DNA from: Tateyamaria omphalii
GTDB taxonomy: Bacteria; Pseudomonadota; Alphaproteobacteria; Rhodobacterales; Rhodobacteraceae
DNA: 64,000 bases
Assembly: GCF_014651375.1 (NCBI RefSeq)
Contig: NZ_BMWT01000004.1
Coordinates: forward strand, 186,001 to 250,000
Direction of reading: 5' to 3'
Below are positions 1 through 64,000 of the stretch, one piece after another; the first letter of the stretch is position 1; each line of letters begins with the position of its first letter. Made by a program: the position numbers and the translations under genes. The notes under the pieces were generated by a model, which searched no databases, had not been told where the DNA came from, and saw nothing but the letters and a program-made list of their open reading frames with translations.

Positions 1-969
1 GAAGAAGTTGGTGTCGACACCGAACTCAACGTCTTCCGGGAAGAAGGCGGGTACAAACGACGCCTGGCGGTGCATGTAGCACTGCGGCGGCGAGGTGAAG
101 AGGCCTTTGGGCGAGTCGCGGAAGTCCGTCGATGCAACTGCACCGGCACCACCGGCAACCTTGGCGTCGTCACGGGCAAACCAGCCGAACTCTTCGATTG
201 CGGCCACGACACGCTCGTCGTCAAAGGGGATCTCGTTGGTGGTCCACTGGTCATAGACGTCAGGCGACACGGTGCGCAGCATCATGTCTTCGACCCAGTC
301 GGTCGCAGGCCAGCCCGTCGCAGCACCTGAACCCAGACCGATGCACCACGGTGTTTCACCGTCTGCCACGATCTGTTCTGTCAGCGCCTTGAGGTCTTCC
401 ATCGATTCGGGAATGTCATAACCCGCATCTTCGAAGTTCTCGGGATTGTACCAGACCAGCGACTTGACGTTCACGTTGTAGAAGAAACCGAACACCTGAT
501 CGTTGCCATCGGCATCTGCGTAGGTGCCCAGATCAACCCAGGACTGACCGGCAGCGTAGTTATCCTTGACCCAGTCACCCATGCCTTCGGGCAGCGGGTG
601 CAGTTGGCCTTTGCCCGCCATCACGGCGGCAAGACCGGGCTGCGGGAACACGGCAATGTTCGGTGCCGAACCGGCCTCGGCATCGATCACGATCTGCTGT
701 TCGAAGCTGTCGGACCCGGTGTAGATCACGTCGGCGCCTGTGGCTTCTTCGAAATAGGCCAGTGCATTGTTCAGATAGCCATCTTCGGGTGTCAGCCAGG
801 GGCCGAAAACGGTGATGGTCTGACCGCTCAGGTCAGGGGCGCCTTCCGCCCATGCGTTGTAGCTGTCCCAGCTAAAAGGGCCTTCGCCCGGGGTAAAGGT
901 CAGCTCGGCCTGTGCCGATGCCGCCGTGATAGCCAACGCCGCGGCGCTGGCCAGAAGTTTCGATGTCAT
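1..969 (-). CDS. aglE: AglE-type sugar ABC transporter substrate-binding protein (partial, runs off left edge)
   Basis: Periplasmic binding protein of a CUT1 sugar ABC transporter. The reverse-strand frame is open from position 969 to the edge of the window, so the C-terminus is missing. It starts MTSKLLASAAALAITAASAQA, a typical Sec signal peptide, and a GGGAGGA ribosome site lies just upstream. The mature N-terminus contains a TFGP/VFGPW-like segment and a region ending in an IVIDAEAGSAPN-type motif, which I associate with rhizobial AglE (alpha-glucoside uptake). The gene diverges from a LacI regulator and a GH1 glucosidase. The permease and ATPase genes are presumably beyond the left edge. 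The real substrate could be an alpha- or beta-glucoside; the GH1 neighbour favours a beta-linked glucoside. Family is firm, substrate is inferred. Confidence 0.85.
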   Translation of the reverse strand, partial: MTSKLLASAAALAITAASAQAELTFTPGEGPFSWDSYNAWAEGAPDLSGQTITVFGPWLTPEDGYLNNALAYFEEATGADVIYTGSDSFEQQIVIDAEAGSAPNIAVFPQPGLAAVMAGKGQLHPLPEGMGDWVKDNYAAGQSWVDLGTYADADGNDQVFGFFYNVNVKSLVWYNPENFEDAGYDIPESMEDLKALTEQIVADGETPWCIGLGSGAATGWPATDWVEDMMLRTVSPDVYDQWTTNEIPFDDERVVAAIEEFGWFARDDAKVAGGAGAVASTDFRDSPKGLFTSPPQCYMHRQASFVPAFFPEDVEFGVDTNFF

Positions 970-1042
970 TCTGGTCGTCCTCCCATTCGTGTTCAAATCC
1001 AACATGCTGATTGACCAGTTCATGCCCGCTTTCACATTTGTC

Positions 1043-1052
1043 AAAGCGCTTT
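1043..1052. promoter_or_regulatory. Putative LacI-family operator, proximal to aglE
   Basis: Perfect 10-base palindrome AAAGCGCTTT, 74 bases upstream of the aglE start, with the core continuing as AAAGCGCTTTGGA. The same 13 bases recur at 1191-1203. LacI-family operators commonly have a central CG flanked by A/T-rich half-sites, as here. Confidence 0.7.
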
Positions 1053-1190
1053 GGATGTCGTGAACGTTGCCGAATTTTCACGTTCTGTCAAACGCTGTCG
1101 GACCGTCGATGCAAAATAGTTTAACACGCTAGACGGGAGTAACGAGATGTTTTGACGTTAGCGCAACCAGCCGTTAGCGTCGCTATATCT

Positions 1191-1200
1191 AAAGCGCTTT
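1191..1200. promoter_or_regulatory. Putative LacI-family operator, proximal to the regulator gene
   Basis: Second perfect AAAGCGCTTT palindrome, sharing the 13-base AAAGCGCTTTGGA with 1043-1055. It ends 15 bases before the GTG start of the LacI gene, so occupancy would block that gene's own transcription or initiation. Centre-to-centre distance to the first copy is 148 bases, close to 14 helical turns, which would allow a repression loop. Confidence 0.7.
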
Positions 1201-1215
1201 GGAACGAATCCACCT

Positions 1216-2253
1216 GTGAATCTTAAGGAACTGTCATCTTTGCTGGGGCTCAGCCAGACCACGGTCAGTCGGGCGCTGAATGGCTATCCCGAGGTGTCCG
1301 AAAAAACCCGTGCCCGCGTGGTTCAGGCAGCAGAAGCGCATGCCTACAGCCCAAATACGCGGGCCCAGGGCCTCGCCACCGGCCATTCCAAGTGCATCGG
1401 CCACGTGATTTCCGTGAGTGATTCGGCAGAAATGGTGAACCCGATTTTCGGGGATTTCATGGCAGGGGCAGGGGAGACCTATTCGGCGCACGGCTATGAC
1501 ATGATGGTCACGCGTGTTGGCGCGCAGGACGAGGCAGACACCTATCGGAGCCTCAAGGCGCGCGGCGCAGTGGATGGCATTGTGGTACATGCCCCCCGCC
1601 GCAACGATCCGCGGTTGGAACTGCTCGACAAGATCGGCCTGCCTTATGTCGTGCATGGCCGCTCCACCGGGATCAAAGCGCCCTATTCCTGGCTCGACGT
1701 GAACAACACCCGCGCCTTTTCCGAAGCCACCTCCTATCTCGCCAGCCTTGGCCACAGCCGCATCGCGCTGATCAACGGGCAGGAAACGATGGATTTCGCC
1801 ATCCGACGCCGCTCGGGCTACGAATCCTCTCTGCGCTTCGCAGGTCTTTCCATTGACACTGCGCTGATGAGCACAGGCGAAATGACAGAAGCCTATGGGT
1901 ACACGCAAGCCAACGCGATGCTCGACCTTCTCCATCCGCCTACTGCCTTCCTAGCCGCCTCGATCATCTGTGCCGCCGGAATCCGCCGCGCGTTGGATGA
2001 ACGCGGTCTGCGGGTGGGGCAGGACGTGTCCATCGCCACGTTTGACGACTGCCTCAGCTATTTCGGCAATGGCGGCGACACGCCCGTCTTCACCGCATGG
2101 CAATCTTCCGTGCGCGCCGCGGGGGCGGCGCTGGCGCAAATGCTCATCGACCGCATCCGTGCCCCGCACGCCCCGCATATAACCAAGCTCTGGGAGGCCG
2201 AGTTCGTCTCGGGCGCCTCGACCGGCCCGGCACCGGGCACATCCAAGGACTGA
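1216..2253 (+). CDS. aglR: LacI-family transcriptional regulator (AglR-like)
   Basis: 345-residue sugar-responsive repressor. The N-terminus has the LacI helix-turn-helix and hinge (residues about 1-55: NLKELSSLLGLSQTTVSRAL, then an SPNTRAQGLA hinge). The remainder is a periplasmic-binding-protein-like effector domain. The start is GTG at 1216, which places the helix-turn-helix at the very N-terminus as usual; there is no clear Shine-Dalgarno site, so translation may be leaderless or weak. It is divergent from aglE and two bases upstream of the GH1 gene, with which it probably forms an operon. Two identical palindromes in the intergenic region are its likely operators, which would repress the transporter and autoregulate. 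The inducer is presumably the imported glucoside or glucose. Confidence 0.88.
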   Translation: MNLKELSSLLGLSQTTVSRALNGYPEVSEKTRARVVQAAEAHAYSPNTRAQGLATGHSKCIGHVISVSDSAEMVNPIFGDFMAGAGETYSAHGYDMMVTRVGAQDEADTYRSLKARGAVDGIVVHAPRRNDPRLELLDKIGLPYVVHGRSTGIKAPYSWLDVNNTRAFSEATSYLASLGHSRIALINGQETMDFAIRRRSGYESSLRFAGLSIDTALMSTGEMTEAYGYTQANAMLDLLHPPTAFLAASIICAAGIRRALDERGLRVGQDVSIATFDDCLSYFGNGGDTPVFTAWQSSVRAAGAALAQMLIDRIRAPHAPHITKLWEAEFVSGASTGPAPGTSKD

Positions 2254-2255
2254 TC

Positions 2256-3581
2256 ATGTTCACGCACAAACGCTCCGACTTTCCCGAAGGGTTCCTCTTC
2301 GGGGCCGCAACCTCTGCCTACCAGATCGAAGGACACCAACACGGTGGCGCGGGCCGCGCCATGTGGGATGATTTCGCCGCCACCCCCGGCAACGTGGTCC
2401 GCGCCGAAGACGGCGCACGCGCCTGCGACCACTACAATCGGTATGAGGCCGATCTTGATCTCTTGCGCGACGGCGGCTTTGACGCCTACCGCTTCTCGAC
2501 AAGCTGGGCGCGGGTCATGCCCGACGGGCGGACGGTGAACCCCGAAGGGCTCGATTTCTACGACCGGCTGGTCGACGCGATGCTGGAACGCAACCTCAAA
2601 CCCTGCGCCACGCTCTACCACTGGGAACTGCCCTCAGCTCTCGCTGACTTGGGCGGCTGGCGCAACCGCGACATCGCAAGCTGGTTCGGGGATTTCACTG
2701 AAGCCGTGATGGCCCGCATCGGCGACCGCACTTACTCTGTCGCCACGATCAACGAATTCTGGTGCGTCTCCTTCCTGTCCCATTTCCTCGGCCATCACGC
2801 GCCGGGCCTGCGCGACATCCGCGCCACCGCCCGCGCCATGCACCACGTGCTGCTAGCCCACGGCACGTCCATCGAACGGATGCGCGGCATGGGTGTCGGC
2901 AACCTCGGCGCTGTCTTCAACATGGAGTGGGCCACGCCCGCCGATGACAGCCCCGAAGCTGCCAAAGCCGCAGCGCTCTACGACGATTACTACAACCACT
3001 TCTTCGTTTCGGGCGCATTCAAGGGCACCTATCCCGACCGCCTTGTCCGCGACCTCGGCCCGTACTTCCCGTACGGCTGGCAAGACGACATGGCGACGAT
3101 CAAGGCCCCGCTCGACTGGGCCGGGATCAACTACTACACGCGCTCGATCATCGCCCCCAACGATGGCCCATGGCCCCACCACCACGGCGTCGAAGGCCCC
3201 CTCGAAAAAACGCAAATGGGGTGGGAGGTTTACCCACAGGGTCTGCACGACTTCCTCGTGCGCACAGTAGCCGAATACACCGGCGATCTGCCGCTTTTCG
3301 TGACAGAAAACGGCATGGCCAACGCCGACAAAATCACCAATGGCACCGTGCAAGACGATGCCCGCATCGCCTATTTCCAATGCCACCTGCAGGCGGTCCG
3401 CGACGCCATTGCCAAGGGCGTCCCGGTACAGGGCTACATGGCGTGGTCGCTCATGGACAATTACGAATGGGCGCTCGGCTATGAAAAGCGGTTCGGCATG
3501 GTGCACGTCGATTTCGACACGCTTGAACGCACGCCCAAGGCGTCATGGCATGCGTTTAAGGACATGCTGACCGCTAGCTGA
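2256..3581 (+). CDS. GH1 family beta-glucosidase
   Basis: 441-residue glycoside hydrolase family 1 enzyme, which hydrolyses beta-glucosides by a retaining mechanism; it has no signal peptide, so it is probably cytoplasmic. The N-terminus has the GH1 signature FPEGFLFGAATSAYQIEG (residues 9-26). The acid/base glutamate is in TINEFW (E167; the family more often has NEP), and the nucleophile is in LFVTENG (E351). A C-terminal MAWSLMDNYEWALGY segment is the usual aglycone/glycone-binding strand. I chose ATG 2256, directly after the LacI stop, because the longer open frame upstream is just overlap with lacI. It presumably acts on the sugar brought in by the AglE system. The last 8 bases overlap the end of the convergent SDR gene. 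Confidence 0.93.
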   Translation: MFTHKRSDFPEGFLFGAATSAYQIEGHQHGGAGRAMWDDFAATPGNVVRAEDGARACDHYNRYEADLDLLRDGGFDAYRFSTSWARVMPDGRTVNPEGLDFYDRLVDAMLERNLKPCATLYHWELPSALADLGGWRNRDIASWFGDFTEAVMARIGDRTYSVATINEFWCVSFLSHFLGHHAPGLRDIRATARAMHHVLLAHGTSIERMRGMGVGNLGAVFNMEWATPADDSPEAAKAAALYDDYYNHFFVSGAFKGTYPDRLVRDLGPYFPYGWQDDMATIKAPLDWAGINYYTRSIIAPNDGPWPHHHGVEGPLEKTQMGWEVYPQGLHDFLVRTVAEYTGDLPLFVTENGMANADKITNGTVQDDARIAYFQCHLQAVRDAIAKGVPVQGYMAWSLMDNYEWALGYEKRFGMVHVDFDTLERTPKASWHAFKDMLTAS

Positions 3582-4431
3582 GAAAGGTCTCCACCACTTG
3601 GCTTTGTAGCTTCTTCCCATCCGGGTCGAGGTCGGTCTTCAACGCACAAAACGCCTCTCCCCATTTTGACGTGCGCGTCCGAATTGGCGGGGCGTCAGAC
3701 GCGACGCAGCCCATCACAACGGCGGCCACCTCGTCTGCTGTCTGATAAATGTCACCACCGGCTGCACGGTCCTGTGCGCCACCGACATATTTCTGCAAGA
3801 TCGGCAGATACTCGTCATCCAGCATCCCGCCGGTCTCTTCCACCTGTTTCATCACATTGGCGGCGAATTCCGACGCAATCCCGCCGGGCTCCACCACCGT
3901 GAAGTTGATCCCAAAGTTAGGCGAAATGTACGAGGCCATCGCCTCCATATACCCCTCGACCGCGAACTTGGCGGCGCAGTAAATCTCGTTGAATGGCTGG
4001 CCTACAAGCCCACCGACCGACGATATGGTGATTACATGCCCGGCGCGGCGTTCACGGAAATGGGCAATCAGCGCCTTGGTGCAGCGCACGACGCCCATGA
4101 AGTTCACGTCCATCACCCAGTTGATGTCATCCTCGCTCGCCTGCTCGGTCGAGCGGACAAATCCGGCACCGGCATTGTTGATCAACACGTCCACATGCCC
4201 CTCGGCGGCAATGACCTGATCCACACAAGCAGCAATCGATCCGGCATCCTGCACATCCAGTTGCGCAACGTGCAATGTCACCCCTGCCGCCTCGACGGCT
4301 TCATCCAGTACCGCCCGTTTCGACAGGTTGCGCATGGTGGCATAGACCGTGTGGCCCGCCTGTGCGGCCTGAACGGCCAATGACACCCCAAGGCCCGAAG
4401 AACACCCGGTGATCAGAACAACTTTGGACAT
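3574..4431 (-). CDS. Short-chain dehydrogenase/reductase (SDR)
   Basis: 285-residue classical SDR, a cytoplasmic NAD(P)-dependent oxidoreductase. The nucleotide-binding motif TGCSSGLG is at about residues 8-15, an NNAG motif follows the beta-4 strand, and the catalytic Ser-Tyr-Lys set appears as ITISSVGG and IYCAAK. I chose the ATG at 4431 because AAAGGAG lies just upstream and the Rossmann strand begins right after it; an in-frame start 18 codons upstream has no such support. It is the last gene of a leftward unit GntR - Gfo/Idh/MocA - SDR, 88 bases after the preceding gene. In that context it may oxidise or reduce a sugar-derived intermediate. The sequence looks like the broad steroid/retinol-type SDR group, so the substrate cannot be told. 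Confidence 0.85.
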   Translation of the reverse strand: MSKVVLITGCSSGLGVSLAVQAAQAGHTVYATMRNLSKRAVLDEAVEAAGVTLHVAQLDVQDAGSIAACVDQVIAAEGHVDVLINNAGAGFVRSTEQASEDDINWVMDVNFMGVVRCTKALIAHFRERRAGHVITISSVGGLVGQPFNEIYCAAKFAVEGYMEAMASYISPNFGINFTVVEPGGIASEFAANVMKQVEETGGMLDDEYLPILQKYVGGAQDRAAGGDIYQTADEVAAVVMGCVASDAPPIRTRTSKWGEAFCALKTDLDPDGKKLQSQVVETFLS

Positions 4432-4519
4432 CGGGACGGCTCCTTTTGCTGACTGCGATACAACCAGCAATGGGCCTGCCGCCAAGGATAGTCAAACCCG
4501 CCGGATGGCGAAGGATCGC

Positions 4520-5620
4520 TTACATCCAACGCCGTGGATCAACAGCCTGCCCAGTCCGTGCGCTTTCCTGCGCGGCCATGCCCATCGCAACAGCCGCCCA
4601 GCCATCGGCCAATGTGACTTCCGGCGTACCCTGACCCCGCACAACGGCGGCGAATTTCTGGTGCTGGTAAAAGGTCGATCCATTGTGATCGCCCGCGTCC
4701 AGCAGGGTCGGATCAACGGGGATGTCATGCGTCACCGGCCCCTGTGGCTGACGTGGTGATGTCACCAGCTTGGCAATCGGGGCCGGGCCCAGATGCTCCG
4801 GCCAGAACCGGCCCGGACCGGGAACAAAGGCTTCGATCTTGCCCGTGGGCCCAACGGCGGACAGCTCCTCTTGATAGGCTGAGCCTTCTGCAAACATGCA
4901 CAATTCCAGCATGGCCCGCGTGCCGTTGTCGAAATCGACAATCGCGTAGCCGCTGTCGATGATGTCCGGCACCTCGCCGCCATAATCTTCGTCTAGGTGG
5001 TTCACGGCCTGCGTGGCTGACGCCATCACGCGCACCGGCTCTGCCCCCATGGTCAGGCGCATCAGGTCAAAGAAGTGGCAGCACTTCTCGACAAAGGTGC
5101 CGCCCGTATAGCGGTTGAACCGGTTCCAGTCGCCGACCTTTTCAAGGAAGGGAAAGCGATGCTCGCGCACCGAAAGCTGCTTGATGCCACCTGTCGCATC
5201 ACCTGCCTTGTCCAGGAATTCGGCAATCACCGGCATATAGCGATATTCCATCGCCACCCAGATCGGGCAGGGATAGCTGTCGCGGAACGCGGCCAGCTTT
5301 GCGGCGTCCTCGGTGTCGGTAAACAGCGGTTTCTCGACCAACAGGGGCAGGGGGCGTGTGGCCGCGATCTCTTCCATCTGCGCCACGTGGCAGAAATTGG
5401 GGCTGACGATCAGCAGGCAATCCAGCTCCTCAACGGCCAGCAATTCCTGCACCGAACCAACGGACTTGGCCTCGGGCGTGATGGCCAAGGCCCGCGCCGC
5501 CATGCTTGCATCCGGCTCAAAGAATGCAACGACCTGCGCATCGGGCAGCAGCGCGATATTGCGCATGTGTTCCTGCCCCATCATCCCGCATCCGATGATG
5601 CCATAGCGTACCTGATCCAA
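4520..5620 (-). CDS. Gfo/Idh/MocA family protein (dehydrogenase, or possibly GH188-type NAD-dependent sulfoquinovosidase)
   Basis: 366-residue NAD(P)-binding protein. The N-terminal Rossmann motif is YGIIGCGMMGQEH, and the LLVEKPL motif carries the lysine conserved in the Gfo/Idh/MocA family. A later segment, GGTFVEKCCHFFDL, is at the substrate-domain position where these proteins carry their catalytic residues. I chose TTG at 5620: AAGGAA lies about 6 bases upstream and the Rossmann fold starts a few residues later; the next upstream in-frame start lies inside the GntR gene. It follows the GntR gene by 11 bases. Most family members are sugar or inositol dehydrogenases. The family fold also includes GH109 and GH188 glycosidases, which use bound NAD; GH188 comprises sulfoquinovosidases found in sulfo-SMO clusters. 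The adjacent SMO-like operon makes that worth testing. Confidence 0.8.
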   Translation of the reverse strand: MDQVRYGIIGCGMMGQEHMRNIALLPDAQVVAFFEPDASMAARALAITPEAKSVGSVQELLAVEELDCLLIVSPNFCHVAQMEEIAATRPLPLLVEKPLFTDTEDAAKLAAFRDSYPCPIWVAMEYRYMPVIAEFLDKAGDATGGIKQLSVREHRFPFLEKVGDWNRFNRYTGGTFVEKCCHFFDLMRLTMGAEPVRVMASATQAVNHLDEDYGGEVPDIIDSGYAIVDFDNGTRAMLELCMFAEGSAYQEELSAVGPTGKIEAFVPGPGRFWPEHLGPAPIAKLVTSPRQPQGPVTHDIPVDPTLLDAGDHNGSTFYQHQKFAAVVRGQGTPEVTLADGWAAVAMGMAAQESARTGQAVDPRRWM

Positions 5621-5631
5621 CCTGCGTTCCT

Positions 5632-6342
5632 TCACTTCATGCGTTGCACATAAACGGCCCGCGCGGGGTCGTACCATGTGCGTGAAAATTCAATGGGTGC
5701 CGCTGCGTCCGCCCAGCTCAGGCGTTCGACATATCCAACGGTGTCGCCAGGACGCGGGCCATAGGTATCGGGCGCCCAGTGCGGCACCGTGCCAAGCGAC
5801 ACCCGGTCCTCGGCCCGCTGGATCCACAGACCCAGCTCCTTGCGATAGGTGGCATAGAGAGATTCGGACATCGTCGCTTCCGACACGATTCCCGCATCCG
5901 CATCCAGCCAAATCTCTTCCACGGCGATGATTGTGTCATTCAGGGATCGCAGCCGCCGAATGCGCGTGCCCCGTGCGGCAGTCCCGAAATCGGGCAGGTC
6001 GGCGGGCTTGTCCATCTGGTCGACCGACAGAACACGCGCCCGTGGCAGCCCGCCCCCCTCCAGCAGTTCCAGCCGGAACATGGCATAGACTGTGCCCGTG
6101 TCTCCACTGGCCCGGATATAGTTGCCAGACCCCTGAACGCTCTCGATCAACCCCTTTTGGCCCATGTCCCGAAGGGCCTTGCGCAACGTGCCGACACTCA
6201 CACCCAGCTCTGCTGCCATATCCCGTTCGGGCGGTAAACGCTCACCATCAATCAACCGGCCGGAAATGATATCGCGGGTCAAAAGCTCGGCAATCTGCAC
6301 GTAGATGGGCAGCGACTGAGGGGATTGTTTTTGCGTCGTCAC
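5632..6342 (-). CDS. GntR family (HutC/UTRA) transcriptional regulator
   Basis: 236-residue repressor. The N-terminal winged helix (LPIYVQIAELLTRDIISGRL through GERLPPERDMAAELGVS and GTLRKAL, then a VQGSGNYI wing) is classic GntR. The C-terminal half is a UTRA ligand domain (segments RIRRLR, VEEIWLDAD, YVERLSWADAA). HutC-type regulators respond to small metabolites, often sugar phosphates or amino acid derivatives. It heads the leftward GntR - Gfo/Idh/MocA - SDR unit and diverges from the monooxygenase/TRAP operon, so it probably controls both. Two inverted repeats in the 101-base intergenic region are candidate operators. Confidence 0.88.
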   Translation of the reverse strand: MTTQKQSPQSLPIYVQIAELLTRDIISGRLIDGERLPPERDMAAELGVSVGTLRKALRDMGQKGLIESVQGSGNYIRASGDTGTVYAMFRLELLEGGGLPRARVLSVDQMDKPADLPDFGTAARGTRIRRLRSLNDTIIAVEEIWLDADAGIVSEATMSESLYATYRKELGLWIQRAEDRVSLGTVPHWAPDTYGPRPGDTVGYVERLSWADAAAPIEFSRTWYDPARAVYVQRMK

Positions 6343-6361
6343 GTGGGCTTATGAGCTGTGG

Positions 6362-6410
6362 TGCGTAAAATTGATACACCATTGATCTACATCAATGACA
6401 ATGTTACGCA
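6362..6410. promoter_or_regulatory. Divergent promoter region with two inverted repeats (putative GntR operator)
   Basis: Between the GntR gene and the monooxygenase gene. The outer repeat is TGCGTAA (6362-6368) and TTACGCA (6404-6410). Inside is CATTGAT (6380-6386), CTAC, ATCAATG (6391-6397). Both are perfect. Their centres differ by 2.5 bases, so they are probably two separate protein sites or one compound site, not a single hairpin. The start of the rightward operon is 34 bases away. Confidence 0.6.
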
Positions 6411-6443
6411 AGTGCCAAGTTGACCTGAACGGAAAGTGCGCTG

Positions 6444-7598
6444 ATGACCATCGTCCCAATCACATCTCCTGACCTTGATGCGGCCGAAGTGTCGTGGTTC
6501 TCGGCGTTGTGCTCGGATGATTACCAGTTTCTCGGGGTGCCCGATGGCGGCCTCCGCTCAAGCTGGGCGCATTGCTCTGACATCGTACGCGAAGCCGAAG
6601 CACAAGGCTTCCGCAACATCCTCTGCCCGTCCTCCTATCAGGTGGGGCAGGACACGCTGTCCTTCGTTGCGGGCTGCGCACCGATCACGTCCAAGATCAA
6701 CCTGCTTGCGGCGGTCCGCTGCGGTGAAGTGCAGCCCATCATGCTCGCCCGCACCATCGCCACGCTCGATCACATGCTCGAAGGTCGGCTGACGGTAAAC
6801 ATCATCTCGTCCGACTTCCCCGGCGAAAAGGCGGACAGCGAATACCGCTACCAACGCTCGCGCGAAGTCGTAGAAATCCTGAAGCAGGCCTGGACACGGG
6901 ATGAAATCAGCTACGAGGGCGAGGTTTATAATTTCCAGGGCCTCACCACCGACCCCGTGCGCCCTTACCAGACCGGCGGCCCGCTTCTGTACTTCGGGGG
7001 TTACTCCCCTTCCGCGCTCGAACTCTGCGGCCAGCACTGCGACGTCTACCTGATGTGGCCCGAGCCCAAGGAAAACATCGCCCAGCGGATGCGCGACGTG
7101 AATGCAGTGGCCGAGAAATACAACCGGACGCTCGACTACGGCCTGCGCGTGCACATGATCGTGCGGGATACCGAGGCCGAGGCCCGCGAATACGCCGATT
7201 ACATCGTGTCCAAGCTCGATGACGAATACGGCCAACTGATCCGCGACCGGGCGCTGGACAGCACCTCGCTCGGCGTGGCCCACCAGGCCAAGGCGCGCGA
7301 ACTGGCGGACAAATTCGGATATGTCGAACCCAACCTCTGGACCGGCGTGGGCCGGGCACGGTCGGGCTGTGGCGCGGCACTGGTCGGGTCTACCGATCAG
7401 GTCATGTCGAAAATCGAAGACTATCAAAAGATGGGTATCCGGGCCTTTATCTTCTCTGGCTACCCACACCTGGAAGAAGCAAAACATTTTGGCGCGCGCG
7501 TGATGCCGCACTTGAAAACCTGCTCATTGCCCCATGCTTATGGTCGGGTGCCATCTGCCGCACCCGCAACACCCCTTGCCGCAGGAGAGCGCCGCTAA
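6444..7598 (+). CDS. LLM-class FMNH2-dependent monooxygenase, SsuD-like; candidate sulfoquinovose monooxygenase (SmoC-type)
   Basis: 384-residue bacterial luciferase-like protein of the alkanesulfonate monooxygenase (SsuD) subgroup, which uses FMNH2 and oxygen to cleave a C-S bond, releasing sulfite and an aldehyde. Family features seen: a CPSSYQVGQDTLSFVAG segment, a LTVNIISSDFPGE flavin-binding stretch (SsuD proteins have similar NxVxGGxP-type strands), LLYFGGYSP, and a C-terminal GTDQ-like VGSTDQV with FIFSGYPHLEEA. Its stop overlaps the start of the aldo/keto reductase (TAATGG). A flavin reductase follows, giving a complete two-component system. With the reductase this matches SmoC/SmoB/SmoA of the Agrobacterium sulfo-SMO pathway, where SmoC converts sulfoquinovose to 6-oxoglucose plus sulfite. 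The enzyme class is firm; the sulfoquinovose substrate is inferred from context. Confidence 0.88.
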   Translation: MTIVPITSPDLDAAEVSWFSALCSDDYQFLGVPDGGLRSSWAHCSDIVREAEAQGFRNILCPSSYQVGQDTLSFVAGCAPITSKINLLAAVRCGEVQPIMLARTIATLDHMLEGRLTVNIISSDFPGEKADSEYRYQRSREVVEILKQAWTRDEISYEGEVYNFQGLTTDPVRPYQTGGPLLYFGGYSPSALELCGQHCDVYLMWPEPKENIAQRMRDVNAVAEKYNRTLDYGLRVHMIVRDTEAEAREYADYIVSKLDDEYGQLIRDRALDSTSLGVAHQAKARELADKFGYVEPNLWTGVGRARSGCGAALVGSTDQVMSKIEDYQKMGIRAFIFSGYPHLEEAKHFGARVMPHLKTCSLPHAYGRVPSAAPATPLAAGERR

Positions 7599-8488
7599 TG
7601 GACCGCGTCCAACTATCCGATACCCTGAACTTCTCGCGCATCGTCTATGGCATGTGGCGGCTGGCCGATGACAGTGACACATCGGTGGGCCATGTGCAGG
7701 CCAAGATCCACGCCTGCCTTGATCAGGGGATCACCACATTCGATCAGGCCGACATCTACGGTGGCTACGTGGCCGAGGCTGTGTTGGGCGGAGCACTCAA
7801 GGCCGACACGGGCCTGCGCAGCAAGATGGAGATCGTGACCAAATGCGACATCGTGGCGCCCGTGGGCCGCTATGCCGATGCGCCGGTCAAATACTACGAC
7901 ACCAGCAGCGCCCACATCATGCAGAGCATCGAAAACTCGCTGCGGGACATGGCCGTTGATCATATCGACCTGCTGTTGATCCACCGCCCCGACCCGTTCA
8001 TGGATCACCATGAAACAGGTGCGGCACTGGACGAGGCTGTCGCAAGCGGCAAGGTGCGCAGCGTGGGTGTTTCGAACTTCCGTCCGTGGGACTGGAAGCT
8101 GCTGCAATCGGGTATGAAAACGCAACTGGTGACCAACCAGATCGAAATCTCGCTCAGCGAAATCAACCCGTTCACCAATGGCGATCTCGCGTTCCACCAG
8201 CAACACGGCCAACCGCTGATGGCATGGTCGCCGCTTGGTGGCGGCGGTCTGATGACAGGCAGTGAGAAGCTGCACAACGTCATGGATGAGATTGCCAGCG
8301 CCCAAGGTGTAGACCGCGCCGCAGTCGCAACTGCGTTTCTCTTGGCACACCCCGCAAATATCATTCCGGTGATGGGTACAAATAACATCGACCGGATCAA
8401 AAAGATCGGCGATGCTGCAAAGGTGTCGCTCGACCGGCCCACATGGTTCCGCCTTTATGAGGCGGCACTGGGACACGAGGTGGCCTGA
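7598..8488 (+). CDS. Aldo/keto reductase, YdhF-like; candidate 6-oxoglucose reductase (SmoB-type)
   Basis: 296-residue (beta/alpha)8 NADPH-dependent oxidoreductase. The catalytic Asp-Tyr is in DQADIYGGY, lysine in IVTKCDIV, and histidine in LLLIHRPDPFMD; the C-terminal half has the VSNFRPW and TNQIEISL strands and a MAWSPLGGGG motif. It resembles E. coli YdhF in these segments. Start and stop both overlap the neighbours (TAATG with the monooxygenase, TGATG with the flavin reductase), so the three genes are translationally coupled. In the sulfo-SMO pathway an aldo/keto reductase of this kind reduces the 6-oxoglucose made by the monooxygenase to glucose. That role is inferred from the operon. 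Confidence 0.86.
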   Translation: MDRVQLSDTLNFSRIVYGMWRLADDSDTSVGHVQAKIHACLDQGITTFDQADIYGGYVAEAVLGGALKADTGLRSKMEIVTKCDIVAPVGRYADAPVKYYDTSSAHIMQSIENSLRDMAVDHIDLLLIHRPDPFMDHHETGAALDEAVASGKVRSVGVSNFRPWDWKLLQSGMKTQLVTNQIEISLSEINPFTNGDLAFHQQHGQPLMAWSPLGGGGLMTGSEKLHNVMDEIASAQGVDRAAVATAFLLAHPANIIPVMGTNNIDRIKKIGDAAKVSLDRPTWFRLYEAALGHEVA

Positions 8489-8997
8489 TGACAATGCAAA
8501 CGCTGAGCCAACCTACCGTGTTTTCACCTGACGCCAATTCCAGCCGCCAACTGCGCGACGCCTTCGGCAAGTTCGCCACCGGCGTCACGATGATCACGGC
8601 CCCCAGCGTGGATGGACCAGTTGCCATCATCGCCAACAGCTTTTCATCCGTATCGCTCGACCCGGCACTGGTGCTTTGGTCCGTTGACAGGGGGGCACGG
8701 CGCTTCCCCTATTTCGAGGCAGCGGACCACTATGCGATCCATGTGCTGGCGGCTGAACAGCATGACGTCTGCAAGCTGGCGGCGCGCGACGCCCACTTGC
8801 TGAACGACCATGCCCACACGCTGAACGCGGATGGCGTTCCCCTGATTGATCATTGCCTTGCGCGGTTTGAATGTCGCAGGGTGGCAGCACATGACGCGGG
8901 CGACCACGTCATCATCGTGGGCCAGGTCCAGCGTACAGAGATGCGCGACGGCCAGCCGCTCACGTTCTTTGCCGGCCAGTTCGGCAGCGTCGACTAA
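8488..8997 (+). CDS. Flavin reductase (DIM6/NTAB family); candidate SmoA-type partner
   Basis: 169-residue flavin reductase domain protein. The FGKFATGVTMIT and VAIIANSFSSVSLDPALV segments near the N-terminus are the FMN-binding signature of this family, and the C-terminus has DHVIIVGQV. It would supply FMNH2 from NAD(P)H to the SsuD-like monooxygenase two genes upstream. Its start overlaps the aldo/keto reductase stop (TGATG). The operon then continues into a TRAP transporter after 87 bases. Confidence 0.88.
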   Translation: MTMQTLSQPTVFSPDANSSRQLRDAFGKFATGVTMITAPSVDGPVAIIANSFSSVSLDPALVLWSVDRGARRFPYFEAADHYAIHVLAAEQHDVCKLAARDAHLLNDHAHTLNADGVPLIDHCLARFECRRVAAHDAGDHVIIVGQVQRTEMRDGQPLTFFAGQFGSVD

Positions 8998-9084
8998 CGA
9001 CGCCAAGACCCGCCCGCGGGGTTAAAGCGGAAAATGGGCCACGGTGGATTAACTACCGGGCGACCGACAAAGGGAGGGCCCTTC

Positions 9085-9669
9085 ATGGGTCTATTACTGA
9101 CGGTGCTTGCACCGATCAGCTGGGTGAATGGCCTGCTGCTCAAGATTGGGCGCGCCATAGGCATCGTGGCCATCGCCGCCATGGTGATTGCGATTCTGGT
9201 TCAGGTCGTGGCCCGCTACCTCTTCAACAACGCATTGCCCTGGCCGGATGAGGCCGCGCGCTTCTGTATGCTCTGGATGACGGGTTTGATGGCACCCACC
9301 GCCTTCCGGCGCGGGGGGTTCGTGGCACTCGACATGATTTCGGGCATCCTGCCTCGGGCCGTTGCTGCAATCCTTGGGCTTGTGTTGCTCCTGATCTCCA
9401 TCGCGATCCTGCTGGTGGCCCTGCCCATCGGCTATGCAGAGGTCACGGGCTTCGGCGGCAAGTTCGCCACCGCGTCGCTATACCTGCCGACCTTTGATGG
9501 TTGGTTCCGCGTGCCGCGCAGCTGGATGATGCTGTCCCTGCTGGTGGGTGTCGTGCTGCTGATCCTTGTGAACATCGAACTGATCTTGCGCAAACTGGTT
9601 GAGCTTATGGGCGGCGGTGATCGCCTGCCAGACCTCGACCTTGGCGACATGGCAGCGGGGAACGAATGA
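9085..9669 (+). CDS. TRAP transporter small permease (DctQ)
   Basis: 194-residue inner-membrane protein with about four hydrophobic segments and the DctQ signature around ARYLFNNALPWPDEAARFCMLW, followed by a GGFVALD stretch. It bridges the binding protein and the large permease of a TRAP (Na+-driven) uptake system. I chose the ATG at 9085, which follows AGGGAGG at 9071-9077; an earlier in-frame ATG at 9034 adds a hydrophilic, unlikely leader. It sits between the flavin reductase and DctM genes and is likely cotranscribed with the desulfonation enzymes. Confidence 0.9.
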   Translation: MGLLLTVLAPISWVNGLLLKIGRAIGIVAIAAMVIAILVQVVARYLFNNALPWPDEAARFCMLWMTGLMAPTAFRRGGFVALDMISGILPRAVAAILGLVLLLISIAILLVALPIGYAEVTGFGGKFATASLYLPTFDGWFRVPRSWMMLSLLVGVVLLILVNIELILRKLVELMGGGDRLPDLDLGDMAAGNE

Positions 9670-9670
9670 T

Positions 9671-11143
9671 ATGCTGATCTGGTTCCTTCCGCTCTTCCTG
9701 CTGTTCCTGATGATCGGCCTGCCGGTCTTTTTCGGCCTGCTCGCGGCGCCGGGTATCCTGCTGTACCTAAACGGGCAGGAGCGCGACATCACGCTGCTCT
9801 ACCGCAATGTCTACAACGGCATGGACAGCTTCCCGCTGATGGCGATCCCCTTCTTCATGCTGGCGGGCGAGTTGATGAACAAGGGCGGGATCACGATCCG
9901 CCTTGTCCAGTTCAGCCAAGCACTCATGGGCCACCTGCGCGGCGGCCTTGCCCAAGTGAACGTGCTGTCCTCGATCCTCTTTGCGGGCCTCTCCGGCTCC
10001 GCCGTGGCCGACACCTCTGCGCTGGGCTCCATGCTGGTCCCCGCGATGGAGAAGGAGGGCTACACAAGACGCTATGCAGCCGCCATCACGGCGGCCTCAT
10101 CCGTCATCGGCCCGATCATCCCGCCGTCTGGCATCATGATCATCTACGCCTATGTCATGGGCGAAAGCGTGGCGGCCCTCTTCCTCGCGGGCATTGTGCC
10201 GGGCATCCTTGTCGGCGTCGGCCTCATGGTGATGATCCGCGTCACGGCAGATCGCTATGACCTGCCTGCTGCGCATAAGGTGCAGTTCGACGGCGTGGAA
10301 CTCAGCCCCATTGAGCGTTGGGTCTCGTGGGCGCTCGTGCGCCTGAACATCGGCCTTTTGCTCTGGGCCTTCCTGCCCTTGGGCGAAACGTCCCCTCTGA
10401 TCCTCTGGGGCACATTCGCTGGGGCCGTGCTGGTTGCGCACGCCCTTATGCTAGCCCTGCGCACGCAGGTCAGCAGCGAATTCCGCACCATCTGCAAACG
10501 CGCCATCGTACCCCTGCAAACACCGGTCCTAATCTTGGGTGGCATCCTCGGCGGCGTCTTCACCCCGACCGAGGCCGCAGCGGTGGCCGTGGCCTACGCC
10601 GTCTTCGTCGCCTTCTTCGTCCTGCGCACCATGTCGCTTAAGGACCTGCCTGACATCCTCAGCCGTGCAGGCCTCACCTCGGCGGTGGTGCTACTTCTCG
10701 TCGGCGCAGCACTGGCGTTCAAAACAGTGGTGTCGCTCAGCTACGCACCGCAAATCCTTGCGGACTTCATACTGACCCTGTCGGAAAACCCGCTGGTGCT
10801 GTTGTTTCTGATCAACCTTCTGCTGTTCATCGTCGGCATGTTCCTCGATGCAGGCCCCGCAATCATCATCCTTGGTCCCATCCTCGGCCCGATCTTCATC
10901 GACCTCGGTGTCGATCCAATCCACTTCGCGATCATCATGTCGGTGAACCTGACAGTGGGGCTGGCAACGCCGCCCATGGGGCTTGTGCTGTTCGTGGCCG
11001 CTGCCGTCAGCCGCGAGAAGGTCGAAACGATTGCCAAGGCAATCCTGCCCTTCCTCGCCATCGAAATCGCAGTGATCTTCCTGATCACCTACGTGCCCGC
11101 CATATCCATGACCATTCCCCGCCTTACGGGGTTTGCAAACTAA
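9671..11143 (+). CDS. TRAP transporter large permease (DctM)
   Basis: 490-residue polytopic membrane protein, the ion-coupled channel subunit of a TRAP transporter. DctM features: FFMLAGELMNKGG, the LFAGLSGSAVADTSALG segment, GPIIPPSGIMIIYA, GGVFTPTEAAAVAVAYA and the C-terminal NLTVGLATPPMG. The ATG at 9671 is one base after the DctQ stop. Length is typical for a DctM with no fused DctQ domain. With DctQ and DctP it forms a complete importer; TRAP systems of this layout are established for several organosulfonates (for example isethionate, taurine and dihydroxypropanesulfonate importers), which fits the neighbouring desulfonation genes. Confidence 0.93.
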   Translation: MLIWFLPLFLLFLMIGLPVFFGLLAAPGILLYLNGQERDITLLYRNVYNGMDSFPLMAIPFFMLAGELMNKGGITIRLVQFSQALMGHLRGGLAQVNVLSSILFAGLSGSAVADTSALGSMLVPAMEKEGYTRRYAAAITAASSVIGPIIPPSGIMIIYAYVMGESVAALFLAGIVPGILVGVGLMVMIRVTADRYDLPAAHKVQFDGVELSPIERWVSWALVRLNIGLLLWAFLPLGETSPLILWGTFAGAVLVAHALMLALRTQVSSEFRTICKRAIVPLQTPVLILGGILGGVFTPTEAAAVAVAYAVFVAFFVLRTMSLKDLPDILSRAGLTSAVVLLLVGAALAFKTVVSLSYAPQILADFILTLSENPLVLLFLINLLLFIVGMFLDAGPAIIILGPILGPIFIDLGVDPIHFAIIMSVNLTVGLATPPMGLVLFVAAAVSREKVETIAKAILPFLAIEIAVIFLITYVPAISMTIPRLTGFAN

Positions 11144-11172
11144 TTCAGAGCTTAACGGGAGGACCTAACCAC

Positions 11173-12231
11173 ATGCTCAAAACGACCCTTAAAACCCTGA
11201 CCGCTGCCGCGCTTGTCGCTGGCTCGGCGATTATGGCGCAAGCGCAGGACTACACGATCCGCGCCACCGCCAACTCGAACACCAATGACGAAGACTATGA
11301 CGGCCTCGTCGTGTTCAAGAACTATGTCGAAGCAGCCTCCAACGGCGCCATTGCTGTGGAACTGTTCATCGGCACACAGCTCTGCTCGAACGGTGCGGAA
11401 TGCTTGCAAGGCGTGGCTGACGGCACGATCGATGTCTACATCTCTACCTCCGGCGGCGCCTCGGGCATCTTCCCCTACGTGCAGGTACTCGATCTGCCCT
11501 ACCTGATGGCCGATGACCGCATTGCCGAACACGTGTTGCAGGGTGACTTCGTTCGGACCATGCGTGATATGGCGCTCGAAGACTCCGGAGGCGCGATCCG
11601 TCTGATGACCATCGGCAACACCGGCGGCTGGCGCAACTTCGCGAACACGCAACGCCGTGTGGCCGAGCCATCGGACATGGAAGGTCTGAAAATCCGCACC
11701 GTGGTCGCCGACCTGCCGCAGGAGCTGGTCAAGGCTCTGGGCGCGTCCCCAACCCCGATTCCGTGGCCCGAGCTCTTCACCTCGTTCCAGACGGGCGTTG
11801 TGGAAGGCTCCAAAAACGGCATCACCGACATCATGGGCATGAAATTCCCCGATGCGGGCCTGCAATACGTCACGCTCGACGGCCACGCCTATATGGGCGC
11901 ACTGTGGTGGATGTCGAACGAGAAGTTCCTCGCCATGCCCGAAGACATGCGCCGTGTCGTGGTGGACGGCTTCTATGCGCTGCAACAGGCGACATTCGCA
12001 TCGCCCAAACGCAAGTCGATCCAGGCCTACGAAGACTTCGTCGCCGGTGGCGGTGATCTTTACGTGCCCACGCCGGACCAAAAAGCGGCCTTCGCAGCGG
12101 CTGCGGCTCCTGTGAACGACTGGTTTACGGCCAACGTCGCACGTGGTGGTGAAATCCTGACGGCACTGCAAGACGCGGTTGCAGCGGCTGAGGCCGATGT
12201 GAACGCTGCGCGCGCAGCCGATCTGAACTGA
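11173..12231 (+). CDS. TRAP transporter substrate-binding protein (DctP)
   Basis: 352-residue periplasmic receptor. A Sec signal peptide (MLKTTLKTLTAAALVAGSAI, cleaved near AQAQ) is followed by a DctP fold. GLKIRTV carries the arginine that in characterised DctP proteins salt-bridges the ligand's acidic group, and it is followed by the LGASPTPIPWPELFTSFQTGVVEG helix region. GGGAGG precedes the ATG. As the last gene of the rightward operon it would set substrate specificity, probably for an anionic sugar or sulfonate. A GC-rich hairpin follows the gene. Confidence 0.92.
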   Translation: MLKTTLKTLTAAALVAGSAIMAQAQDYTIRATANSNTNDEDYDGLVVFKNYVEAASNGAIAVELFIGTQLCSNGAECLQGVADGTIDVYISTSGGASGIFPYVQVLDLPYLMADDRIAEHVLQGDFVRTMRDMALEDSGGAIRLMTIGNTGGWRNFANTQRRVAEPSDMEGLKIRTVVADLPQELVKALGASPTPIPWPELFTSFQTGVVEGSKNGITDIMGMKFPDAGLQYVTLDGHAYMGALWWMSNEKFLAMPEDMRRVVVDGFYALQQATFASPKRKSIQAYEDFVAGGGDLYVPTPDQKAAFAAAAAPVNDWFTANVARGGEILTALQDAVAAAEADVNAARAADLN

Positions 12232-12253
12232 GGCGGATCAAAAACCGCTTAAA

Positions 12254-12278
12254 GGGGCCGCTCCGATCCGGGGCGGCC
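12254..12278 (+). terminator. GC-rich hairpin after the TRAP operon
   Basis: GGGCCGCTCCG (12254-12264), a 3-base ATC loop, then CGGGGCGGCCC (12268-12278): an 11-bp stem with one G-U pair. There is no T-run after it, so it may be a weak terminator, an RNA-stabilising end or an attenuator before the next gene. Confidence 0.5.
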
Positions 12279-12301
12279 CAACCCAATTCAAGGGGTGTGC
12301 C

Positions 12302-13036
12302 ATGAAGGCTCTTCTCGGTTCGGTGGCAACGTGCTTGGCGCTCACCGCGTGCGGCACAGTTGATTTCGACGCGGCGCCTGTGGGCCGCTTCGAAGGCAGC
12401 GCCCTTGTTGTCTGGGTGGGGCCGGGCGATGACAGTGCGCTTGGTGACGGCGAATTCGTCTATGTCCCACGACCGGGTCAAGAGCTGACATTCTACCGTG
12501 GTGATGGTGCCGAGGTGTCGGAAGGCAACGCTGTCATTCAACCCGGCGCATTTTATACAGATGGTGGGTCTGTTCCGCGCGCGGTGCACTGGATTCAGGG
12601 GTTCAATGCCTGGGCATTTGGTCCGGCCTACATCGTGCATGACTGGCTGTTTGTCGTGCGCAAGTGCATCAACGCGAAAGATCCCTGGGGACTGGAAAGC
12701 CCAATCACCAATATGGACTTCCAGGAGAGCGCCGACATCATGGCGGAAACGATCAAAACCGTGACCGAACAGTATCAGATTGATGCGACTACGGGTGATG
12801 CCGGTCGCGTCATTGCGCCGACCACCGCAGGTCCGGTCAGTTACGGGCTGTGGAACGATACGGATTGCGCCAATCCAGAAGAGGATACCCGTATTCAGAA
12901 GGTTCTTGCCGACATCAATGGCAAGGAGGCGCGCGGGGCCGCACTGCCACGGATTTCGGACCCGGGCATCGAGGCAATCATCGAACGCGCGCCACTGCCC
13001 TACGTGGTTGTCGCAGAAATCGGGTTTCCCCCTTGA
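12302..13036 (+). CDS. DUF1353-type lipoprotein
   Basis: 244-residue predicted lipoprotein. The signal sequence MKALLGSVATCLALTAC ends in an LTAC lipobox, so the protein should be lipid-anchored in the envelope. The central segment YTDGGSVPRAVHW followed by AYIVHDWLF is the DUF1353 signature (phage-linked and bacterial proteins of unknown role). AAGGGG sits just before the ATG. It is same-strand and 70 bases after the TRAP operon, but no functional link is evident. The function is unknown; the conserved Asp, His and Asp residues might suggest a hydrolytic or metal site, but that is speculative. Confidence 0.75.
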   Translation: MKALLGSVATCLALTACGTVDFDAAPVGRFEGSALVVWVGPGDDSALGDGEFVYVPRPGQELTFYRGDGAEVSEGNAVIQPGAFYTDGGSVPRAVHWIQGFNAWAFGPAYIVHDWLFVVRKCINAKDPWGLESPITNMDFQESADIMAETIKTVTEQYQIDATTGDAGRVIAPTTAGPVSYGLWNDTDCANPEEDTRIQKVLADINGKEARGAALPRISDPGIEAIIERAPLPYVVVAEIGFPP

Positions 13037-13059
13037 ATGGTTGCGGCGGCATGGCAGAC

Positions 13060-13551
13060 TTACCGAAACGGATACATCCAGACCTTGTAGTCAGCGACCA
13101 GAATATGCGCCCGATCAATCTCGTCTTGGGTCATTTTCTTGACCACTTCTTCCAGCGAAATAGCCGCATCCGGATCGCCGCCAATGGCCGACAGGGTGTA
13201 CCACATGTAAGCGCGCACAAGGTCCGGCGCGGGCATGCCCCGCCCAACCTCATAGTACCAGCCGACACCGGATTGCGCGCCCGGGTGGCCTTTCATCGAG
13301 CTGCGCAAATACCACTCAAACGCCCGCTCGTCATCGCGCTCGACCCCGAGACCCAAGGCGTACATGACACCGATCAGTTCTTCGGCATCCGCATTTCCCG
13401 ACCGCGCGGCCGGCCACAGCGCGTTATAGGCCGCCTTGTATTCGCCGGCCTCCATCAGATCGCGCGCTTCCTCGATCTCGGCCGCCGCCGGAACGGCAGT
13501 CAGGCCAAATGGAAAGGCCGCAAATACAAGGACTATCGCAAGTTTGCGCAT
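13060..13551 (-). CDS. Secreted Sel1-repeat protein
   Basis: 163-residue periplasmic or exported protein. Signal peptide MRKLAIVLVFAAFPFGLTAV with cleavage near AAAEIEE. Two Sel1-like repeats follow (a GNADAEELIGVMYALGLGV repeat and one with YEVGRGMPAPDLVRAYMWY). Sel1 repeats are TPR-like scaffolds for protein contacts. I chose the ATG at 13551, which has AGGAG upstream and starts the signal peptide. Its start abuts the likely start of the divergent peroxidase gene, so the two 5' ends share almost no spacer. Confidence 0.8.
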   Translation of the reverse strand: MRKLAIVLVFAAFPFGLTAVPAAAEIEEARDLMEAGEYKAAYNALWPAARSGNADAEELIGVMYALGLGVERDDERAFEWYLRSSMKGHPGAQSGVGWYYEVGRGMPAPDLVRAYMWYTLSAIGGDPDAAISLEEVVKKMTQDEIDRAHILVADYKVWMYPFR

Positions 13552-14862
13552 GTGCTTCTCCTGTGCGGTGCACCCGCCTTTGCTGACGATGTCCCGCGTG
13601 CTTTGACTCCCGATGATTTCATCGCGGTCGACCCGGCGCAAGCCAAACTCGGCCAGCTTCTATTCTATGATCGCATCCTGTCGGGCAACCGCAACATTGC
13701 CTGCTCCACGTGCCACCATCCCGACCTCGGTACCGGCGACGGCCTCAGCCTTGGCATTGGCGAAGGGGGCGAAGGTTTGGGACCAGACAGAACGGCTGGC
13801 ACGGGTGATGACCGTATCCGTAAGCGCATTCCACGCAATGCACCGGGCCTTTGGAACCTGGGGGCCAAGGATCTGCACACCATCTTCCATGACGGGCGCC
13901 TGAGCATTGCGGACACATACGAGAACGGCTTCAATTCCCCAGCCGAGGAATGGTTGCCGGAAGGCTTGGACAATCTACTGGCTGCACAGGCTATTTTCCC
14001 TTTGGTGGCCCAGTTCGAAATGGCCGGGAATCCAAAGGAAAACGAGGTTGCTGGAGCCATCCATCAGCGTATGGACTATGCATGGCCGATCCTTGCAGAC
14101 CGTGTGCGCCATATCCCGGCCTATGCCGACCGCTTCGTGGCTGCATATGACCATATCGATGGGGCCAAGGATATCACGATCGCGGATGTCGCGAACGCAC
14201 TCAGTGCGTTCATGATCTGGGAATGGACAAGCACGGACAGCCCCTTTGATGCATATCTGCAGGGTGACACCAACGCTCTGAATGCGCGGCAAAAACAGGG
14301 GCTCGCGTTGTTCTATGGCAAGGCCGGATGCGGCACGTGCCACAGTGGTCCGCTCATGACTGATCAGGCTTTTCATGCCCTTGGACTGCCGCCTTTCGGC
14401 CCCGGTCGTACGCGTCGCTTTGATCCAATGGTAAGGGATGTCGGGCGTATGGGAGAGAGTGACGCGCTGGAAGATGCTTACGCTTTCAAAACACCGATGC
14501 TCAGAAACGTGGCACTGACCGCACCTTATGGGCACAACGGTGCGTACCCGACCCTTGAAGGCATTGTGCGCCACCACTTGACCCCGCTGCAATCGCTCGA
14601 CGCTTGGGCTCCAGAAAAAGCTGCACTACCAGAGGTCCCTTGGCTGGCGGCCATTGATTTCATGGTCTGGCAGGACAGCCGCGAAATGGCCCGCCAGCGG
14701 GCAGCGATCCAGATCGCATCCAACCCGCTGTCGGATACCGAAATCGATCAAATTATCGCGTTCCTGCATGCGCTCAGCGGCGAAACCGCCAATGTTGACA
14801 AACTTGGAGTGCCAGACACGGTCCCCAGTGGTTTGCCTGTCGACCCGCGGATAACGCCCTAG
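13552..14862 (+). CDS. Di-haem cytochrome c peroxidase / MauG family protein (start uncertain)
   Basis: About 436 residues. Two c-type haem sites are visible, CSTCH (residues 51-55) and CGTCH (260-264), with the FYDRILSGN and LRNVALTAPYGHNG segments typical of periplasmic di-haem peroxidases and MauG-like enzymes, which reduce peroxide or oxidise protein side chains. The 5' end is odd: the only nearby start in frame is GTG at 13552, leaving an 11-residue leader (VLLLCGAPAFA), too short for a normal signal peptide, and no ribosome site is evident. Basic residues upstream in the same frame look like a lost n-region but have no start codon. So the start, or the base sequence there, is doubtful. 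The stop overlaps that of the convergent hydratase (CTAG). Confidence 0.8.
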   Translation: MLLLCGAPAFADDVPRALTPDDFIAVDPAQAKLGQLLFYDRILSGNRNIACSTCHHPDLGTGDGLSLGIGEGGEGLGPDRTAGTGDDRIRKRIPRNAPGLWNLGAKDLHTIFHDGRLSIADTYENGFNSPAEEWLPEGLDNLLAAQAIFPLVAQFEMAGNPKENEVAGAIHQRMDYAWPILADRVRHIPAYADRFVAAYDHIDGAKDITIADVANALSAFMIWEWTSTDSPFDAYLQGDTNALNARQKQGLALFYGKAGCGTCHSGPLMTDQAFHALGLPPFGPGRTRRFDPMVRDVGRMGESDALEDAYAFKTPMLRNVALTAPYGHNGAYPTLEGIVRHHLTPLQSLDAWAPEKAALPEVPWLAAIDFMVWQDSREMARQRAAIQIASNPLSDTEIDQIIAFLHALSGETANVDKLGVPDTVPSGLPVDPRITP

Positions 14863-15638
14863 CGTCCCTTCCATACAGGGTCGCGCTTCTCGGCAAACGC
14901 ACGGGCACCTTCCAGTTGATCCTCGGAGCGATACAGGCGCTCAACCGATGGCAACTGGCTCTTGGTGATCCGGTTCATCGCATCCTGAAACTTGGCGTCT
15001 TCGGCGTCACGTACGATTTCCTTTATGGCGGCATAGACCAGCGGCGGGCCGGAGGCCAACAGCCGCGCCATGTCCCATGCGCGATCCAAAAGTGTCCCCG
15101 CGGGGACAACCTCATTGACCAGACCCCACCGATGCGCTTCCTCCACATCGAACCAGCGTCCTGTCAGCAGCAACTCCATCGCGATGTGGTAGGGGATACG
15201 CTTGGGCAATTTGACTGATGCCGCATCTGCAACCGTACCCGATCTGATTTCGGGCAAGGCAAACTGCGCGTGATCTGCGGCAAGGATGATATCAGCGCTC
15301 AAAGCCAATTCCAGCCCACCGCCGCACGCGATCCCGTTCACCGCGGCAATAACAGGTTTGTTCATCGCGCGCATTTCCTGCAATCCACCAAAACCGCCAA
15401 CGCCATAATCGCCATCTACAGCGTCCCCATCGGCGGCCGCCTTCAAGTCCCATCCGGGGCAAAAAAACTTCTCTCCCGCGCCTGTGATGATCGCTACCCG
15501 CAGGTCCGGGTCATCTCGGAACGCCAAAAAGGTTTCCCCCATGACGCGGCTTGTCGCGAGATCGATGGCGTTCGCCTTTGGCCGGTCCAACGTGACTTCC
15601 AGTATCGCGCCCTCGCGTCTGGTTTTGATGGGGCTCAT
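14859..15638 (-). CDS. Enoyl-CoA hydratase/isomerase family protein, CaiD-like (carnitinyl-CoA dehydratase)
   Basis: 259-residue crotonase-fold enzyme. It has LEVTLDRPKANAID at the N-terminus, GAGEKFFCPGWDLKAAA and the oxyanion-hole strand AAVNGIACGGGLELALSAD, and ends AFAEKRDPVWKGR. The first and last of these closely match carnitinyl-CoA dehydratase CaiD, which interconverts crotonobetainyl-CoA and carnitinyl-CoA. It is the last gene of a leftward unit acyl-CoA dehydrogenase - acyl-CoA synthetase - hydratase, with a 3-base gap to the synthetase. A carnitine or related trimethylammonium acid substrate is likely but not shown. The catalytic glutamates are not confidently placed by eye. Confidence 0.82.
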   Translation of the reverse strand: MSPIKTRREGAILEVTLDRPKANAIDLATSRVMGETFLAFRDDPDLRVAIITGAGEKFFCPGWDLKAAADGDAVDGDYGVGGFGGLQEMRAMNKPVIAAVNGIACGGGLELALSADIILAADHAQFALPEIRSGTVADAASVKLPKRIPYHIAMELLLTGRWFDVEEAHRWGLVNEVVPAGTLLDRAWDMARLLASGPPLVYAAIKEIVRDAEDAKFQDAMNRITKSQLPSVERLYRSEDQLEGARAFAEKRDPVWKGR

Positions 15639-15641
15639 GTC

Positions 15642-17732
15642 TTAGGCCTTTCGTATCAGGGCATCCACCGCAACGGCGCGCGTGGGTGTGCAGATCAGCG
15701 GATTCACTTCAACCTCGCTGACGGTTTCAGCATGTGCAAGGACGTAGGTTTGTATGGCAAGCGCTGCGTCACGGACGGCTACAAGATCAGTTCCGGGTTT
15801 GCCTCGATACCCGTGCAACAGTCGCGCGCAGCGCAGGCGCGATAGGGCTGCGTCGATGTCCTCAGCGGTGGCGGGTAAGAGGAGCGATTGCGTGTCCTGC
15901 ATCAGCTCGGTCAAAACGCCACCTGCGCCCAGCGTCATGACAAACCCGTGGGCCGGGTCGCGGACAATGCCAACCAGCAACTCTGCGACCCCGTCCGTCA
16001 CCATTTCCTCTATAAGTACCGTCTGTGTTCCGACACTTCGGGCGACCATGCCAACGTTGGACAAATCCACGTTCAGATGAACGGCGTTTGCCTCTGTTTT
16101 GTGTGCAGGTCCAACGCCCTTCACTGCAAAACGGCCTTCAAATCGTTGCGCGGCAAGCTCGGCGTCTTCGGCGGAAGCAATACAATTGCGTGGGACGATC
16201 AGCCCATGCTGTGCAAGTTCCGCCTTCGCTTCGGCTTCGGTCAACAGGACCCCGGCGTCCGAACTGCCCGGCATGCATATTGGCAGAGTGTGTGGAGCAC
16301 GGATGCGCTGTGCGGCCTCGATGGCGGCCAGTGCTTCGCGCAAACCAAAGAACGGAACAACACCACCCTCAGCCAATGCCCGTGCCGTTTGTGGCGGCAT
16401 CAGCTCGGGCAGGGTGGCGACAATTCCAAACGGTGCGTTGGTGGTCGCGCGCGCTTTCAGGGCGGCATCGGTGGCGCAATCCCAATCCGTGCTATTGGTC
16501 AGTGGATAGTCCACAATCGACAAGGTCATATCGATCCCGTCGCCCGCCATGGACGACCAGGCCTCTGCCATCGTTTCGGAATCGCGCCAGATGTAGGTGT
16601 GGTAGTCCAATGGGTTCGCCAACGCGACCATCGGGCCAAGGGCGTTGCGCAGATTGTCATGCTGGGCATCTGTCAACGCTGGAAACGTAAGGTCCGTGTC
16701 CAACGCCATATCTGCGATCAGGCTGGCCTCACCCCCCGAACAACTGATGGATGCGAGCCGATTTCCCGATATCGGGCCCTGTAAATGGAGCATTTTCAAC
16801 GTTTCAAGAAAATCGGGAAGAGCGGTAACACGTGCAATGCCAAGGCGGTCCAGAACCGCTTGCGCTCCGGCATCGGTTCCGGCCAGAGACGCGGTGTGGG
16901 AAATGGTTGCTTGCCGCGCTTGGTCTGACGCGCCCACTTTCAAAGCAACCAAGGGGATACCGCGGTCATACGCCTTTGCGGCTAACGCTTCCCATTGGCG
17001 CAGATCGCCGAAGCCTTCGACGTGCAAACCGATGGCCGTCACCCGTGGGTCATCAAGCAGCGCCTGCGCAACCTCTGCCTGGCTGGTTTGCGCCATGTTT
17101 CCGGAGGTGACCGTATACGCAATCGGCAGTGCGCGCTGCTGCATGGTCAGGTTGATGGCGATGTTGGAGCTTTGGGTCAGGATGGCGACACCGCTCTCGA
17201 CAGGCGTGCATCCATGCTGGTCAGGCCAAAGCAACGCCTGGTCCAGTGCGTTGATAAAGCCATAGCAGTTCGGCCCAAGGATCGGCATGTCGCCTGCCGC
17301 ATGGACCAGCTGCGCCTGCAGGTCAACCGAGCTGCAATCTTCCGCCGCGGCTTCCGCAAATCCCGAAGCAAAGCAGACAGCACCACCCGCGCCAATGCGA
17401 GCCAATGCCGACACGACCTCAAGGGTAGCGCTGCGGTTCACACCGATGAACGTAGCATCCGGTGCTGCTGGCAGATCTTCGATCGAGGGGAATGCACCAA
17501 GGTTTGCAATCAGGGGCTTGGTCGGATGTACCGGCCAGATCGCGCCATCAAAGCCGAAGCGTTCGGCCTGTTCGATGACCGCAGTGCACCAAGTACCACC
17601 ACCGACAACTGCCATCGTCTTGGGGCGCAACAGTCGTGAAAGTCTGCTCTTCCCTGTTTCAGAAAAATCCCGGGGAGCGCGAGGGGCTGGCCCCTCGCTC
17701 CGGTTGGATGGGCCTTGCCCGTTCGAAACCAT
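15642..17732 (-). CDS. Acyl-CoA synthetase, ADP-forming (acetate-CoA ligase) family
   Basis: About 696 residues. Domain order: N-terminal CoA-binding Rossmann domain (RPKTMAVVGGG and IWPVHPTKP), succinyl-CoA-ligase-like domains with GPNCYGFIN, a histidine segment SHTASLAGTDAG where the phosphohistidine loop lies in this family, and a C-terminal ATP-grasp domain (FAVKGVGPAHKTEANAVHLN, ending in VEVNPLI). ADP-forming enzymes activate acids with ATP and CoA. In this operon it would make the CoA ester of the substrate, replacing the AMP-forming CaiC. ATG 17732 is one base after the dehydrogenase stop; the true start could be slightly downstream, since the first 30 residues are low complexity. Confidence 0.85.
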   Translation of the reverse strand: MVSNGQGPSNRSEGPAPRAPRDFSETGKSRLSRLLRPKTMAVVGGGTWCTAVIEQAERFGFDGAIWPVHPTKPLIANLGAFPSIEDLPAAPDATFIGVNRSATLEVVSALARIGAGGAVCFASGFAEAAAEDCSSVDLQAQLVHAAGDMPILGPNCYGFINALDQALLWPDQHGCTPVESGVAILTQSSNIAINLTMQQRALPIAYTVTSGNMAQTSQAEVAQALLDDPRVTAIGLHVEGFGDLRQWEALAAKAYDRGIPLVALKVGASDQARQATISHTASLAGTDAGAQAVLDRLGIARVTALPDFLETLKMLHLQGPISGNRLASISCSGGEASLIADMALDTDLTFPALTDAQHDNLRNALGPMVALANPLDYHTYIWRDSETMAEAWSSMAGDGIDMTLSIVDYPLTNSTDWDCATDAALKARATTNAPFGIVATLPELMPPQTARALAEGGVVPFFGLREALAAIEAAQRIRAPHTLPICMPGSSDAGVLLTEAEAKAELAQHGLIVPRNCIASAEDAELAAQRFEGRFAVKGVGPAHKTEANAVHLNVDLSNVGMVARSVGTQTVLIEEMVTDGVAELLVGIVRDPAHGFVMTLGAGGVLTELMQDTQSLLLPATAEDIDAALSRLRCARLLHGYRGKPGTDLVAVRDAALAIQTYVLAHAETVSEVEVNPLICTPTRAVAVDALIRKA

Positions 17733-17733
17733 T

Positions 17734-18894
17734 TTAGGCACCCAGAGGCCGCAAGAGATCGCGGCTGATGATGTGGCGCTGGATTTCGCTGGTCCCGTCC
17801 CAGATGCGTTCAACCCGAGCATCGCGCCAGAACCGTTCGATCGGAAAATCATCCATCAGGCCCATACCGCCATAAATCTGAAGCGTGGTGTCCGTCACGC
17901 GTGCCAATGCTTCGGAGGCATAGAGTTTTGCCGAAGCGATTTCGCGGTTCGATGGGAGGCCCTGATCGAGCCTCCAGGCGGCGGCAAGGGTCAGCCAGTC
18001 AGCGGCATCAATCTCGGTGATCATGTCGGCGATTTGAAAGCTGACGCCCTGGAATTTTCCGATGGGCTGGCCGAACTGCTTACGCTCCGCTGCGTAGCTC
18101 AGCGCGTAATCAAAGCAGCGGCGCGCGCGTCCCACGCTGAATGCGGCAACGGTCAGTCGGGTGGCGTAGAGCCATTCGTTCATCACGGCAAAGCCGCCAT
18201 CGACCTCCCCCAGAACCTGCGCATCGGGCAAACGGCAATCGTCAAAATACAGGACACAATTTTTGTACCCCTTGTGGCTGACCGAGTTGTAGCCATCGCG
18301 CACTTCAAACCCCGGCGTGCCCCGATCCACAAGGAACGTGGTGATCCGCTTCTTGGGGCCCTTCGGCGTATCGTCGACGCCGGTGGCGATGAAGACAATG
18401 AAGAAATCGGCATGTTCTGCGCCGGAGATGAAGTGCTTGGATCCATTGATCACCCAATCCCCGCCGTCACGGACTGCGGTACATTTCATACCGCGCACGT
18501 CCGACCCGGCGTCGGGTTCGGTCATGGCAAGCGCATCCATCCGTTCGCCCCGTACTGCCGGCAGCAGGTAGCGTTCGCGCTGTTCATCATTGCAGGCCAT
18601 CAGGATGTTCTGAGGGCGCCCGAAGAAATGGGTCAGTGCCATCGACCCGCGCCCCAGCTCGCGTTCGACCAGCGTGAAATCCATGTGGCTGAGGCCCGCG
18701 CCCCCCACTTCCTCGGGGAAGTTGCAGGCGTAGAACCCCATGTCGATGACCTTGCGCTTGATCTCTTCTCCAAGCTCTACCGGAACGTGCCCGGTCCGCT
18801 CAACCTCGGCCTCGTGCGGGTAAATCTCGTTCTCGACAAAGCTGCGGACGGTCGAGACGATCATCTCCTGTTCATCGGTCAAACCAAACTGCAT
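17734..18894 (-). CDS. Acyl-CoA dehydrogenase, CaiA-like
   Basis: About 386-residue FAD flavoprotein that removes or adds hydrogens alpha-beta to a CoA thioester. Signatures: the MTEPDAGSDVRGMK flavin-binding motif, ERKQFGQPIGKFQ in the C-terminal domain, and IYGGMGLMDDFPIERFWRDA. At the place where MCAD has its catalytic glutamate (YEGT) this protein reads WDGTSEIQR, so the base may be the aspartate or sit elsewhere. I chose ATG 18894, which has AGGGA eight bases upstream; an ATG six codons earlier (18912) has no ribosome site. It is the first gene of the leftward CoA operon and would be a crotonobetainyl/butyrobetainyl-CoA dehydrogenase if the carnitine reading is right. Confidence 0.87.
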   Translation of the reverse strand: MQFGLTDEQEMIVSTVRSFVENEIYPHEAEVERTGHVPVELGEEIKRKVIDMGFYACNFPEEVGGAGLSHMDFTLVERELGRGSMALTHFFGRPQNILMACNDEQRERYLLPAVRGERMDALAMTEPDAGSDVRGMKCTAVRDGGDWVINGSKHFISGAEHADFFIVFIATGVDDTPKGPKKRITTFLVDRGTPGFEVRDGYNSVSHKGYKNCVLYFDDCRLPDAQVLGEVDGGFAVMNEWLYATRLTVAAFSVGRARRCFDYALSYAAERKQFGQPIGKFQGVSFQIADMITEIDAADWLTLAAAWRLDQGLPSNREIASAKLYASEALARVTDTTLQIYGGMGLMDDFPIERFWRDARVERIWDGTSEIQRHIISRDLLRPLGA

Positions 18895-18971
18895 CGGTGT
18901 GTTCCCTGCCATTGATGGCGGGATCAGAGCGTGGCTTGCGAAAGTATAGCGTGCAGTGTTAGCCGTCTGTC

Positions 18972-19913
18972 ATGCAAGATTGGTCGAAAATCCATGACGC
19001 GATGCAGCATGTGGACATCGTCCTGTTTAATCAATTTTCAAACCATTGCCTTGCGAACTTTGTTGAACCGTTGCGGGCAGCGAATGCGTTTCTGCGCCGC
19101 AAAGTGTACCAATGGCGCTTCTTCACGCTGGATGGTGCGCCGGTATCAAGTTCCAGCGGATTGCAGATTGCACCGCATGATGCTTTGGCGCATTCCGAGG
19201 GAACTGCATTGTTGCTGATGCCGTCCTATGGCATCCGCGAACTGGACCAGGAGCGGATCACAAGCGTGGTTCGGAATGCAGCGCGGCGATATCCGGTACT
19301 GGGCGGGTTTGATACGGGCAGTTGGTTGCTGGCACGGGCCGGGTTTTTGGATGGGTATCGTGCGACCATTCACTGGGACATGCTCGATGCCTTTTCCGAA
19401 GCATTCCCGGAAATTGAATGCCAGCGCCAACGCTTTGTCATCGACGATGATCGCGTCACCTGTTCAGGAGCCATGGCCGCTTTTGATCTGGCGAACAGCC
19501 TGATTGCGTCAGCGCATGGCCCGCTGGTTGCGATGGAAGTCGCCCAATTGTTCATGTCTCGGGGCATGGTACCGGCCTTGCCGGTCCGCGCATCCGGGCG
19601 GATGGTAGGGCGCGCAGTCGCCTTGATGCAGGATTATATCGAGGCGCCACTTTCCATTCCCGAGATCGCGCGCTGCGTCGGCTGCACGCAAAAGACGCTG
19701 GAGCATCGTATGCGCTCTGCGATGGGTGCGACCCCGTCAGTCGTGTACCGGCGGTTGCGTCTGAACGCAGTTTTGCGCCTAGTGCAGGACACAGACCTCC
19801 CCGTGTCAGAGATTGCCGGCCGATGCGGGTATGAAAGCGCGAGTGCCATGACACGCGCGTTCAAAGCAGCCTTTGGTCAAACTCCGCAAGCCGTGCGGCA
19901 GGATCGGCGTTAG
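18972..19913 (+). CDS. GlxA/CdhR-type transcriptional regulator (DJ-1/PfpI domain + AraC HTH)
   Basis: 313-residue regulator. The N-terminal domain is DJ-1/PfpI-like (DIVLFNQFSNHCLANFVEP). At the nucleophile-elbow position it reads LGGFDTGSW, so the usual cysteine is replaced and the domain is a sensor, not an enzyme. The C-terminal 100 residues form an AraC helix-turn-helix pair (IPEIARCVGCTQKTLEHR and VSEIAGRCGYESASAMTRAFKAAFG). Carnitine-responsive CdhR-type activators have this architecture. It diverges from the CaiA/CaiD-like operon and very likely controls it. No clear ribosome site precedes ATG 18972, so the start is uncertain. Its end overlaps the end of the RND pump gene by 4 bases. 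Confidence 0.85.
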   Translation: MQDWSKIHDAMQHVDIVLFNQFSNHCLANFVEPLRAANAFLRRKVYQWRFFTLDGAPVSSSSGLQIAPHDALAHSEGTALLLMPSYGIRELDQERITSVVRNAARRYPVLGGFDTGSWLLARAGFLDGYRATIHWDMLDAFSEAFPEIECQRQRFVIDDDRVTCSGAMAAFDLANSLIASAHGPLVAMEVAQLFMSRGMVPALPVRASGRMVGRAVALMQDYIEAPLSIPEIARCVGCTQKTLEHRMRSAMGATPSVVYRRLRLNAVLRLVQDTDLPVSEIAGRCGYESASAMTRAFKAAFGQTPQAVRQDRR

Positions 19914-22900
19914 CTGGCAGCCGGGCTTGGCACGGTATCTGCGTTTTCCTTGTCTTTTGCCTGCCCCGGAAAAATCCTGCGCAGAGCAACATAGAACACA
20001 GGCGTGAAGAACAGGCCGAGGAAGGTCACACCCGACATCCCGAAGAAAACGGCAGTGCCGAGGGCTTGCCGCATCTCTGATCCGGGACCGGTGGCAATCA
20101 TCAAAGGCACAACGCCCAGAATGAATGCAAAGGCGGTCATCAGGATTGGGCGCAGGCGCAAGCGACATGCATCCACGGCCGCATCTATCGCGGACATCCC
20201 CTTTTCTTCCTGTGCTTGCTTGGCAAATTCGACGATCAGAATGGCGTTCTTGGCCGACAATCCCACCAACACAATCAACCCGACCTGTGTCAGGATGTTG
20301 TTGTCCATGCCGCGCAGCATTACCCCTGATAGGGCGGACAGGACGGCAAGCGGGACAACAAGAATGATGGCAACCGGCAAGACCCAGCTTTCGTACAGGG
20401 CCGCAAGGAACAGAAATGCAAACAGAACCGAGAAGGCAAAGATGTATGCGGCCATGTTGCCTTGGTTGCGCTCCTGAAGGGCCAATTCGGTCCATTCGTA
20501 ATCCACGCCGGGCGGCAATAGCTGTGCTGCCAATTCTTCCATCGCGATCAACGCATCGCCTGTGGATACGCCTGGAACCGCATTGCCCTGGATCGGAACA
20601 GATACCAGTTGATTGTAGCGTTGGACCAGTGCTGGACCGGCCGTGTCGACCACTGAAACCAGTGTTCCCAAAGGAACCAGGGCGCCCGTTGCGGTCCGCA
20701 CGCGTAAGGATCGTATGTCTTCCTGATCTAGCCGGAACTGTTGATCAGCCTGCGCCCGAACCTGGAACAAACGTCCAAAGGCGTTGAAATCGTTTACATA
20801 AGCCGAGCCGAGATTGATGGAAAGGGTTTCAAAGATGGCCCCAATTGGCACGTTCAGCATTTGTGCGCGCACGCGGTCAATCTCGAGATAGACTTGTGGC
20901 GAACTGGCCGAGAATGTGGTGAAAACACCTGTCACTTTGTCCGACTGCTGCGCGGCGCCCATGATGGCGTAGGCGCTGTTCAGAACGCGGCGCATATCTG
21001 CGCTTTCGGTATCCTGCAGCTGCATCTTGAACCCGCCACCCGTGCCGACACCTCGAACGGCAGGAGGGGCGATTGCGATGATGAATGCCTCGCGGATGAC
21101 CTGCATGCGTCCAAACAGTTGACCCACGATGGCATTGGCATCCAATCCGCTTTCCAGACGGTCTTCGAATGGTGCGAACGTTGTAAAGATCACGCCCTGA
21201 TTGCTGGCATTGGTAAAGGTTGCACCGGAGAATCCCGCAAAGGCAACGGCATTGGTGACACCCGGAGTTTCACGCGCAATCTCGGTTGCTTGCTTGATCA
21301 CCGCGTCGGTCCGGTCCAGCGACGCCCCTTCGGGCAGTTGCACAACGACGATGGCATAGCCTTGGTCGGCGTCGGGAATGAAACCTGTTGGCACCTGTTC
21401 ATTGATCCACCAAGCTGTCCCCAAAAGACCTGCGAAGGCAACAATAGAGACCGCGATCATGCCCCACGTGCCAACCAGTACCCGAACAATGGCTGCATAG
21501 CCGCGCGTGACGGCATCGAGACCGCCATTGAAGGCATTTGAAACCGAAGCGCCGAGGTGCGACAGCGGATTGCGCGACAGAGAATTGGTGTTCGGTTTCA
21601 GGAAAATTGCGGCGAGGGCCGGGGACAGGCTGAGCGAATTGATGCTTGAGATCACCGTGGCCACCGAGATGGTGACAGCGAACTGCCTGTAGAACTGTCC
21701 AGTGATACCGGGCACCAGTGCCGCGGGCACGAAGACCGCGATCAAAACAAGTGTTGTGCCGATAATCGCACTTTGCACTTCGTCCATGGATCGAGCCGAC
21801 GCCTGGCGGGGAGTCATGCCGTTTCGGATGTTGCGCTCGACGTTTTCGACCACCACGATTGCATCATCGACCACGATGCCAATGGCCAGGATCAACCCAA
21901 ACAGTGTCAGCAGGTTCAGCGTGTATCCAAGCGCCAACATTACGGCGAACGTCCCGATCAAGGATACGGGTATGGCCAGCAGCGGTATGAGGGCGGTGCG
22001 CCAGCTTTGGAGGAAGACTATGATGACAACGACAACCAACAAAACCGCCTCAAAAAGCGTTTTGTATACGGCGTCGATGGACGCGCTGATGAATTCCGTT
22101 GGATTGTAGACGACCTGGTACTCCAATCCATCCGGGAAATCTTGTGCCAGCTCATCCATGGTTGCGCGCACTTCGTCCGCAGTTGCCAGTGCGTTCGATC
22201 CCGGCCGTTGGAAAATACCAAGTGCTACGGCGGGTTTGTTGTTGAGATATGAGTTGGTGACATAGGATCGTGCGCCGATTTCCACCCGTGCAACGTCTCG
22301 CACCCTCACGACGCGACCGGACTCAGACGCCTTGACGATAACGCGTCCAAACTCTCTTGGATCTTCCAATCGACCTTGGGTCGTGATCGAAACCTGAAAG
22401 GCATTGTCTGCCGCGTTAGGCGGTGCGCCGAGCGTGCCGCCGGACACCTGAACGTTCTGTTCTCGCAGGGCACCGACCACATCACTTGCTGTGAGGCCAA
22501 GCGAGGCCAGCTTGTCAGGGTCAAGCCACACCCGTGCGGAAAACTCGCGTTCCCCGAAAATGATCAGATCGCCGACGCCGTCCAGACGGACAAGCCGATC
22601 GCGCACCCGCGCGCGGGCGTAATTCGACACATAAAGCTGATCAAAGGTCGCGTCTGGCGACAGCATGTGCACAACCATCATCAGGTCCGGCGACGACTTG
22701 GTCGTGGTCACACCCAGCGCCCTTACCTCCTGCGGCAGGCGCGGCTCGGCGATGGCTACGCGATTTTGCACTAGCACTTGGGCGGTATCGAGATCGGTGC
22801 CCAACTCAAAGGTGATGGTCAGACTCATCGTGCCGTCGGCGGTCGCATATGAGGACATGTACAACATGCCCTCCACTCCGTTGATTTCTTGCTCAAGCGG

Positions 22901-23089
22901 GGTTGCAACGGTGTTTGCAATGGTTGTTGCATCCGCTCCCGGATACGATGCCCGCACGACGATCGAAGGCGGTGCGATTTCCGGATATTGCTCAATCGGC
23001 AATTGGAAGTAAGAGATAAGGCCGACAATCGTCATGATGATCGACACGACGACGGCGAAGATCGGGCGGCTAACAAAAAAGCGGCCCAT
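19910..23089 (-). CDS. RND multidrug efflux transporter, HAE1 family (AcrB-like)
   Basis: 1059-residue inner-membrane proton antiporter of the AcrB/MexB type, pumping hydrophobic compounds or drugs through a tripartite complex. The start MGRFFVSRPIFAVVVSIIMT is the standard HAE1 opening. The proton-relay aspartates are present in GIVVDDAIVVVEN and the lysine in SAKNAILIVEFAKQ. Twelve membrane segments and two large periplasmic loops are expected at this length. It follows the adaptor gene by one base on the same strand. No outer-membrane factor gene is near, so a TolC-type partner must be encoded elsewhere. Substrate unknown. Confidence 0.95.
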   Translation of the reverse strand: MGRFFVSRPIFAVVVSIIMTIVGLISYFQLPIEQYPEIAPPSIVVRASYPGADATTIANTVATPLEQEINGVEGMLYMSSYATADGTMSLTITFELGTDLDTAQVLVQNRVAIAEPRLPQEVRALGVTTTKSSPDLMMVVHMLSPDATFDQLYVSNYARARVRDRLVRLDGVGDLIIFGEREFSARVWLDPDKLASLGLTASDVVGALREQNVQVSGGTLGAPPNAADNAFQVSITTQGRLEDPREFGRVIVKASESGRVVRVRDVARVEIGARSYVTNSYLNNKPAVALGIFQRPGSNALATADEVRATMDELAQDFPDGLEYQVVYNPTEFISASIDAVYKTLFEAVLLVVVVIIVFLQSWRTALIPLLAIPVSLIGTFAVMLALGYTLNLLTLFGLILAIGIVVDDAIVVVENVERNIRNGMTPRQASARSMDEVQSAIIGTTLVLIAVFVPAALVPGITGQFYRQFAVTISVATVISSINSLSLSPALAAIFLKPNTNSLSRNPLSHLGASVSNAFNGGLDAVTRGYAAIVRVLVGTWGMIAVSIVAFAGLLGTAWWINEQVPTGFIPDADQGYAIVVVQLPEGASLDRTDAVIKQATEIARETPGVTNAVAFAGFSGATFTNASNQGVIFTTFAPFEDRLESGLDANAIVGQLFGRMQVIREAFIIAIAPPAVRGVGTGGGFKMQLQDTESADMRRVLNSAYAIMGAAQQSDKVTGVFTTFSASSPQVYLEIDRVRAQMLNVPIGAIFETLSINLGSAYVNDFNAFGRLFQVRAQADQQFRLDQEDIRSLRVRTATGALVPLGTLVSVVDTAGPALVQRYNQLVSVPIQGNAVPGVSTGDALIAMEELAAQLLPPGVDYEWTELALQERNQGNMAAYIFAFSVLFAFLFLAALYESWVLPVAIILVVPLAVLSALSGVMLRGMDNNILTQVGLIVLVGLSAKNAILIVEFAKQAQEEKGMSAIDAAVDACRLRLRPILMTAFAFILGVVPLMIATGPGSEMRQALGTAVFFGMSGVTFLGLFFTPVFYVALRRIFPGQAKDKENADTVPSPAAS

Positions 23090-23090
23090 A

Positions 23091-24215
23091 TCAGTTCTCC
23101 GCGATCAGTGGCAGTTCGATTATCTCGGGGATCACCGTCATACCCGGCCGGGCGGTTACAAGACCGTCAATCACGATCGTTTCGGTTCCATCCATGCCTT
23201 CGCGCACGACCCGGTAGCCATCCAAGCCCGGTCCTGGACGTATGGGTAACGGAGTGACCACGCCGTCAGCGTCCAAGGTCATGACAAGCCGCCGGTTCTG
23301 ATCGGCAACAATTGCCCTGTCAGGGATCAAGATACCTTCGTATGGAAGCGATCCAGGTACATTGACCCTGCCAAACAGCCCAGGAGTCAGCAATTCATCC
23401 GGGTTTTCCAGAACCGCGCGGACGCGCATTGTGCCTGTTTCTGCATCAATCCTGTTTTCTGAAAAGTCGAGATAGCCAGTTTGCGGAGGGATTTTGGTAT
23501 CGGACAGTGTCACTTTGACCTCAAGTGCGCCTCCACCTTCTTGCAGGGCCGTTCCCCGCGCGCGAGCGTCCCGTGCATAGGCAAGGAAATATCGCTCGTC
23601 GATGTCGAACACGAAGTAGATTGGATCGTTCGAAACAATGGATGTCAGAACGGTTTGATCTGCTGACACCAGGTTGCCAGGATCGATCAACGACCGATCG
23701 ATCCGACCGGACATCGGCGCACGTATCTCGGAAAACTCTAGGTCCAGTTCAGCCAATTCGAGAGCCGCGCGAGCCTCTTCAAGACCACCTTGCGCCGCCA
23801 GATATGCCTCCCGGCGTTCATCCAGAACGCTTTGTGGAATGTTCCCGTTTCCGATCAGAGCCTGCGCGCGCTCCAGCTGTTCGGTTGCAAATTCATAGGT
23901 CGCTTCAGCGACATCAATGCGGGCCTGGGCCTGCCTGAGCGCGGTCCGGAACTGGCGCTGATCGATTGTGAACAGCAGCTGCCCCGCTTCGACCAGAGTG
24001 CCTTCCTTAAAGTGAACTTCTTCAAGGTAACCAGAGACCCGTGACCGCAAGGACACTTCGGACCTTGCTTCGAAGCGGCCGACAAATTCGTCATCCTCGA
24101 CAATTGTTTTCACGACGGGCTTGGCCGCCGTTACGGTTGGAGGACCCTGTTGCGCTGTGGTTGCGGTTCCGAAAACCAAAAGCAAAATGAAGGAGAGTGA
24201 CGCCAAAGTCTTCAT
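23091..24215 (-). CDS. RND efflux periplasmic adaptor (membrane fusion protein)
   Basis: 374-residue HlyD-like adaptor linking the RND pump to an outer-membrane channel. Signal peptide MKTLASLSFILLLVFGTATT, followed by the lipoyl half-motifs (VSGYLEEVHFKEGTLVEAGQLLF), an alpha-helical hairpin with coiled-coil character (residues about 100-170), the second half ISEIRAPMSGRID-like segment, and beta-barrel strands. There is no lipobox cysteine, unlike AcrA. I start at ATG 24215, where the signal peptide begins; an upstream GTG (24296) would add a charged extension. It is the first gene of the pump operon. Confidence 0.92.
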   Translation of the reverse strand: MKTLASLSFILLLVFGTATTAQQGPPTVTAAKPVVKTIVEDDEFVGRFEARSEVSLRSRVSGYLEEVHFKEGTLVEAGQLLFTIDQRQFRTALRQAQARIDVAEATYEFATEQLERAQALIGNGNIPQSVLDERREAYLAAQGGLEEARAALELAELDLEFSEIRAPMSGRIDRSLIDPGNLVSADQTVLTSIVSNDPIYFVFDIDERYFLAYARDARARGTALQEGGGALEVKVTLSDTKIPPQTGYLDFSENRIDAETGTMRVRAVLENPDELLTPGLFGRVNVPGSLPYEGILIPDRAIVADQNRRLVMTLDADGVVTPLPIRPGPGLDGYRVVREGMDGTETIVIDGLVTARPGMTVIPEIIELPLIAEN

Positions 24216-24473
24216 GAAAACTGTCCCGGTACTGTGGTCTTTTCTCCGCGCCACTTCGTCAAGTAGGGTGCGCAGGATGCGGATCAACCTGTTCACGCAG
24301 AACTAGTAAGCTCGCGTGGGTGCTTTTGAGTCCACAAATTTACACAGTTCCTGTGCGCGCGACATACGTGATGACGCCAAATTCACCACAAGCCACAACT
24401 TAGCCTAGCATTGTGCGCCGCTTTGGCAGATGCTTACCGCATTAAATTCATTCTTTTGATCATTGAGCACCCT

Positions 24474-26036
24474 ATGTCATTTCTTCCATATTCTGTCCAA
24501 AAAGCGATCTTTTCTGTTATCGAAGCCATTCCGCTTACCGCCAAACTCGCCAATCGATGGGCGATCAATCGTGTTGTAAATCGAGCCCGACCGCGCCCGC
24601 ATCCGCTGAGCACCGAGCGTGATTATGTCTGGTGGGGGGGGCTGACTGATCGTCGTTGGAGTGGGCGACACCTGCCGCCTCGTCCCCGTGCCAATGCCGC
24701 AAGTCCGGAGGCCTTGGCCGCCCTTTTTCGTCGCAAGGATGGCAAACAACGCAGGTGTCCCAAATCGACATGCCTGTTTCCGGCCTTTGCGCAATATCTG
24801 ACTGACGGCTTTATCCGCACTGAATCCGAAGACCTTGTGCCGGCAGGTGAAGATCCCAGCCACCGCCTGAAACGCAACACATCAAACCACGAGATCGATC
24901 TGTGCCCCCTCTATGGTCGCACCCGTGCGCAGACCTTGGCTTTGCGTCTCCGATCCGAGGACAAAGGTCAAAAGGGGCGTTTGGCGTCACAGATGATCAA
25001 TGGTGAGGAGTATGCGCCCTTCCTATACAACGGGGACAAGTTCGACCCACAGTTCGAAGTTCTCGACCCACCCTTGGGCCAGAGCACGCTGGATGACACG
25101 CGCCGCGCAACGATCTTTGCCTTTGGCGGCGACCGCGCCAACTCGGTCCCACAGGTCGCCATGCTGAACACCTTGTTCCTGCGCGAACACAATCGACTCG
25201 CGGGTGAGATCGAAGCAGAGCACCCGGATTGGAACGACGATCGGGTTTTCGAGACGGCGCGCAACGCGGTGATCGTCATGTTCATCAAGATCGTGGTCGA
25301 AGATTATATCAACCACATCTCGCCGTTGCCTTTCAGCCTGCGCGCCGATCCGTCTGTTGCCTGGGACGCGCCATGGAACAAGCCGAACTGGATCACGACC
25401 GAGTTTAGCCTGTTGTATCGCTGGCACGCGCTGATCCCCGATGCCCTGAAGTGGGGGGGTGAGAAACGCCCAGTCCATAGCACTTTCATGAATAATGCCT
25501 TGCTGATCGACAATGGTTTGCTGTCTGCCTTTTCGGGGATCAGCGAGACCCAAGCAGCCGAGTTGGGACCATGCAACACGGCGGAATCCCTTCTTCATAT
25601 CGAGATTGCGTCGATTGAGCAGGACCGCGATTGTGCGCTTGCCAGCTTTTCGGACTATTGCGACTACATGAGCCAACGCAGACCTGCGAATTTCGAGGCG
25701 ATCTCGTCCGACCCGGAAGTGGCCGGTTTGCTGCGCCAGTTCTATGACAGTCCACGTGATGTTGACTTCCATGTAGGGCTATTCTGTGAGGATCGTGTGC
25801 CAAACAGCCCGCTGCCCAATCTGGTTCTCAAGTTCGTGGCTCTTGATGCTTTCAGTCAGGCCCTGACCAATCCGCTCTTGTCGCGGCACGTGTTCAAGCG
25901 TTCGACATTCTCCGGACCCGGGTGGCGCGCGATCAATCGCACGGAAACGCTGCGGGATGTCCTGGACCGCAACGTGACCGGTGGGGTCGGGCATACGTTT
26001 ATTGGAATGACACGACCGGAGTGGTCGCCGGAGTAG
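24474..26036 (+). CDS. Haem peroxidase of the cyclooxygenase (PGHS/COX-like) branch
   Basis: 520-residue animal-type haem peroxidase without a signal peptide. It aligns by eye with mammalian cyclooxygenases: FAQYLTDGFIRT (residues 105-116) against FAQHFTHQFFKT, FLREHNRLAGE (235-245), EFSLLYRWHALIPD (310-323) against EFNQLYHWHPLMPD, and DAFS (458-461) ahead of a STF segment. Thus the tyrosyl-radical residue (COX Y385) is Y315, the proximal haem histidine is H318, and the aspirin-site serine (S530) is S461; R37 lies where COX R120 would be. The distal catalytic histidine (H207 of COX) is D111, an unusual change. It may oxygenate fatty acids or be an atypical peroxidase. ATG 24474 is the most family-like start. 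The 3' end overlaps the racemase gene by 38 bases. Confidence 0.88.
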   Translation: MSFLPYSVQKAIFSVIEAIPLTAKLANRWAINRVVNRARPRPHPLSTERDYVWWGGLTDRRWSGRHLPPRPRANAASPEALAALFRRKDGKQRRCPKSTCLFPAFAQYLTDGFIRTESEDLVPAGEDPSHRLKRNTSNHEIDLCPLYGRTRAQTLALRLRSEDKGQKGRLASQMINGEEYAPFLYNGDKFDPQFEVLDPPLGQSTLDDTRRATIFAFGGDRANSVPQVAMLNTLFLREHNRLAGEIEAEHPDWNDDRVFETARNAVIVMFIKIVVEDYINHISPLPFSLRADPSVAWDAPWNKPNWITTEFSLLYRWHALIPDALKWGGEKRPVHSTFMNNALLIDNGLLSAFSGISETQAAELGPCNTAESLLHIEIASIEQDRDCALASFSDYCDYMSQRRPANFEAISSDPEVAGLLRQFYDSPRDVDFHVGLFCEDRVPNSPLPNLVLKFVALDAFSQALTNPLLSRHVFKRSTFSGPGWRAINRTETLRDVLDRNVTGGVGHTFIGMTRPEWSPE

Positions 26037-26760
26037 TCAAGCGGAAGGGCAGATTCGCCGCGAGCGGGACCTGCGCCAGCTGCGCCATATGCCAAGCCAG
26101 AACTAGGTTGCTGGACAAGACCGGCATGTTACGGGCTGCTTCGATCTCGGGAATGACGCTCAGCGTGCGCAGGTTGGTACAGGACAGAAATATAGCGTCC
26201 AGCTCCGTGTCGCGGCCAAGGTCCCGGGCTGAGTTGATGATGGATTGAGCCGTTATGCGCACCACGCGTTCTTCGATGGGTTCATCGAAGCTGGTGAAGG
26301 CAACCACCTGTATGCCTGCGCCCGCCAGAACGTCTCGCAACCGGTCAGACACGCTCTCAATGTAGGGGCTGAGCAATCCAAGACGTTTGATGCCCAAGTG
26401 TTTGCACGCGGCGATCAACGCGGTCACTGGGTCTGTGACGCAAGGGGTGTCTACACCGGCGTCAACAAGATCAGCGATCCGCGTGGTGCCAATTTCCGCC
26501 GTGCCGGACGTGCATGCGTAAGCCACGCAAGCCATGTGTGCGCCGCGCGGCAGCAATCCTGCGGCTTCGGTCAGATTGTCTGCCATCTCGCGCAGCGTGT
26601 CCGACGTCACCGACGTGCCGGACCGAACCCGGCTGACCATGTATTCGACATCGGGCGACATAAGGATACGCATATCCTGCTCAATCGTTTCATCCGCTTG
26701 AAGTACAATCAGCCCAAGCTGTATGGGGCGCGTATCATCGATGATGTATGGGGCACTCAT
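25999..26760 (-). CDS. Asp/Glu racemase superfamily protein (maleate isomerase/arylmalonate decarboxylase-like)
   Basis: 253-residue protein of the cysteine-dependent racemase superfamily. Two cysteine sites expected for the family appear as YACTSGTAEIG and LSCTNLRT, and a GLLSPYIESVSDRL strand lies between. Family members isomerise or decarboxylate small dicarboxylates; the EutA proteins of ectoine catabolism are also members. It lies on the same strand as a PLP-dependent lyase 444 bases upstream, an arrangement like eutA-eutB, but no ectoine hydrolase or deacetylase genes are near, so that role is not supported. The 3' end overlaps the peroxidase gene. Confidence 0.8.
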   Translation of the reverse strand: MSAPYIIDDTRPIQLGLIVLQADETIEQDMRILMSPDVEYMVSRVRSGTSVTSDTLREMADNLTEAAGLLPRGAHMACVAYACTSGTAEIGTTRIADLVDAGVDTPCVTDPVTALIAACKHLGIKRLGLLSPYIESVSDRLRDVLAGAGIQVVAFTSFDEPIEERVVRITAQSIINSARDLGRDTELDAIFLSCTNLRTLSVIPEIEAARNMPVLSSNLVLAWHMAQLAQVPLAANLPFRLTTPATTPVVSFQ

Positions 26761-27204
26761 TTCAGTACTCTCATTGCGTGGTCTTGGTGAGAAGACGGCT
26801 AGTCTGCTCTGTTTTCGCGGACTACGATTTTTTATGCCTCATTATGCACCCGTCGTCCAAGCAGGCAGGTGGTTCAAAGGTTACTCGATTCTCGGGGTCA
26901 TCGGAGTTTGGTTGGCTGTGATGATTGATGGCCAGTCGGTCAGTGGGTTGCGCAATCCGCGGCCCAATCGCCCAGCTTCCATCGCATGAACGCCTGGATT
27001 GGCATTGCTGTTCATCGCTTCGGCAATACCGAAACCATCGGCGCGTCGTGCTTACCCTGACATGGATTGTAAAACCGGTGTGGCACCTGGTCTCCGGTCC
27101 GGTTGTAAGCGACGGAGCGGATAAGCCTGTGCTATTCACCATCACCGTAGCCTTACGCGTGCAGTCTGAACGCTCCGCAATCGGGAACCTTTGCGACGCT
27201 TGCG
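26761..27204. other. 444-base gap without a recognisable gene
   Basis: Short open frames occur on both strands (for example 26822-27208 on the minus strand), but their translations are rich in Arg, Ser and Cys and show no motif, ribosome site or family resemblance. I see no tRNA and no strong hairpin. It may carry the promoter of the racemase gene and a decayed sequence. Confidence 0.4.
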
Positions 27205-28248
27205 TCAAGCTGAGGCTTGCTCACTCAGGATCACGAGCACCCGCGACGCCTCTGTCAGACCGAGGGCATCACGATGTGGCGTACTGGCCAACAGCGCAGA
27301 CATACCAGCGGTGCCAGATGGCGTGGAGGCCAGGCCCACTTCTGCCGCCACCTTGTCACCAAACGAGCCTTCATCCTCCGAAATCAGTACGAAGTCATTC
27401 GCGTCCCGTGCCAACCCTTTAAGTGCGATGAGTGAAGGTTCTTTGCAGTCCAGCCGCCCCATGTCTGAACTGGGTCCCGAAGTCACCACAGGCTGGCCTG
27501 CCTGAACCGATGCGAAAATCGCAGGGGCTGCGTCTGGTTCCACTACGATGATCCGGGGTATTGGTCCCCAGGCGTGCCGTGCGTAGGCGGCACAGGCTGC
27601 GGCCAATCCACCAACACCTGCCTGCAAGAAGATGTGAGTGGGCGCGTTCATGGCGGCTACGGTTTCCTGCATCAGAACCGTGTAGCCCTCCATCAGGCGG
27701 TGTGGAATATCGAAGTATCCATGCCAGGAACTGTCAGACAACAAAATCCAATCATTTGCATCGGCCGCACGTGCCGCTTCCGCCATGCTGTCTTCGTAGA
27801 CGGGACCGTGACGTCGGACTTCGGCATCGAATCTGCGCAGGCGATCCGCGAAAGCTTCAGGCACGGTGTCCGCCAGATAGACAACGGCTCGCGCTCCGAA
27901 GGCCTGAGCCCCTGCCGCAACGGAAAGGCCATGATTGCCAGCGCTGGCAGTGACATAGGTGCGTCCGGCTGCAATGTCCGCCTCTGCATCACATGCAATG
28001 ACATATGCCGCGCCAAGAGCTTTGAAACTGCCCAGCCCCATACGTTCGCGTTCGTCCTTAACATGCACTTCGGCGACACGCGCCCTATCCGCAAGTGCTG
28101 GCGAAGACACCAGTGGTGTCGGCGCTGCTGCCGGGCAGCGCTGCAATAGGCGTGCGGGGTTTTCGGCGTTCACACTGGGCACAGGTGTGTCTGGCAAAGT
28201 AGATATGGCCGCGTCGGTGTGGCTGTCTGTACGTTTAAGATGCTTCAT
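27205..28248 (-). CDS. PLP-dependent ammonia-lyase (diaminopropionate/threonine dehydratase-like)
   Basis: About 347-residue fold-type II PLP enzyme. The Schiff-base lysine is in GLGSFKALGAAYV, the phosphate and cofactor loop in VTASAGNHGLSVA, and a later FLQAGVGGLAAA motif completes the PLP site. The pattern, including SDSSWHGYFDIPHRLMEGYTV, resembles diaminopropionate ammonia-lyase more than biosynthetic threonine dehydratase; no C-terminal ACT domain is present. It would deaminate an amino acid to a keto acid plus ammonia. I used the ATG at 28248; a TTG two codons earlier is possible, and neither has a strong ribosome site. It may act with the downstream racemase-family protein. Confidence 0.82.
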   Translation of the reverse strand: MKHLKRTDSHTDAAISTLPDTPVPSVNAENPARLLQRCPAAAPTPLVSSPALADRARVAEVHVKDERERMGLGSFKALGAAYVIACDAEADIAAGRTYVTASAGNHGLSVAAGAQAFGARAVVYLADTVPEAFADRLRRFDAEVRRHGPVYEDSMAEAARAADANDWILLSDSSWHGYFDIPHRLMEGYTVLMQETVAAMNAPTHIFLQAGVGGLAAACAAYARHAWGPIPRIIVVEPDAAPAIFASVQAGQPVVTSGPSSDMGRLDCKEPSLIALKGLARDANDFVLISEDEGSFGDKVAAEVGLASTPSGTAGMSALLASTPHRDALGLTEASRVLVILSEQASA

Positions 28249-28628
28249 GACCAACGGCTATCAGGTGTGGCAATTGCTGCTAAACAGAATCACGACGTCC
28301 AATTGAGTAGATGCGGCGAACAAGGCGCTTTACCGCTACCGTTTAAGACAACAGTTGAAACGTGTCGCAAAAAAGCATCCACTCTGTGATGCCGTCAAAT
28401 CAGCTTCGATCCAGTTACATTGCGAATATCCGCGCTTGGCTTTGCCGCGCCAGACGAGAGGCAATTGGTGCTTGTTCGGAGCCATGAAATGCGCAGCGAA
28501 ACTGGTTGCAGCAGGTCCAGATCCGGATTGCCCGTGCCTTTATTGTCTGCTGTCGTATTGAGTCAGCATTGGGGCTTCGTGCCTCTGGTGATTGAATTCA
28601 TTGCAGAGCTGCCGTTAGAGTTTCTTGC
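28249..28628. other. 380-base intergenic region between divergent genes
   Basis: Lies between the PLP enzyme (leftward) and the TIM-barrel isomerase (rightward), so it should hold both promoters. A 70-codon frame at 28420-28632 has no recognisable motif. No clear palindromic operator was noticed. Confidence 0.4.
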
Positions 28629-29615
28629 ATGAGCAGTCACACCTCGACCCATTTCGCAGCACGCCTCAACGCATTCAAGATTGGAGCCAGCGCGTATTGG
28701 CCAGGAAAAAACAAGGTAACGACCGCCGATCTTCTGGCCCGCGCAGCGACGGCGGGTCTGACTGCGGCGGACTTGAATTTCCCGGATCACTTTGCAGATG
28801 ATACGCCTGCAGATCTCGCAGCGGCTCTTGAAGATCATGGACTGATCCTCAACGGAATGGCGATGCGGTACTACACCGATCCCGGTTTCAAACTTGGCGC
28901 ATTTACCCATCCGGATGCAAAAGTGCGTGGGTTGGCGATTGATGAGACGAAGCGCGGATTGGATACCCTTGCTGAAATGGGTGGTACGCTTATGACCCTT
29001 TGGATGGGTCAGGATGGGTTCGACTACTCATTCCAGATGGAGTACCGACAGGCTTGGGATCATACGATTGAGGCGATGGCCGAGATCGCGGATCACAACC
29101 CGGCGCTGGATATCGCCCTGGAATACAAACCCAACGAGCCGCGTGCCTTTGCCTTGATGCCGGATGCTGCGACCACCTTGCTGGCAATCAACGAAATTGG
29201 CCGCGCAAACACCGGTGTGACGCTTGATTTCGCGCATGTTCTTTACGCCGATGAAATGCCTGCATTTGCGGCGGCGTTGATCGCTCGACATTCACGATTG
29301 CTGGGTGTGCATCTTAATGATGGGTACGGAAAATGGGACAATGGGTTGATGGTGGGCGCTGTGCATCCCATTCAAACCGTTGAGCTTCTCGTCGAGCTAG
29401 AGCGTATTGGGTACGATGGGGCGATTTACTTCGATACTTTTCCCGATCACTCGGGCCTTGATCCCGTGGAAGAAGCGCGGACAAACATCGAGGTTGTGCA
29501 AAAGCTTCGACAGATTGCCTCAAAACTCGTAGGGCACACTGACTTGCAAACGGCTATTGCGCGTCAAGATGCCCCTCTGGCCATGCGCATCGTCCAGGCG
29601 GCGATGCTGGGGTGA
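28629..29615 (+). CDS. Sugar phosphate isomerase/epimerase family TIM-barrel protein
   Basis: 328-residue xylose-isomerase-like (AP endonuclease 2) TIM barrel. Likely metal-ligand strands are visible: LDIALEYKPNEP, GVTLDFAHVLYA and LLGVHLNDGYG, in the family's Glu-Asp-His-Asp order, plus an early LWMGQDGFDY segment like that of bacterial L-rhamnose isomerase-type and tagatose-epimerase-type enzymes. It would isomerise or epimerise a ketose/aldose in the cytoplasm using a divalent metal. Its stop overlaps the GTG start of a PfkB kinase (GTGA), so isomerised sugar is probably phosphorylated next. It begins the large sugar region; exact substrate unknown. Confidence 0.83.
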   Translation: MSSHTSTHFAARLNAFKIGASAYWPGKNKVTTADLLARAATAGLTAADLNFPDHFADDTPADLAAALEDHGLILNGMAMRYYTDPGFKLGAFTHPDAKVRGLAIDETKRGLDTLAEMGGTLMTLWMGQDGFDYSFQMEYRQAWDHTIEAMAEIADHNPALDIALEYKPNEPRAFALMPDAATTLLAINEIGRANTGVTLDFAHVLYADEMPAFAAALIARHSRLLGVHLNDGYGKWDNGLMVGAVHPIQTVELLVELERIGYDGAIYFDTFPDHSGLDPVEEARTNIEVVQKLRQIASKLVGHTDLQTAIARQDAPLAMRIVQAAMLG

Positions 29616-30457
29616 GTATTCTCGTCGTCGGATCGTTGCATCTTGATGTGGTGTTGCGCGCACCGCACTTACCAGCGCTGGATGAGACGGTGGCTGGCAC
29701 CTCGGTCGAGTATGTATTCGGCGGAAAGGGTGGCAATCAGGCGATCGCAGCAGCACGCATGGGGGGCGATGTGCGCTTTGCAGGACGTGCGGGCAGCGAT
29801 CCGTTTGGCGATATGTTGCGTGAGACGCTGAAATATAACGATATCGATCTTGATCTGCTGCAGTTGGACGAAGGGCCAAGCGGAATGAGTTCCGCCACTG
29901 TCGATGCGAATGGAGAATATGGCGCCGTTATCGTGTCGGCTGCCAACCTTCATATCGACCCGGATCAAATAGAAGTGTCGCCGAACGTGTCTCTGGTGCT
30001 TTTGCAGAACGAAATTCCAACCGAGGTGAATGTACGGATTGCCGACATGGCTAAAAGGATCGGTGCGCAGGTTTGGTTGAATGCCGCACCGGCGCGCCAC
30101 TGTCCTCAAGAGCTGTTGGCTCTGATCGACGTGCTGATCGTAAATCGCGCAGAAGCGCAGTGGTATACGGATGCACCCACGTCTGCCGCCTGGTTGAACA
30201 CCCTTGGACCAGACGGTGTCATGTTTGATGGCGACGTATTCGAAGCGTTTAAGGTCAACACATGCTCGACCCATGGTGCAGGAGACATGTTTATCGGAGC
30301 ACTGGCGGCACGAGTCGATAACGGAGCGTCTATCAAGGAGGCGATCCCGTTCGCCCAGGCCGCAGCCGCTTTGCATGTTTCGATGAGCAACTCGGAACGT
30401 TCCGCTTTAGGGCCCGCCAGGGTCAATGCGTTTATTGCGGCTCACGACAAACGATAA
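29612..30457 (+). CDS. PfkB family carbohydrate kinase
   Basis: 281-residue ribokinase-like sugar kinase. N-terminal VFGGKGGNQAIAAARMGG is the PfkB signature 1, and CSTHGAGDMFIGALAA is signature 2, with the catalytic aspartate in GAGD. It is somewhat short for the family and has an unusual STHGAGD in place of the common TTGAGD. GTG 29612 overlaps the isomerase stop, giving translational coupling. It would phosphorylate the ketose made by the isomerase. The end overlaps the convergent amidohydrolase by 16 bases. A second, more ribokinase-like PfkB gene lies at 42.4 kb. Confidence 0.87.
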   Translation: MSILVVGSLHLDVVLRAPHLPALDETVAGTSVEYVFGGKGGNQAIAAARMGGDVRFAGRAGSDPFGDMLRETLKYNDIDLDLLQLDEGPSGMSSATVDANGEYGAVIVSAANLHIDPDQIEVSPNVSLVLLQNEIPTEVNVRIADMAKRIGAQVWLNAAPARHCPQELLALIDVLIVNRAEAQWYTDAPTSAAWLNTLGPDGVMFDGDVFEAFKVNTCSTHGAGDMFIGALAARVDNGASIKEAIPFAQAAAALHVSMSNSERSALGPARVNAFIAAHDKR

Positions 30458-31284
30458 AACTTTGCAGCCGTACGCCCGAAGATTTGGGTTTGGTCATTTT
30501 GTGACAGATCGTTTGTCAATTCCTGTGCAGCTTGATGCCAGTTCGGGTACTCGGCCTGCAATCGACAAACCGGCCAGTCCGATCCCCACATGACACGTCC
30601 GGCGCTGAATTCAGAAATGACGTGGCGCGCGAAGGGGGCCAGGTCGGATACGGACCAACCGCCCGCTGCTTCGGTGACCAGGCCGGACAGCTTACAATAC
30701 GCAGTCGTTTCGGTGGCCAAACGTGACATGCCATCTGCCCAGAAAGAGAAGGCGTCTTTGCCGGTTTGCTGGTCGCGGACCTGCGGCTTCATGCAATGAT
30801 CAATGACCGTACGCATGTCCGGATAACGTTGCAGCAGCGTTAGGAAGTTGCCCAGGTGTTTCGGGAAACCCAGCGCGTCGAGTGTCAGGTCAAGGTCTAT
30901 GATCGCCGCATAGGCCCATTGAACGTCTGGGCGTAGCATCCAGTCGACATCCGGTATGTCCTGTATCATTGGCCGCACGCCCAGAAATTTGGGGTGTTTT
31001 GCGAGGCGTGTCAGTTCGGTGATCTGGTGCCTGTCTTCGAAATCGACCCAACCAACGACGCCTTTGATGAACGGCGTCGCGTCGGCAAGGCCCAACATGT
31101 ATTCCGTCTCGTGGATGGTTGCGGCTGCTTGTACGAGAACCGTACCGTCAATGTCATGGTCCTTTAGGGTTTGAGCAAGATCAGAAGGCCCATAGGCGCG
31201 GTTCAGCGTTTCGTTGTCTTTTGGCATCCAATCGTAGTCGCCGCGCCGCGGCTGCCAGAAGTGCTGATGCGCGTCGATTTTCAT
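30442..31284 (-). CDS. Amidohydrolase-2 family lactonase (L-fuconolactonase-like)
   Basis: 280-residue TIM-barrel metal hydrolase. The opening MKIDAHQHFW is the HxH metal motif; TVIDHCMKPQ carries a further histidine, and VMWGSDWPVC the catalytic aspartate. Proteins with this size and motif set hydrolyse sugar lactones such as L-fucono- or L-rhamnono-lactone. Its start overlaps the stop of the aldo/keto reductase by 4 bases; a lactone made by that dehydrogenase would be its natural substrate. Together they resemble the first two steps of oxidative L-fucose degradation. Confidence 0.85.
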   Translation of the reverse strand: MKIDAHQHFWQPRRGDYDWMPKDNETLNRAYGPSDLAQTLKDHDIDGTVLVQAAATIHETEYMLGLADATPFIKGVVGWVDFEDRHQITELTRLAKHPKFLGVRPMIQDIPDVDWMLRPDVQWAYAAIIDLDLTLDALGFPKHLGNFLTLLQRYPDMRTVIDHCMKPQVRDQQTGKDAFSFWADGMSRLATETTAYCKLSGLVTEAAGGWSVSDLAPFARHVISEFSAGRVMWGSDWPVCRLQAEYPNWHQAAQELTNDLSQNDQTQIFGRTAAKFYRLS

Positions 31285-32309
31285 ACTGGTGCCCGTTCGT
31301 CCAAAAGGCCCCGCGCCTTGAGGTCTGACCAGAACGCTGCCGGAATATCTGCCTGTGCTGCTTGCAGGTTGCTTTCCATCTCTCCGACGCCTTGGGCACC
31401 TGGAATGACTGAAACATGCGCAGGGTGGCGCAGCGGGAATTGGAAAGCTGCATCGATCAGGCTAATGCTGTGGTCTTTGCAAACCGCTTCGATGGCGTTC
31501 ACGCGTTTTAAGATGTGGTCAGGTGCCGCGTCGTAGTTGTAATAGGCCCCAGGTTTTGCCCCGGTCGCAAGAATACCTGAATTGTATGGCCCGCCCGTCA
31601 CGATCCCGATCCCGCGTGCCTCGCAAAGTGGCAAGAAGCTGTCGAGTGCGGATTGCTCAAGCAACGTGTAGCGTCCTGCCAGCAGAAACAGGTCAAAGTC
31701 GCCGCGCTCGGCAAGGGTCTGGCAGACTTGCCACTCGTTTATGCCGCCGCCGATGGCCTTGATCAGACCTTGATCACGCAAAGAGATCATCGCGTCATAT
31801 CCACGCGCGCCAAAGAATTCGTCGATACGCGTATCAGACGCCTCTTTTGAGCCATGGGTGAACACGCACAGATCATGGACATAAAGAATGTCGATCCGGT
31901 CGACCCCGAGGCGCGAGAATGAGTGATCAAACGAACGCATCACACCATCGTAACTGTAATCGAACTGTTCCCGGCGTTGCGGCACCTCGAACCACTTACC
32001 TACACCTGCGCGGTGCTCTGGCGCGCAATGTTGGATGAGGCGTCCTACCTTGCTGGACAGCACATATTCGTCGCGCGGTTTGTCCCGTAGAAAAGGGTTT
32101 AACCGGGTCTCGGACAGGCCAAGGCCGTATAGCGGCGCGGTATCAAAATAGCGTACGCCGCCCGCCCACGCTGCATCCAGCGTTTCGCGAGCCGCCCCAT
32201 CAGAGATGGCTTTGTAGAGATTGCCCAGCGGTGCCGCACCAAACCCAAGCTCCGTAAATGTCAGCCCGCCATTGCCAAGCCGCTCCCAATGTCGCGTCTT
32301 CAACCCCAT
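31281..32309 (-). CDS. Aldo/keto reductase, L-fucose (D-threo-aldose 1-) dehydrogenase-like
   Basis: 342-residue NAD(P)-dependent oxidoreductase. Catalytic set: YFDTAPLYG (Asp, Tyr), LSSKVGR (Lys) and DILYVHD (His). The GFGAAPLGNLY and GIGIVTGGPYNSGIL segments match the subgroup that contains D-threo-aldose 1-dehydrogenase and pyridoxal 4-dehydrogenase. It would oxidise a free aldose such as L-fucose to its lactone for the downstream amidohydrolase. It is the first gene of a two-gene leftward unit and diverges from the BtpA gene across an 89-base region with a palindrome. Confidence 0.86.
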   Translation of the reverse strand: MGLKTRHWERLGNGGLTFTELGFGAAPLGNLYKAISDGAARETLDAAWAGGVRYFDTAPLYGLGLSETRLNPFLRDKPRDEYVLSSKVGRLIQHCAPEHRAGVGKWFEVPQRREQFDYSYDGVMRSFDHSFSRLGVDRIDILYVHDLCVFTHGSKEASDTRIDEFFGARGYDAMISLRDQGLIKAIGGGINEWQVCQTLAERGDFDLFLLAGRYTLLEQSALDSFLPLCEARGIGIVTGGPYNSGILATGAKPGAYYNYDAAPDHILKRVNAIEAVCKDHSISLIDAAFQFPLRHPAHVSVIPGAQGVGEMESNLQAAQADIPAAFWSDLKARGLLDERAPV

Positions 32310-32342
32310 CTGGTGCTCCCTTCATCATTGGGACAGCTTACC

Positions 32343-32366
32343 CCAGTTTTACTTTACGTAAACTGG
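32343..32366. promoter_or_regulatory. Putative operator between divergent sugar operons
   Basis: CCAGTTT (32343-32349) and AAACTGG (32360-32366) are perfect inverted repeats. Overlapping them is the 10-base palindrome TTTACGTAAA (32353-32362), whose centre is 3 bases off. The site sits midway between the aldo/keto reductase and BtpA starts and could govern both. No regulator gene is adjacent. Confidence 0.55.
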
Positions 32367-32398
32367 TTCACAGACGTAGGATCGCCCGGGGAGGACCG

Positions 32399-33199
32399 AT
32401 GACCGCAAACTTCAGAAAAGTATTCGGGGATACCAAACCTGTTATTGGAATGGTCCACATCGGCGCGTTGCCGGGCACACCGCTTTTTGATCCTGAGGTT
32501 GATTTGGTGTCTGCCGCGCGGGCGGACCTGTTGGCGCTGCAAGATGCCGGGTTTGATGCGGTGATGTTCGGCAATGAAAATGATCGTCCGTATGAATTCC
32601 AAGTCGATACAGCTTCAACCGCGACAATGGCTGCAATCATCGGCCAATTGAGATCAGAGATAACCGTTCCCTTTGGTGTAAATGTCCTGTGGGATCCAAT
32701 GTCGACCGTTGCCTTAGGGGCGGCTACAGGCGCAGCATTTGTTCGCGAGATTTTCACTGGCACCTACGCGTCCGACATGGGCCCTTGGACACCCGACGCG
32801 GGCAACGCCATGCGCTACCGTAACCGCCTGGGGCGTTCGGATATGGCAATGCTCTACAACGTCTCTGCGGAATTTGCCCATTCCCTCGATCAACGCCCGC
32901 TGCCTGATCGCGCGCGCAGCGCGGTTTTTTCCTCAATCCCCGATGCTGTGCTGGTGTCTGGTCAGATCACCGGGGAAGCAGCCGCTTTGTCGGACCTCGA
33001 AGCGGTGAAAGCGGTATTGCCGGACATGGCGGTGATGGCGAACACGGGTGTCAAACATGACACGGTTGGCGATGTGCTCTCGATTGCAGATGGCTGCATT
33101 GTTGGTTCGTCGCTCAAGGTGGACGGCAATACTTGGAACGCGATCGATCCGGACCGTGCCAAGAACTTCATGAACCTTGTTCGAAAGGCACGTTCGTGA
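32399..33199 (+). CDS. BtpA family protein (SgcQ-like)
   Basis: 266-residue TIM-barrel-like protein. The opening KPVIGMVHIGALPGTP, then DAVMFGNENDRPY, FGVNVLWDP and a C-terminal ANTGVKHDTV and GCIVGSSLK are BtpA/SgcQ family marks. BtpA was first linked to photosystem I stability in cyanobacteria, whereas E. coli SgcQ belongs to an uncharacterised sugar operon; the fold suggests a phosphosugar or nucleoside-type substrate. GGGGAGG precedes ATG 32399. The stop overlaps the GTG start of the M42 gene, the same two-family pairing as sgcQ and sgcX. Enzymatic function is unknown. Confidence 0.87.
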   Translation: MTANFRKVFGDTKPVIGMVHIGALPGTPLFDPEVDLVSAARADLLALQDAGFDAVMFGNENDRPYEFQVDTASTATMAAIIGQLRSEITVPFGVNVLWDPMSTVALGAATGAAFVREIFTGTYASDMGPWTPDAGNAMRYRNRLGRSDMAMLYNVSAEFAHSLDQRPLPDRARSAVFSSIPDAVLVSGQITGEAAALSDLEAVKAVLPDMAVMANTGVKHDTVGDVLSIADGCIVGSSLKVDGNTWNAIDPDRAKNFMNLVRKARS

Positions 33200-34290
33200 A
33201 GGACAGGATCACAAAAGACATGATGGAATTGATGCTGCTGCCCGGGCTTGCAGGTTACGAGGACCGGGTGCGTCGGTCGTTGGAACGGCGCCTTGACGAC
33301 ATTGGGATTGACAGCCGGTCTGATCGCCTTGGCAATCTGGTGGCCGACTTTCCGGGGGAGGGTCCAAGCGTTATGTTGTTCACGCATATGGATCAGCTTG
33401 GGTTCATTGTACGCCGGATCGAGGCTGATGGTTTGATCCGGCTGGAACGGCTTGGCGGTGTACCGGAACGCGCCCTGGCTGCACAAGAGGTGTTGATTTG
33501 CGTTGGAGAAGGTCGCGACGTACCGGCGATCATCGCGAACAAAAGCCATCACGCAACAACTCCGACCGAAAAATATCAGGTCGTACCCTATGCCGATCTC
33601 TATGTGGATGCGGGGTTTTCATCGGCGGATGAGGCGGACGGTGTCGGCGTGAGAATTGGCAGCCCGGTTGTATATGCGCCTTCGGCTGTTCATCTGGCAA
33701 ATGGCCGGGTGTCTGGCACAAGTGTCGATGATCGGGCTGGCTGCGCTGTCTTGCTGGAGGTTGCGAGGCAGCTGCAACAGCGTAGGTCCGGCCCGCCGGT
33801 TCATCTGGCTTTCACCGTGCAAGAGGAATTCAATTTGCGTGGCGCCTTGCCTCTTGCGCAAAGCTTGGAACCGGATATCGGAATCCAAATTGATCTGGCG
33901 CTGGCCACCGATACACCCGATATGGATGCACGCGGGGACGTCGCTTTGGGTGGGGGTCCGGCAATGTCACTCTATTCTTTCCATGGGCGCGGTACATTGA
34001 ACGGGATAATCCCGCACCCGGCTATGGTGCATCTCTTCGAAACGGTTGCGCAGACCATCGGCATTCCCCTCCAACGAAGTGCGCAAACGGGTATCCTGAC
34101 GGATCTGTCCTATGTGCAGTATGTCGGGGACGGTGTGGCATCAATCGATATGTGTTATCCGATGCGCTATTCGCACTCGGCGCGCGAGCTGTGCGACGTC
34201 AATGATCTTGTGTCGTTGAGTGAATTGCTGACCGCAGCGCTGGCGCAGATCGGTCCTAATTTTTCTCTTAGTCGCGACGATTACACCTGA
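33196..34290 (+). CDS. M42 family metallopeptidase-like protein (SgcX-like)
   Basis: 364-residue di-zinc hydrolase of the M42 (glutamyl aminopeptidase/endoglucanase-like) family. Metal and catalytic residues are visible: H64 and D66 in FTHMDQLGF, D178/D179 in TSVDDRAG, E210-E211 in VQEEFN, and a C-terminal PMRYSHSARE histidine. GTG 33196 overlaps the BtpA stop (GTGA), and the stop overlaps the FGGY kinase start (TGATG), so all three are coupled. M42 proteins are usually aminopeptidases, but SgcX-type members sit in sugar operons; here it may cleave an amide or a sugar-amino conjugate. Substrate unknown. Confidence 0.85.
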   Translation: MKDRITKDMMELMLLPGLAGYEDRVRRSLERRLDDIGIDSRSDRLGNLVADFPGEGPSVMLFTHMDQLGFIVRRIEADGLIRLERLGGVPERALAAQEVLICVGEGRDVPAIIANKSHHATTPTEKYQVVPYADLYVDAGFSSADEADGVGVRIGSPVVYAPSAVHLANGRVSGTSVDDRAGCAVLLEVARQLQQRRSGPPVHLAFTVQEEFNLRGALPLAQSLEPDIGIQIDLALATDTPDMDARGDVALGGGPAMSLYSFHGRGTLNGIIPHPAMVHLFETVAQTIGIPLQRSAQTGILTDLSYVQYVGDGVASIDMCYPMRYSHSARELCDVNDLVSLSELLTAALAQIGPNFSLSRDDYT

Positions 34291-35783
34291 TGCCTTACAC
34301 ACTGGGCATCGATATTGGCACCTATGAAACCAAAGGCGTTTTGGTGGATCAGGACGGCGTTGTCCACGCACAGGCCGCGCGTGGGCATGAGATGTTGGTC
34401 CCTCAGCCCGGTTGGGCAGAACACCGACCAGAAGAGGATTGGTGGGGTGATTTCGTGCATGTCTGCCGGGCCATATTGCGCGACAGTGATATTGACCCAA
34501 GCGAGATAAAGGCTGTTGCCTGCAGCGCCATTGGGCCGTGTATGCTGCCGGTTGATGCGAGTGGCGCGCCCTTGATGAACGGCGTCCTTTATGGCGTCGA
34601 TGGTCGCGCCGAGACCGAGGTGCGCGAATTGACCGAGCGCATCGGCGAAGACGTGATCATTGCAAGATGCGGCAATGCGCTGACCTCTCAATCCGTCGGG
34701 CCAAAAATTCTTTGGTTGAAGCGACAGCGCCCCGATGTGTTTGCCAAAACCGCGCATATCCTCACATCAACCAGCTTCCTTGTGCAGCGATTGACCGGCG
34801 AAGTTGTGATTGACCACTACACGGCTGCGAATTTTTCACCAATCTACGATGTTGTGTCACGGAAATGGGTCCACGATCTGGCGGGTGACATCATCGACTT
34901 GGGCAAGTTACCGCGCTTGCTGTGGTCTCATGAGATCGCAGGCGGAGTGACTAAAAAAGCCGCCGACCAAACAGGACTGGCTGAAGGGACCCCGGTGACG
35001 GCCGGAACGATTGATGCTGTGGCCGAGGCGTTCTCGGTCGGGGTCGATCGGCCGGGCGATATGATGATGATGTATGGGTCGACGATCTTCATCATTTTGC
35101 GTGCGCAGGCTCAGGTGCGTGATCCGCGCATCTGGTATGCCCCGTGGCTTTTTGAGGGCGAGCATGCCTCGATGGCTGGCCTCGCCACATCCGGCACATT
35201 AACCCATTGGTTCCGAGACCAATTTGCCCGCGATCTGAGCGTCGATCAGGCGTTTCCGTTGCTGGCGGCAGAGGCGGAAGCATCGCCACCGGGTGCAAAC
35301 GGGTTGTTGATGCTCCCTTACTTTTCAGGAGAGCGGACGCCGATACATGACACGAACGCCAAGGGCGCATTCTTTGGACTGAATCTTACCCACACGCGGG
35401 GGGACATGTATCGCGCTTTGATCGAAGGGATTGCTTACGGAACGCGCCATGTCACCGACACGTTTGCCGAGCTTGGTCAGTCGCCCGCACGGCTGCTGGC
35501 TGTTGGTGGCGGCACCAAGAATGCGCTTTGGTTGCAGGCGACATCGGACATTACGGGGCTGGAGCAGGTTGTGTGTGAGAAGACGTCGGGCGCAAGTTAC
35601 GGTGATGCGTTCCTGGCGGCGTTGGCGGTGGGTCTTGTGTCGCGCGGTGATATCGCGCGTTGGAACCCGGCATCGCGTATCATCGCTCCGCAGAACGACC
35701 CGCGATATGACAAGAGCTATGCCTTGTTTCGCAAGCTGTATGAGCAGACCAAGGACCTTGCAGCAGAGATTGGCACTATTTGA
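34290..35783 (+). CDS. FGGY family carbohydrate kinase
   Basis: 497-residue sugar kinase of the xylulokinase/fuculokinase fold. N-terminal LGIDIGTYETKGVLVDQDG is the phosphate-1 motif; the C-terminal AVGGGTKNALWLQATSDITG is the FGGY signature 2 region. It would phosphorylate a ketose or polyol in the cytoplasm. It is the third gene of the coupled BtpA - M42 - FGGY operon, so its substrate is probably a product of those two. The end overlaps the convergent permease gene by 8 bases. Confidence 0.9.
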   Translation: MPYTLGIDIGTYETKGVLVDQDGVVHAQAARGHEMLVPQPGWAEHRPEEDWWGDFVHVCRAILRDSDIDPSEIKAVACSAIGPCMLPVDASGAPLMNGVLYGVDGRAETEVRELTERIGEDVIIARCGNALTSQSVGPKILWLKRQRPDVFAKTAHILTSTSFLVQRLTGEVVIDHYTAANFSPIYDVVSRKWVHDLAGDIIDLGKLPRLLWSHEIAGGVTKKAADQTGLAEGTPVTAGTIDAVAEAFSVGVDRPGDMMMMYGSTIFIILRAQAQVRDPRIWYAPWLFEGEHASMAGLATSGTLTHWFRDQFARDLSVDQAFPLLAAEAEASPPGANGLLMLPYFSGERTPIHDTNAKGAFFGLNLTHTRGDMYRALIEGIAYGTRHVTDTFAELGQSPARLLAVGGGTKNALWLQATSDITGLEQVVCEKTSGASYGDAFLAALAVGLVSRGDIARWNPASRIIAPQNDPRYDKSYALFRKLYEQTKDLAAEIGTI

Positions 35784-36693
35784 CCGCGCCAGCCGCCATA
35801 CCTTTGATGATGTACTTCTCGAGGAAGATCGCCACGATGATCAGGGGAAGGATGGCCGCAGACGATAGTGCTGCCATTGACCACCAATTGATGCCCTGAG
35901 ACCCAGTTTGAGAGGCGACCATAACGGGAAGGGTTGTCGCGTTAGTCGCTGTTAGCAGGGCCGCAAAGAAGTATTCGTTCCAGCACAGGACAAGTGACAG
36001 GATAAAGGCCGCGACCATGCCGGGCAGGGCGATCGGCAATACAATCTGCATGAATGCACCCCAAATCCCCAACCCATCTACAAGTGCTGCCTCCTCAAGT
36101 TCAACAGGGATGCCCTGAAACTGGTCCCGCATGATCCAGATGACGATTGGCAGCACCATAAGCGTGTAGAGAAGGATCAGGCCAATACGGCTGTCCAGAA
36201 GTGCCAGTGACTTGTAGAGGACAAGGAATGGCAAGGCTAAAACAACCGGCGGCAAGATCATCTGGCTTAGGAAAAAGAAAGAGATGTCAGAGTTGCGCAT
36301 AAAGCCAAAACGGTAGTTGAACCGTGACAGTCCGTAAGCCGCCAGAGACCCGAGTATGACGGCGACCATGGATGACGAAATCGAGATTATAGCGCTGTTC
36401 CAGAACCGCTTAAGGAACTCGTCGCGCACCGTCGAAACCTCTCCAATCAGGCGCGGAGAAATGCCGATCGACTCCCATCCTTTCCAGCGTGGCGTGAAAT
36501 CCCACCATGGGATCAGATTGCCCTTCATCACATCCGGTGCCATCTTGAACGATGTTGTGATGGTCCAGAAGATCGGAAACAGACAAACAACCGACCATAT
36601 GATCAGGGCGCTATAGATCGCCACGCGGCTGGCCCACCATTTTGCCTTCACCTTGGTATCTGTCGGGCGGTCCTTGAAGATGGCTTGGCTCAT
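35776..36693 (-). CDS. Sugar ABC transporter permease, CUT1 family (MalG-like)
   Basis: 305-residue inner-membrane permease with about six hydrophobic segments. The EAA loop reads EEAALVDGLGIWGAFMQIVLPIALPG, the site where the ATPase docks. The N-terminal segment before the first strong membrane helix and the long periplasmic loop are typical of MalG-type subunits. Start overlaps the end of the MalF-like gene by 4 bases. It forms the channel with the neighbouring permease; the binding protein lies upstream across the desaturase gene, and the ATPase is on the other strand. Confidence 0.92.
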   Translation of the reverse strand: MSQAIFKDRPTDTKVKAKWWASRVAIYSALIIWSVVCLFPIFWTITTSFKMAPDVMKGNLIPWWDFTPRWKGWESIGISPRLIGEVSTVRDEFLKRFWNSAIISISSSMVAVILGSLAAYGLSRFNYRFGFMRNSDISFFFLSQMILPPVVLALPFLVLYKSLALLDSRIGLILLYTLMVLPIVIWIMRDQFQGIPVELEEAALVDGLGIWGAFMQIVLPIALPGMVAAFILSLVLCWNEYFFAALLTATNATTLPVMVASQTGSQGINWWSMAALSSAAILPLIIVAIFLEKYIIKGMAAGAVK

Positions 36694-37793
36694 GCCGGAC
36701 GCTCCATCCAGCGGCTGACAAGTTTCAACAGCAGCGTGACAAAGATGATGATCAGCACAAGATAGACCATCGCAAGAAGCGTCCCGTATCCAACGTTTGA
36801 ACGGTCACGGTATTCACGGAAAATGAAGCTGGTAACGCTGTCGGTCGCGCCGCCCGGTCCCCCGGATGTGACGTTGATGATGATGTCGGCGAGTTTCAGT
36901 TTGAAGATCACGCGGATCACGATCGCGGTCACCGAGACTGGCAGCATGAGCGGAAAGATCACCTCTTTGAAACTTTGCCAGCCGGATGCGCCATCAACTT
37001 TCGAGGCCTCAAGCACTTCCTTGGGCAGTGCCTGTAGCCCGGCTAGAAGCATGATCATCATGAAAGGAATGAAGGTCCACGCATCCATCGCCATGATCAT
37101 GAAGCGGGCGATCTCGGGGCTCCCGAAGAAACTGGGCTCGCCACCGAGCTCGCGGATAACCCTTGAAATCGGGCCAAAGCGCACTTCCAGCATCGACTTT
37201 CCGATCATCCAGGAAACAGCCACCGGGCTGAGCATCAAGGGTAACAGGAAGACCACGCGGAAAAACTTTCGCGCTCTGATCTGTGCATTCAACAAGAGCG
37301 CCAAACCAAATGCGATGACATATTCCGCGCTCACGGCCAGAACGTAGTAGACCATGTTCTTGAGCGCGTTCCAGTAGAAGCCATCTTTCCACATCTCGCG
37401 CATGTTGTCCCAGCCATTGGGCTGCGGTCCGGCGGGAGACGCAAGGTTCCAGTCGGTGAACGAAATATACAGCGCAAAGAGCAGCGGAAAGACAACGAGA
37501 CTGATGACGAACAGTGCGGCGGGCAGCACAAACAGGGTGCGTTTGCCTTTCTCGCCATTCACGATGACCTGTGCTGCACATAAGGCAAAAGCCCACAAGA
37601 CATAGGCGTAAAGTACAGGTCGCCACGTGTCGAACCCGCTGCCGACGCGGCCTGTTTCGAATGCCATTTGCCAGAATGCCAGAACCGCCACCAAAAGGGC
37701 AGAACTCCAGACCATCACTTTCCCCAGACGCCGCCGTCCGTCGGAAATGGTATCAGCCGTGACTGTGTGAAGAAGATCGCCTTCGGTACTCAT
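36690..37793 (-). CDS. Sugar ABC transporter permease, CUT1 family (MalF-like)
   Basis: 367-residue permease, longer than MalG-type partners because of an extra N-terminal hydrophobic pair. The EAA loop is EVLEASKVDGASGWQSFKEVIFPLMLP. Several further hydrophobic helices are visible (for example LLAMVYLVLIIIFVTLLLKL near the C-terminus). It is the first gene of the two-permease leftward unit. The promoter should lie in the 113 bases between it and the divergent desaturase gene. The transported sugar is not deducible from the permease. Confidence 0.92.
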   Translation of the reverse strand: MSTEGDLLHTVTADTISDGRRRLGKVMVWSSALLVAVLAFWQMAFETGRVGSGFDTWRPVLYAYVLWAFALCAAQVIVNGEKGKRTLFVLPAALFVISLVVFPLLFALYISFTDWNLASPAGPQPNGWDNMREMWKDGFYWNALKNMVYYVLAVSAEYVIAFGLALLLNAQIRARKFFRVVFLLPLMLSPVAVSWMIGKSMLEVRFGPISRVIRELGGEPSFFGSPEIARFMIMAMDAWTFIPFMMIMLLAGLQALPKEVLEASKVDGASGWQSFKEVIFPLMLPVSVTAIVIRVIFKLKLADIIINVTSGGPGGATDSVTSFIFREYRDRSNVGYGTLLAMVYLVLIIIFVTLLLKLVSRWMERPA

Positions 37794-37906
37794 TACATCA
37801 CGTTAGCGAGGCTGGTGCACACTGTTAAGCGCGAATTGCATGTTGCGGAAATCGGATCTCCTAGGTGGGATTTGACGCTGTTGCGTGCGCTCGATACCTT
37901 TTTCCC

Positions 37907-38977
37907 ATGGCCAAGGATTATGCACTGACCGGCGGGACCGGCCGAGACGCGGTCCGACAAGGGTTGTCCAATCCTTCTTGGTTCCGCCCGGATGTCGACC
38001 GAGCAGCCATTCGCAAACTTATGCAGAAGTCAGACGGACCCGCATTGCGGGATACGATCATCTGGCTGGGTATCATGGCACTTTGTGCGATCATCGGCGT
38101 CATGCTGTGGCCCAGTTGGTGGTCGGCACCTTTCTGGTTGGTCTATGGCGTTTTCTACGGATCGGGCTCGGACTCCCGTTGGCACGAATGCGGACACAAC
38201 ACGGCTTTTAAGTCCGCATGGATGAATTCGGTTGTTTACCACATCGCCAGCTTCATGATCATGAGAAACCCGATAGTTTGGCGCGCGAGCCATACACGGC
38301 ACCACACTGATACGATTGTTGTAGGGCGCGATCCAGAAATTGTGGCCATGCGGCCACCTGATCTGGGACGCCTTGCACTCAATTTTTTCGGCATCCTCGA
38401 CAGCTATCAGTTGATGGCACGCATGTTGCTGCATGCCAGCGGGCGTCTCCACCCCGACGAGGCAAACTACGTCCGCGAGACAGATGTCGCGCGCGTCTAT
38501 CTAGTCGCGCGCGTTTGGTTGGTGACTTACGCCGTGACACTTGGCGCTGCGGTCGGATTGGGTTCGATTTTGCCGCTGATGATTATCGGCCTCCCGCGCC
38601 TGTATGGTGCTTGGCATCACGTTATGACGGGGCTGCTGCAGCATCTTGGGTTGGCGGAAAATGTGTCCGATCATCGGCTGAACACGCGGACGGTGCTGAT
38701 GAATCCAGTCAGCCGTTTCATCTATCTCAATATGAACTACCATATCGAACATCACATGTTCACCATGGTTCCATACTACCGGCTCCCCGACTTGCATGAC
38801 TTGATCAAACACGACTTGCCGCCGCCGGAACCATCAATTTTCGCGGCCTATCGCAGGCTTGTTCCGGTCCTGTGTCGCCAACTTAAATACCAGGATGCAG
38901 TGATTGTACCTGAGCTTCCGGATGGCGCCAAACCCTACCGTGCGGAGGTTGAGAAACTGCGGCCAAACGCGGTTTGA
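37907..38977 (+). CDS. Membrane fatty acid desaturase-family di-iron protein (MocD-like)
   Basis: 356-residue membrane di-iron enzyme. All three histidine boxes are present: HECGH (93-97), HTRHH (129-133) and HIEHH (279-283), with hydrophobic segments between them. This fold covers fatty acid desaturases and hydroxylases; a rhizobial member, MocD, takes part in oxidising the O-methyl inosamine rhizopine. Lying between the permease and binding-protein genes of a sugar ABC transporter, it more likely oxidises or O-demethylates the imported sugar than a lipid. It needs a ferredoxin and reductase, which I do not see nearby. ATG 37907 opens the family-like N-terminus. A strong hairpin at 39002-39026 follows. 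Confidence 0.85.
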   Translation: MAKDYALTGGTGRDAVRQGLSNPSWFRPDVDRAAIRKLMQKSDGPALRDTIIWLGIMALCAIIGVMLWPSWWSAPFWLVYGVFYGSGSDSRWHECGHNTAFKSAWMNSVVYHIASFMIMRNPIVWRASHTRHHTDTIVVGRDPEIVAMRPPDLGRLALNFFGILDSYQLMARMLLHASGRLHPDEANYVRETDVARVYLVARVWLVTYAVTLGAAVGLGSILPLMIIGLPRLYGAWHHVMTGLLQHLGLAENVSDHRLNTRTVLMNPVSRFIYLNMNYHIEHHMFTMVPYYRLPDLHDLIKHDLPPPEPSIFAAYRRLVPVLCRQLKYQDAVIVPELPDGAKPYRAEVEKLRPNAV

Positions 38978-39001
38978 GGCGAATGCCTGATCAACGAAGA
39001 A

Positions 39002-39026
39002 GGGCGCCGCGAGTGTAGCGGCGCCC
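39002..39026 (-). terminator. Rho-independent-type terminator between convergent genes
   Basis: GGGCGCCGC (39002-39010), 7-base loop, GCGGCGCCC (39018-39026): a perfect 9-bp stem. Read leftward, it is followed by a T-rich TTCTTCG stretch, so it best terminates the binding-protein gene; it may also stop the desaturase transcript. Confidence 0.7.
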
Positions 39027-39047
39027 CCGTCATAAGTTGAGTGTCGA

Positions 39048-40673
39048 TCAGAGCCCCAGTGAAGCCTTGTAGACCGTGATTTGATTGTCGCGACCGATCT
39101 GATCCGTGATCTTCTCCCAGGCGGCTGCAATCGCATCCGCGGTCTCCTGAGCGGAGCCGTATTGACCTGCATAGCCTTTCGCCAGCTCATCTTCCGCAAC
39201 CGAGTAGTATTGGAAAATGCCGGGGATACGAGGCTCGATGGCAGCATTCGGATGGTTGTAGCTATCCGCATTGGATCCAAGATAGTCTTCGACATAGGCG
39301 CGGTCGTAACCGGCTTCTTCCCACTCTTCGAACTGGAAGTGCGAATTGCGGTACGGCTGGAAGCCGGATGGATAGGCAGACGCCCAAAGCGACAGGTCTT
39401 TTCCACCCAGGTGGGCGGCGGCGGACCATGCCGCTTTCTTCTTCTTCTCGTCGCCTTCGACGGTCGCCATCACGTAAACCCCCCAGCCGATATATGCCAT
39501 GTTGGGGGCTTCGTTGCGGGTGTCTTCCCAAGCGCCAGACTGTGCGTTGTAGACGCGGTCGGAGGCTGGGTTGACGCCAAAGCCGACAACATCGCCAACA
39601 ACCGAAGTGTCTGAAGTGCGCGCAGACGAACCGACATCCCCCCACCACATCAGCATTGAGCCTGTGCCAGCCAGGAACTGCTGAAACGCCGTCGTTCCCG
39701 GATCAGCATTGATCTGGTCAGTTGGGTAAGCGCCTGCTTCGATCAGGTCCATGACATCCTGAATGGCCTGCACCCAAGCCGGATTGTTGACCATCGGTTT
39801 CATTGTCTCAGGTTCGAACAGCCAAGCCGGGCTGTTGGGGTGCTTGGCATAGGCCGACGCGCGATTTTCAAGGAAGTAAAAGCCAAAACCACCCCATCCT
39901 TTCAACGGATCAAGGTAACCATGCGCTGGTAGGCCGGTCAGAGGGTCTTCTTTCCCAACTAAATCCTTCGAGACCTGGTTGATCTCTTGCCATGTTGTCG
40001 GCACTTCAGCGCCGCCAATACCGTCTGCGCCAAAATAGTCCTTTCGATACGCAAACGTATGGCAGTCGCCGTCAATGGAGACGCGATAGGTCTTGCCATC
40101 CCAAGTGCCCACGGGTGCCTTGAGGTAGTCAACATAGTCGTCCATGTCGATCTGTTCTTTGACCCAGTCAGGCATCTCGGATGCGAGGCCCTTACCCAGC
40201 ACGTCGCCTTCGAACGGCGCGCCCATTTCGATGATATCGAAGTCGACCGTTCCTGTTGCGATAGACTGTTGCAGGCGGGCGTTGTAGTCGGCCTGAGCAA
40301 GGTCGATCCAGTTGATCTTGGCCCCGGTATAGGCCTCCCAGGGTTTCAAGAACCCACGGAACAGGAAGTTGTGCAGGTTCTGATTGTTCAGCCCCATGAA
40401 GGTAAGCTCAACACCCGCAAACTCGCCTTCGGAGACGTTTTCCTTGGTGGCACCAAGGCACATCTCACCAACTTTTTGCCAATCGCTGTCTGTCGGAGAT
40501 CCGGCACCAACACCGGGAATTTTCAGGATCTCAGCGCGTATGTTGCCATGCCCATCGGCCAGACTGGTTTTCGGCATCATCGCTGCCGCACCCAACGCTG
40601 CGGAACCTTTCAACACCTGGCGGCGGTTCATTTTCTGGGCAGCTCTTATGTAATTGTAGAGTTCAACTTTCAC
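39048..40673 (-). CDS. Sugar ABC transporter substrate-binding protein (Tat-type signal)
   Basis: 541-residue periplasmic binding protein of the CUT1 group, longer than most. The preferred start is GTG 40673, with GGGAGG six bases upstream; an inner ATG (40631) has poor ribosome support. A twin-arginine motif NRRQVLKG followed by a hydrophobic run and TSLADG suggests Tat export, cleaved near LADG. The body has the SBP features ELTFMGLNNQNLHNF, YRVSIDGDCHTFAYRKDYF and MLMWWGDVG. It should serve the MalF/MalG-like permeases at 35.8-37.8 kb and the ATPase at 40.9 kb. Ligand unknown, presumably the sugar handled by the surrounding enzymes. Confidence 0.9.
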   Translation of the reverse strand: MKVELYNYIRAAQKMNRRQVLKGSAALGAAAMMPKTSLADGHGNIRAEILKIPGVGAGSPTDSDWQKVGEMCLGATKENVSEGEFAGVELTFMGLNNQNLHNFLFRGFLKPWEAYTGAKINWIDLAQADYNARLQQSIATGTVDFDIIEMGAPFEGDVLGKGLASEMPDWVKEQIDMDDYVDYLKAPVGTWDGKTYRVSIDGDCHTFAYRKDYFGADGIGGAEVPTTWQEINQVSKDLVGKEDPLTGLPAHGYLDPLKGWGGFGFYFLENRASAYAKHPNSPAWLFEPETMKPMVNNPAWVQAIQDVMDLIEAGAYPTDQINADPGTTAFQQFLAGTGSMLMWWGDVGSSARTSDTSVVGDVVGFGVNPASDRVYNAQSGAWEDTRNEAPNMAYIGWGVYVMATVEGDEKKKKAAWSAAAHLGGKDLSLWASAYPSGFQPYRNSHFQFEEWEEAGYDRAYVEDYLGSNADSYNHPNAAIEPRIPGIFQYYSVAEDELAKGYAGQYGSAQETADAIAAAWEKITDQIGRDNQITVYKASLGL

Positions 40674-40888
40674 GTGCGTCCTCCCAAGGCGGCAATTCAT
40701 TTATTCAAAGCGAGCAAATGGCAGACGCGGAAATTTTCTCGTTATTTGAGTATGCTGCGTCCAAAACTCCCCCACTGCAAATCGAGTATGATCCTTATTG
40801 ACGTTAAGTCAACAAAACCGATTCATGGCGTGGACAGGCCAGTTGCCATTGTCTAGCATCGACGATTGTGGGTGAGGGAAGTCGCTAT

Positions 40889-41923
40889 ATGGCTGACGTT
40901 AAAATTACGGACATTCGGAAGTCTTACGGCGCGGTTGAGGTGATCCATGGGCTGAACATTGACATCGGCGATGGCGAGTTTGTGGCACTGGTCGGGCCGT
41001 CGGGATGCGGCAAGTCCACGTTGCTGCGTATGATCGCAGGGTTAGAGCCGATCAATGGTGGGACCATTGCCATCGGTGACCGTGTGGTGAACAACCTGCC
41101 GCCGTCCCAACGCGACATTGCGATGGTTTTTCAGACCTACGCGCTCTACCCACACAAATCGGTGGCCGAGAATATGGGCTTCGCGTTGAAAGTTGCGAAG
41201 GCGGACAAGGCAGACATCGAACGGCGTGTTCGGGAAGCTGCCGAGATTTTGAGTCTCACGGAGTATCTTGATCGCAAGCCTCGACACTTGTCTGGCGGGC
41301 AACGGCAACGCGTGGCCATGGGGCGGGCGATCGTGCGCGACCCGCAAGTGTTTCTGTTCGATGAACCGCTTTCCAACCTCGATGCAAAACTCCGCATTCA
41401 GATGCGTACGGAAATCAAGGAGCTGCACCAGCGTTTGAAAACCACAACCGTCTTTGTCACCCATGATCAAATCGAAGCGATGACCCTCGCGGATCGGATT
41501 GTGGTGATGCAGGCGGGGCGCATCGAACAGGTTGGGACGCCGCTTGACCTCTACGACAATCCGGCAAACGAATTCGTGGCAACGTTCATTGGCGCGCCAT
41601 CTATGAACTTGCTTGCCGGAGATCTGGCTGACGGAAAGATAAGGCTTGGCGGTCAAACCTTTGCTGGCCCGCCTGGTGCCGGACGGGTCAAAATGGGGAT
41701 ACGGCCCGAGCATCTTTTGCTGTCGGATGATGGCCTGCCAATGGAAGTGAAGGTCGTGGAGCCGACAGGCTCTGAAACGATGGTTTTTCTGACGTTTGAA
41801 AACCAGGATGTGACAGCGGTGTTTCGCGAGCGGCACACCTTCCAATCAGGCGAGACTGTGCATTTGAAGCCTGACCCCGATCATATTCATGTTTTCGACG
41901 CTGTGACGGGCGCGCGACTTTGA
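40889..41923 (+). CDS. Sugar ABC transporter ATP-binding protein (UgpC/MsmK type)
   Basis: 344-residue ATPase. Walker A is GPSGCGKST, the Q-loop VFQTYALYP, the signature LSGGQRQR, Walker B VFLFDEPLSNLDAKL and the H-loop FVTHDQ. The C-terminal third is the OB-fold MalK-like domain (GIRPEHLLLSDDG). GAGGGAA is eight bases before ATG 40889. It is divergent from the binding-protein gene and would power the MalF/MalG-like permeases. It heads a rightward unit with FucU and a ribokinase-like gene. Confidence 0.94.
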   Translation: MADVKITDIRKSYGAVEVIHGLNIDIGDGEFVALVGPSGCGKSTLLRMIAGLEPINGGTIAIGDRVVNNLPPSQRDIAMVFQTYALYPHKSVAENMGFALKVAKADKADIERRVREAAEILSLTEYLDRKPRHLSGGQRQRVAMGRAIVRDPQVFLFDEPLSNLDAKLRIQMRTEIKELHQRLKTTTVFVTHDQIEAMTLADRIVVMQAGRIEQVGTPLDLYDNPANEFVATFIGAPSMNLLAGDLADGKIRLGGQTFAGPPGAGRVKMGIRPEHLLLSDDGLPMEVKVVEPTGSETMVFLTFENQDVTAVFRERHTFQSGETVHLKPDPDHIHVFDAVTGARL

Positions 41924-41947
41924 TCCGCAATCAAATGGGACTCTGTT

Positions 41948-42394
41948 ATGCTTAAAGGCCTTGATCCAATCCTGAACGCCGACGTTTTATATGCGCTGCG
42001 CGCCATGGGGCACGGCGATGATCTGATCATCGCGGACACAAACTTTCCTTCTGATAGTGTGGCGCGCGAAACGACCTTGGGCCGTCTGCTTCGGATCGAC
42101 CGGCCTGCGGCCGAAGTGGCGAAAGCGGTCCTGTCGGTTTACCCGATCGACACATTCGTTGATGATGCCGCCGCGAGGATGGAAGTTGTGGGCGAACCGG
42201 ATACGATCCTGCCGGTCATGGAAGAGATGCAGGCCCAAGTCGATGCGGTCGATGGCCCCAAGATGATCGGTGTTGAACGCTATGCGTTTTATGATCGGGC
42301 CAAGACAGCCTATGCCGTGATCCAAACAGGAGAACGCAGGTTTTATGGCTGCTTCGCCTTTCGCAAGGGGGTCGTGCCTCCTGAAGAGGTGTAG
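41948..42394 (+). CDS. fucU: L-fucose mutarotase (FucU/RbsD family)
   Basis: 148-residue sugar mutarotase that interconverts alpha and beta anomers of the imported sugar. The motif RAMGHGDDLIIADTNFP and the C-terminal RYAFYDRAKTAYAVIQTGERRFYG are close to E. coli FucU and unlike RbsD at the same positions. It lies 24 bases after the ABC ATPase and three bases before a ribokinase-like gene. This is the strongest single clue that the imported sugar is L-fucose or a stereochemically similar 6-deoxyhexose. Confidence 0.85.
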   Translation: MLKGLDPILNADVLYALRAMGHGDDLIIADTNFPSDSVARETTLGRLLRIDRPAAEVAKAVLSVYPIDTFVDDAAARMEVVGEPDTILPVMEEMQAQVDAVDGPKMIGVERYAFYDRAKTAYAVIQTGERRFYGCFAFRKGVVPPEEV

Positions 42395-42397
42395 CAC

Positions 42398-43312
42398 ATG
42401 GGAAAAGTTGTTGTCCTTGGCGTGTTTGTTGCCGACACCGCATACCGCGCCGATCGTATGCCTCGCATGGGCGAGACGGTCATGGGCAACAGTTTTGCTC
42501 TAGGACCCGGTGGCAAGGGGTCCAATCAGGCGGTCGCCTCTGCTCGCATGGGGGCAGAAACGCACATGATCTCAATGCTCGGGCAAGATGATTTTGCGAA
42601 ACTCGCCTTGGATGTCTGGGATTGGGCTGGTGTGATCCCACATGTTCGGCAAGTCAGCGACACCTATACCGGCGCTGCGTACATATTTGTCGAAGAAAGC
42701 ACAGGCGATAACGCGATCATTATTGCGCCGGGTGCTGCGGCCCTGATCAGTGCTGCCGACCTCGACGCACAAGCTGATCTGATCTCTGACGCCAATGTTT
42801 TTGTCACGCAACTGGAACAGCCTATGGATGCAGCATTGCGTGGATTGCAGATCGCAAGGGATGCCGGCGTGATCACAGTTCTGAACCCGGCACCGGCGGC
42901 GCCCCTGCCGGACGGGATGCTGGCGCTTTGTGATTATGTCACGCCAAATGAGACGGAGTGCATGGCTCTGACTGGAATTGAGGTGAGTGACGCTGCGGAT
43001 GCAGAGAAAGCCTGCTGCGCACTCAAAGACCTAGGCGTCGGAACGCCAATCATAACAATGGGAAGTCAAGGTGCGTACCTTCATGGTCACGGCCTTGTTC
43101 CTGCGTTTGACACTGGTTCGGTTGTTGAAACGACTGGCGCAGGCGATGCATTCAATGGCGGCTTTTGTGCGGCTCTTGCGGAAGGAAAGACACCACTGCA
43201 AGCGACCATTTACGGGTGCGCGACCGCCGGTGCATCTGTCACAAAGGCTGGCACGGCGCCCTCTATGCCGGACCGCGCAACTGTTGACGCCGTAGTGAAG
43301 CCACTTTTGTAA
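42398..43312 (+). CDS. PfkB family sugar kinase (ribokinase-like)
   Basis: 304-residue kinase. Signature 1 is GPGGKGSNQAVASARMGAE and signature 2 is ETTGAGDAFNGGFCAAL with the catalytic aspartate in GAGD. The N-terminal VVVLGVFVADTAYRADRMPRMGE is ribokinase-like. It is the third gene of the ATPase - FucU - kinase unit, so it likely phosphorylates the sugar whose anomers FucU equilibrates. A perfect inverted repeat lies just beyond the stop. It is the second PfkB kinase of the sugar region, and the two are not close copies. Confidence 0.9.
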   Translation: MGKVVVLGVFVADTAYRADRMPRMGETVMGNSFALGPGGKGSNQAVASARMGAETHMISMLGQDDFAKLALDVWDWAGVIPHVRQVSDTYTGAAYIFVEESTGDNAIIIAPGAAALISAADLDAQADLISDANVFVTQLEQPMDAALRGLQIARDAGVITVLNPAPAAPLPDGMLALCDYVTPNETECMALTGIEVSDAADAEKACCALKDLGVGTPIITMGSQGAYLHGHGLVPAFDTGSVVETTGAGDAFNGGFCAALAEGKTPLQATIYGCATAGASVTKAGTAPSMPDRATVDAVVKPLL

Positions 43313-43338
43313 ATCAGCGTTTGCCGTCTTAAGTGCTT

Positions 43339-43362
43339 GACGCACTCAAAACCTAGTGCGTC
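43339..43362. terminator. Inverted repeat between convergent genes (possible terminator)
   Basis: GACGCACT (43339-43346), 8-base loop, AGTGCGTC (43355-43362), perfect pairing. It overlaps the stop codon of the NDUFS4-like gene and follows the kinase gene. There is no T-run on either side, so terminator activity is uncertain. Confidence 0.45.
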
Positions 43363-43664
43363 CAGGCCCCGCGCCTATTTGTAGCGAAGTTTTCACCGTA
43401 ACCGCCGGGGCGAATATTGGCCTTGCGCTTGTTGGGTTCTTGTACCTGTGCGTCGATGCCATGTTCCTTGGCATAGTCCAGAGCGGCCTCTTTGGTCTCA
43501 AAGGACATATGTACCTGAGCCTGGGTATCCGAAGACGACGTCCATCCCATCAGCGGATCAACAGACCGGGCCGACGCTGGTGCAAATTCCAGCACCCAGT
43601 GCTTGGTCTTGGCTGTACCGGACGACATCGCCGTCTTGGCTGGCTGGTAGATGCGTGCGCGCAT
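43353..43664 (-). CDS. NDUFS4-like complex I accessory protein
   Basis: 103-residue homologue of the mitochondrial complex I subunit NDUFS4 (18 kDa, NADH dehydrogenase Fe-S protein 4 family), found in alphaproteobacteria as a peripheral subunit at the NADH-oxidising arm. Family pattern seen: [46 protein letters not shown] and the C-terminal [13 protein letters not shown] 43664 is preceded by CAGGAG; an earlier in-frame start has no ribosome site. The gene stands alone, away from any nuo operon, as is usual for this gene in alphaproteobacteria. Confidence 0.88.
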
Positions 43665-43762
43665 TGTGTGGCTCCTGATCTTGCTGAAAAACATATCGGG
43701 AATTCCGCCCGCCACTGCAAGATGCGATTTGTCTCAGATGCGAACAGGATCATATACAAAAT

Positions 43763-44917
43763 ATGCATGATGCCGCGCACTTTATTGATTGGATCCTGAC
43801 CAAGGGGCGCCTCCAAGGGTTGCAGGCGCTGACGGACGAGCTGGGACCGCGATTGCGCGCGGCGGGTATCCCCCTGATGCGGCTGCGCATCGGCATGCGC
43901 ACGACCCATCCTCTTGTCGCAGCGGTCAGCTATATCTGGGACCCCGGCGGCAACGACGCTGAAGACAAGGCTCAGTTGCGTGCGCCACACGGCATCGAAA
44001 CACGCGCCACGTACATTGGCAGCCCGATGGAGATCATTTCCACCAATCAGGCCCCCTTTCGTCGGCGTCTCGATGACACGCTCGGCCCGGACGACCACCT
44101 TATCTTGCATGAACTCAAGGCCCGCGGAGCGACAGATTGGTACGGTCGCCCGATGCTCTTTGCCACCGGCACTTTCGGGATCATCATCTTTGCGGCGGAT
44201 GGCCCCGGTTTCAGCGACGAAGACATCGCCCTGCTCGACACCATATCCGAGGTGCTGGCCCCGGTGGTCGAAGCGCAACGCCATGACCACATGGCGAACG
44301 CCATTGCCACAAGCTATCTTGGTCCCCGCACCGGCCAGCACGTGCTCGACGGCCAGATCACCCGCGGCGACATCGAACAGATCGAAGCGGCCATCCTGTT
44401 CTCCGACATCCGTGGCTGGACAGCATTGAATGCCACGCAGCCTGCTGAACAAGCGCTGGACGTCGCAAACCGGTATTTCGAGGTGATGTCGGATGCCATC
44501 GACAACAATGGCGGCGAGATCCTGAAATTCATGGGCGACGGCGTGCTGGCGCTCTTCCCATCCGACGGCAGCTCTACCGGTCAGGTCGAGGCGTGCCGTC
44601 AGGCGCTGAGTGCCGCCCACGCCGCCATGGGCATCGCTGCCCTGGCCGAGCTGCCGGTTCCCTTCGGCACCGGCATCCACTTCGGCAAGCTGCTCTATGG
44701 CAATGTCGGTGCTCGCGAACGGCTGGATTTCACCGTGCTGGGCCAGTCCGTCAACATCGCCGCGCGGGTCGAGGCGTTCTGCGGCAGGTTGGACGAACCC
44801 GTTCTGTTGTCGGACAGCGTCGCGCAACTGGCGGGTATGCCCACTCGCCACGTGGGCACCGAAACCCTCAAAGGAATGGACACACCCATGCGGCTGTATG
44901 CTCCTGCCAATTCCTGA
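43763..44917 (+). CDS. Adenylate/guanylate cyclase (class III) domain protein
   Basis: 384-residue cytoplasmic signalling enzyme that would make cAMP or cGMP. The N-terminal about 190 residues form an uncharacterised sensor-like domain, possibly GAF-like (GTFGIIIFAADGPGFSDEDIALLDTISEVLAP). The C-terminal class III catalytic domain has the first metal aspartate in LFSDIRGWT, the second in FMGDGVLALF, and LGQSVNIAARVEAFCG in the active-site helix. No membrane segment is visible. uvrB starts 54 bases downstream on the same strand, but with no evident functional link. The input signal is unknown. Confidence 0.88.
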   Translation: MHDAAHFIDWILTKGRLQGLQALTDELGPRLRAAGIPLMRLRIGMRTTHPLVAAVSYIWDPGGNDAEDKAQLRAPHGIETRATYIGSPMEIISTNQAPFRRRLDDTLGPDDHLILHELKARGATDWYGRPMLFATGTFGIIIFAADGPGFSDEDIALLDTISEVLAPVVEAQRHDHMANAIATSYLGPRTGQHVLDGQITRGDIEQIEAAILFSDIRGWTALNATQPAEQALDVANRYFEVMSDAIDNNGGEILKFMGDGVLALFPSDGSSTGQVEACRQALSAAHAAMGIAALAELPVPFGTGIHFGKLLYGNVGARERLDFTVLGQSVNIAARVEAFCGRLDEPVLLSDSVAQLAGMPTRHVGTETLKGMDTPMRLYAPANS

Positions 44918-44971
44918 CAGCAAAGCGCCGAGCCCACTTGCGCCCGGACCCCTTTGCGCCAGATTACGTGC

Positions 44972-47176
44972 ATGGCCTACGCACATACCGATTCCTCCGA
45001 ACCCGTCACCTACCTCGCCAACCCGGCCGAGGATGTCCGCACCCGGCTCAAGCTGGAGGGCGGCAAGCAGCTGGTGATGAACACCGAGTTCAAACCCGCA
45101 GGCGACCAGCCCACGGCGATTGCCGAACTGTCGCAGGGGGTTCTGGATGGCGACCGCGATCAGGTCCTGCTGGGCGCGACGGGCACGGGCAAGACCTACA
45201 CCATGGCCAAGGTGATCGAGGAAACGCAGCGTCCGGCGATCATCCTCGCCCCGAACAAAACGCTCGCGGCCCAGCTCTATGGCGAGTTCAAAGGGTTCTT
45301 CCCTGACAACGCCGTCGAATACTTTGTGTCGTACTACGACTACTACCAGCCCGAGGCCTACGTGGCCCGCTCGGACACCTACATCGAGAAAGAATCCCAG
45401 ATCAACGAACAGATCGATCGCATGCGCCACTCCGCGACCCGTGCGCTCTTGGAGCGGGATGACGTGATCATCGTGGCCTCTGTGTCATGCATCTACGGCA
45501 TCGGTTCTGTCGAAACCTACGGGGCGATGACCCAAGACCTGAAAACCGGCAAGATGTACGATCAGCGGCAGGTCATCGCTGACCTGGTCGCCCAGCAATA
45601 CCGCCGCAACGATCAGGCCTTCCAGCGGGGCTCATTCCGAGTCCGTGGCGACAGCCTCGAAATCTTCCCCGCCCACCTTGAGGATCGGGCATGGAAGTTG
45701 TCTTTCTTCGGCGAAGAACTGGAATCCATCACCGAATTCGACCCCCTGACCGGCGAAAAGGCGGCATCGCTCGAACATATCCGCGTCTACGCCAACTCCC
45801 ACTACGTCACGCCCAAACCGACGATGAACCAGGCCATCATCGGCATCAAAAAGGAACTCAAGATCCGGCTCGACCAACTGGTGGGCGAGGGCAAACTGCT
45901 CGAAGCGCAGCGGCTCGAACAGCGCACCAACTTCGATCTGGAAATGCTCGAAGCCACCGGCGTCTGCAACGGGATCGAGAACTACTCTCGCTACCTCACC
46001 GGCCGCGCCCCGGGCGAACCGCCCCCCACGCTCTTCGAATTCATCCCCGACAACGCCATCGTCTTCGCGGATGAATCCCACGTCTCCGTCCCCCAGATCG
46101 GCGGCATGTACAAAGGCGACTACCGCCGCAAGTTCACACTGGCCGAACACGGCTTCCGCCTGCCATCGTGCATGGACAACCGCCCGCTCAAGTTCGAGGA
46201 ATGGGACGCCATGCGCCCCCAATCCGTCTTCGTCTCCGCCACCCCCGCCGCGTGGGAGATCGAACAGACGGGCGGGGTCTTCACCGAACAGGTGATCCGC
46301 CCCACGGGCCTCTTGGACCCCGAGGTCGAAATCCGCCCGGTCGAGATGCAGGTCGACGACCTACTCGACGAGGTCCGCAAGGTCGCTGCCGATGGCTACC
46401 GCACGCTGGTCACCACCCTGACCAAGCGCATGGCCGAGGACCTGACGGAATACATGCACGAACAGGGCATTCGCGTCCGCTACATGCACTCCGACATCGA
46501 CACGCTCGAACGCATCGAAATCCTGCGCGACCTGCGGCTGGGGGCCTTCGATGTGCTGATCGGGATCAACCTGCTGCGCGAGGGGCTCGACATCCCCGAA
46601 TGCGGTCTGGTTGCGATCCTCGATGCGGACAAGGAAGGGTTCCTGCGCTCCGAAACTTCGCTTGTACAAACCATCGGCCGCGCCGCGCGGAACGCCGATG
46701 GCCGCGTGATCATGTACGCCGACAAGGTGACGGGGTCGATGGAGCGCGCGCTCGCCGAAACCAACCGCCGCCGCGCCAAGCAGATCGCTTACAACGAAGA
46801 ACACGGTATCACGCCCGAGACGGTGAAAAAGAACGTCGAGGACGTTCTGGCGGGCCTCTACCAAGGCGACACGGACCAATCCCGCGTCACCGCCAAGATC
46901 GACAACCAGATGGCGGGCGGCAACCTGCAAGCCGTGCTCGACGGCCTGCGCGCCGACATGCGCAAGGCTGCCGAGAACCTGGAGTTCGAAGAAGCGGCCC
47001 GCCTGCGGGACGAGGTCAAACGGCTGGAAACGGTGGACTTGGCGATTGCCGACGACCCCATGGCGCGGCAATACGCGGTCGAAAAGGCCGTGGACGATGC
47101 GCAGAAGGCGTCCGGGCGGTCAACGGCCGGGCGTGCTGGTCAAAGGGGTGGGAATGTGAAGCGGCGGAAGCGGTAG
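44972..47176 (+). CDS. uvrB: UvrABC system protein B (excinuclease subunit)
   Basis: 734-residue nucleotide-excision-repair helicase-like protein that loads onto damaged DNA with UvrA and recruits UvrC. Walker A is [12 protein letters not shown], the beta-hairpin segment is [11 protein letters not shown], helicase motif II is FADESH, and motif VI is QTIGRAARN. The C-terminal UVR motif (residues [18 protein letters not shown]) pairs with UvrC. Length is slightly longer than E. coli UvrB (673), mainly in both tails. I chose ATG 44972; a TTG at 44954 is also in frame and no strong ribosome site marks either. The stop is 4 bases before the convergent HNH gene. Confidence 0.97.
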
Positions 47177-47180
47177 CTCT

Positions 47181-48152
47181 CTACCAGCCCATTTCCCTCA
47201 TGTGCTTGAATCTGATTTTCTTCCTAAGTGCTTCTAAGTCTGAAGGGTCGTTCTGCTTGTGAATCATTCGATGGCATGTTGGGCACAAGACCAAAAAGTC
47301 GTCAGGAATTCTGTATCTTTTGGACTCACCTTCCGCCAGTTGGAACAGCGGCGTTGCGTGATGAACGTCCAAGGGTGTTTCGAGAGGTTTTCCGTCAAAT
47401 CGATAATCTTCTATGGGGTCTAGCCCGCATCCCTCGCATACTGCCTTCTTAGCAGCTAAAACCGCGCGTCGAACGCTCCTTGAACGCTCAATTCTCTGCG
47501 ATAAAACTAACCTACGTGTTTCCTCTACAGTCACTCCGGGAAATTCCGAGATCATTACGTCGATTGGCGTAACACCCCCCCGATCCACCAGTGCCTCATA
47601 GGCCTCCAACATTTTTCGCAAATCTTCTATACAAGAGCTCTCCGATAATTCCTGGCGAGGATACGTAACCCCAAATGAATGCCCAGCTTCATATCCGGCC
47701 GGAAGGTCAGCCGACGAACCTAAATCTATCGGATCATTCGAAAATTTTTTGGAAAAATCAGACACCCTATCGGAAATATCAAGTGCCCGCCTGCGTAGTA
47801 CTTCAAGGCCTCTTGCTTTGCCAAACTCCTCGTAAACTTTTGTAGCTCCTTGATTCATTGATAGAGTAATCGAATTTTCCTGCGCATTGATCAAGTAGAC
47901 AACATAAAAGCCGTGGGTAGCACCGTCAGTCACAAGTGGATCAAAGAAAGCCAACCAGGGAACAGCCGCCCAATTACCAGCTCCGACGCTGGCTTTGACC
48001 GTTAAGTCAAACGGCCAGAAGGATAGGTGTTTCTTAGCCTCAATTGCTAAGTCATGGCGGACAAAGTTTCCAAATTTGCTATCCTTGAACGGTTTAGCTC
48101 GGGCATGGGCAAAGTCATTTGCCAAAACAAGCAGTTTTTCTGAAAGTGACAA
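47181..48152 (-). CDS. MrcB-N (DUF3578)-HNH endonuclease, solitary type IV restriction-like protein
   Basis: 323 residues. The N-terminal half carries an MrcB_N/DUF3578 domain (ASVGAGNWAAVPWLAFFDP, then HGFYVVYLINAQ and SLNQG-like SMNQGATK), which in McrB-type proteins reads modified cytosine. The C-terminus is an HNH nuclease with zinc ligands CEGC (239-242) and CPTC (290-293), the HH pair at 264-265 and CHRMIH. TTG 48152 is supported by AAAGGAA upstream. The gene is visibly AT-richer than uvrB and its other neighbours, suggesting acquisition. Cutting modified phage DNA is inferred from domain roles, not shown. No methyltransferase or GTPase subunit is adjacent. Confidence 0.82.
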   Translation of the reverse strand: MSLSEKLLVLANDFAHARAKPFKDSKFGNFVRHDLAIEAKKHLSFWPFDLTVKASVGAGNWAAVPWLAFFDPLVTDGATHGFYVVYLINAQENSITLSMNQGATKVYEEFGKARGLEVLRRRALDISDRVSDFSKKFSNDPIDLGSSADLPAGYEAGHSFGVTYPRQELSESSCIEDLRKMLEAYEALVDRGGVTPIDVMISEFPGVTVEETRRLVLSQRIERSRSVRRAVLAAKKAVCEGCGLDPIEDYRFDGKPLETPLDVHHATPLFQLAEGESKRYRIPDDFLVLCPTCHRMIHKQNDPSDLEALRKKIRFKHMREMGW

Positions 48153-48331
48153 ATACTATTCCTTTGTCGGCGCAGAACTACTTCAGTCTACAGTTTTATC
48201 CCTGCGCTTTGAAGACGTGCTGTTGCTCTCGGTCAGCTGCGTCGCCGAGCCGCGCCCAACCTCACTATGTGGGCGCTGAACTCACCACCGAATCCCGATT
48301 ATTCCGACCGTATGCGAGACGCGGTTCCCCC

Positions 48332-48649
48332 TCAAAAAACCCCCGCCACCTCATACATCACCGGTTCAAACCGCGTGCATAGCCCGGCAATCTCCCGGTT
48401 CCGTTCCCGCATCTCCTCCGTCCGCAGCATCGCCTGAAAATCCTCGCGCCGTTGCCATTGCGAGTAATTGGCAATCCGCGTCTGCGCGTCGTTCACATGC
48501 AACCCAGCGGCAATGAACCCTGGCTGGTGCGAGATGAAGTCGCGATAGGCTTCCTGCAGCCTGTCCAACAGGTCGGCACAAGTGCCGGGGGAGCATTCGA
48601 AGGTTGTGATAACGGTCTGGCACTCGGTGGCTGGATCGATCTTGGGCAT
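48332..48649 (-). CDS. Antibiotic biosynthesis monooxygenase (ABM) domain protein
   Basis: 105-residue dimeric alpha/beta-barrel protein. The pattern TFECSPGTCADLLDRLQEAYRDFISHQPGFIAAGLHVN and the NYSQWQRREDF strand fit the ABM fold, found in small quinone or haem-related monooxygenases and stress proteins. AGGAGG precedes ATG 48649. It stands alone. The biochemical role is not predictable. Confidence 0.8.
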   Translation of the reverse strand: MPKIDPATECQTVITTFECSPGTCADLLDRLQEAYRDFISHQPGFIAAGLHVNDAQTRIANYSQWQRREDFQAMLRTEEMRERNREIAGLCTRFEPVMYEVAGVF

Positions 48650-48725
48650 AGGGCACCTCCTGACCATGAGTATAGCAAAACTTTGCGGGACTGGCGCGGG
48701 CAGGGCGGCACGCTATGTTCGCTGC

Positions 48726-49145
48726 ATGCGCAGTCTCCTGACCCTCATCCTGCTCGCGGCTCCAGCCCACGCATGGGAGTTCAGCCCAACCCCGATCTGC
48801 ACCCTGTCGCACGCCGAGCCGACGGCAGATATCGCGGTGACCTACGACCACGCCAGCCGTCTCTACGCCATCGCGGTCACAAGCCCCGACGGTTGGCCCA
48901 ACGCCGCGGCCTTCTCCATCCGCTTTGATGGCGCACAACCCAACACGATCTCGACAACGCGCCACAGGACCGATGCGAATACGCTCACGGTGACCGATGT
49001 GGGCTTTGGGAATGTGCTGGACGGGCTCGAATTCAACACAACCGCCACCGCCTTTACCCAGACGGCCGCGGTCACCGTTTCGCTCACAGGCGCCGCGCCC
49101 GAAGTGCAGAAGTTCCGCGCCTGCGCCACTGCACCCGTCGCCTGA
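48726..49145 (+). CDS. Small secreted protein of unknown function
   Basis: 139 residues with a clear Sec signal peptide (MRSLLTLILLAAPAHAWEF, cleaved at AHA). The mature part is acidic to neutral, beta-rich in appearance, with repeated Thr and Ala. I recognise no family motif. An upstream in-frame ATG (48666) would extend the N-terminus past the signal peptide and is less likely. Periplasmic location is inferred. Confidence 0.65.
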   Translation: MRSLLTLILLAAPAHAWEFSPTPICTLSHAEPTADIAVTYDHASRLYAIAVTSPDGWPNAAAFSIRFDGAQPNTISTTRHRTDANTLTVTDVGFGNVLDGLEFNTTATAFTQTAAVTVSLTGAAPEVQKFRACATAPVA

Positions 49146-49252
49146 CACGTCAGGAATACCGGACTACGGCCCGGCCCTTCGGCGTGCTATGATCGCCCGA
49201 TACTTTCAAAGCCCCGCAGACCATCGCGAGGCCCTCATTCAAGGGCTTTCAA

Positions 49253-49591
49253 ATGGATCATATCGTTTTCGGATTTGCATTTACCTTCGTGACAGCATTG
49301 GTCGTCATCGCAGGTGACTATGTATTGAAACTGGCCGCCGACGGGAACCAACCCATGTGGTCCGGCCTCGTCATGCTGGGTGTCGTGCTTTACGGCATAT
49401 CGGCGTTTTTCTGGTTCTATGCCATGCAGCACTTCACGCTGGCGCAAGCGGGCGTCGCATACTCCATGCTCACGCTTATTGCGCTGGCGCTGATCGGCGC
49501 GCTGCATTTCGGCGAAACGCTGCACGCCCGGGAATATGCTGGCCTTGGCTGTGCACTTCTGGCGATGGTTCTGATGAGCCGCCTGGCCTAG
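49253..49591 (+). CDS. SMR/EamA-like small multidrug-type transporter
   Basis: 112-residue membrane protein with four hydrophobic helices, the size of EmrE-like small multidrug-resistance proteins. Segments GVVLYGISAFFWFYAMQHF and LTLIALALIGALHFGETL, then a GCALLAMVLMSRLA tail, match the DMT superfamily. It lacks an obvious EmrE E14, as the first helix has D22 in its place (VVIAGDYVLK), so substrate and mechanism are uncertain. The end overlaps the convergent zinc-finger gene by 4 bases. Confidence 0.75.
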   Translation: MDHIVFGFAFTFVTALVVIAGDYVLKLAADGNQPMWSGLVMLGVVLYGISAFFWFYAMQHFTLAQAGVAYSMLTLIALALIGALHFGETLHAREYAGLGCALLAMVLMSRLA

Positions 49592-49860
49592 AAATCAAAG
49601 ATGTCGCCCAGCAAGTCGCCCATGCCCTTCTTCCGTTTCCTGCGGCGAGGGTCATAGTCTTGGTCGTCATAATCCCGTTCCGGCTGTCCGCGCGGGGCTT
49701 GGGGCGGGGGCGGCGGTGCGGAATAGGCTGCTGCACGCTCGATGATTTTGTCCAGTTCACCCCGATCCAACCACACCCCACGACACTGCGGGCAATAGTC
49801 AATCTCGACCCCGCTGCGGTCAGTGATGACAAGGGGCGTTCCGTCGATGGGGCATTGCAT
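49588..49860 (-). CDS. TFIIB-type zinc ribbon protein
   Basis: 90-residue protein. The N-terminal zinc ribbon has MQCPIDG and VEIDYCPQCRGVWLDRGELD, the standard zf-TFIIB pattern (only one cysteine in the first knuckle, CPxD-type, as in other bacterial members). The tail is proline- and charge-rich (APPPPPQAP, then RRRKRKKG). ATG 49860 gives the ribbon at the N-terminus with GGAG upstream; a longer frame adds unrelated residues. Its role is unknown. Confidence 0.8.
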   Translation of the reverse strand: MQCPIDGTPLVITDRSGVEIDYCPQCRGVWLDRGELDKIIERAAAYSAPPPPPQAPRGQPERDYDDQDYDPRRRKRKKGMGDLLGDIFDF

Positions 49861-50015
49861 GTGCGTGTCTCCAAATGGCTCCCATCCCATATAGGGTCGG
49901 TCGGCTTCCACTGCAGGGCGGATCGGCAAAAAAGAGCGAAAACCCGATCCTAATCAATTGTTAACCAAGTCTGGGTCACGGTCATTCTTTGTTAAGAAAG
50001 ACAGATGAACCCGTG

Positions 50016-50666
50016 ATGCGCCTTTTCCTGACCCTGCTGCTATTGGCGCTTGCGCCCGGCGCGCAGGCCGGAGCGTGGTTGCAGGAGCACAGGAAGGGCT
50101 TTCTGTCATACAGCGGCGTCTACGAAGAAACCGGTCGGCTCGATGGAACGGTGTATGTCGAGTACGGGCTGCGGCCCAAGCTCACGCTGGGAGCGAAGGT
50201 TGATGCGGACATGACGCTGGGGCGTTTGGGCGATGGCACGGCGTTCGTCTTTATCCGCAAGCCGATCCCGACGGGCGAAAAGAACTACAAACTGGCCTAT
50301 GACATAGGGATTGGCAGCACGTTCGGCCTTGTTATGGAGCCGCTGCTGCGCACCGGTTTGAGTTATGGCCGGGGTATCACCATCAAGGATCGCCACGGTT
50401 GGGTGGCGATCGACGGTGCCGTGGAATGGGCGATAAACGAGGGTCCCAACACGCTGAAGCTCGACTCCACCGTAGGCCTTGCGCTCAACGACAAGTTCAA
50501 GGTGATGATGCAGGTCTTTGTCACCAGCGCTGATGGGGATACGTCAGCAACTCTCGCCCCATCGGTGATCTGGCAACCCAAACCCGACGGGGCAAGTTTT
50601 GTCCTGGGCCTTGAGGACGAGGATGGAACCCTCGCCCTCAAAATGGGTATCTGGCGGTCTTTCTGA
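50016..50666 (+). CDS. Secreted beta-rich protein, possibly outer-membrane associated
   Basis: 216 residues. Signal peptide MRLFLTLLLLALAPGAQAG, then alternating beta-type segments (VYVEYGLRPKLTLGAKVDADMTLG, LAYDIGIGSTFGL) ending in a terminal aromatic residue (IWRSF), which suggests a small beta-barrel or lipocalin-like outer-membrane protein. I recognise no family. GTG 50013 directly before ATG 50016 is another possible start. The gene is convergent with a beta-helix protein and 12 bases from it. Confidence 0.7.
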   Translation: MRLFLTLLLLALAPGAQAGAWLQEHRKGFLSYSGVYEETGRLDGTVYVEYGLRPKLTLGAKVDADMTLGRLGDGTAFVFIRKPIPTGEKNYKLAYDIGIGSTFGLVMEPLLRTGLSYGRGITIKDRHGWVAIDGAVEWAINEGPNTLKLDSTVGLALNDKFKVMMQVFVTSADGDTSATLAPSVIWQPKPDGASFVLGLEDEDGTLALKMGIWRSF

Positions 50667-50678
50667 CAGCGGTTTAGA

Positions 50679-52964
50679 TCAGCCGCGGTCCATCCGAACG
50701 GTTGCGCGCGCCGAGCCACTCACGTCTTCACTGAACTCCAGCGTGAACGCATCTTCGTTTGAACCTGCACGCCCGCGTGCCACCGGCATTTCGTAACGAC
50801 GCTGGTTCACCGTGTTGCGTAAGTCGTCGGTCAGTGCAACAGAATCCACGAATTGACAGTAGCTTTCAAAAGGGAGCCGGTTGTCTGTCTCGATCACCCA
50901 GGTGCGTGCTTTCGTGCTTTGGCTGTGTGCTATGACCAATGGGTTTTCTGCGTGTTCGCGCACGTTGTGGTAGGAGTTACCCTTGAACCAGACAGCACGG
51001 TTCCGGTCGTAGTCCAGATCGGCAAAGCTGGTGTCGACGCGCTCTGCTCGGTCAATCTGGCCATTGATGGACCGGAACCGGTTGCCGGTCACCGTCACAC
51101 CGTTCAGGAAATGGCCCGCAGCATGAGGTTTGATCACCAGGTAGCTGAACCAGGGGGCAACGCTACCGGACAGAAATACATTGTCCGTCAGGCTGAACGA
51201 ACTGAAGGAAAAACCTGCGTTGAATTGAGGTGTGGGGTCTCGCTCGTTGGTCCATTCAACAAAGCAATTGTCGATGTAGTTCCCGGTGACCACGCTGGCA
51301 GTATAGTTGTCTTGCAGGACAACACCTGCTGTGCGCAGGCCGCCTGCTATGCCGTCACCCTGGAAGAAGTGATTGCCTTTGATCAGATGGTTCTGACCGG
51401 CCAGAACCATGAAATGGCGGAAGCGGGTGGCGCGACAATCGCGTATCTTAGCGTCATTCGAGTTAACGTTGAGGCCAACGGTCTGGCGCTCAGTTACATT
51501 CACTGACTCTTCGGATGACAGGAACTGACACCGGTCGATCAGAATGCCCTGACACCCGCCGCCGATAGAAGTAATGCCACGTTCCTTTGGACGGCTGATA
51601 AAAGAGTCCTGCAATTCAAAGGTTGGGCCAGCAGGGGCCAACATGATGCCGCTGCACTTCCCATTGCACTGAAATTCGATGTTCGACATGTTGAACTTTG
51701 ACAGCTTCGAGAAGCCGCTGAAATCAATCAAGTAGTCGAAACGCTCGAATGTATAGGTCTGCGTACCTTCAGCATCAAATGGAGGCGCATTCAAAGTCAG
51801 TGTTCCGGCTCCGACATTCTTGCTCCGAACATATATTTCGCGACCAACGCCGTTGCCTGTAACAAGTGCTCCTACGGGTATGTTCGCGATGTTTGTGACA
51901 TTGCTCAGCGTGCGGGTGTCGGATGAATTGTATGTTGCTTGACTGGTGACCGTTTCAGTACCCCAATCCGCCCCCAGTGCTTCGAACTGCCCATTCCGGA
52001 TCACGCGACGCGTATTGTATTGATCCCGGTTTGGAACTGCCGATTGCATATCTATGGGTTCGAAAACGGCAATGCGGCGCCCACCCAAATCCAGGCTTTC
52101 GTGGTCTGAGCTGTTCAACAAGGCCTGAAATGCTTTTTTGAACGCGACGACTTCGTCGCCAAAGGCTTCAATATACGTTGGCAAGTCATAGCTTTTGCGC
52201 AACAAAAGCATGCTGTCGTCCGGCATGCTCAGTGTGCCTTCGAACTTGACCAATTCCTGAAAAGCAACGTCGTTTTCCAGTCGGAACACGCCTTCCGGAA
52301 CCAGAATTGTCCGACCATTGGCAGCAGCGTTGGCGGCATCAAAGGCGGCGCTGTCATCGGTGATGCCATCGCCAATTGCGCCGAAATCACGGACATCGAC
52401 GACTGATAGGATGTCGCGCAGGAAAACGGACGTGATGTCTTCGACGATAATGTCGTCTATTCGGACAATCCCACCGTTGGGGCCTGTCAGGTCCAGACCA
52501 AAATGCCCGTAGACCGCTTCGGGACCCCAGACAAGGTCAACACCTGATCGGTTGCCAGCGCCGATAATTGCCGACAGTTCGACCACGTCACCGTAGTTCG
52601 CCAGCGCCACGCTGTCTCCTACAGTATCAACACCGGGTACCGCGTTCCCGTTTGCCAAGGCTGCATATCCTCCGACACGAACGGATGGCAGGCTTCCGCT
52701 GATCGCTTTCAGTCGGACAATCACACGCAAGTAACACCCAGGCAGCAAGGGGGTTTGTCCCATGTAACGCAGGCGCGTTGTGTTTGACGTTTTTTGCAAC
52801 TCAAGGCATCCGCCAAAATCCTGGTCGGCAACAACAAGGGCCGCATTGGGCGCGTTCTCGTACGTGTCTGATCCTGGGGTGCCGTCACCGCTAGACCAGA
52901 CATCCAAACCGTCTGCAAAGGCGGGTGGCATCAAAAGTACGCCATCTGTAATTGCCTTGTTCAT
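50679..52964 (-). CDS. Right-handed beta-helix protein (pectate-lyase superfamily, GH28-related)
   Basis: 761 residues. The DVRDFGAIGDGITDDSAAFDAA motif (about residues 190-210) is the opening of the pectate-lyase superfamily beta-helix, as in tailspike and GH28-related proteins. The remainder has repeated Asn-ladder-like turns (KGNHFFQGDGI, VTGNYIDNCF, VTGNRFRSINGQ). There is no signal peptide by eye, so export would need another route. An N-terminal domain of about 180 residues precedes the helix. Such proteins bind or cleave polysaccharides; the exact activity cannot be told. Confidence 0.75.
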   Translation of the reverse strand: MNKAITDGVLLMPPAFADGLDVWSSGDGTPGSDTYENAPNAALVVADQDFGGCLELQKTSNTTRLRYMGQTPLLPGCYLRVIVRLKAISGSLPSVRVGGYAALANGNAVPGVDTVGDSVALANYGDVVELSAIIGAGNRSGVDLVWGPEAVYGHFGLDLTGPNGGIVRIDDIIVEDITSVFLRDILSVVDVRDFGAIGDGITDDSAAFDAANAAANGRTILVPEGVFRLENDVAFQELVKFEGTLSMPDDSMLLLRKSYDLPTYIEAFGDEVVAFKKAFQALLNSSDHESLDLGGRRIAVFEPIDMQSAVPNRDQYNTRRVIRNGQFEALGADWGTETVTSQATYNSSDTRTLSNVTNIANIPVGALVTGNGVGREIYVRSKNVGAGTLTLNAPPFDAEGTQTYTFERFDYLIDFSGFSKLSKFNMSNIEFQCNGKCSGIMLAPAGPTFELQDSFISRPKERGITSIGGGCQGILIDRCQFLSSEESVNVTERQTVGLNVNSNDAKIRDCRATRFRHFMVLAGQNHLIKGNHFFQGDGIAGGLRTAGVVLQDNYTASVVTGNYIDNCFVEWTNERDPTPQFNAGFSFSSFSLTDNVFLSGSVAPWFSYLVIKPHAAGHFLNGVTVTGNRFRSINGQIDRAERVDTSFADLDYDRNRAVWFKGNSYHNVREHAENPLVIAHSQSTKARTWVIETDNRLPFESYCQFVDSVALTDDLRNTVNQRRYEMPVARGRAGSNEDAFTLEFSEDVSGSARATVRMDRG

Positions 52965-53430
52965 CTATTCATCCCTTTTCCGCAGGGGCCGAAACAGCCC
53001 ATGTCACGCAGTCAACCCAAAGCCGTTCCGAAAGCGCGGCTATCACGGGCAGGGGAAGTATCAACAAGAGGTTAATGAGCGCCGACAGGACCGTTCGGCA
53101 CAAGCACCATATGCGCAACGTGTGGCGGTATGCGGACACGTTCAGAGCCGAGGTCGACCCGTTCCGCTGCTTGCAGAATTCCTGTGAGCTTGCGAGGGGA
53201 GTTCGCTTTCAAATGCAATGTTGGCAGGGTTGCTGTGACTGCCAGGCTAGATCAATCGCGAGTGTGATCCGTGGCCTGTACAACTTGAGCATGTCACGCA
53301 GAGAGCTGCTTTTCCGTCAATGTCGTTTAAAGTGACGAAACGGTGCGGGCAGAAACGTTCAAATGCGCTTTTCACTCAGGATACAGTCTTTGTTTCGATT
53401 GGAAAACGGTCGGTTAAGTTTGCGACCCTG
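52965..53430. other. 466-base region without a supported gene
   Basis: Short frames on the plus strand (for example 52952-53335) show no motif or convincing start. The stretch likely holds the promoter of the beta-helix gene. Nothing else stands out. Confidence 0.4.
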
Positions 53431-54162
53431 CTACATATGCGCCGGGGCCGGTTGTTTGGCACCGGAAGAAATCGCAGGCTCAGGCTGCCCAAACCATGTA
53501 AAAACCCACGTGGCGCCTTGTCGGACATTTTGGATCACGTTGGGACGAAATGCGGCCAGGCATGAGCCTCCGGATCGGCGAACGGAAGGAAACAGAAATC
53601 CATTTGATCCAGCGGCCACGTATCGATCTGCCAAACGCTGGCCCGCCGGATACCCGATGCCCGGATCGGGGTGCAATTCTGCCTTTAAACCGGCTCCGTG
53701 CAGGTCGTGAAACTCTGTGGCGAATGACGCGTTCAGTTCGCGATAGGCCGTCACGTTTTCGTAGATACCAGTGGCATGCAATTCCTGAGTCAAATGCCAG
53801 CTGACCTCGGATTGCGCCGTCTCGACCCGATCCTCACCCCATGTCGCGTACCATGCGCCGCGGTCTGGCCCGCTGAAACGGTTCCCGGTTTCTCGCGTGT
53901 AGCAAAATGCAGCGTTGATGTACGTCCACCCATACCCGTGGTGTTCGTTCACCAACTCGTCGGAACGCACCCCAGGCGGAATGAATTCCGGGAGACCAAG
54001 ACGTGATGACGATTGGCCCTCCAATTCCGCGAGAAAGGCCAGGTCATCCTTGTCGTCAGCCAGAGGCGCCAATGCGGGTTCGTTGATGTAAGCGGTCGAG
54101 ATCAGGCGGGTTGTCGTGGCTTCAATAAAATGGCGGGCCTGAATGCCTGATACGTCGCTCAC
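53431..54162 (-). CDS. RES domain toxin
   Basis: 243-residue RES-family protein, the toxin of RES/Xre pairs that degrades NAD+ in characterised cases. Core residues: RF in ETGNRFSGPDRGAWYATW, the Glu in ETAQSEVSWHL, and the Ser in FPSVRRSGG, giving the Arg-Glu-Ser triad the family is named for. GTG 54162 overlaps the antitoxin stop (GTGA), so antitoxin and toxin are translated in a coupled way. The upstream in-frame region belongs to the antitoxin. Activity is inferred from the family. Confidence 0.85.
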   Translation of the reverse strand: MSDVSGIQARHFIEATTTRLISTAYINEPALAPLADDKDDLAFLAELEGQSSSRLGLPEFIPPGVRSDELVNEHHGYGWTYINAAFCYTRETGNRFSGPDRGAWYATWGEDRVETAQSEVSWHLTQELHATGIYENVTAYRELNASFATEFHDLHGAGLKAELHPDPGIGYPAGQRLADRYVAAGSNGFLFPSVRRSGGSCLAAFRPNVIQNVRQGATWVFTWFGQPEPAISSGAKQPAPAHM

Positions 54163-54575
54163 ACGCCGCCTCGCAGGGCGTCGATATGGCGTCTTACAGT
54201 CATCATCGCGGGGATGCCGCCTGCGATCATTCGGTCTATTGGGGTCTGCCCGACAAAAGCCGGACCGGCATTTGGCTGCTTTGGCCACCCCGCTTCCAAG
54301 GGGCCGTTAAACAGCAGGCGCAGGCCTTTGAAAATGCCGATCAACAGACTGGCGCGCATCATTTTGTCCTGATCAAGTTTGCCCTTGAAAGCTCCGGCTT
54401 TCATACGGCTCCACGTGGCTGTCGGCACATCAAACAAGGCAGCAGCCTCCCCGTTGGTCAGCGACCACGCCTCTGCAATTCGCACAACGGCTCTGATAAC
54501 AGTGGCGATGCGCTGAGGGTCGCTAAGGGGGGCGATGACTTGGGGTTGTTCAGCATGTTGTGCGGTGCGGATCAC
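54159..54575 (-). CDS. Xre/MbcA/ParS-type antitoxin (DUF2384)
   Basis: 138-residue antitoxin partner of the RES toxin. The N-terminal helix-turn-helix is around SLTNGEAAALFDVPTATWSRMK; the C-terminal segment GGIPAMMTVRRHIDALRGGV is the part that plugs the toxin's NAD pocket in known complexes. GTG 54575 is chosen because GAGGAGG lies eight bases upstream; an ATG 12 codons earlier has none. It is the first gene of the two-gene operon and likely represses its own promoter. Confidence 0.85.
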   Translation of the reverse strand: MIRTAQHAEQPQVIAPLSDPQRIATVIRAVVRIAEAWSLTNGEAAALFDVPTATWSRMKAGAFKGKLDQDKMMRASLLIGIFKGLRLLFNGPLEAGWPKQPNAGPAFVGQTPIDRMIAGGIPAMMTVRRHIDALRGGV

Positions 54576-54733
54576 AATGGCCTCCTCAGAAGAGAAGAGA
54601 AAACTTATCATATGACTAGGTGTTATTCAACCCGTCGCCGATTCCTCGGATCATTGATGAAAGATCCAACGAACTGGCCACATTGCGCAGGCCACACCAA
54701 GACGCTAACGACGATATCCTAGTGCGAAGATGT

Positions 54734-55135
54734 TTACGCACTCACCCCAGGTGCATCCAAGAGCTGAACACCACTGATTTTCCAACCATCACCGGTTTCG
54801 ACCATCGAATACGCCAGAAAATGTGTCACACCATCTGTATCCTCTATTCGGACGGTCTGAACATAAGTTCCGGCTTCCTCGCGCAGGTCGAGATAGGTGA
54901 CATCAGCGGGGCGCCACACCATCGGATAGCCCTGTGTAACCATGCGACCGAAATTCTCTGGCGTCCGGAAAATTCCTCGGATCGACGGGGCGGCGAAGGT
55001 AAATGCCAGTGTAAAATCATCCGCTTTGAAAGCTTCGATTTGACTGGCAATGACGCCCTCGATCTCGGCGCCCTGCGCAAACGCTGCACCAGCAAGGCTA
55101 CAGGCGAAAACTGCTCCGATCATCCACTTGCGCAT
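54734..55135 (-). CDS. DUF4864 domain secreted protein
   Basis: 133-residue protein with a signal peptide (MRKWMIGAVFACSLAGAAFAQG) and a DUF4864 body: QIEAFKADDFTLAFTFAAPSI, RTPENFGRMVTQGYPMVW and a C-terminal GDGWKISGVQLLD. The fold resembles the NTF2-like superfamily. It is probably periplasmic; its role is unknown. GGAGAG precedes ATG 55135. Confidence 0.8.
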   Translation of the reverse strand: MRKWMIGAVFACSLAGAAFAQGAEIEGVIASQIEAFKADDFTLAFTFAAPSIRGIFRTPENFGRMVTQGYPMVWRPADVTYLDLREEAGTYVQTVRIEDTDGVTHFLAYSMVETGDGWKISGVQLLDAPGVSA

Positions 55136-55422
55136 AGTCAACTCTCCATGTGTCCGCAAAAACGTAGAGCGTCTTGCAAAGTCGGCAATGCTTCCAATCG
55201 GTGAACCGACATCGATGCTGGTCGGTTTGGACTGCTCCGGTCGAATCCAACCATTTGGACCGCAACCGCAACCCAACGAGCGTAAAGTGTACGTCGATGG
55301 CAATTTCTGGCTGCCGTATCATCTCATTTTCGGCTGCTGGATGCCTACAAAACGGCGGGCGGTGGTACTATCTCGTCATCCTCTGTCACATTACCGATGC
55401 ACGAAACAGGAGGGATCAAATC

Positions 55423-56190
55423 ATGATCGAACTCAGTTTTGACGGCAACGTAACGGATCAAAGGCGCACGGTTTTTGAACGATCAGCGCAGCGTTGGGAT
55501 CAGGTCATAAACACTGGCTTCGATCCCATCGAAATCGATGGCGATATCTTGAGCGGCGTCAGAATTGACGTTTCGATCCAACCCATTGACGGCGCGAACG
55601 GTGTGCTAGGGCAGGCCGGTCCAACACTCTTGCGTCAGGTCGACGGTTTGCCGCTCGTCGGTATTATGCAATTCGACCAAGCAGATGTGGCTAGTCTCGA
55701 AGCTGGGGGGCGGTTTGAAGATGTGATCCTTCATGAAATGGCTCATGTATTGGGGTTCGGAACGCTTTGGGACAGGAAAAATCTGATCCAAGGCACAGGC
55801 ACAATGGACCCGCGTTTTGTCGGAGCTTCGGCTGCAAGGGAGTTTGCGGCCCTTGACCCACAGGGTGGAAATGCTGTTCCGATCTCAAACACCGGTGGTG
55901 CTGGCACGCGCGAAAGCCATTGGAGAGAGTTGGTGTTTGGCGATGAATTGCTGACGGGTTTCCTATCCGGCGATCAGCGCCCACTAAGTCGATTATCCAT
56001 CGCTTCTTTTGAGGACCTCGGCTACGAAGTGGATTATGACGGTGCGGACCCGTTTGTTCTGCCTGATTTTCGGAGACTCGCAATGATGGGCATCACCGAG
56101 GCAGTTCGCATTTGCGATCTTTGCAGGATGGGGCGCACGGAGCCTGTTGTTCATGGTGCCCCTCCGGCTGAACCGCCTGATGGATTGTAG
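55423..56190 (+). CDS. Leishmanolysin-like metalloprotease (M8-type)
   Basis: 255-residue protein with a zinc-protease active site: LHEMAHVLGFGTLW is an HExxHxxGxG motif, and the downstream ESHWRELVFGDELLTGFL supplies the third ligand region, as in leishmanolysin-type M8 peptidases; LSRLSIASFEDLGYEVD follows. AGGAGG lies nine bases before ATG 55423. There is no signal peptide at this start, so it may be exported by type I secretion or act in the cytoplasm. Substrate unknown. Confidence 0.82.
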   Translation: MIELSFDGNVTDQRRTVFERSAQRWDQVINTGFDPIEIDGDILSGVRIDVSIQPIDGANGVLGQAGPTLLRQVDGLPLVGIMQFDQADVASLEAGGRFEDVILHEMAHVLGFGTLWDRKNLIQGTGTMDPRFVGASAAREFAALDPQGGNAVPISNTGGAGTRESHWRELVFGDELLTGFLSGDQRPLSRLSIASFEDLGYEVDYDGADPFVLPDFRRLAMMGITEAVRICDLCRMGRTEPVVHGAPPAEPPDGL

Positions 56191-56328
56191 GACGTGGAAT
56201 CAAGCGCCTTTTGCAAAGGAAGTGCTTCAATTCCAACTTCGAATAGGCTCGATGCCGAAACCGGCCTGAAATGCGGTAGCGACGCGTAACGATACCCTAC
56301 GCAAACTTTGCGGTATTGGAGGTATGGA

Positions 56329-56404
56329 TGGCTGGGATGGTAGGACTCGAACCTACAACCTACGGTACCAAAAACCGGTGCTCTACCAATTGAGCTACAT
56401 CCCA
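56329..56404 (-). tRNA. tRNA-Gln (anticodon UUG)
   Basis: 76-base tRNA with CCA encoded. The acceptor stem TGGGATG/CATCCCA is perfect; D arm GCTC/GAGC, T arm GTAGG/CCTAC with TTCGAGT loop. Anticodon TTG (56369-56371) reads Gln codons. The anticodon stem is CCGGT/ACCGT, so its outermost pair (27-43) is a C-U mismatch, an unusual detail. Confidence 0.93.
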
Positions 56405-56467
56405 ACGTGCCGCGCTAATTAGAGTGGGCGTGCCGCGCGCGCAAGCCCCTTTACGCCAAAAAAACGA

Positions 56468-57799
56468 CTATTCCTTGGGCGCGGCATCCGTCAGCAAATC
56501 GGGGGCTTCCGGGTCATTACGTTCGGCATCGACCAGCTTGTCCAGTCCTGCTTCCGACATGTCGGTGACATCGGCGGCGTCGACGTCTGAAATCGGCGGC
56601 GGCGCGGCCGCAGATTCGGTTCGTCCCGGTTGGGCTAATTCGACGTGATTTGCCGCGCCACCAAGCAATTGAATGCGATAGGTCGTGTCAGGAACTTCGA
56701 TCCCGGCGCTTTCGATCCGTGCTTTGACCAGACGAAGCGCTTCGCCCTTGGCGCGGGCCAACGACGTTGCCTCTTGATCAATCCAGCCGGTGACAGTCAG
56801 AAAGATTGCGCCGTCGCCAATCCGTTCAATCCATGACATGGGCGCTGGCTCGGACAGGATAAAGGGCAATTCCGCCACGGTTTCTTCTGCCGTCTGCCGA
56901 ACCTCCGCCAGATCAGCATCCGAACTCACGCCAATTTCAAAGCTGAACCGCCGCTCTTGATTGGTTGAGAAATTCACGATCCGGCTTTTGAAAACGGTCG
57001 CATTGGGGATGCGGATATGGTTGCCGTCAAAGCTGAGCAAGATGGTGGCCCGACTGGTCAGGCGAATGACTTTGCCTGTGTCGCCCTCGATCTCAACCAC
57101 GTCATTGGGGCGAAAGGGTTGGCGGATCGACAGCATGATCGAAGCGATGAAGTTCTCGACCGTGTCCCGCACGGCAAAGCCGATGGCCAGACCCACGATA
57201 CCTGCCGCGCCCAATATCGTGCCCAGCAGGGCGGTTGCCCCAAGAATATCCAACGCGATGACGACACCCGCGATGAAGAACAGAATGCGCACCACCTGGC
57301 GGTAGATGTTGGCGATAAAGGCATTGGGTGCAATCCGGTCCCAAGGATAGCGGGCGCGCGCCAGCAATACGCCAAGGGTCAGAACGAGCACAAAGGCCAG
57401 CAGAGCCACAGCAATCAGCGGCAACATTGCAACGGCCTGGGTCATGCGGGCCTGGAAGCGTTCAACAGCAGGGTTCAGGCGGGCAACCACATCGGTCGTT
57501 TCGGTCACCTGGTTTTCGATCGCAACGACGCCTTCGACTCGGCCCACCAGTTCGTTCAGACGGTCGGCAGTTGCCGTGTCCACTGTTGTGCCCCGCAGCG
57601 TCACGATCCCCGAGGTGACAGAGACCGTGACCCCGTCGAACCCTTCCAGTTCATTGAGAATATCGCGGATGCGCACGGCAATGGCCGCATCCTGCGCGGC
57701 GTTGTCCGTGATGGCGATCGTGCCCTGTGGTTGATCTGCGTTCTGTGCGTAAAGAGGGGCCGCGCACAGACACAGGATGATCAAAAGGGCGCGGATCAC
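56468..57799 (-). CDS. Mechanosensitive channel (MscS family) with N-terminal BON domain
   Basis: 443 residues. Signal peptide MIRALLIILCLCAAPLYAQ, a BON domain (GVTVSVTSGIVTLRGTTVDTATADRL to about residue 100), then three to four membrane helices (PLIAVALLAFVLVLTLGVLLA and others) and the MscS pore/cytoplasmic beta domain (GAAGIVGLAIGFAVRDTVENFIASIML, then NDVVEIEGDTGKVIRL). BON domains bind membranes or other envelope proteins, and their fusion to MscS is known. The channel opens under hypo-osmotic stress. The start overlaps the end of the quinone oxidoreductase gene by 4 bases. Confidence 0.9.
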   Translation of the reverse strand: MIRALLIILCLCAAPLYAQNADQPQGTIAITDNAAQDAAIAVRIRDILNELEGFDGVTVSVTSGIVTLRGTTVDTATADRLNELVGRVEGVVAIENQVTETTDVVARLNPAVERFQARMTQAVAMLPLIAVALLAFVLVLTLGVLLARARYPWDRIAPNAFIANIYRQVVRILFFIAGVVIALDILGATALLGTILGAAGIVGLAIGFAVRDTVENFIASIMLSIRQPFRPNDVVEIEGDTGKVIRLTSRATILLSFDGNHIRIPNATVFKSRIVNFSTNQERRFSFEIGVSSDADLAEVRQTAEETVAELPFILSEPAPMSWIERIGDGAIFLTVTGWIDQEATSLARAKGEALRLVKARIESAGIEVPDTTYRIQLLGGAANHVELAQPGRTESAAAPPPISDVDAADVTDMSEAGLDKLVDAERNDPEAPDLLTDAAPKE

Positions 57800-58788
57800 G
57801 CCTGCACCTCCACCAGAACGGCCCCGTTGCGACCACCTGCTTCGACCGCTTCATGTGCATGCGCGGTGTCGGCAAGTTGAAAGCTCTGTGCAACCGGGCA
57901 CGTCAGAGCGCCAGCAGTCAAAGCATCGTGCAAATGCTTGATCGCCACGGCGCGCTGGTCGGGCAGTAGAAGATAGATCAACAGGATGTCGATGGTCGCC
58001 GCCTTAAACAGCAACGGACCAAAGGGCAGCGTGGGGGCCATGTCCAGCGCCGACCCGTAGGCGGCGATGGTCCCGTTCGGTGCAATCACCTCGGCGTCGG
58101 TCTCGACGTTCAGGCCAAATTCGACTTCGATGATGCGAGAGACAGTGGCACCGGCATTGGCCGCGAGAATATGCTGCGCCAGATCGGGGTCAGAATAGTT
58201 TAGAACGACATCTGCCCCCGCATTTTCTGCGGCTGCCAAGCCTTTGCCCCGTGCTGTCGCGATCACCTTGGCCCCGCCCCACTTGGCCAACTGCACGGCC
58301 AGCAGGCCCACTGTACCTGCACCACCTTGGATCAAGAGCGTTTGGTCGGAAATATCTCCGCCTCCGAACACGGCATGCGCTGCGGTCAGGCCGGGGATGC
58401 CCAATATAGCTCCGGTCTCCAGAGAGATTGACGCTGGCAGCGGCACCGCCTGATCTGAGGGCAGACAGATATGTGTTGCTGCGGTGCCAAAGGGCCGTTG
58501 CCATTGTCCGTTCCAAATCCAGACCCGCTGCCCAATCTTTGTCTCGGGTATGCCGTCGCCAACTGCAACGACACGTCCTGCGCCATCACTGTGTGGGATG
58601 ATCTGATCAAACGGTGGTTTGGTCACACCGGGGCGCGAGCCGGACCGCGCCTTGACATCTGACGGGTTCACGCCGGAATAGGTCAGCTCGACCAGCACTT
58701 CGCCAGTTGCCGGGTTCGGCGTTGGCATATCAACCAATGTCAGAACATCTGCGGCAGGACCGAAACGTGAGTATTGAATGGCTTTCAT
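57796..58788 (-). CDS. NADPH:quinone oxidoreductase (zinc-free MDR family)
   Basis: 330-residue medium-chain dehydrogenase/reductase. The GroES-like N-terminus (MKAIQYSRFGPAADVLTL, SGVNPSDVKARSG) lacks zinc cysteines, as in quinone reductases and crystallins, and the nucleotide-binding motif is LIQGGAGTVGLLAVQLAKWGG. ATG 58788 begins the family N-terminus; the longer upstream frame is not family-like. It is the upstream partner of the MscS gene. Reduces quinones or reactive enones by one- or two-electron transfer. Confidence 0.88.
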   Translation of the reverse strand: MKAIQYSRFGPAADVLTLVDMPTPNPATGEVLVELTYSGVNPSDVKARSGSRPGVTKPPFDQIIPHSDGAGRVVAVGDGIPETKIGQRVWIWNGQWQRPFGTAATHICLPSDQAVPLPASISLETGAILGIPGLTAAHAVFGGGDISDQTLLIQGGAGTVGLLAVQLAKWGGAKVIATARGKGLAAAENAGADVVLNYSDPDLAQHILAANAGATVSRIIEVEFGLNVETDAEVIAPNGTIAAYGSALDMAPTLPFGPLLFKAATIDILLIYLLLPDQRAVAIKHLHDALTAGALTCPVAQSFQLADTAHAHEAVEAGGRNGAVLVEVQA

Positions 58789-58868
58789 CGGAATGGTCTT
58801 CTTGGATACGCGCTGTGCAACGCGTTGAATGCTAAACAAGATGCTGGCAAGAGCAAGGAGAGTTCCAG

Positions 58869-59258
58869 ATGACGCGACAGGCATTGATACCGCCGGGGCT
58901 TGAAGATGCTTGTGCCGTTGCAGGCATGTCTCCCGGTGTTGTTTCGCACAATCACGTTTTCATGACGGGTGTCACCGCGGCTGCTGCGGATGGCACGATG
59001 CCCATCTCGGAGGAGGCGCAATTCAACGCCTGTTTCGCCAAGATTGCCGAGGTGCTGGCGCAAGCTGACCTGGCGCTGGATGCCATTGTGGAGATGACCA
59101 GCTACCACGTCGGGCTGCGCGCCCATTTCGATTCGTTTGATACTGTAAGGCGGAAACATCTGTCCGAGCCCTATCCCGCATGGACGGCAGTTGAAGTGGC
59201 AGGTTTGCGGCGCGAAGGTGCTGTCGTGGAAATCCGGATCGTGGCCGCGCTGGGCTAG
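58869..59258 (+). CDS. RidA family protein (enamine/imine deaminase)
   Basis: 129 residues of the YjgF/YER057c/UK114 family, trimeric enzymes that hydrolyse reactive enamines. Family pattern: NHVFMTGVTA, the VEMTSYHVGLR strand with the conserved residues before HFDSFDTVRRKHL, and PAWTAVEVAGLRREGAVVEIRIVA, which carries the region of the catalytic arginine. It diverges from the quinone reductase gene over 80 bases, and its stop overlaps the SH3 gene by 4 bases. Confidence 0.88.
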   Translation: MTRQALIPPGLEDACAVAGMSPGVVSHNHVFMTGVTAAAADGTMPISEEAQFNACFAKIAEVLAQADLALDAIVEMTSYHVGLRAHFDSFDTVRRKHLSEPYPAWTAVEVAGLRREGAVVEIRIVAALG

Positions 59259-59755
59259 TCGCGCAACTCGTCCATCGCAACGCCCCAGAGGCGCGCCTTG
59301 GGCGCCCAGCCGCGATACCCACCTGAACTTAACCGGCACCACTCGGGTCCGCACTTGCCCAAGCGGGCAACCACACCGGCCTCCAGAGCAGCTGTCACCG
59401 GCGCATTGGCGTCGGGTTTCGTGCGCAAGGTCAGCATATCCTGTTCAACAATGACGGTGCGCGTGCCTGAAAGCAGCGAATAGTGTACCCAGCCACCCAT
59501 GCCGTCCCGGTCTTCGACCCGGCGCCAATGTCCATGTTCGGCTGTGATACGCAGGGGCATGTCACGGCGCTTGAACACCCAGTCGATCCGGTGCGTCAGG
59601 GACGGACCACGGCGCACGTTACCTTCGGCGGCTTTCATCGACACGAAGCGGGGCAGTGGCAGGTTGGTTACGGGACCCGTGTCTCGTGCCATCGCAGGCA
59701 GGGTCAGCCCCAGCACCAAAAGCATCGATAGCACAAACCGCCAAACCGCAATCAT
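59255..59755 (-). CDS. SH3-domain protein (bacterial SH3, DUF1058-like)
   Basis: 166 residues with a signal peptide (MIAVWRFVLSMLLVLGLTLP, cleavage near AMA). Two bacterial-SH3-type segments follow (NVRRGPSLTHRIDWVFKRRDMPL with WRRVEDRDGMGGWVHYSLLSG, then LTLRTKPDANAPVTAALEAGVVARL with WCRLSSGGYRGWAPKARLWG). The pattern matches alphaproteobacterial periplasmic SH3 proteins. It probably binds cell wall or protein partners. ATG 59755 with GGAAAG upstream is the preferred start; the longer frame is shadow sequence. Confidence 0.85.
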   Translation of the reverse strand: MIAVWRFVLSMLLVLGLTLPAMARDTGPVTNLPLPRFVSMKAAEGNVRRGPSLTHRIDWVFKRRDMPLRITAEHGHWRRVEDRDGMGGWVHYSLLSGTRTVIVEQDMLTLRTKPDANAPVTAALEAGVVARLGKCGPEWCRLSSGGYRGWAPKARLWGVAMDELRD

Positions 59756-59871
59756 CGGGAACTTTCCGCTCGTCACTCGCCTTTTGATGTGGCCGGGGTT
59801 CTTGTGCCTCGTGCTCACATCCGCCACCATGCCAAAGATAGGACGCAAGGCCAAGCACCGGGGAGGGCGCA

Positions 59872-60858
59872 ATGCCAAAGGAACGTCTGAGTGTTGTCGT
59901 TACGCGACGGTTGCCCGCCGAGGTTGAGACCCGGCTGAGCGAGTTGTTCGATGTCACCCTGCGTGACAGCGACGCCCCCATGACACGCGCCGAATTGGTC
60001 GAGGCGATGAAGTCCGCAGATGTCCTTGTTCCGACGATCACGGACACCGTGGATGGCGCGATGATCGGACAGGCGGGTGAGCGGCTGAAGCTGATCGCCA
60101 ATTATGGTGCTGGCGTCGATAATATTGACGTCTCGACGGCACGGCAGCGCGGCATTCTTGTGTCGAACACGCCCGGCGTGCTGACCGATGATACGGCCGA
60201 CATGACCATGGGACTGATCCTGGCCGTCACCCGTCGCCTGCCCGAAGGGCTGGCCGCGATGCAATCAGGAAATTGGGACGGGTGGGCGCCTACTGCGTTC
60301 CTTGGTGGCCGGGTCGCCGGACGCAGGCTTGGCATCCTTGGCATGGGCCGCATCGGACAGGCGGTTGCCCGCCGAGCGGCGGCTTTCGGCATGCAGGTGC
60401 ACTATCACAACCGTCGTCGCCTGCGTCCCGAGATCGAAGAAGAGTTGCAAGCCACATGGTGGGAAAGCCTCGACCAGATGGTGGCCCGCATGGATGTGAT
60501 CAGCGTCAACTGCCCGCACACACCCTCCACCTTTCACCTGATGAATGCACGCCGTTTGAAGTTGATGAAACCGGACGCCGTGATTGTGAACACGTCGCGT
60601 GGTGAGGTCATTGACGAAAACGCCCTGACCCGGATGTTGCGTGCGGGCGAGATCGCGGGGGCGGGTCTTGATGTCTATGAAAACGGGACCGAGGTGAACC
60701 CGCGCCTGCGCGAACTGAACAATGTTGTGCTGCTGCCCCATATGGGCTCGGCCACACGGGAAAGCCGGGTCGAGATGGGCGAAAAGGTCATTATCAACAT
60801 CAAGACCTTTGATGATGGCCACCGCCCGCCGGATCAGGTTGTGCCATCCATGCTGTGA
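59872..60858 (+). CDS. D-isomer-specific 2-hydroxyacid dehydrogenase (glyoxylate/hydroxypyruvate reductase-like)
   Basis: 328-residue NAD(P)-dependent dehydrogenase. The nucleotide motif is LGILGMGRIGQAVARRA. The catalytic Arg is in NTSRGEVIDENAL, the Glu follows in the NPRLRELNNV segment region, and the His is in LLPHMGSATRESR. It would interconvert 2-hydroxy and 2-oxo acids, for example glyoxylate and glycolate. GGGAGG precedes the ATG. A terminator follows the gene. It stands alone. Confidence 0.92.
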   Translation: MPKERLSVVVTRRLPAEVETRLSELFDVTLRDSDAPMTRAELVEAMKSADVLVPTITDTVDGAMIGQAGERLKLIANYGAGVDNIDVSTARQRGILVSNTPGVLTDDTADMTMGLILAVTRRLPEGLAAMQSGNWDGWAPTAFLGGRVAGRRLGILGMGRIGQAVARRAAAFGMQVHYHNRRRLRPEIEEELQATWWESLDQMVARMDVISVNCPHTPSTFHLMNARRLKLMKPDAVIVNTSRGEVIDENALTRMLRAGEIAGAGLDVYENGTEVNPRLRELNNVVLLPHMGSATRESRVEMGEKVIINIKTFDDGHRPPDQVVPSML

Positions 60859-60862
60859 TACC

Positions 60863-60887
60863 CCGGGCGGCGTGTCTGCCCGGTTTT
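60863..60887 (+). terminator. Rho-independent terminator of the 2-hydroxyacid dehydrogenase gene
   Basis: CCGGGC (60863-60868), 9-base loop, GCCCGG (60878-60883), then TTTT (60884-60887). Good stem and U-tract in the direction of transcription, five bases after the stop. Confidence 0.75.
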
Positions 60888-60929
60888 GACGTCTGATTTG
60901 ACCTGCCTGCCGCGCCAAAGGAGGATCCC

Positions 60930-62711
60930 ATGCGCTTTTCCATGACCGTTGCCTTTACCCTGATCGCAGGGGCCGCCTTGGCCCAGCAAACGGCAGATGC
61001 CGTGCAGCCCGAAAGCGGGACCGATGGCGCTGCCGTCGCAACGACCGAGGCGGTGGCTGCCGCTCAGGCCTCCAAGGACGCAGGTCAGCCGGTCGAAGCG
61101 CAAAACTACATGGTGGCCGCGGCCAATCCGCTGGCTGTGCAGGCCGGTGTCGAAGTGCTCGCCAAGGGTGGCACCGCAGCGGACGCCCTTGTTGCGGTGC
61201 AGGTCGTGCTTGGCCTAGTCGAACCGCAATCGTCAGGACTGGGCGGTGGCGCGTTCCTTGTCTGGTATGATGCGGAAACACAGGAATTGACGACCCTTGA
61301 TGGTCGCGAAACAGCACCGTTGGCAGCCACGCCGCAATTGTTCCAGACCGAGGATGGAGAACCCATGGGCTTCTTCGATGCAGTGGTCGGCGGACGATCC
61401 GTTGGCACGCCAGGCACACCGGCATTGCTGGAAGAGGTGCATCGGCGTTGGGGCAGCCAACCGTGGCCTACCCTATTCGATGCCGGGATTGATCTGGCCG
61501 AGGATGGGTTCGAAGTGTCGCCGCGTCTCGCTGGTCTGGTCGAGCGGGATGCAGAACGCCTGGGCCGCATTCCCGTGACCGCAGACTACTTCCTGCCAGA
61601 CGGGGTGCCATTGAGCGTGGGCACAGTGCTGCAAAATCCCGAATATGCCCAGACTTTGCGGATCTTGGCGGCTGAAGGTGCCGATGCGTTCTACACCGGC
61701 AAGATTGCGCAGGACATCATGGCGACTGTGCAATTTGCACCGGGCAATCCGGGCGTTCTGTCCGAGCTTGATCTCGCCATTTATCAGGTCAAGGAACGGG
61801 CACCGGTCTGTGTCAGTTACCGCGCACATGATGTCTGCGGGATGGGGCCGCCCTCATCCGGGGCGCTGACCGTGGGACAGATCCTTGGAATGCTAGACAG
61901 TTACGATTTGGAAGCGCTGGGGGCGGAGAACCCTGAGAGCTGGCGGCTGATCGGGGATGCCTCGCGCCTCGCCTTCGCGGATCGAGGGCGGTACATGGCG
62001 GACAGTGATTTTGTCCCAATGCCAACTGCCGGTCTTGTTGATCCTGCGTATCTTGCCGACCGCGCGGGTCAACTGGGCGGAGACACGACACTGGCCGAAG
62101 TCGCGCCGGGCAATCCGGCCTTTGACCATGCCAGCAACTGGGCGGATGACCAAAGCCTCGAACTGCCGTCGACCTCGCATATCTCGATTGTGGACGCCTA
62201 TGGCAACGTCGCGTCGATGACGACCACCATCGAAAACGCATTCGGGTCGCGGCTGATGGTGCATGGCTTCCTGCTGAACAACGAACTCACTGATTTCAGC
62301 TTCAGCACCCATGTGGATGGTGTGCCAATTGCAAATGCATTGGCGCCGGGCAAGCGCCCCCGCTCATCCATGTCCCCCACCATAGTGATGAAGGATGGCG
62401 CCCCGGTTCTGGCCATCGGTTCTCCTGGCGGCAGCCGCATCATCGGCTACACAGCCAAGTCGATCATCGCATGGATGGACTGGGGTATGGACGTGCAGCA
62501 GGCCATCAGTCTGCCCCACGCGGTGAACCGCTTTGGAACCTATGACTTCGAAGAGGGCACATCGGCCGCCGATCTTGCACCTGCCATGGAAGCGCTTGGC
62601 TTCGAAGTGAATGTGCGTGGGTTGAATTCCGGTCTCCATGCGATTGAGATTGGTGAAACTCTGCTGGGCGGGGCGGACCCGCGCCGCGAAGGAATTGCGC
62701 TGGGCGACTGA
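60930..62711 (+). CDS. ggt: Gamma-glutamyltransferase (gamma-glutamyl transpeptidase)
   Basis: 593-residue periplasmic enzyme that cleaves the gamma-glutamyl bond of glutathione and related peptides. Signal peptide MRFSMTVAFTLIAGAALAQ. The autoprocessing threonine is T415 in LPSTSHISIVDAYGN, so the precursor splits into a large N-terminal and a small C-terminal chain, and the later GSPGGSRII segment is the oxyanion-hole region. AGGAGG is just before ATG 60930. It is followed by the FAD-linked oxidase gene. Confidence 0.95.
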   Translation: MRFSMTVAFTLIAGAALAQQTADAVQPESGTDGAAVATTEAVAAAQASKDAGQPVEAQNYMVAAANPLAVQAGVEVLAKGGTAADALVAVQVVLGLVEPQSSGLGGGAFLVWYDAETQELTTLDGRETAPLAATPQLFQTEDGEPMGFFDAVVGGRSVGTPGTPALLEEVHRRWGSQPWPTLFDAGIDLAEDGFEVSPRLAGLVERDAERLGRIPVTADYFLPDGVPLSVGTVLQNPEYAQTLRILAAEGADAFYTGKIAQDIMATVQFAPGNPGVLSELDLAIYQVKERAPVCVSYRAHDVCGMGPPSSGALTVGQILGMLDSYDLEALGAENPESWRLIGDASRLAFADRGRYMADSDFVPMPTAGLVDPAYLADRAGQLGGDTTLAEVAPGNPAFDHASNWADDQSLELPSTSHISIVDAYGNVASMTTTIENAFGSRLMVHGFLLNNELTDFSFSTHVDGVPIANALAPGKRPRSSMSPTIVMKDGAPVLAIGSPGGSRIIGYTAKSIIAWMDWGMDVQQAISLPHAVNRFGTYDFEEGTSAADLAPAMEALGFEVNVRGLNSGLHAIEIGETLLGGADPRREGIALGD

Positions 62712-62738
62712 CGCCCGGCGATCAGGGGGAGAGCACAC

Positions 62739-64000
62739 ATGCCGCAGGCTATTGATCTGCCACGCAACGAAGAGGGGATTGCCACAGCGCTTGGCATCCT
62801 CAAGCAGCAATTCGGCGATCGGTTCCACACGGGTCAGGCGATGCGCGACCAGCACGCGCACACGACCACGTGGATTCGCGGTCAGGCCCCAGATGCGGTG
62901 GTGTTTCCCACCTCGACCAAGGAAGTGTCCGACATCATCAAGGTCTGCGCGACGCACCAGGTGCCGGTGATCCCCTTCGGCACCGGCACGTCGCTGGAAG
63001 GGCATGTGAACGCGCCTGCAGGCGGGGTGTCTGTGGACCTGACGCAGATGGATCAGATTCTGGCCGTCAATGCCGAAGATCTCGATTGCGTTGTGCAACC
63101 GGGTGTGACGCGCGAGCAGTTGAACACCTATCTGCGGGACCGTGGGCTGTTCTTTCCCATCGATCCCGGCGCCAATGCCTCGCTTGGGGGCATGGCGTCC
63201 ACCCGCGCGTCGGGCACCAACGCGGTGCGCTACGGCACGATGAAAGACAACGTGCTAGCGCTTGAAGCTGTAATGGCCGACGGTCGGGTGATCCGAACCG
63301 CGCAGCGCGCGAAGAAGACCAGCGCCGGTTATGACATGACCCGGTTGTTGATCGGGTCCGAGGGCACGCTGGGCCTGATCACCGAGATCACGCTGAAACT
63401 GCAGGGTATTCCCGAGGCCATTTCTGCAGCCCGTATGTCCTTTCCCTCGATCGATGCGGCTTGTCAGGCTGTGATGACGACGATCCAATACGGCATCCCC
63501 GTCGCCCGGATTGAGTTGATGGACGCCCTGAACGTGAAAGCGGCGAATGACTATGCCGGTTTAACCTTGCCGGAGACACCGCTGCTGCTGCTGGAATTTC
63601 ATGGCTCCGACAGCGGCGTGATCGAACAGGCCGAGATGTTTGGCTCCATCGCCGAAGATGCGGGCGGAACGGACTTTGCAGCCACCGCAACGGCCGAGGA
63701 ACGCAACAAACTGTGGAAGGCACGGCATGATCTCTACTGGGCGACACTGCAATTGCGGCCCGGTGCGCAGGGGATTTCAACAGATGTCTGCGTGCCCATC
63801 TCGCGCTTGGCCGAGGCTGTGACGGGCGCACAGGCCAAGGCGGCAGAACTGGATCTACTGGCACCGATCGTGGGTCATGTTGGGGACGGCAATTTCCACA
63901 GCCTTGTGCTGATTGATATGGACAATGCCGACGAAGTGCGCCGCGCCGAAGAGTTCACCGCGTTTCTGGCCGATGAGGCGATCCGGATGGACGGCACCTG
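62739..64000 (+). CDS. FAD-linked oxidase, D-lactate/2-hydroxyacid dehydrogenase (GlcD/DLD-like, partial, right edge)
   Basis: At least 420 residues, cut by the right edge. The N-terminal FAD-binding PCMH domain has VIPFGTGTSLEGH, then GGMASTRASGTNAVRYGTMKDNV and GSEGTLGLITEITLKL; the C-terminal cap domain has GHVGDGNFH. This matches FAD-dependent D-lactate or glycolate dehydrogenases that feed electrons to the membrane or a cytochrome. GGGGGA is about ten bases before ATG 62739. The physiological substrate cannot be fixed. Confidence 0.9.
   Translation, partial: MPQAIDLPRNEEGIATALGILKQQFGDRFHTGQAMRDQHAHTTTWIRGQAPDAVVFPTSTKEVSDIIKVCATHQVPVIPFGTGTSLEGHVNAPAGGVSVDLTQMDQILAVNAEDLDCVVQPGVTREQLNTYLRDRGLFFPIDPGANASLGGMASTRASGTNAVRYGTMKDNVLALEAVMADGRVIRTAQRAKKTSAGYDMTRLLIGSEGTLGLITEITLKLQGIPEAISAARMSFPSIDAACQAVMTTIQYGIPVARIELMDALNVKAANDYAGLTLPETPLLLLEFHGSDSGVIEQAEMFGSIAEDAGGTDFAATATAEERNKLWKARHDLYWATLQLRPGAQGISTDVCVPISRLAEAVTGAQAKAAELDLLAPIVGHVGDGNFHSLVLIDMDNADEVRRAEEFTAFLADEAIRMDGT

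Follow-up and report, generated by a model that had tools for sequence, protein, structure and literature searches.

A probable sulfolytic (sulfo-SMO) sulfoquinovose locus with a TRAP importer and a predicted GH188 sulfoquinovosidase in Tateyamaria omphalii

The window analysed here, a stretch of 64,000 nucleotides of T. omphalii, carries the divergent gene cluster listed in Table 1. All of the genes that a sequence-only reading of this DNA had described were recovered where it had placed them, and their families were confirmed by Pfam, except for DctM, which was confirmed by NCBIfam. The translational coupling that it had claimed for the monooxygenase, aldo/keto reductase and flavin reductase genes was borne out by 1-base stop/start overlaps at 7598 (TAATG) and 8488 (TGATG), and the trio is followed by a complete DctPQM TRAP system (PF03480, PF04290 and TIGR00786). 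An Rfam search of positions 1-20000 of the window gave no match.

Table 1. Features of the putative sulfo-SMO locus and its neighbours, in window positions
Feature	Position	Strand	Remarks
SDR	3574-4431	-	Local neighbour; family by Pfam
SqgA, predicted GH188 NAD+-dependent sulfoquinovosidase (Gfo/Idh/MocA)	4520-5620	-	Start likely TTG 5620; 537 bits to 8zn9
GntR/UTRA regulator, probable local repressor	5632-6342	-	PF00392 and PF07702
Conserved promoter-operator element	6370-6395	none	ATTGATACA at 6370-6378; TTGATCTACATCAA palindrome at 6382-6395
SmoC, predicted FMN-dependent sulfoquinovose monooxygenase	6444-7598	+	Bac_luciferase PF00296; 712/709 bits to 7olf/7oh2
SmoB, aldo/keto reductase, predicted to convert 6-oxoglucose to glucose	7598-8488	+	411 bits to 7bby/7bbz
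SmoA-like flavin reductase, predicted to supply reduced FMN	8488-8997	+	PF01613; best PDB match 4xhy, 126 bits
DctQ, small TRAP permease	9085-9669	+	PF04290; ATG 9085 is the likely start of an ORF open from 9034
DctM, large TRAP permease	9671-11143	+	TIGR00786, 401 bits (cut-off 268)
DctP, TRAP solute-binding protein; putative ligand sulfoquinovose or its glycerol glycoside	11173-12231	+	PF03480; linkage to SmoC and SqgA
Sel1-repeat protein, TRAP-associated, signal-peptide-like start	13060-13551	-	PF08238, 56 bits; start judged by eye
Di-haem cytochrome c peroxidase/MauG-like protein	13552-14862	+	PF03150, 116 bits; start uncertain; forms a head-to-head pair with Sel1

Orthologues of SmoC (72-100% identity) were present in 88 of 198 family genomes, one per genus. 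A further set, of named loci, comprises the 80 closest among 497 confirmed ones; it is biased, consisting mostly of Ruegeria and Tateyamaria, and rates were therefore taken from the one-per-genus sample. The laboratory strain Ruegeria sp. TM1040 also carries the locus. At the 88 family SmoC loci, SmoB recurred 83 times, GntR 85, Gfo/Idh/MocA 81 and the flavin reductase 74, indicating that the grouping of these genes around SmoC is not due to chance. The divergent GntR - Gfo/Idh/MocA - SDR unit of the earlier reading thus stands for its first two members, while the SDR is not a conserved one: a single family locus (the window itself) and 3 of the 80 named loci have an SDR that is 60% or more identical. 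GH1 and LacI were rejected as members as well (1 and 2 of the 88 loci, respectively), and all three genes are local neighbours.

The intergenic stretch between gntR and smoC contains a conserved element. ATTGATACA was present in 63 of 86 such stretches, as compared with two copies in the 1.49 Mb remainder of those loci, and the TTGATCTACATCAA palindrome, in the form TTGAT-4-ATCAA, in 31 of the 86. A sigma-70 scan gave one promoter-like site, against 1.9 in shuffled sequences. Judging from linkage, GntR is probably a local repressor.

In a comparison with PDB chains, SmoC matched 7olf and 7oh2 over nearly its full length (712 and 709 bits), while SsuD-type chains scored 187-200 bits, and it reached 248 against a cut-off of 518 with the SsuD equivalog model; an SsuD-like alkanesulfonate enzyme was rejected on these scores. 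The grouping of the monooxygenase had been set beforehand as a test, and the protein joined 7olf/7oh2 and not SsuD. We take 7olf/7oh2 to be SmoC and 7bby/7bbz to be SmoB, their PDB names being generic and their codes not being met in the literature searched, so that the separation from SsuD is measured and the SMO identity of the reference chains is assumed; pocket residues attributed to SmoC also occur in SsuD. SmoB scored 411 bits with 7bby/7bbz and 205 with its next best PDB match. The third gene overlaps smoB by one base and encodes a PF01613 flavin reductase, which we call SmoA-like. The proposed assignment of the trio holds for SmoC and SmoB, and the flavin reductase is a candidate SmoA. 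A SmoB-type aldo/keto reductase together with SmoC defines sulfo-SMO clusters (PMC13372026), and this pair is present here.

The divergent Gfo/Idh/MocA gene, whose function had been overlooked in the earlier reading, is predicted to encode a GH188 NAD+-dependent sulfoquinovosidase, SqgA. The protein matched 8zn9 with 537 bits and 8qc2/8qc3 with 351, and it retains the catalytic and sulfonate-binding residues K107, Y136, E164, R166, L170, K172, E189, H193 and H321 (ArSqgA numbering; the ArSqgA paper prints Glu163 in its text, and we count the aligned residue as E164). All nine are invariant throughout an alignment of 98 proteins that includes the window's. Since SqgA would be a sulfoquinovosidase of this family, sulfoquinovosyl glycerol is probably among the substrates imported. 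The sulfoquinovosidase of Agrobacterium belongs to GH31, and the smo gene names are likewise those of Agrobacterium. No match to GH31 (PF01055) was found anywhere in the genome, while the same search was positive in 6 of 14 control genomes. As in the window, the Roseobacter sulfo-SMO clusters described in the main text of Kaur et al. (2023; PMC10755693) combine SmoC with a near-universal GH188 and have no GH31; no transporter is named for them in the text consulted. SmoC, SmoB, the flavin reductase and the proposed chemistry are common to our locus and the sulfo-SMO (sulfo-ASMO) system of A. tumefaciens, in which sulfoquinovosyl glycerol is taken up by an ABC transporter, according to section 10 of PMC9594981. 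The two differ in that Agrobacterium pairs the ABC importer with GH31, whereas the window has DctPQM after the trio and GH188.

We scored importers at the 88 family SmoC loci, counting an ABC system only if a binding protein and a permease resembling a few queries lay within 9 kb, so that ABC systems may be undercounted. TRAP was found at 50 loci, a recognised ABC system without TRAP at 13, and neither within 9 kb at 25; the corresponding numbers at the named loci (closest 80 of 497) were 63, 4 and 13. The earlier claim of a TRAP system in place of an ABC importer therefore extends across the family. It had also presented this as a variant route, and while the layout is present, it is frequent rather than rare, being common among relatives. 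TRAP and ABC genes near smoC are not strictly exclusive, as 12 of the 63 TRAP-bearing named loci, all from Tateyamaria (L122-L132 and L135), had both, with the ABC genes upstream in a GH13/LacI sugar operon. At its left edge, beyond LacI and GH1, the window contains the binding protein of such an operon, and it was scored as TRAP alone only because this edge cuts the operon. An ABC binding protein without a recognised permease was seen at L040, L152, L166 and L179, and on the Marinovum plasmid pMaD9 the same core is followed by an ABC sugar system. Of the family loci lacking both importers, 20 extended at least 6 kb downstream, and a multi-helix screen of about 6 kb was empty in 13 of these and gave scattered proteins in the rest; three of them share an 800-residue permease of FtsX/MacB type (one was scanned), an ABC protein that is not a sugar importer.

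DctP orthologues (68-100% identity) were found in 72 of the 198 family genomes and occurred together with SmoC in 54 (odds ratio 8, p 6e-11, a value that overstates independence given the kinship among the genomes). The TRAP genes lie directly 3' of the SMO trio in most TRAP-bearing family loci. In a survey of 72,556 plasmids, all 10 records with a window-type DctP also carried SmoC, at a distance of 2-4 kb, and these include Rhizobium sp. SL42, which belongs to another order. In 13 genomes that have no SmoC, window-type DctP was also found, accompanied by SqgA and another catabolic module. These loci encode an isomerase-family protein, a PfkB-type kinase and mostly a LacD-type aldolase, with a mutarotase and an aldehyde dehydrogenase in some; the gene families are those of the sulfo-EMP2 pathway and are not present in the window. 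The name sulfo-EMP2-like rests on domain families, the isomerase reaching 251 bits with the sulfoquinovose isomerase model against a cut-off of 700, and in the portion of a review consulted (PMC12890257) sulfo-EMP2 proper is assigned to Firmicutes and hybrid sets to Proteobacteria and Actinobacteria. On the DctP tree, the EMP2 label requires at least five changes forced by well-supported branches. The sulfo-SMO and sulfo-EMP2-like modules have therefore been exchanged repeatedly beside the TRAP system, and modules with a common sulfosugar also have a common importer.

That this TRAP system takes up sulfoquinovose, or the glycerol glycoside of it, is well supported by linkage across genomes, from which its substrate is inferred. 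No report of a TRAP-sulfoquinovose link was met in the literature searched, two key Roseobacter papers being outside its scope. The earlier statement that TRAP importers are established for other sulfonates agrees with the isethionate-binding DctP 8t9t, a protein of the same binding-protein family with a C2 sulfonate as ligand and just 84.5 bits to the window DctP. DctP residues W153, R154, R175, W198 and H238 are strongly conserved, yet they are no ligand marker because they also occur in two distant DctPs; as most of the pocket residues do so, we rejected their invariance across both settings as an argument about the ligand. Among the rows compared, few residues are specific to the window DctP family, R280 and Y286 being examples.

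Based on the observed gene order, coupling, families, SqgA residues, linkage statistics and exchange of importer and catabolic module, the cluster is very likely a sulfolytic sulfo-SMO locus with TRAP import, each chemical step being modelled on the published enzymology of homologues. DctPQM would import sulfoquinovosyl glycerol and/or free sulfoquinovose, and cytoplasmic SqgA with bound NAD+ would release sulfoquinovose from the glycoside. The flavin reductase would provide FMNH2 to SmoC, which with O2 would split the C-S bond to give sulfite and 6-oxoglucose, and SmoB would reduce the latter to glucose for central metabolism. GntR, probably sensing a pathway sugar, would control the divergent promoters.

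An unlikely alternative is that the enzymes are truly sulfo-SMO while the TRAP system carries something else (a short sulfonate or a sugar acid, for instance) and another transporter, such as the sugar ABC system with its binding-protein gene at the left edge, brings in sulfoquinovose. The PDB binding proteins related to DctP are indeed varied and none is close (best 4p47, 115 bits), 34 of the 88 SmoC genomes have no window-type DctP, and in two Roseicyclus loci without TRAP (L144 and L198) smoB is followed by a sugar ABC operon of the kind found beside the window locus; against this stand the position of TRAP directly behind the trio, the 13 genomes in which DctP accompanies SqgA and a different module, and the plasmid records. 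A role of the locus in the use of a different 6-sulfosugar, or of glycosides of it, instead of sulfoquinovose is very improbable: a Paracoccus catabolises sulfofucose, but the pathway, in the part of PMC12421959 consulted, uses other enzymes and ABC transporters, and our SmoC is near SMO chains over its length and SqgA retains the sulfoquinovose-contact residues of GH188 structures. A sulfur-scavenging cluster with a monooxygenase for alkanesulfonates or methanesulfonate is hardly credible, since, although depositors gave 7olf/7oh2 such names and SsuD is homologous, the SsuD scores are far lower and the gene is coupled to smoB and near sqgA, neither of which is needed for alkanesulfonate use.

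Unexpectedly, the head-to-head Sel1 and MauG-like di-haem genes downstream of dctP were found in 52 of 72 DctP-positive family genomes, while the Sel1 gene was in none of the 126 DctP-negative ones; the counts are DctP-centred and genome-wide, and in one locus survey the CCP query was an in-frame piece without its N-terminus. The di-haem protein has two CxxCH motifs and scored 110 bits with 1eb7 and 57 with MauG. It matched the broader CCP_MauG domain and fell below the cut-offs of all three matching NCBIfam models, the best being TIGR03981 (250 bits, cut-off 340) and the MauG (TTQ biosynthesis) model giving 136 against 444. The CCP_MauG domain and the paired CxxCH motifs are common to MauG/MbnH-type di-haem enzymes, whereas its neighbour is a Sel1-repeat protein, in which a C-terminal tryptophan is near-invariant. 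We tentatively raise the possibility, which we do not favour, that a single TRAP family imports sulfoquinovose and sulfoquinovosyl glycerol whatever the pathway, beside exchangeable sulfo-SMO and sulfo-EMP2-like modules, and is accompanied in most lineages by a dedicated, probably exported MauG-like and Sel1 pair. The role of the di-haem enzyme might be to oxidise a residue in either the Sel1 protein or DctP, or else to shield the binding protein. If so, the pair would be a new kind of TRAP importer accessory. The two genes are a concrete target for deletion.

Sulfoquinovose output is put at 10 billion tons a year in the main text of PMC10755693, and uptake helps decide which bacteria use it. 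The sulfoquinovose importers named in the consulted parts of PMC12421959 and PMC9594981 are ABC systems. If the proposed TRAP role is true, it opens a way of uptake to many Roseobacter relatives and makes window-type DctP a marker of sulfosugar use across two pathways. The host is a marine bacterium, and sulfosugars of plant and algal origin are what it most likely takes up.

A sequence-only reading had proposed a sulfo-SMO locus with a TRAP importer, and this held. When compared with PDB chains, the monooxygenase sided with 7olf and 7oh2 (712 and 709 bits, against 187–200 for SsuD-type chains), while the aldo/keto reductase gave 411 bits with 7bby/7bbz and 205 with the next chain; we take these four structures, whose PDB names are generic, to be sulfo-SMO enzymes. 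The TRAP genes follow the trio, and the proposed translational coupling of monooxygenase, aldo/keto reductase and flavin reductase was confirmed as one-base stop-start overlaps, TAATG at 7596–7600 (smoC/smoB) and TGATG at 8486–8490 (smoB/flavin reductase). As read from sequence, the pathway call is firm, with the chemistry being that predicted for the window enzymes, and linkage argues strongly for TRAP as the probable sulfosugar importer. The closest SmoC among named relatives (92–97 %) is that of Tateyamaria, family Roseobacteraceae; the contig is 501 kb in an assembly of 4.75 Mb. We regard the locus as a known system in a common variant form; the parts most worth following are an importer apparently common to two pathways and a Sel1/di-haem gene pair.

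Features of the locus and its surroundings (window positions)
Feature	Position	Strand	Basis
smoC, smoB, flavin reductase, dctQ, dctM, dctP	within 4520-12231	same strand, in that order	domain/family searches
gntR, Gfo/Idh/MocA gene	within 4520-12231	opposite to smoC-dctP	domain/family searches
ATTGATACA	6370-6378		window sequence
TTGAT-4-ATCAA palindrome	6382-6395		window sequence
Sel1-repeat protein	13060-13551	-	PF08238
Di-haem CCP/MauG-like protein	13552-14862	+	PF03150

The element ATTGATACA was found in 63 of 86 gntR–smoC intergenic stretches, against 2 copies across the remaining 1.49 Mb of sequence from these loci, and the palindrome was found in 31 of the 86. By eye only, a −35/−10-like pair overlaps both elements; a consensus promoter scan of the window reported none at 6370–6395.

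The Gfo/Idh/MocA protein (SqgA) scored 537 bits against 8zn9 and 351 against 8qc2 and 8qc3, the last two being GH188 sulfoquinovosidases according to the available text of Kaur et al. 2023 (PMC10755693). It carries the sulfoquinovose-contact and catalysis residues named in that text, and these were identical throughout an alignment of 98 proteins of good coverage and length, the window's own among them, drawn from SMO loci (83), EMP2-like loci (13) and elsewhere (2). According to the same text, almost all Roseobacter sulfo-SMO clusters have GH188. A search of the source genome gave no GH31 match. Since SqgA enters a Rossmann fold straight away, with no signal peptide by eye, glycosides would have to be imported intact before cleavage.

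To determine how common this arrangement is, we sampled the family at one genome per genus. SmoC was present in 88 of 198 genomes (72–100 % identity). The 88 loci are the window itself and 87 others retrieved together with flanks of up to 9 kb; SqgA was nearby in 81 of them, SmoB in 83, GntR in 85 and flavin reductase in 74. TRAP in place of ABC, as had been proposed, is the commonest layout in the family: TRAP lay near smoC in 50 of the 88 loci, a recognised ABC system alone in 13, neither in 25 and both in 0. For the 81 loci whose downstream sequence reaches 6 kb or more, the corresponding counts were 49, 12, 20 and 0. The absence of loci with both is partly an effect of search range, because the window includes, at its left edge, a binding-protein gene (PF01547) that belongs to a sugar ABC operon; this upstream operon is also why both importers were scored in 12 of the 80 named loci (the closest 80 of 497 confirmed SmoC loci), all Tateyamaria. 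At window 1–3581 the adjoining sugar operon comprises this ABC binding protein, LacI and a GH1 beta-glucosidase; the version in Tateyamaria relatives adds GH13 and permeases, and in two Roseicyclus loci without TRAP (L144, L198) an operon of this type comes after smoB. Three other TRAP-less loci (L060, L061, L075) hold, downstream of smoB, genes for an FtsX/MacB-type permease some 800 residues long and for a member of a cluster represented by a CrtC/lipocalin-type protein. Some SMO loci have a putative sulfate exporter (PF03601) after TRAP (L249, 17079–18104; L248, 13926–14885), fitting sulfite or sulfate disposal; homologues occur in 7 of the 88 family loci and none was found in the window.

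A sample of 385 genomes of the class gave 9 SmoC matches, 5 of which were in families other than this one. TRAP follows the SMO genes in two of these five loci (L227, L230) and, as far as its short contig reaches, in L229; the contig of L228 stops just past the SmoB start, and in L226 the 4.7 kb up to the contig end showed no SmoB and no TRAP. Among 72,556 plasmids, SmoC was found at 77 % identity or above in 11 records and at 48–55 % in 12 more. The same DctP was present in 10 records, all among those 11 and including Rhizobium sp. SL42 and Ruegeria sp. TM1040, with dctP 2–4 kb from smoC; in the eleventh, Marinovum pMaD9, an ABC sugar system lies farther downstream in place of TRAP.

In the literature searched, we found no paper joining sulfoquinovose, a monooxygenase and a TRAP transporter, nor, among the matches listed, a report of a sulfoquinovose TRAP importer. 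The available main texts of PMC13372026, PMC12890257 and PMC9594981 hold no word beginning with TRAP. Figures or proteomes of Liu et al. 2023 and Ma et al. 2025 may already show TRAP, since its layout is the commonest in the family.

The DctP was found in 72 of the 198 family genomes (68–100 % identity, the next matches falling to 50 and 37 %), 18 of which lack SmoC. In 13 of these 18, TRAP lies beside a PfkB-type kinase, SqgA and a sulfoquinovose isomerase-family protein scoring below the model cut-off, together with a LacD-type aldolase (12), a DeoR regulator (11), a 2-hydroxyacid dehydrogenase (9), a mutarotase (7) and an aldehyde dehydrogenase (7), a gene set that we read as a probable sulfo-EMP2-like module (loci L202–L208, L210, L211, L213, L215, L217 and L219). 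Their SqgA is divergent, about 43–53 % identical to that of the window. SmoB was kept in 2 of the remaining 5 genomes, SqgA in 1 and neither in 2; L214 (genome G040) and L216 (G126) retain SmoB, flavin reductase and TRAP, with no SmoC found at E 1e-100. In a phylogeny of 77 DctP proteins, 7 changes of the EMP2 label are needed, and well-supported branches force at least 5 of them. Given the linkage to both modules, the simplest reading is that TRAP would carry a single ligand in both settings, sulfoquinovose or its glycerol glycoside. Conserved residues help little toward the ligand: all 75 orthologues share W153, R154, R175, W198 and H238, but so do two distant DctPs, in which R280 and Y286, likewise invariant in the 75, differ.

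Downstream of dctP, the Sel1 and di-haem genes stand head to head. Between dctP and the Sel1 gene, at 12302–13036, is a DUF1353-like ORF with a lipoprotein-like start, found by tblastn in 0 of the 197 other loci searched. Across the 198 family genomes, the search for the Sel1 protein gave 52 carriers, cleanly separated from the rest (weakest match 2e-65, limit 1e-25): 52 of 72 with this DctP versus 0 of 126 without (p 1e-31, uncorrected for kinship). The di-haem orthologue was found in the same 52 and in 4 without this DctP, at a limit (1e-147) chosen after viewing the match list, leaving a widespread, more distant paralogue out of the count. The head-to-head arrangement was retained in 52 of 52 genomes. 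In 42 of them dctP lies within 8 kb of the pair and in 4 at a distance of 13 to 634 kb; in the remaining 6, pair and dctP are on different contigs, and contig breaks may account for some of these. Such co-occurrence despite separation argues against mere synteny. Of the 54 genomes that have both SmoC and DctP, 37 hold the di-haem gene; it is present in 15 of the 18 that have only DctP, in 2 of the 34 that have only SmoC and in 2 of the 92 that have neither, so that the pair tracks TRAP rather than SmoC. Its absence from 20 of the 72 DctP genomes counts against an essential role, as does the lack of both genes past dctP in 23 of the 50 family SMO-TRAP loci that extend 3 kb or more beyond it. 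In an alignment of 37 Sel1 proteins, at least 95 % retain a DYxxWxYPxR motif near the C-terminus; speculatively, one of its residues might be oxidised in the manner of MauG/MbnH systems.
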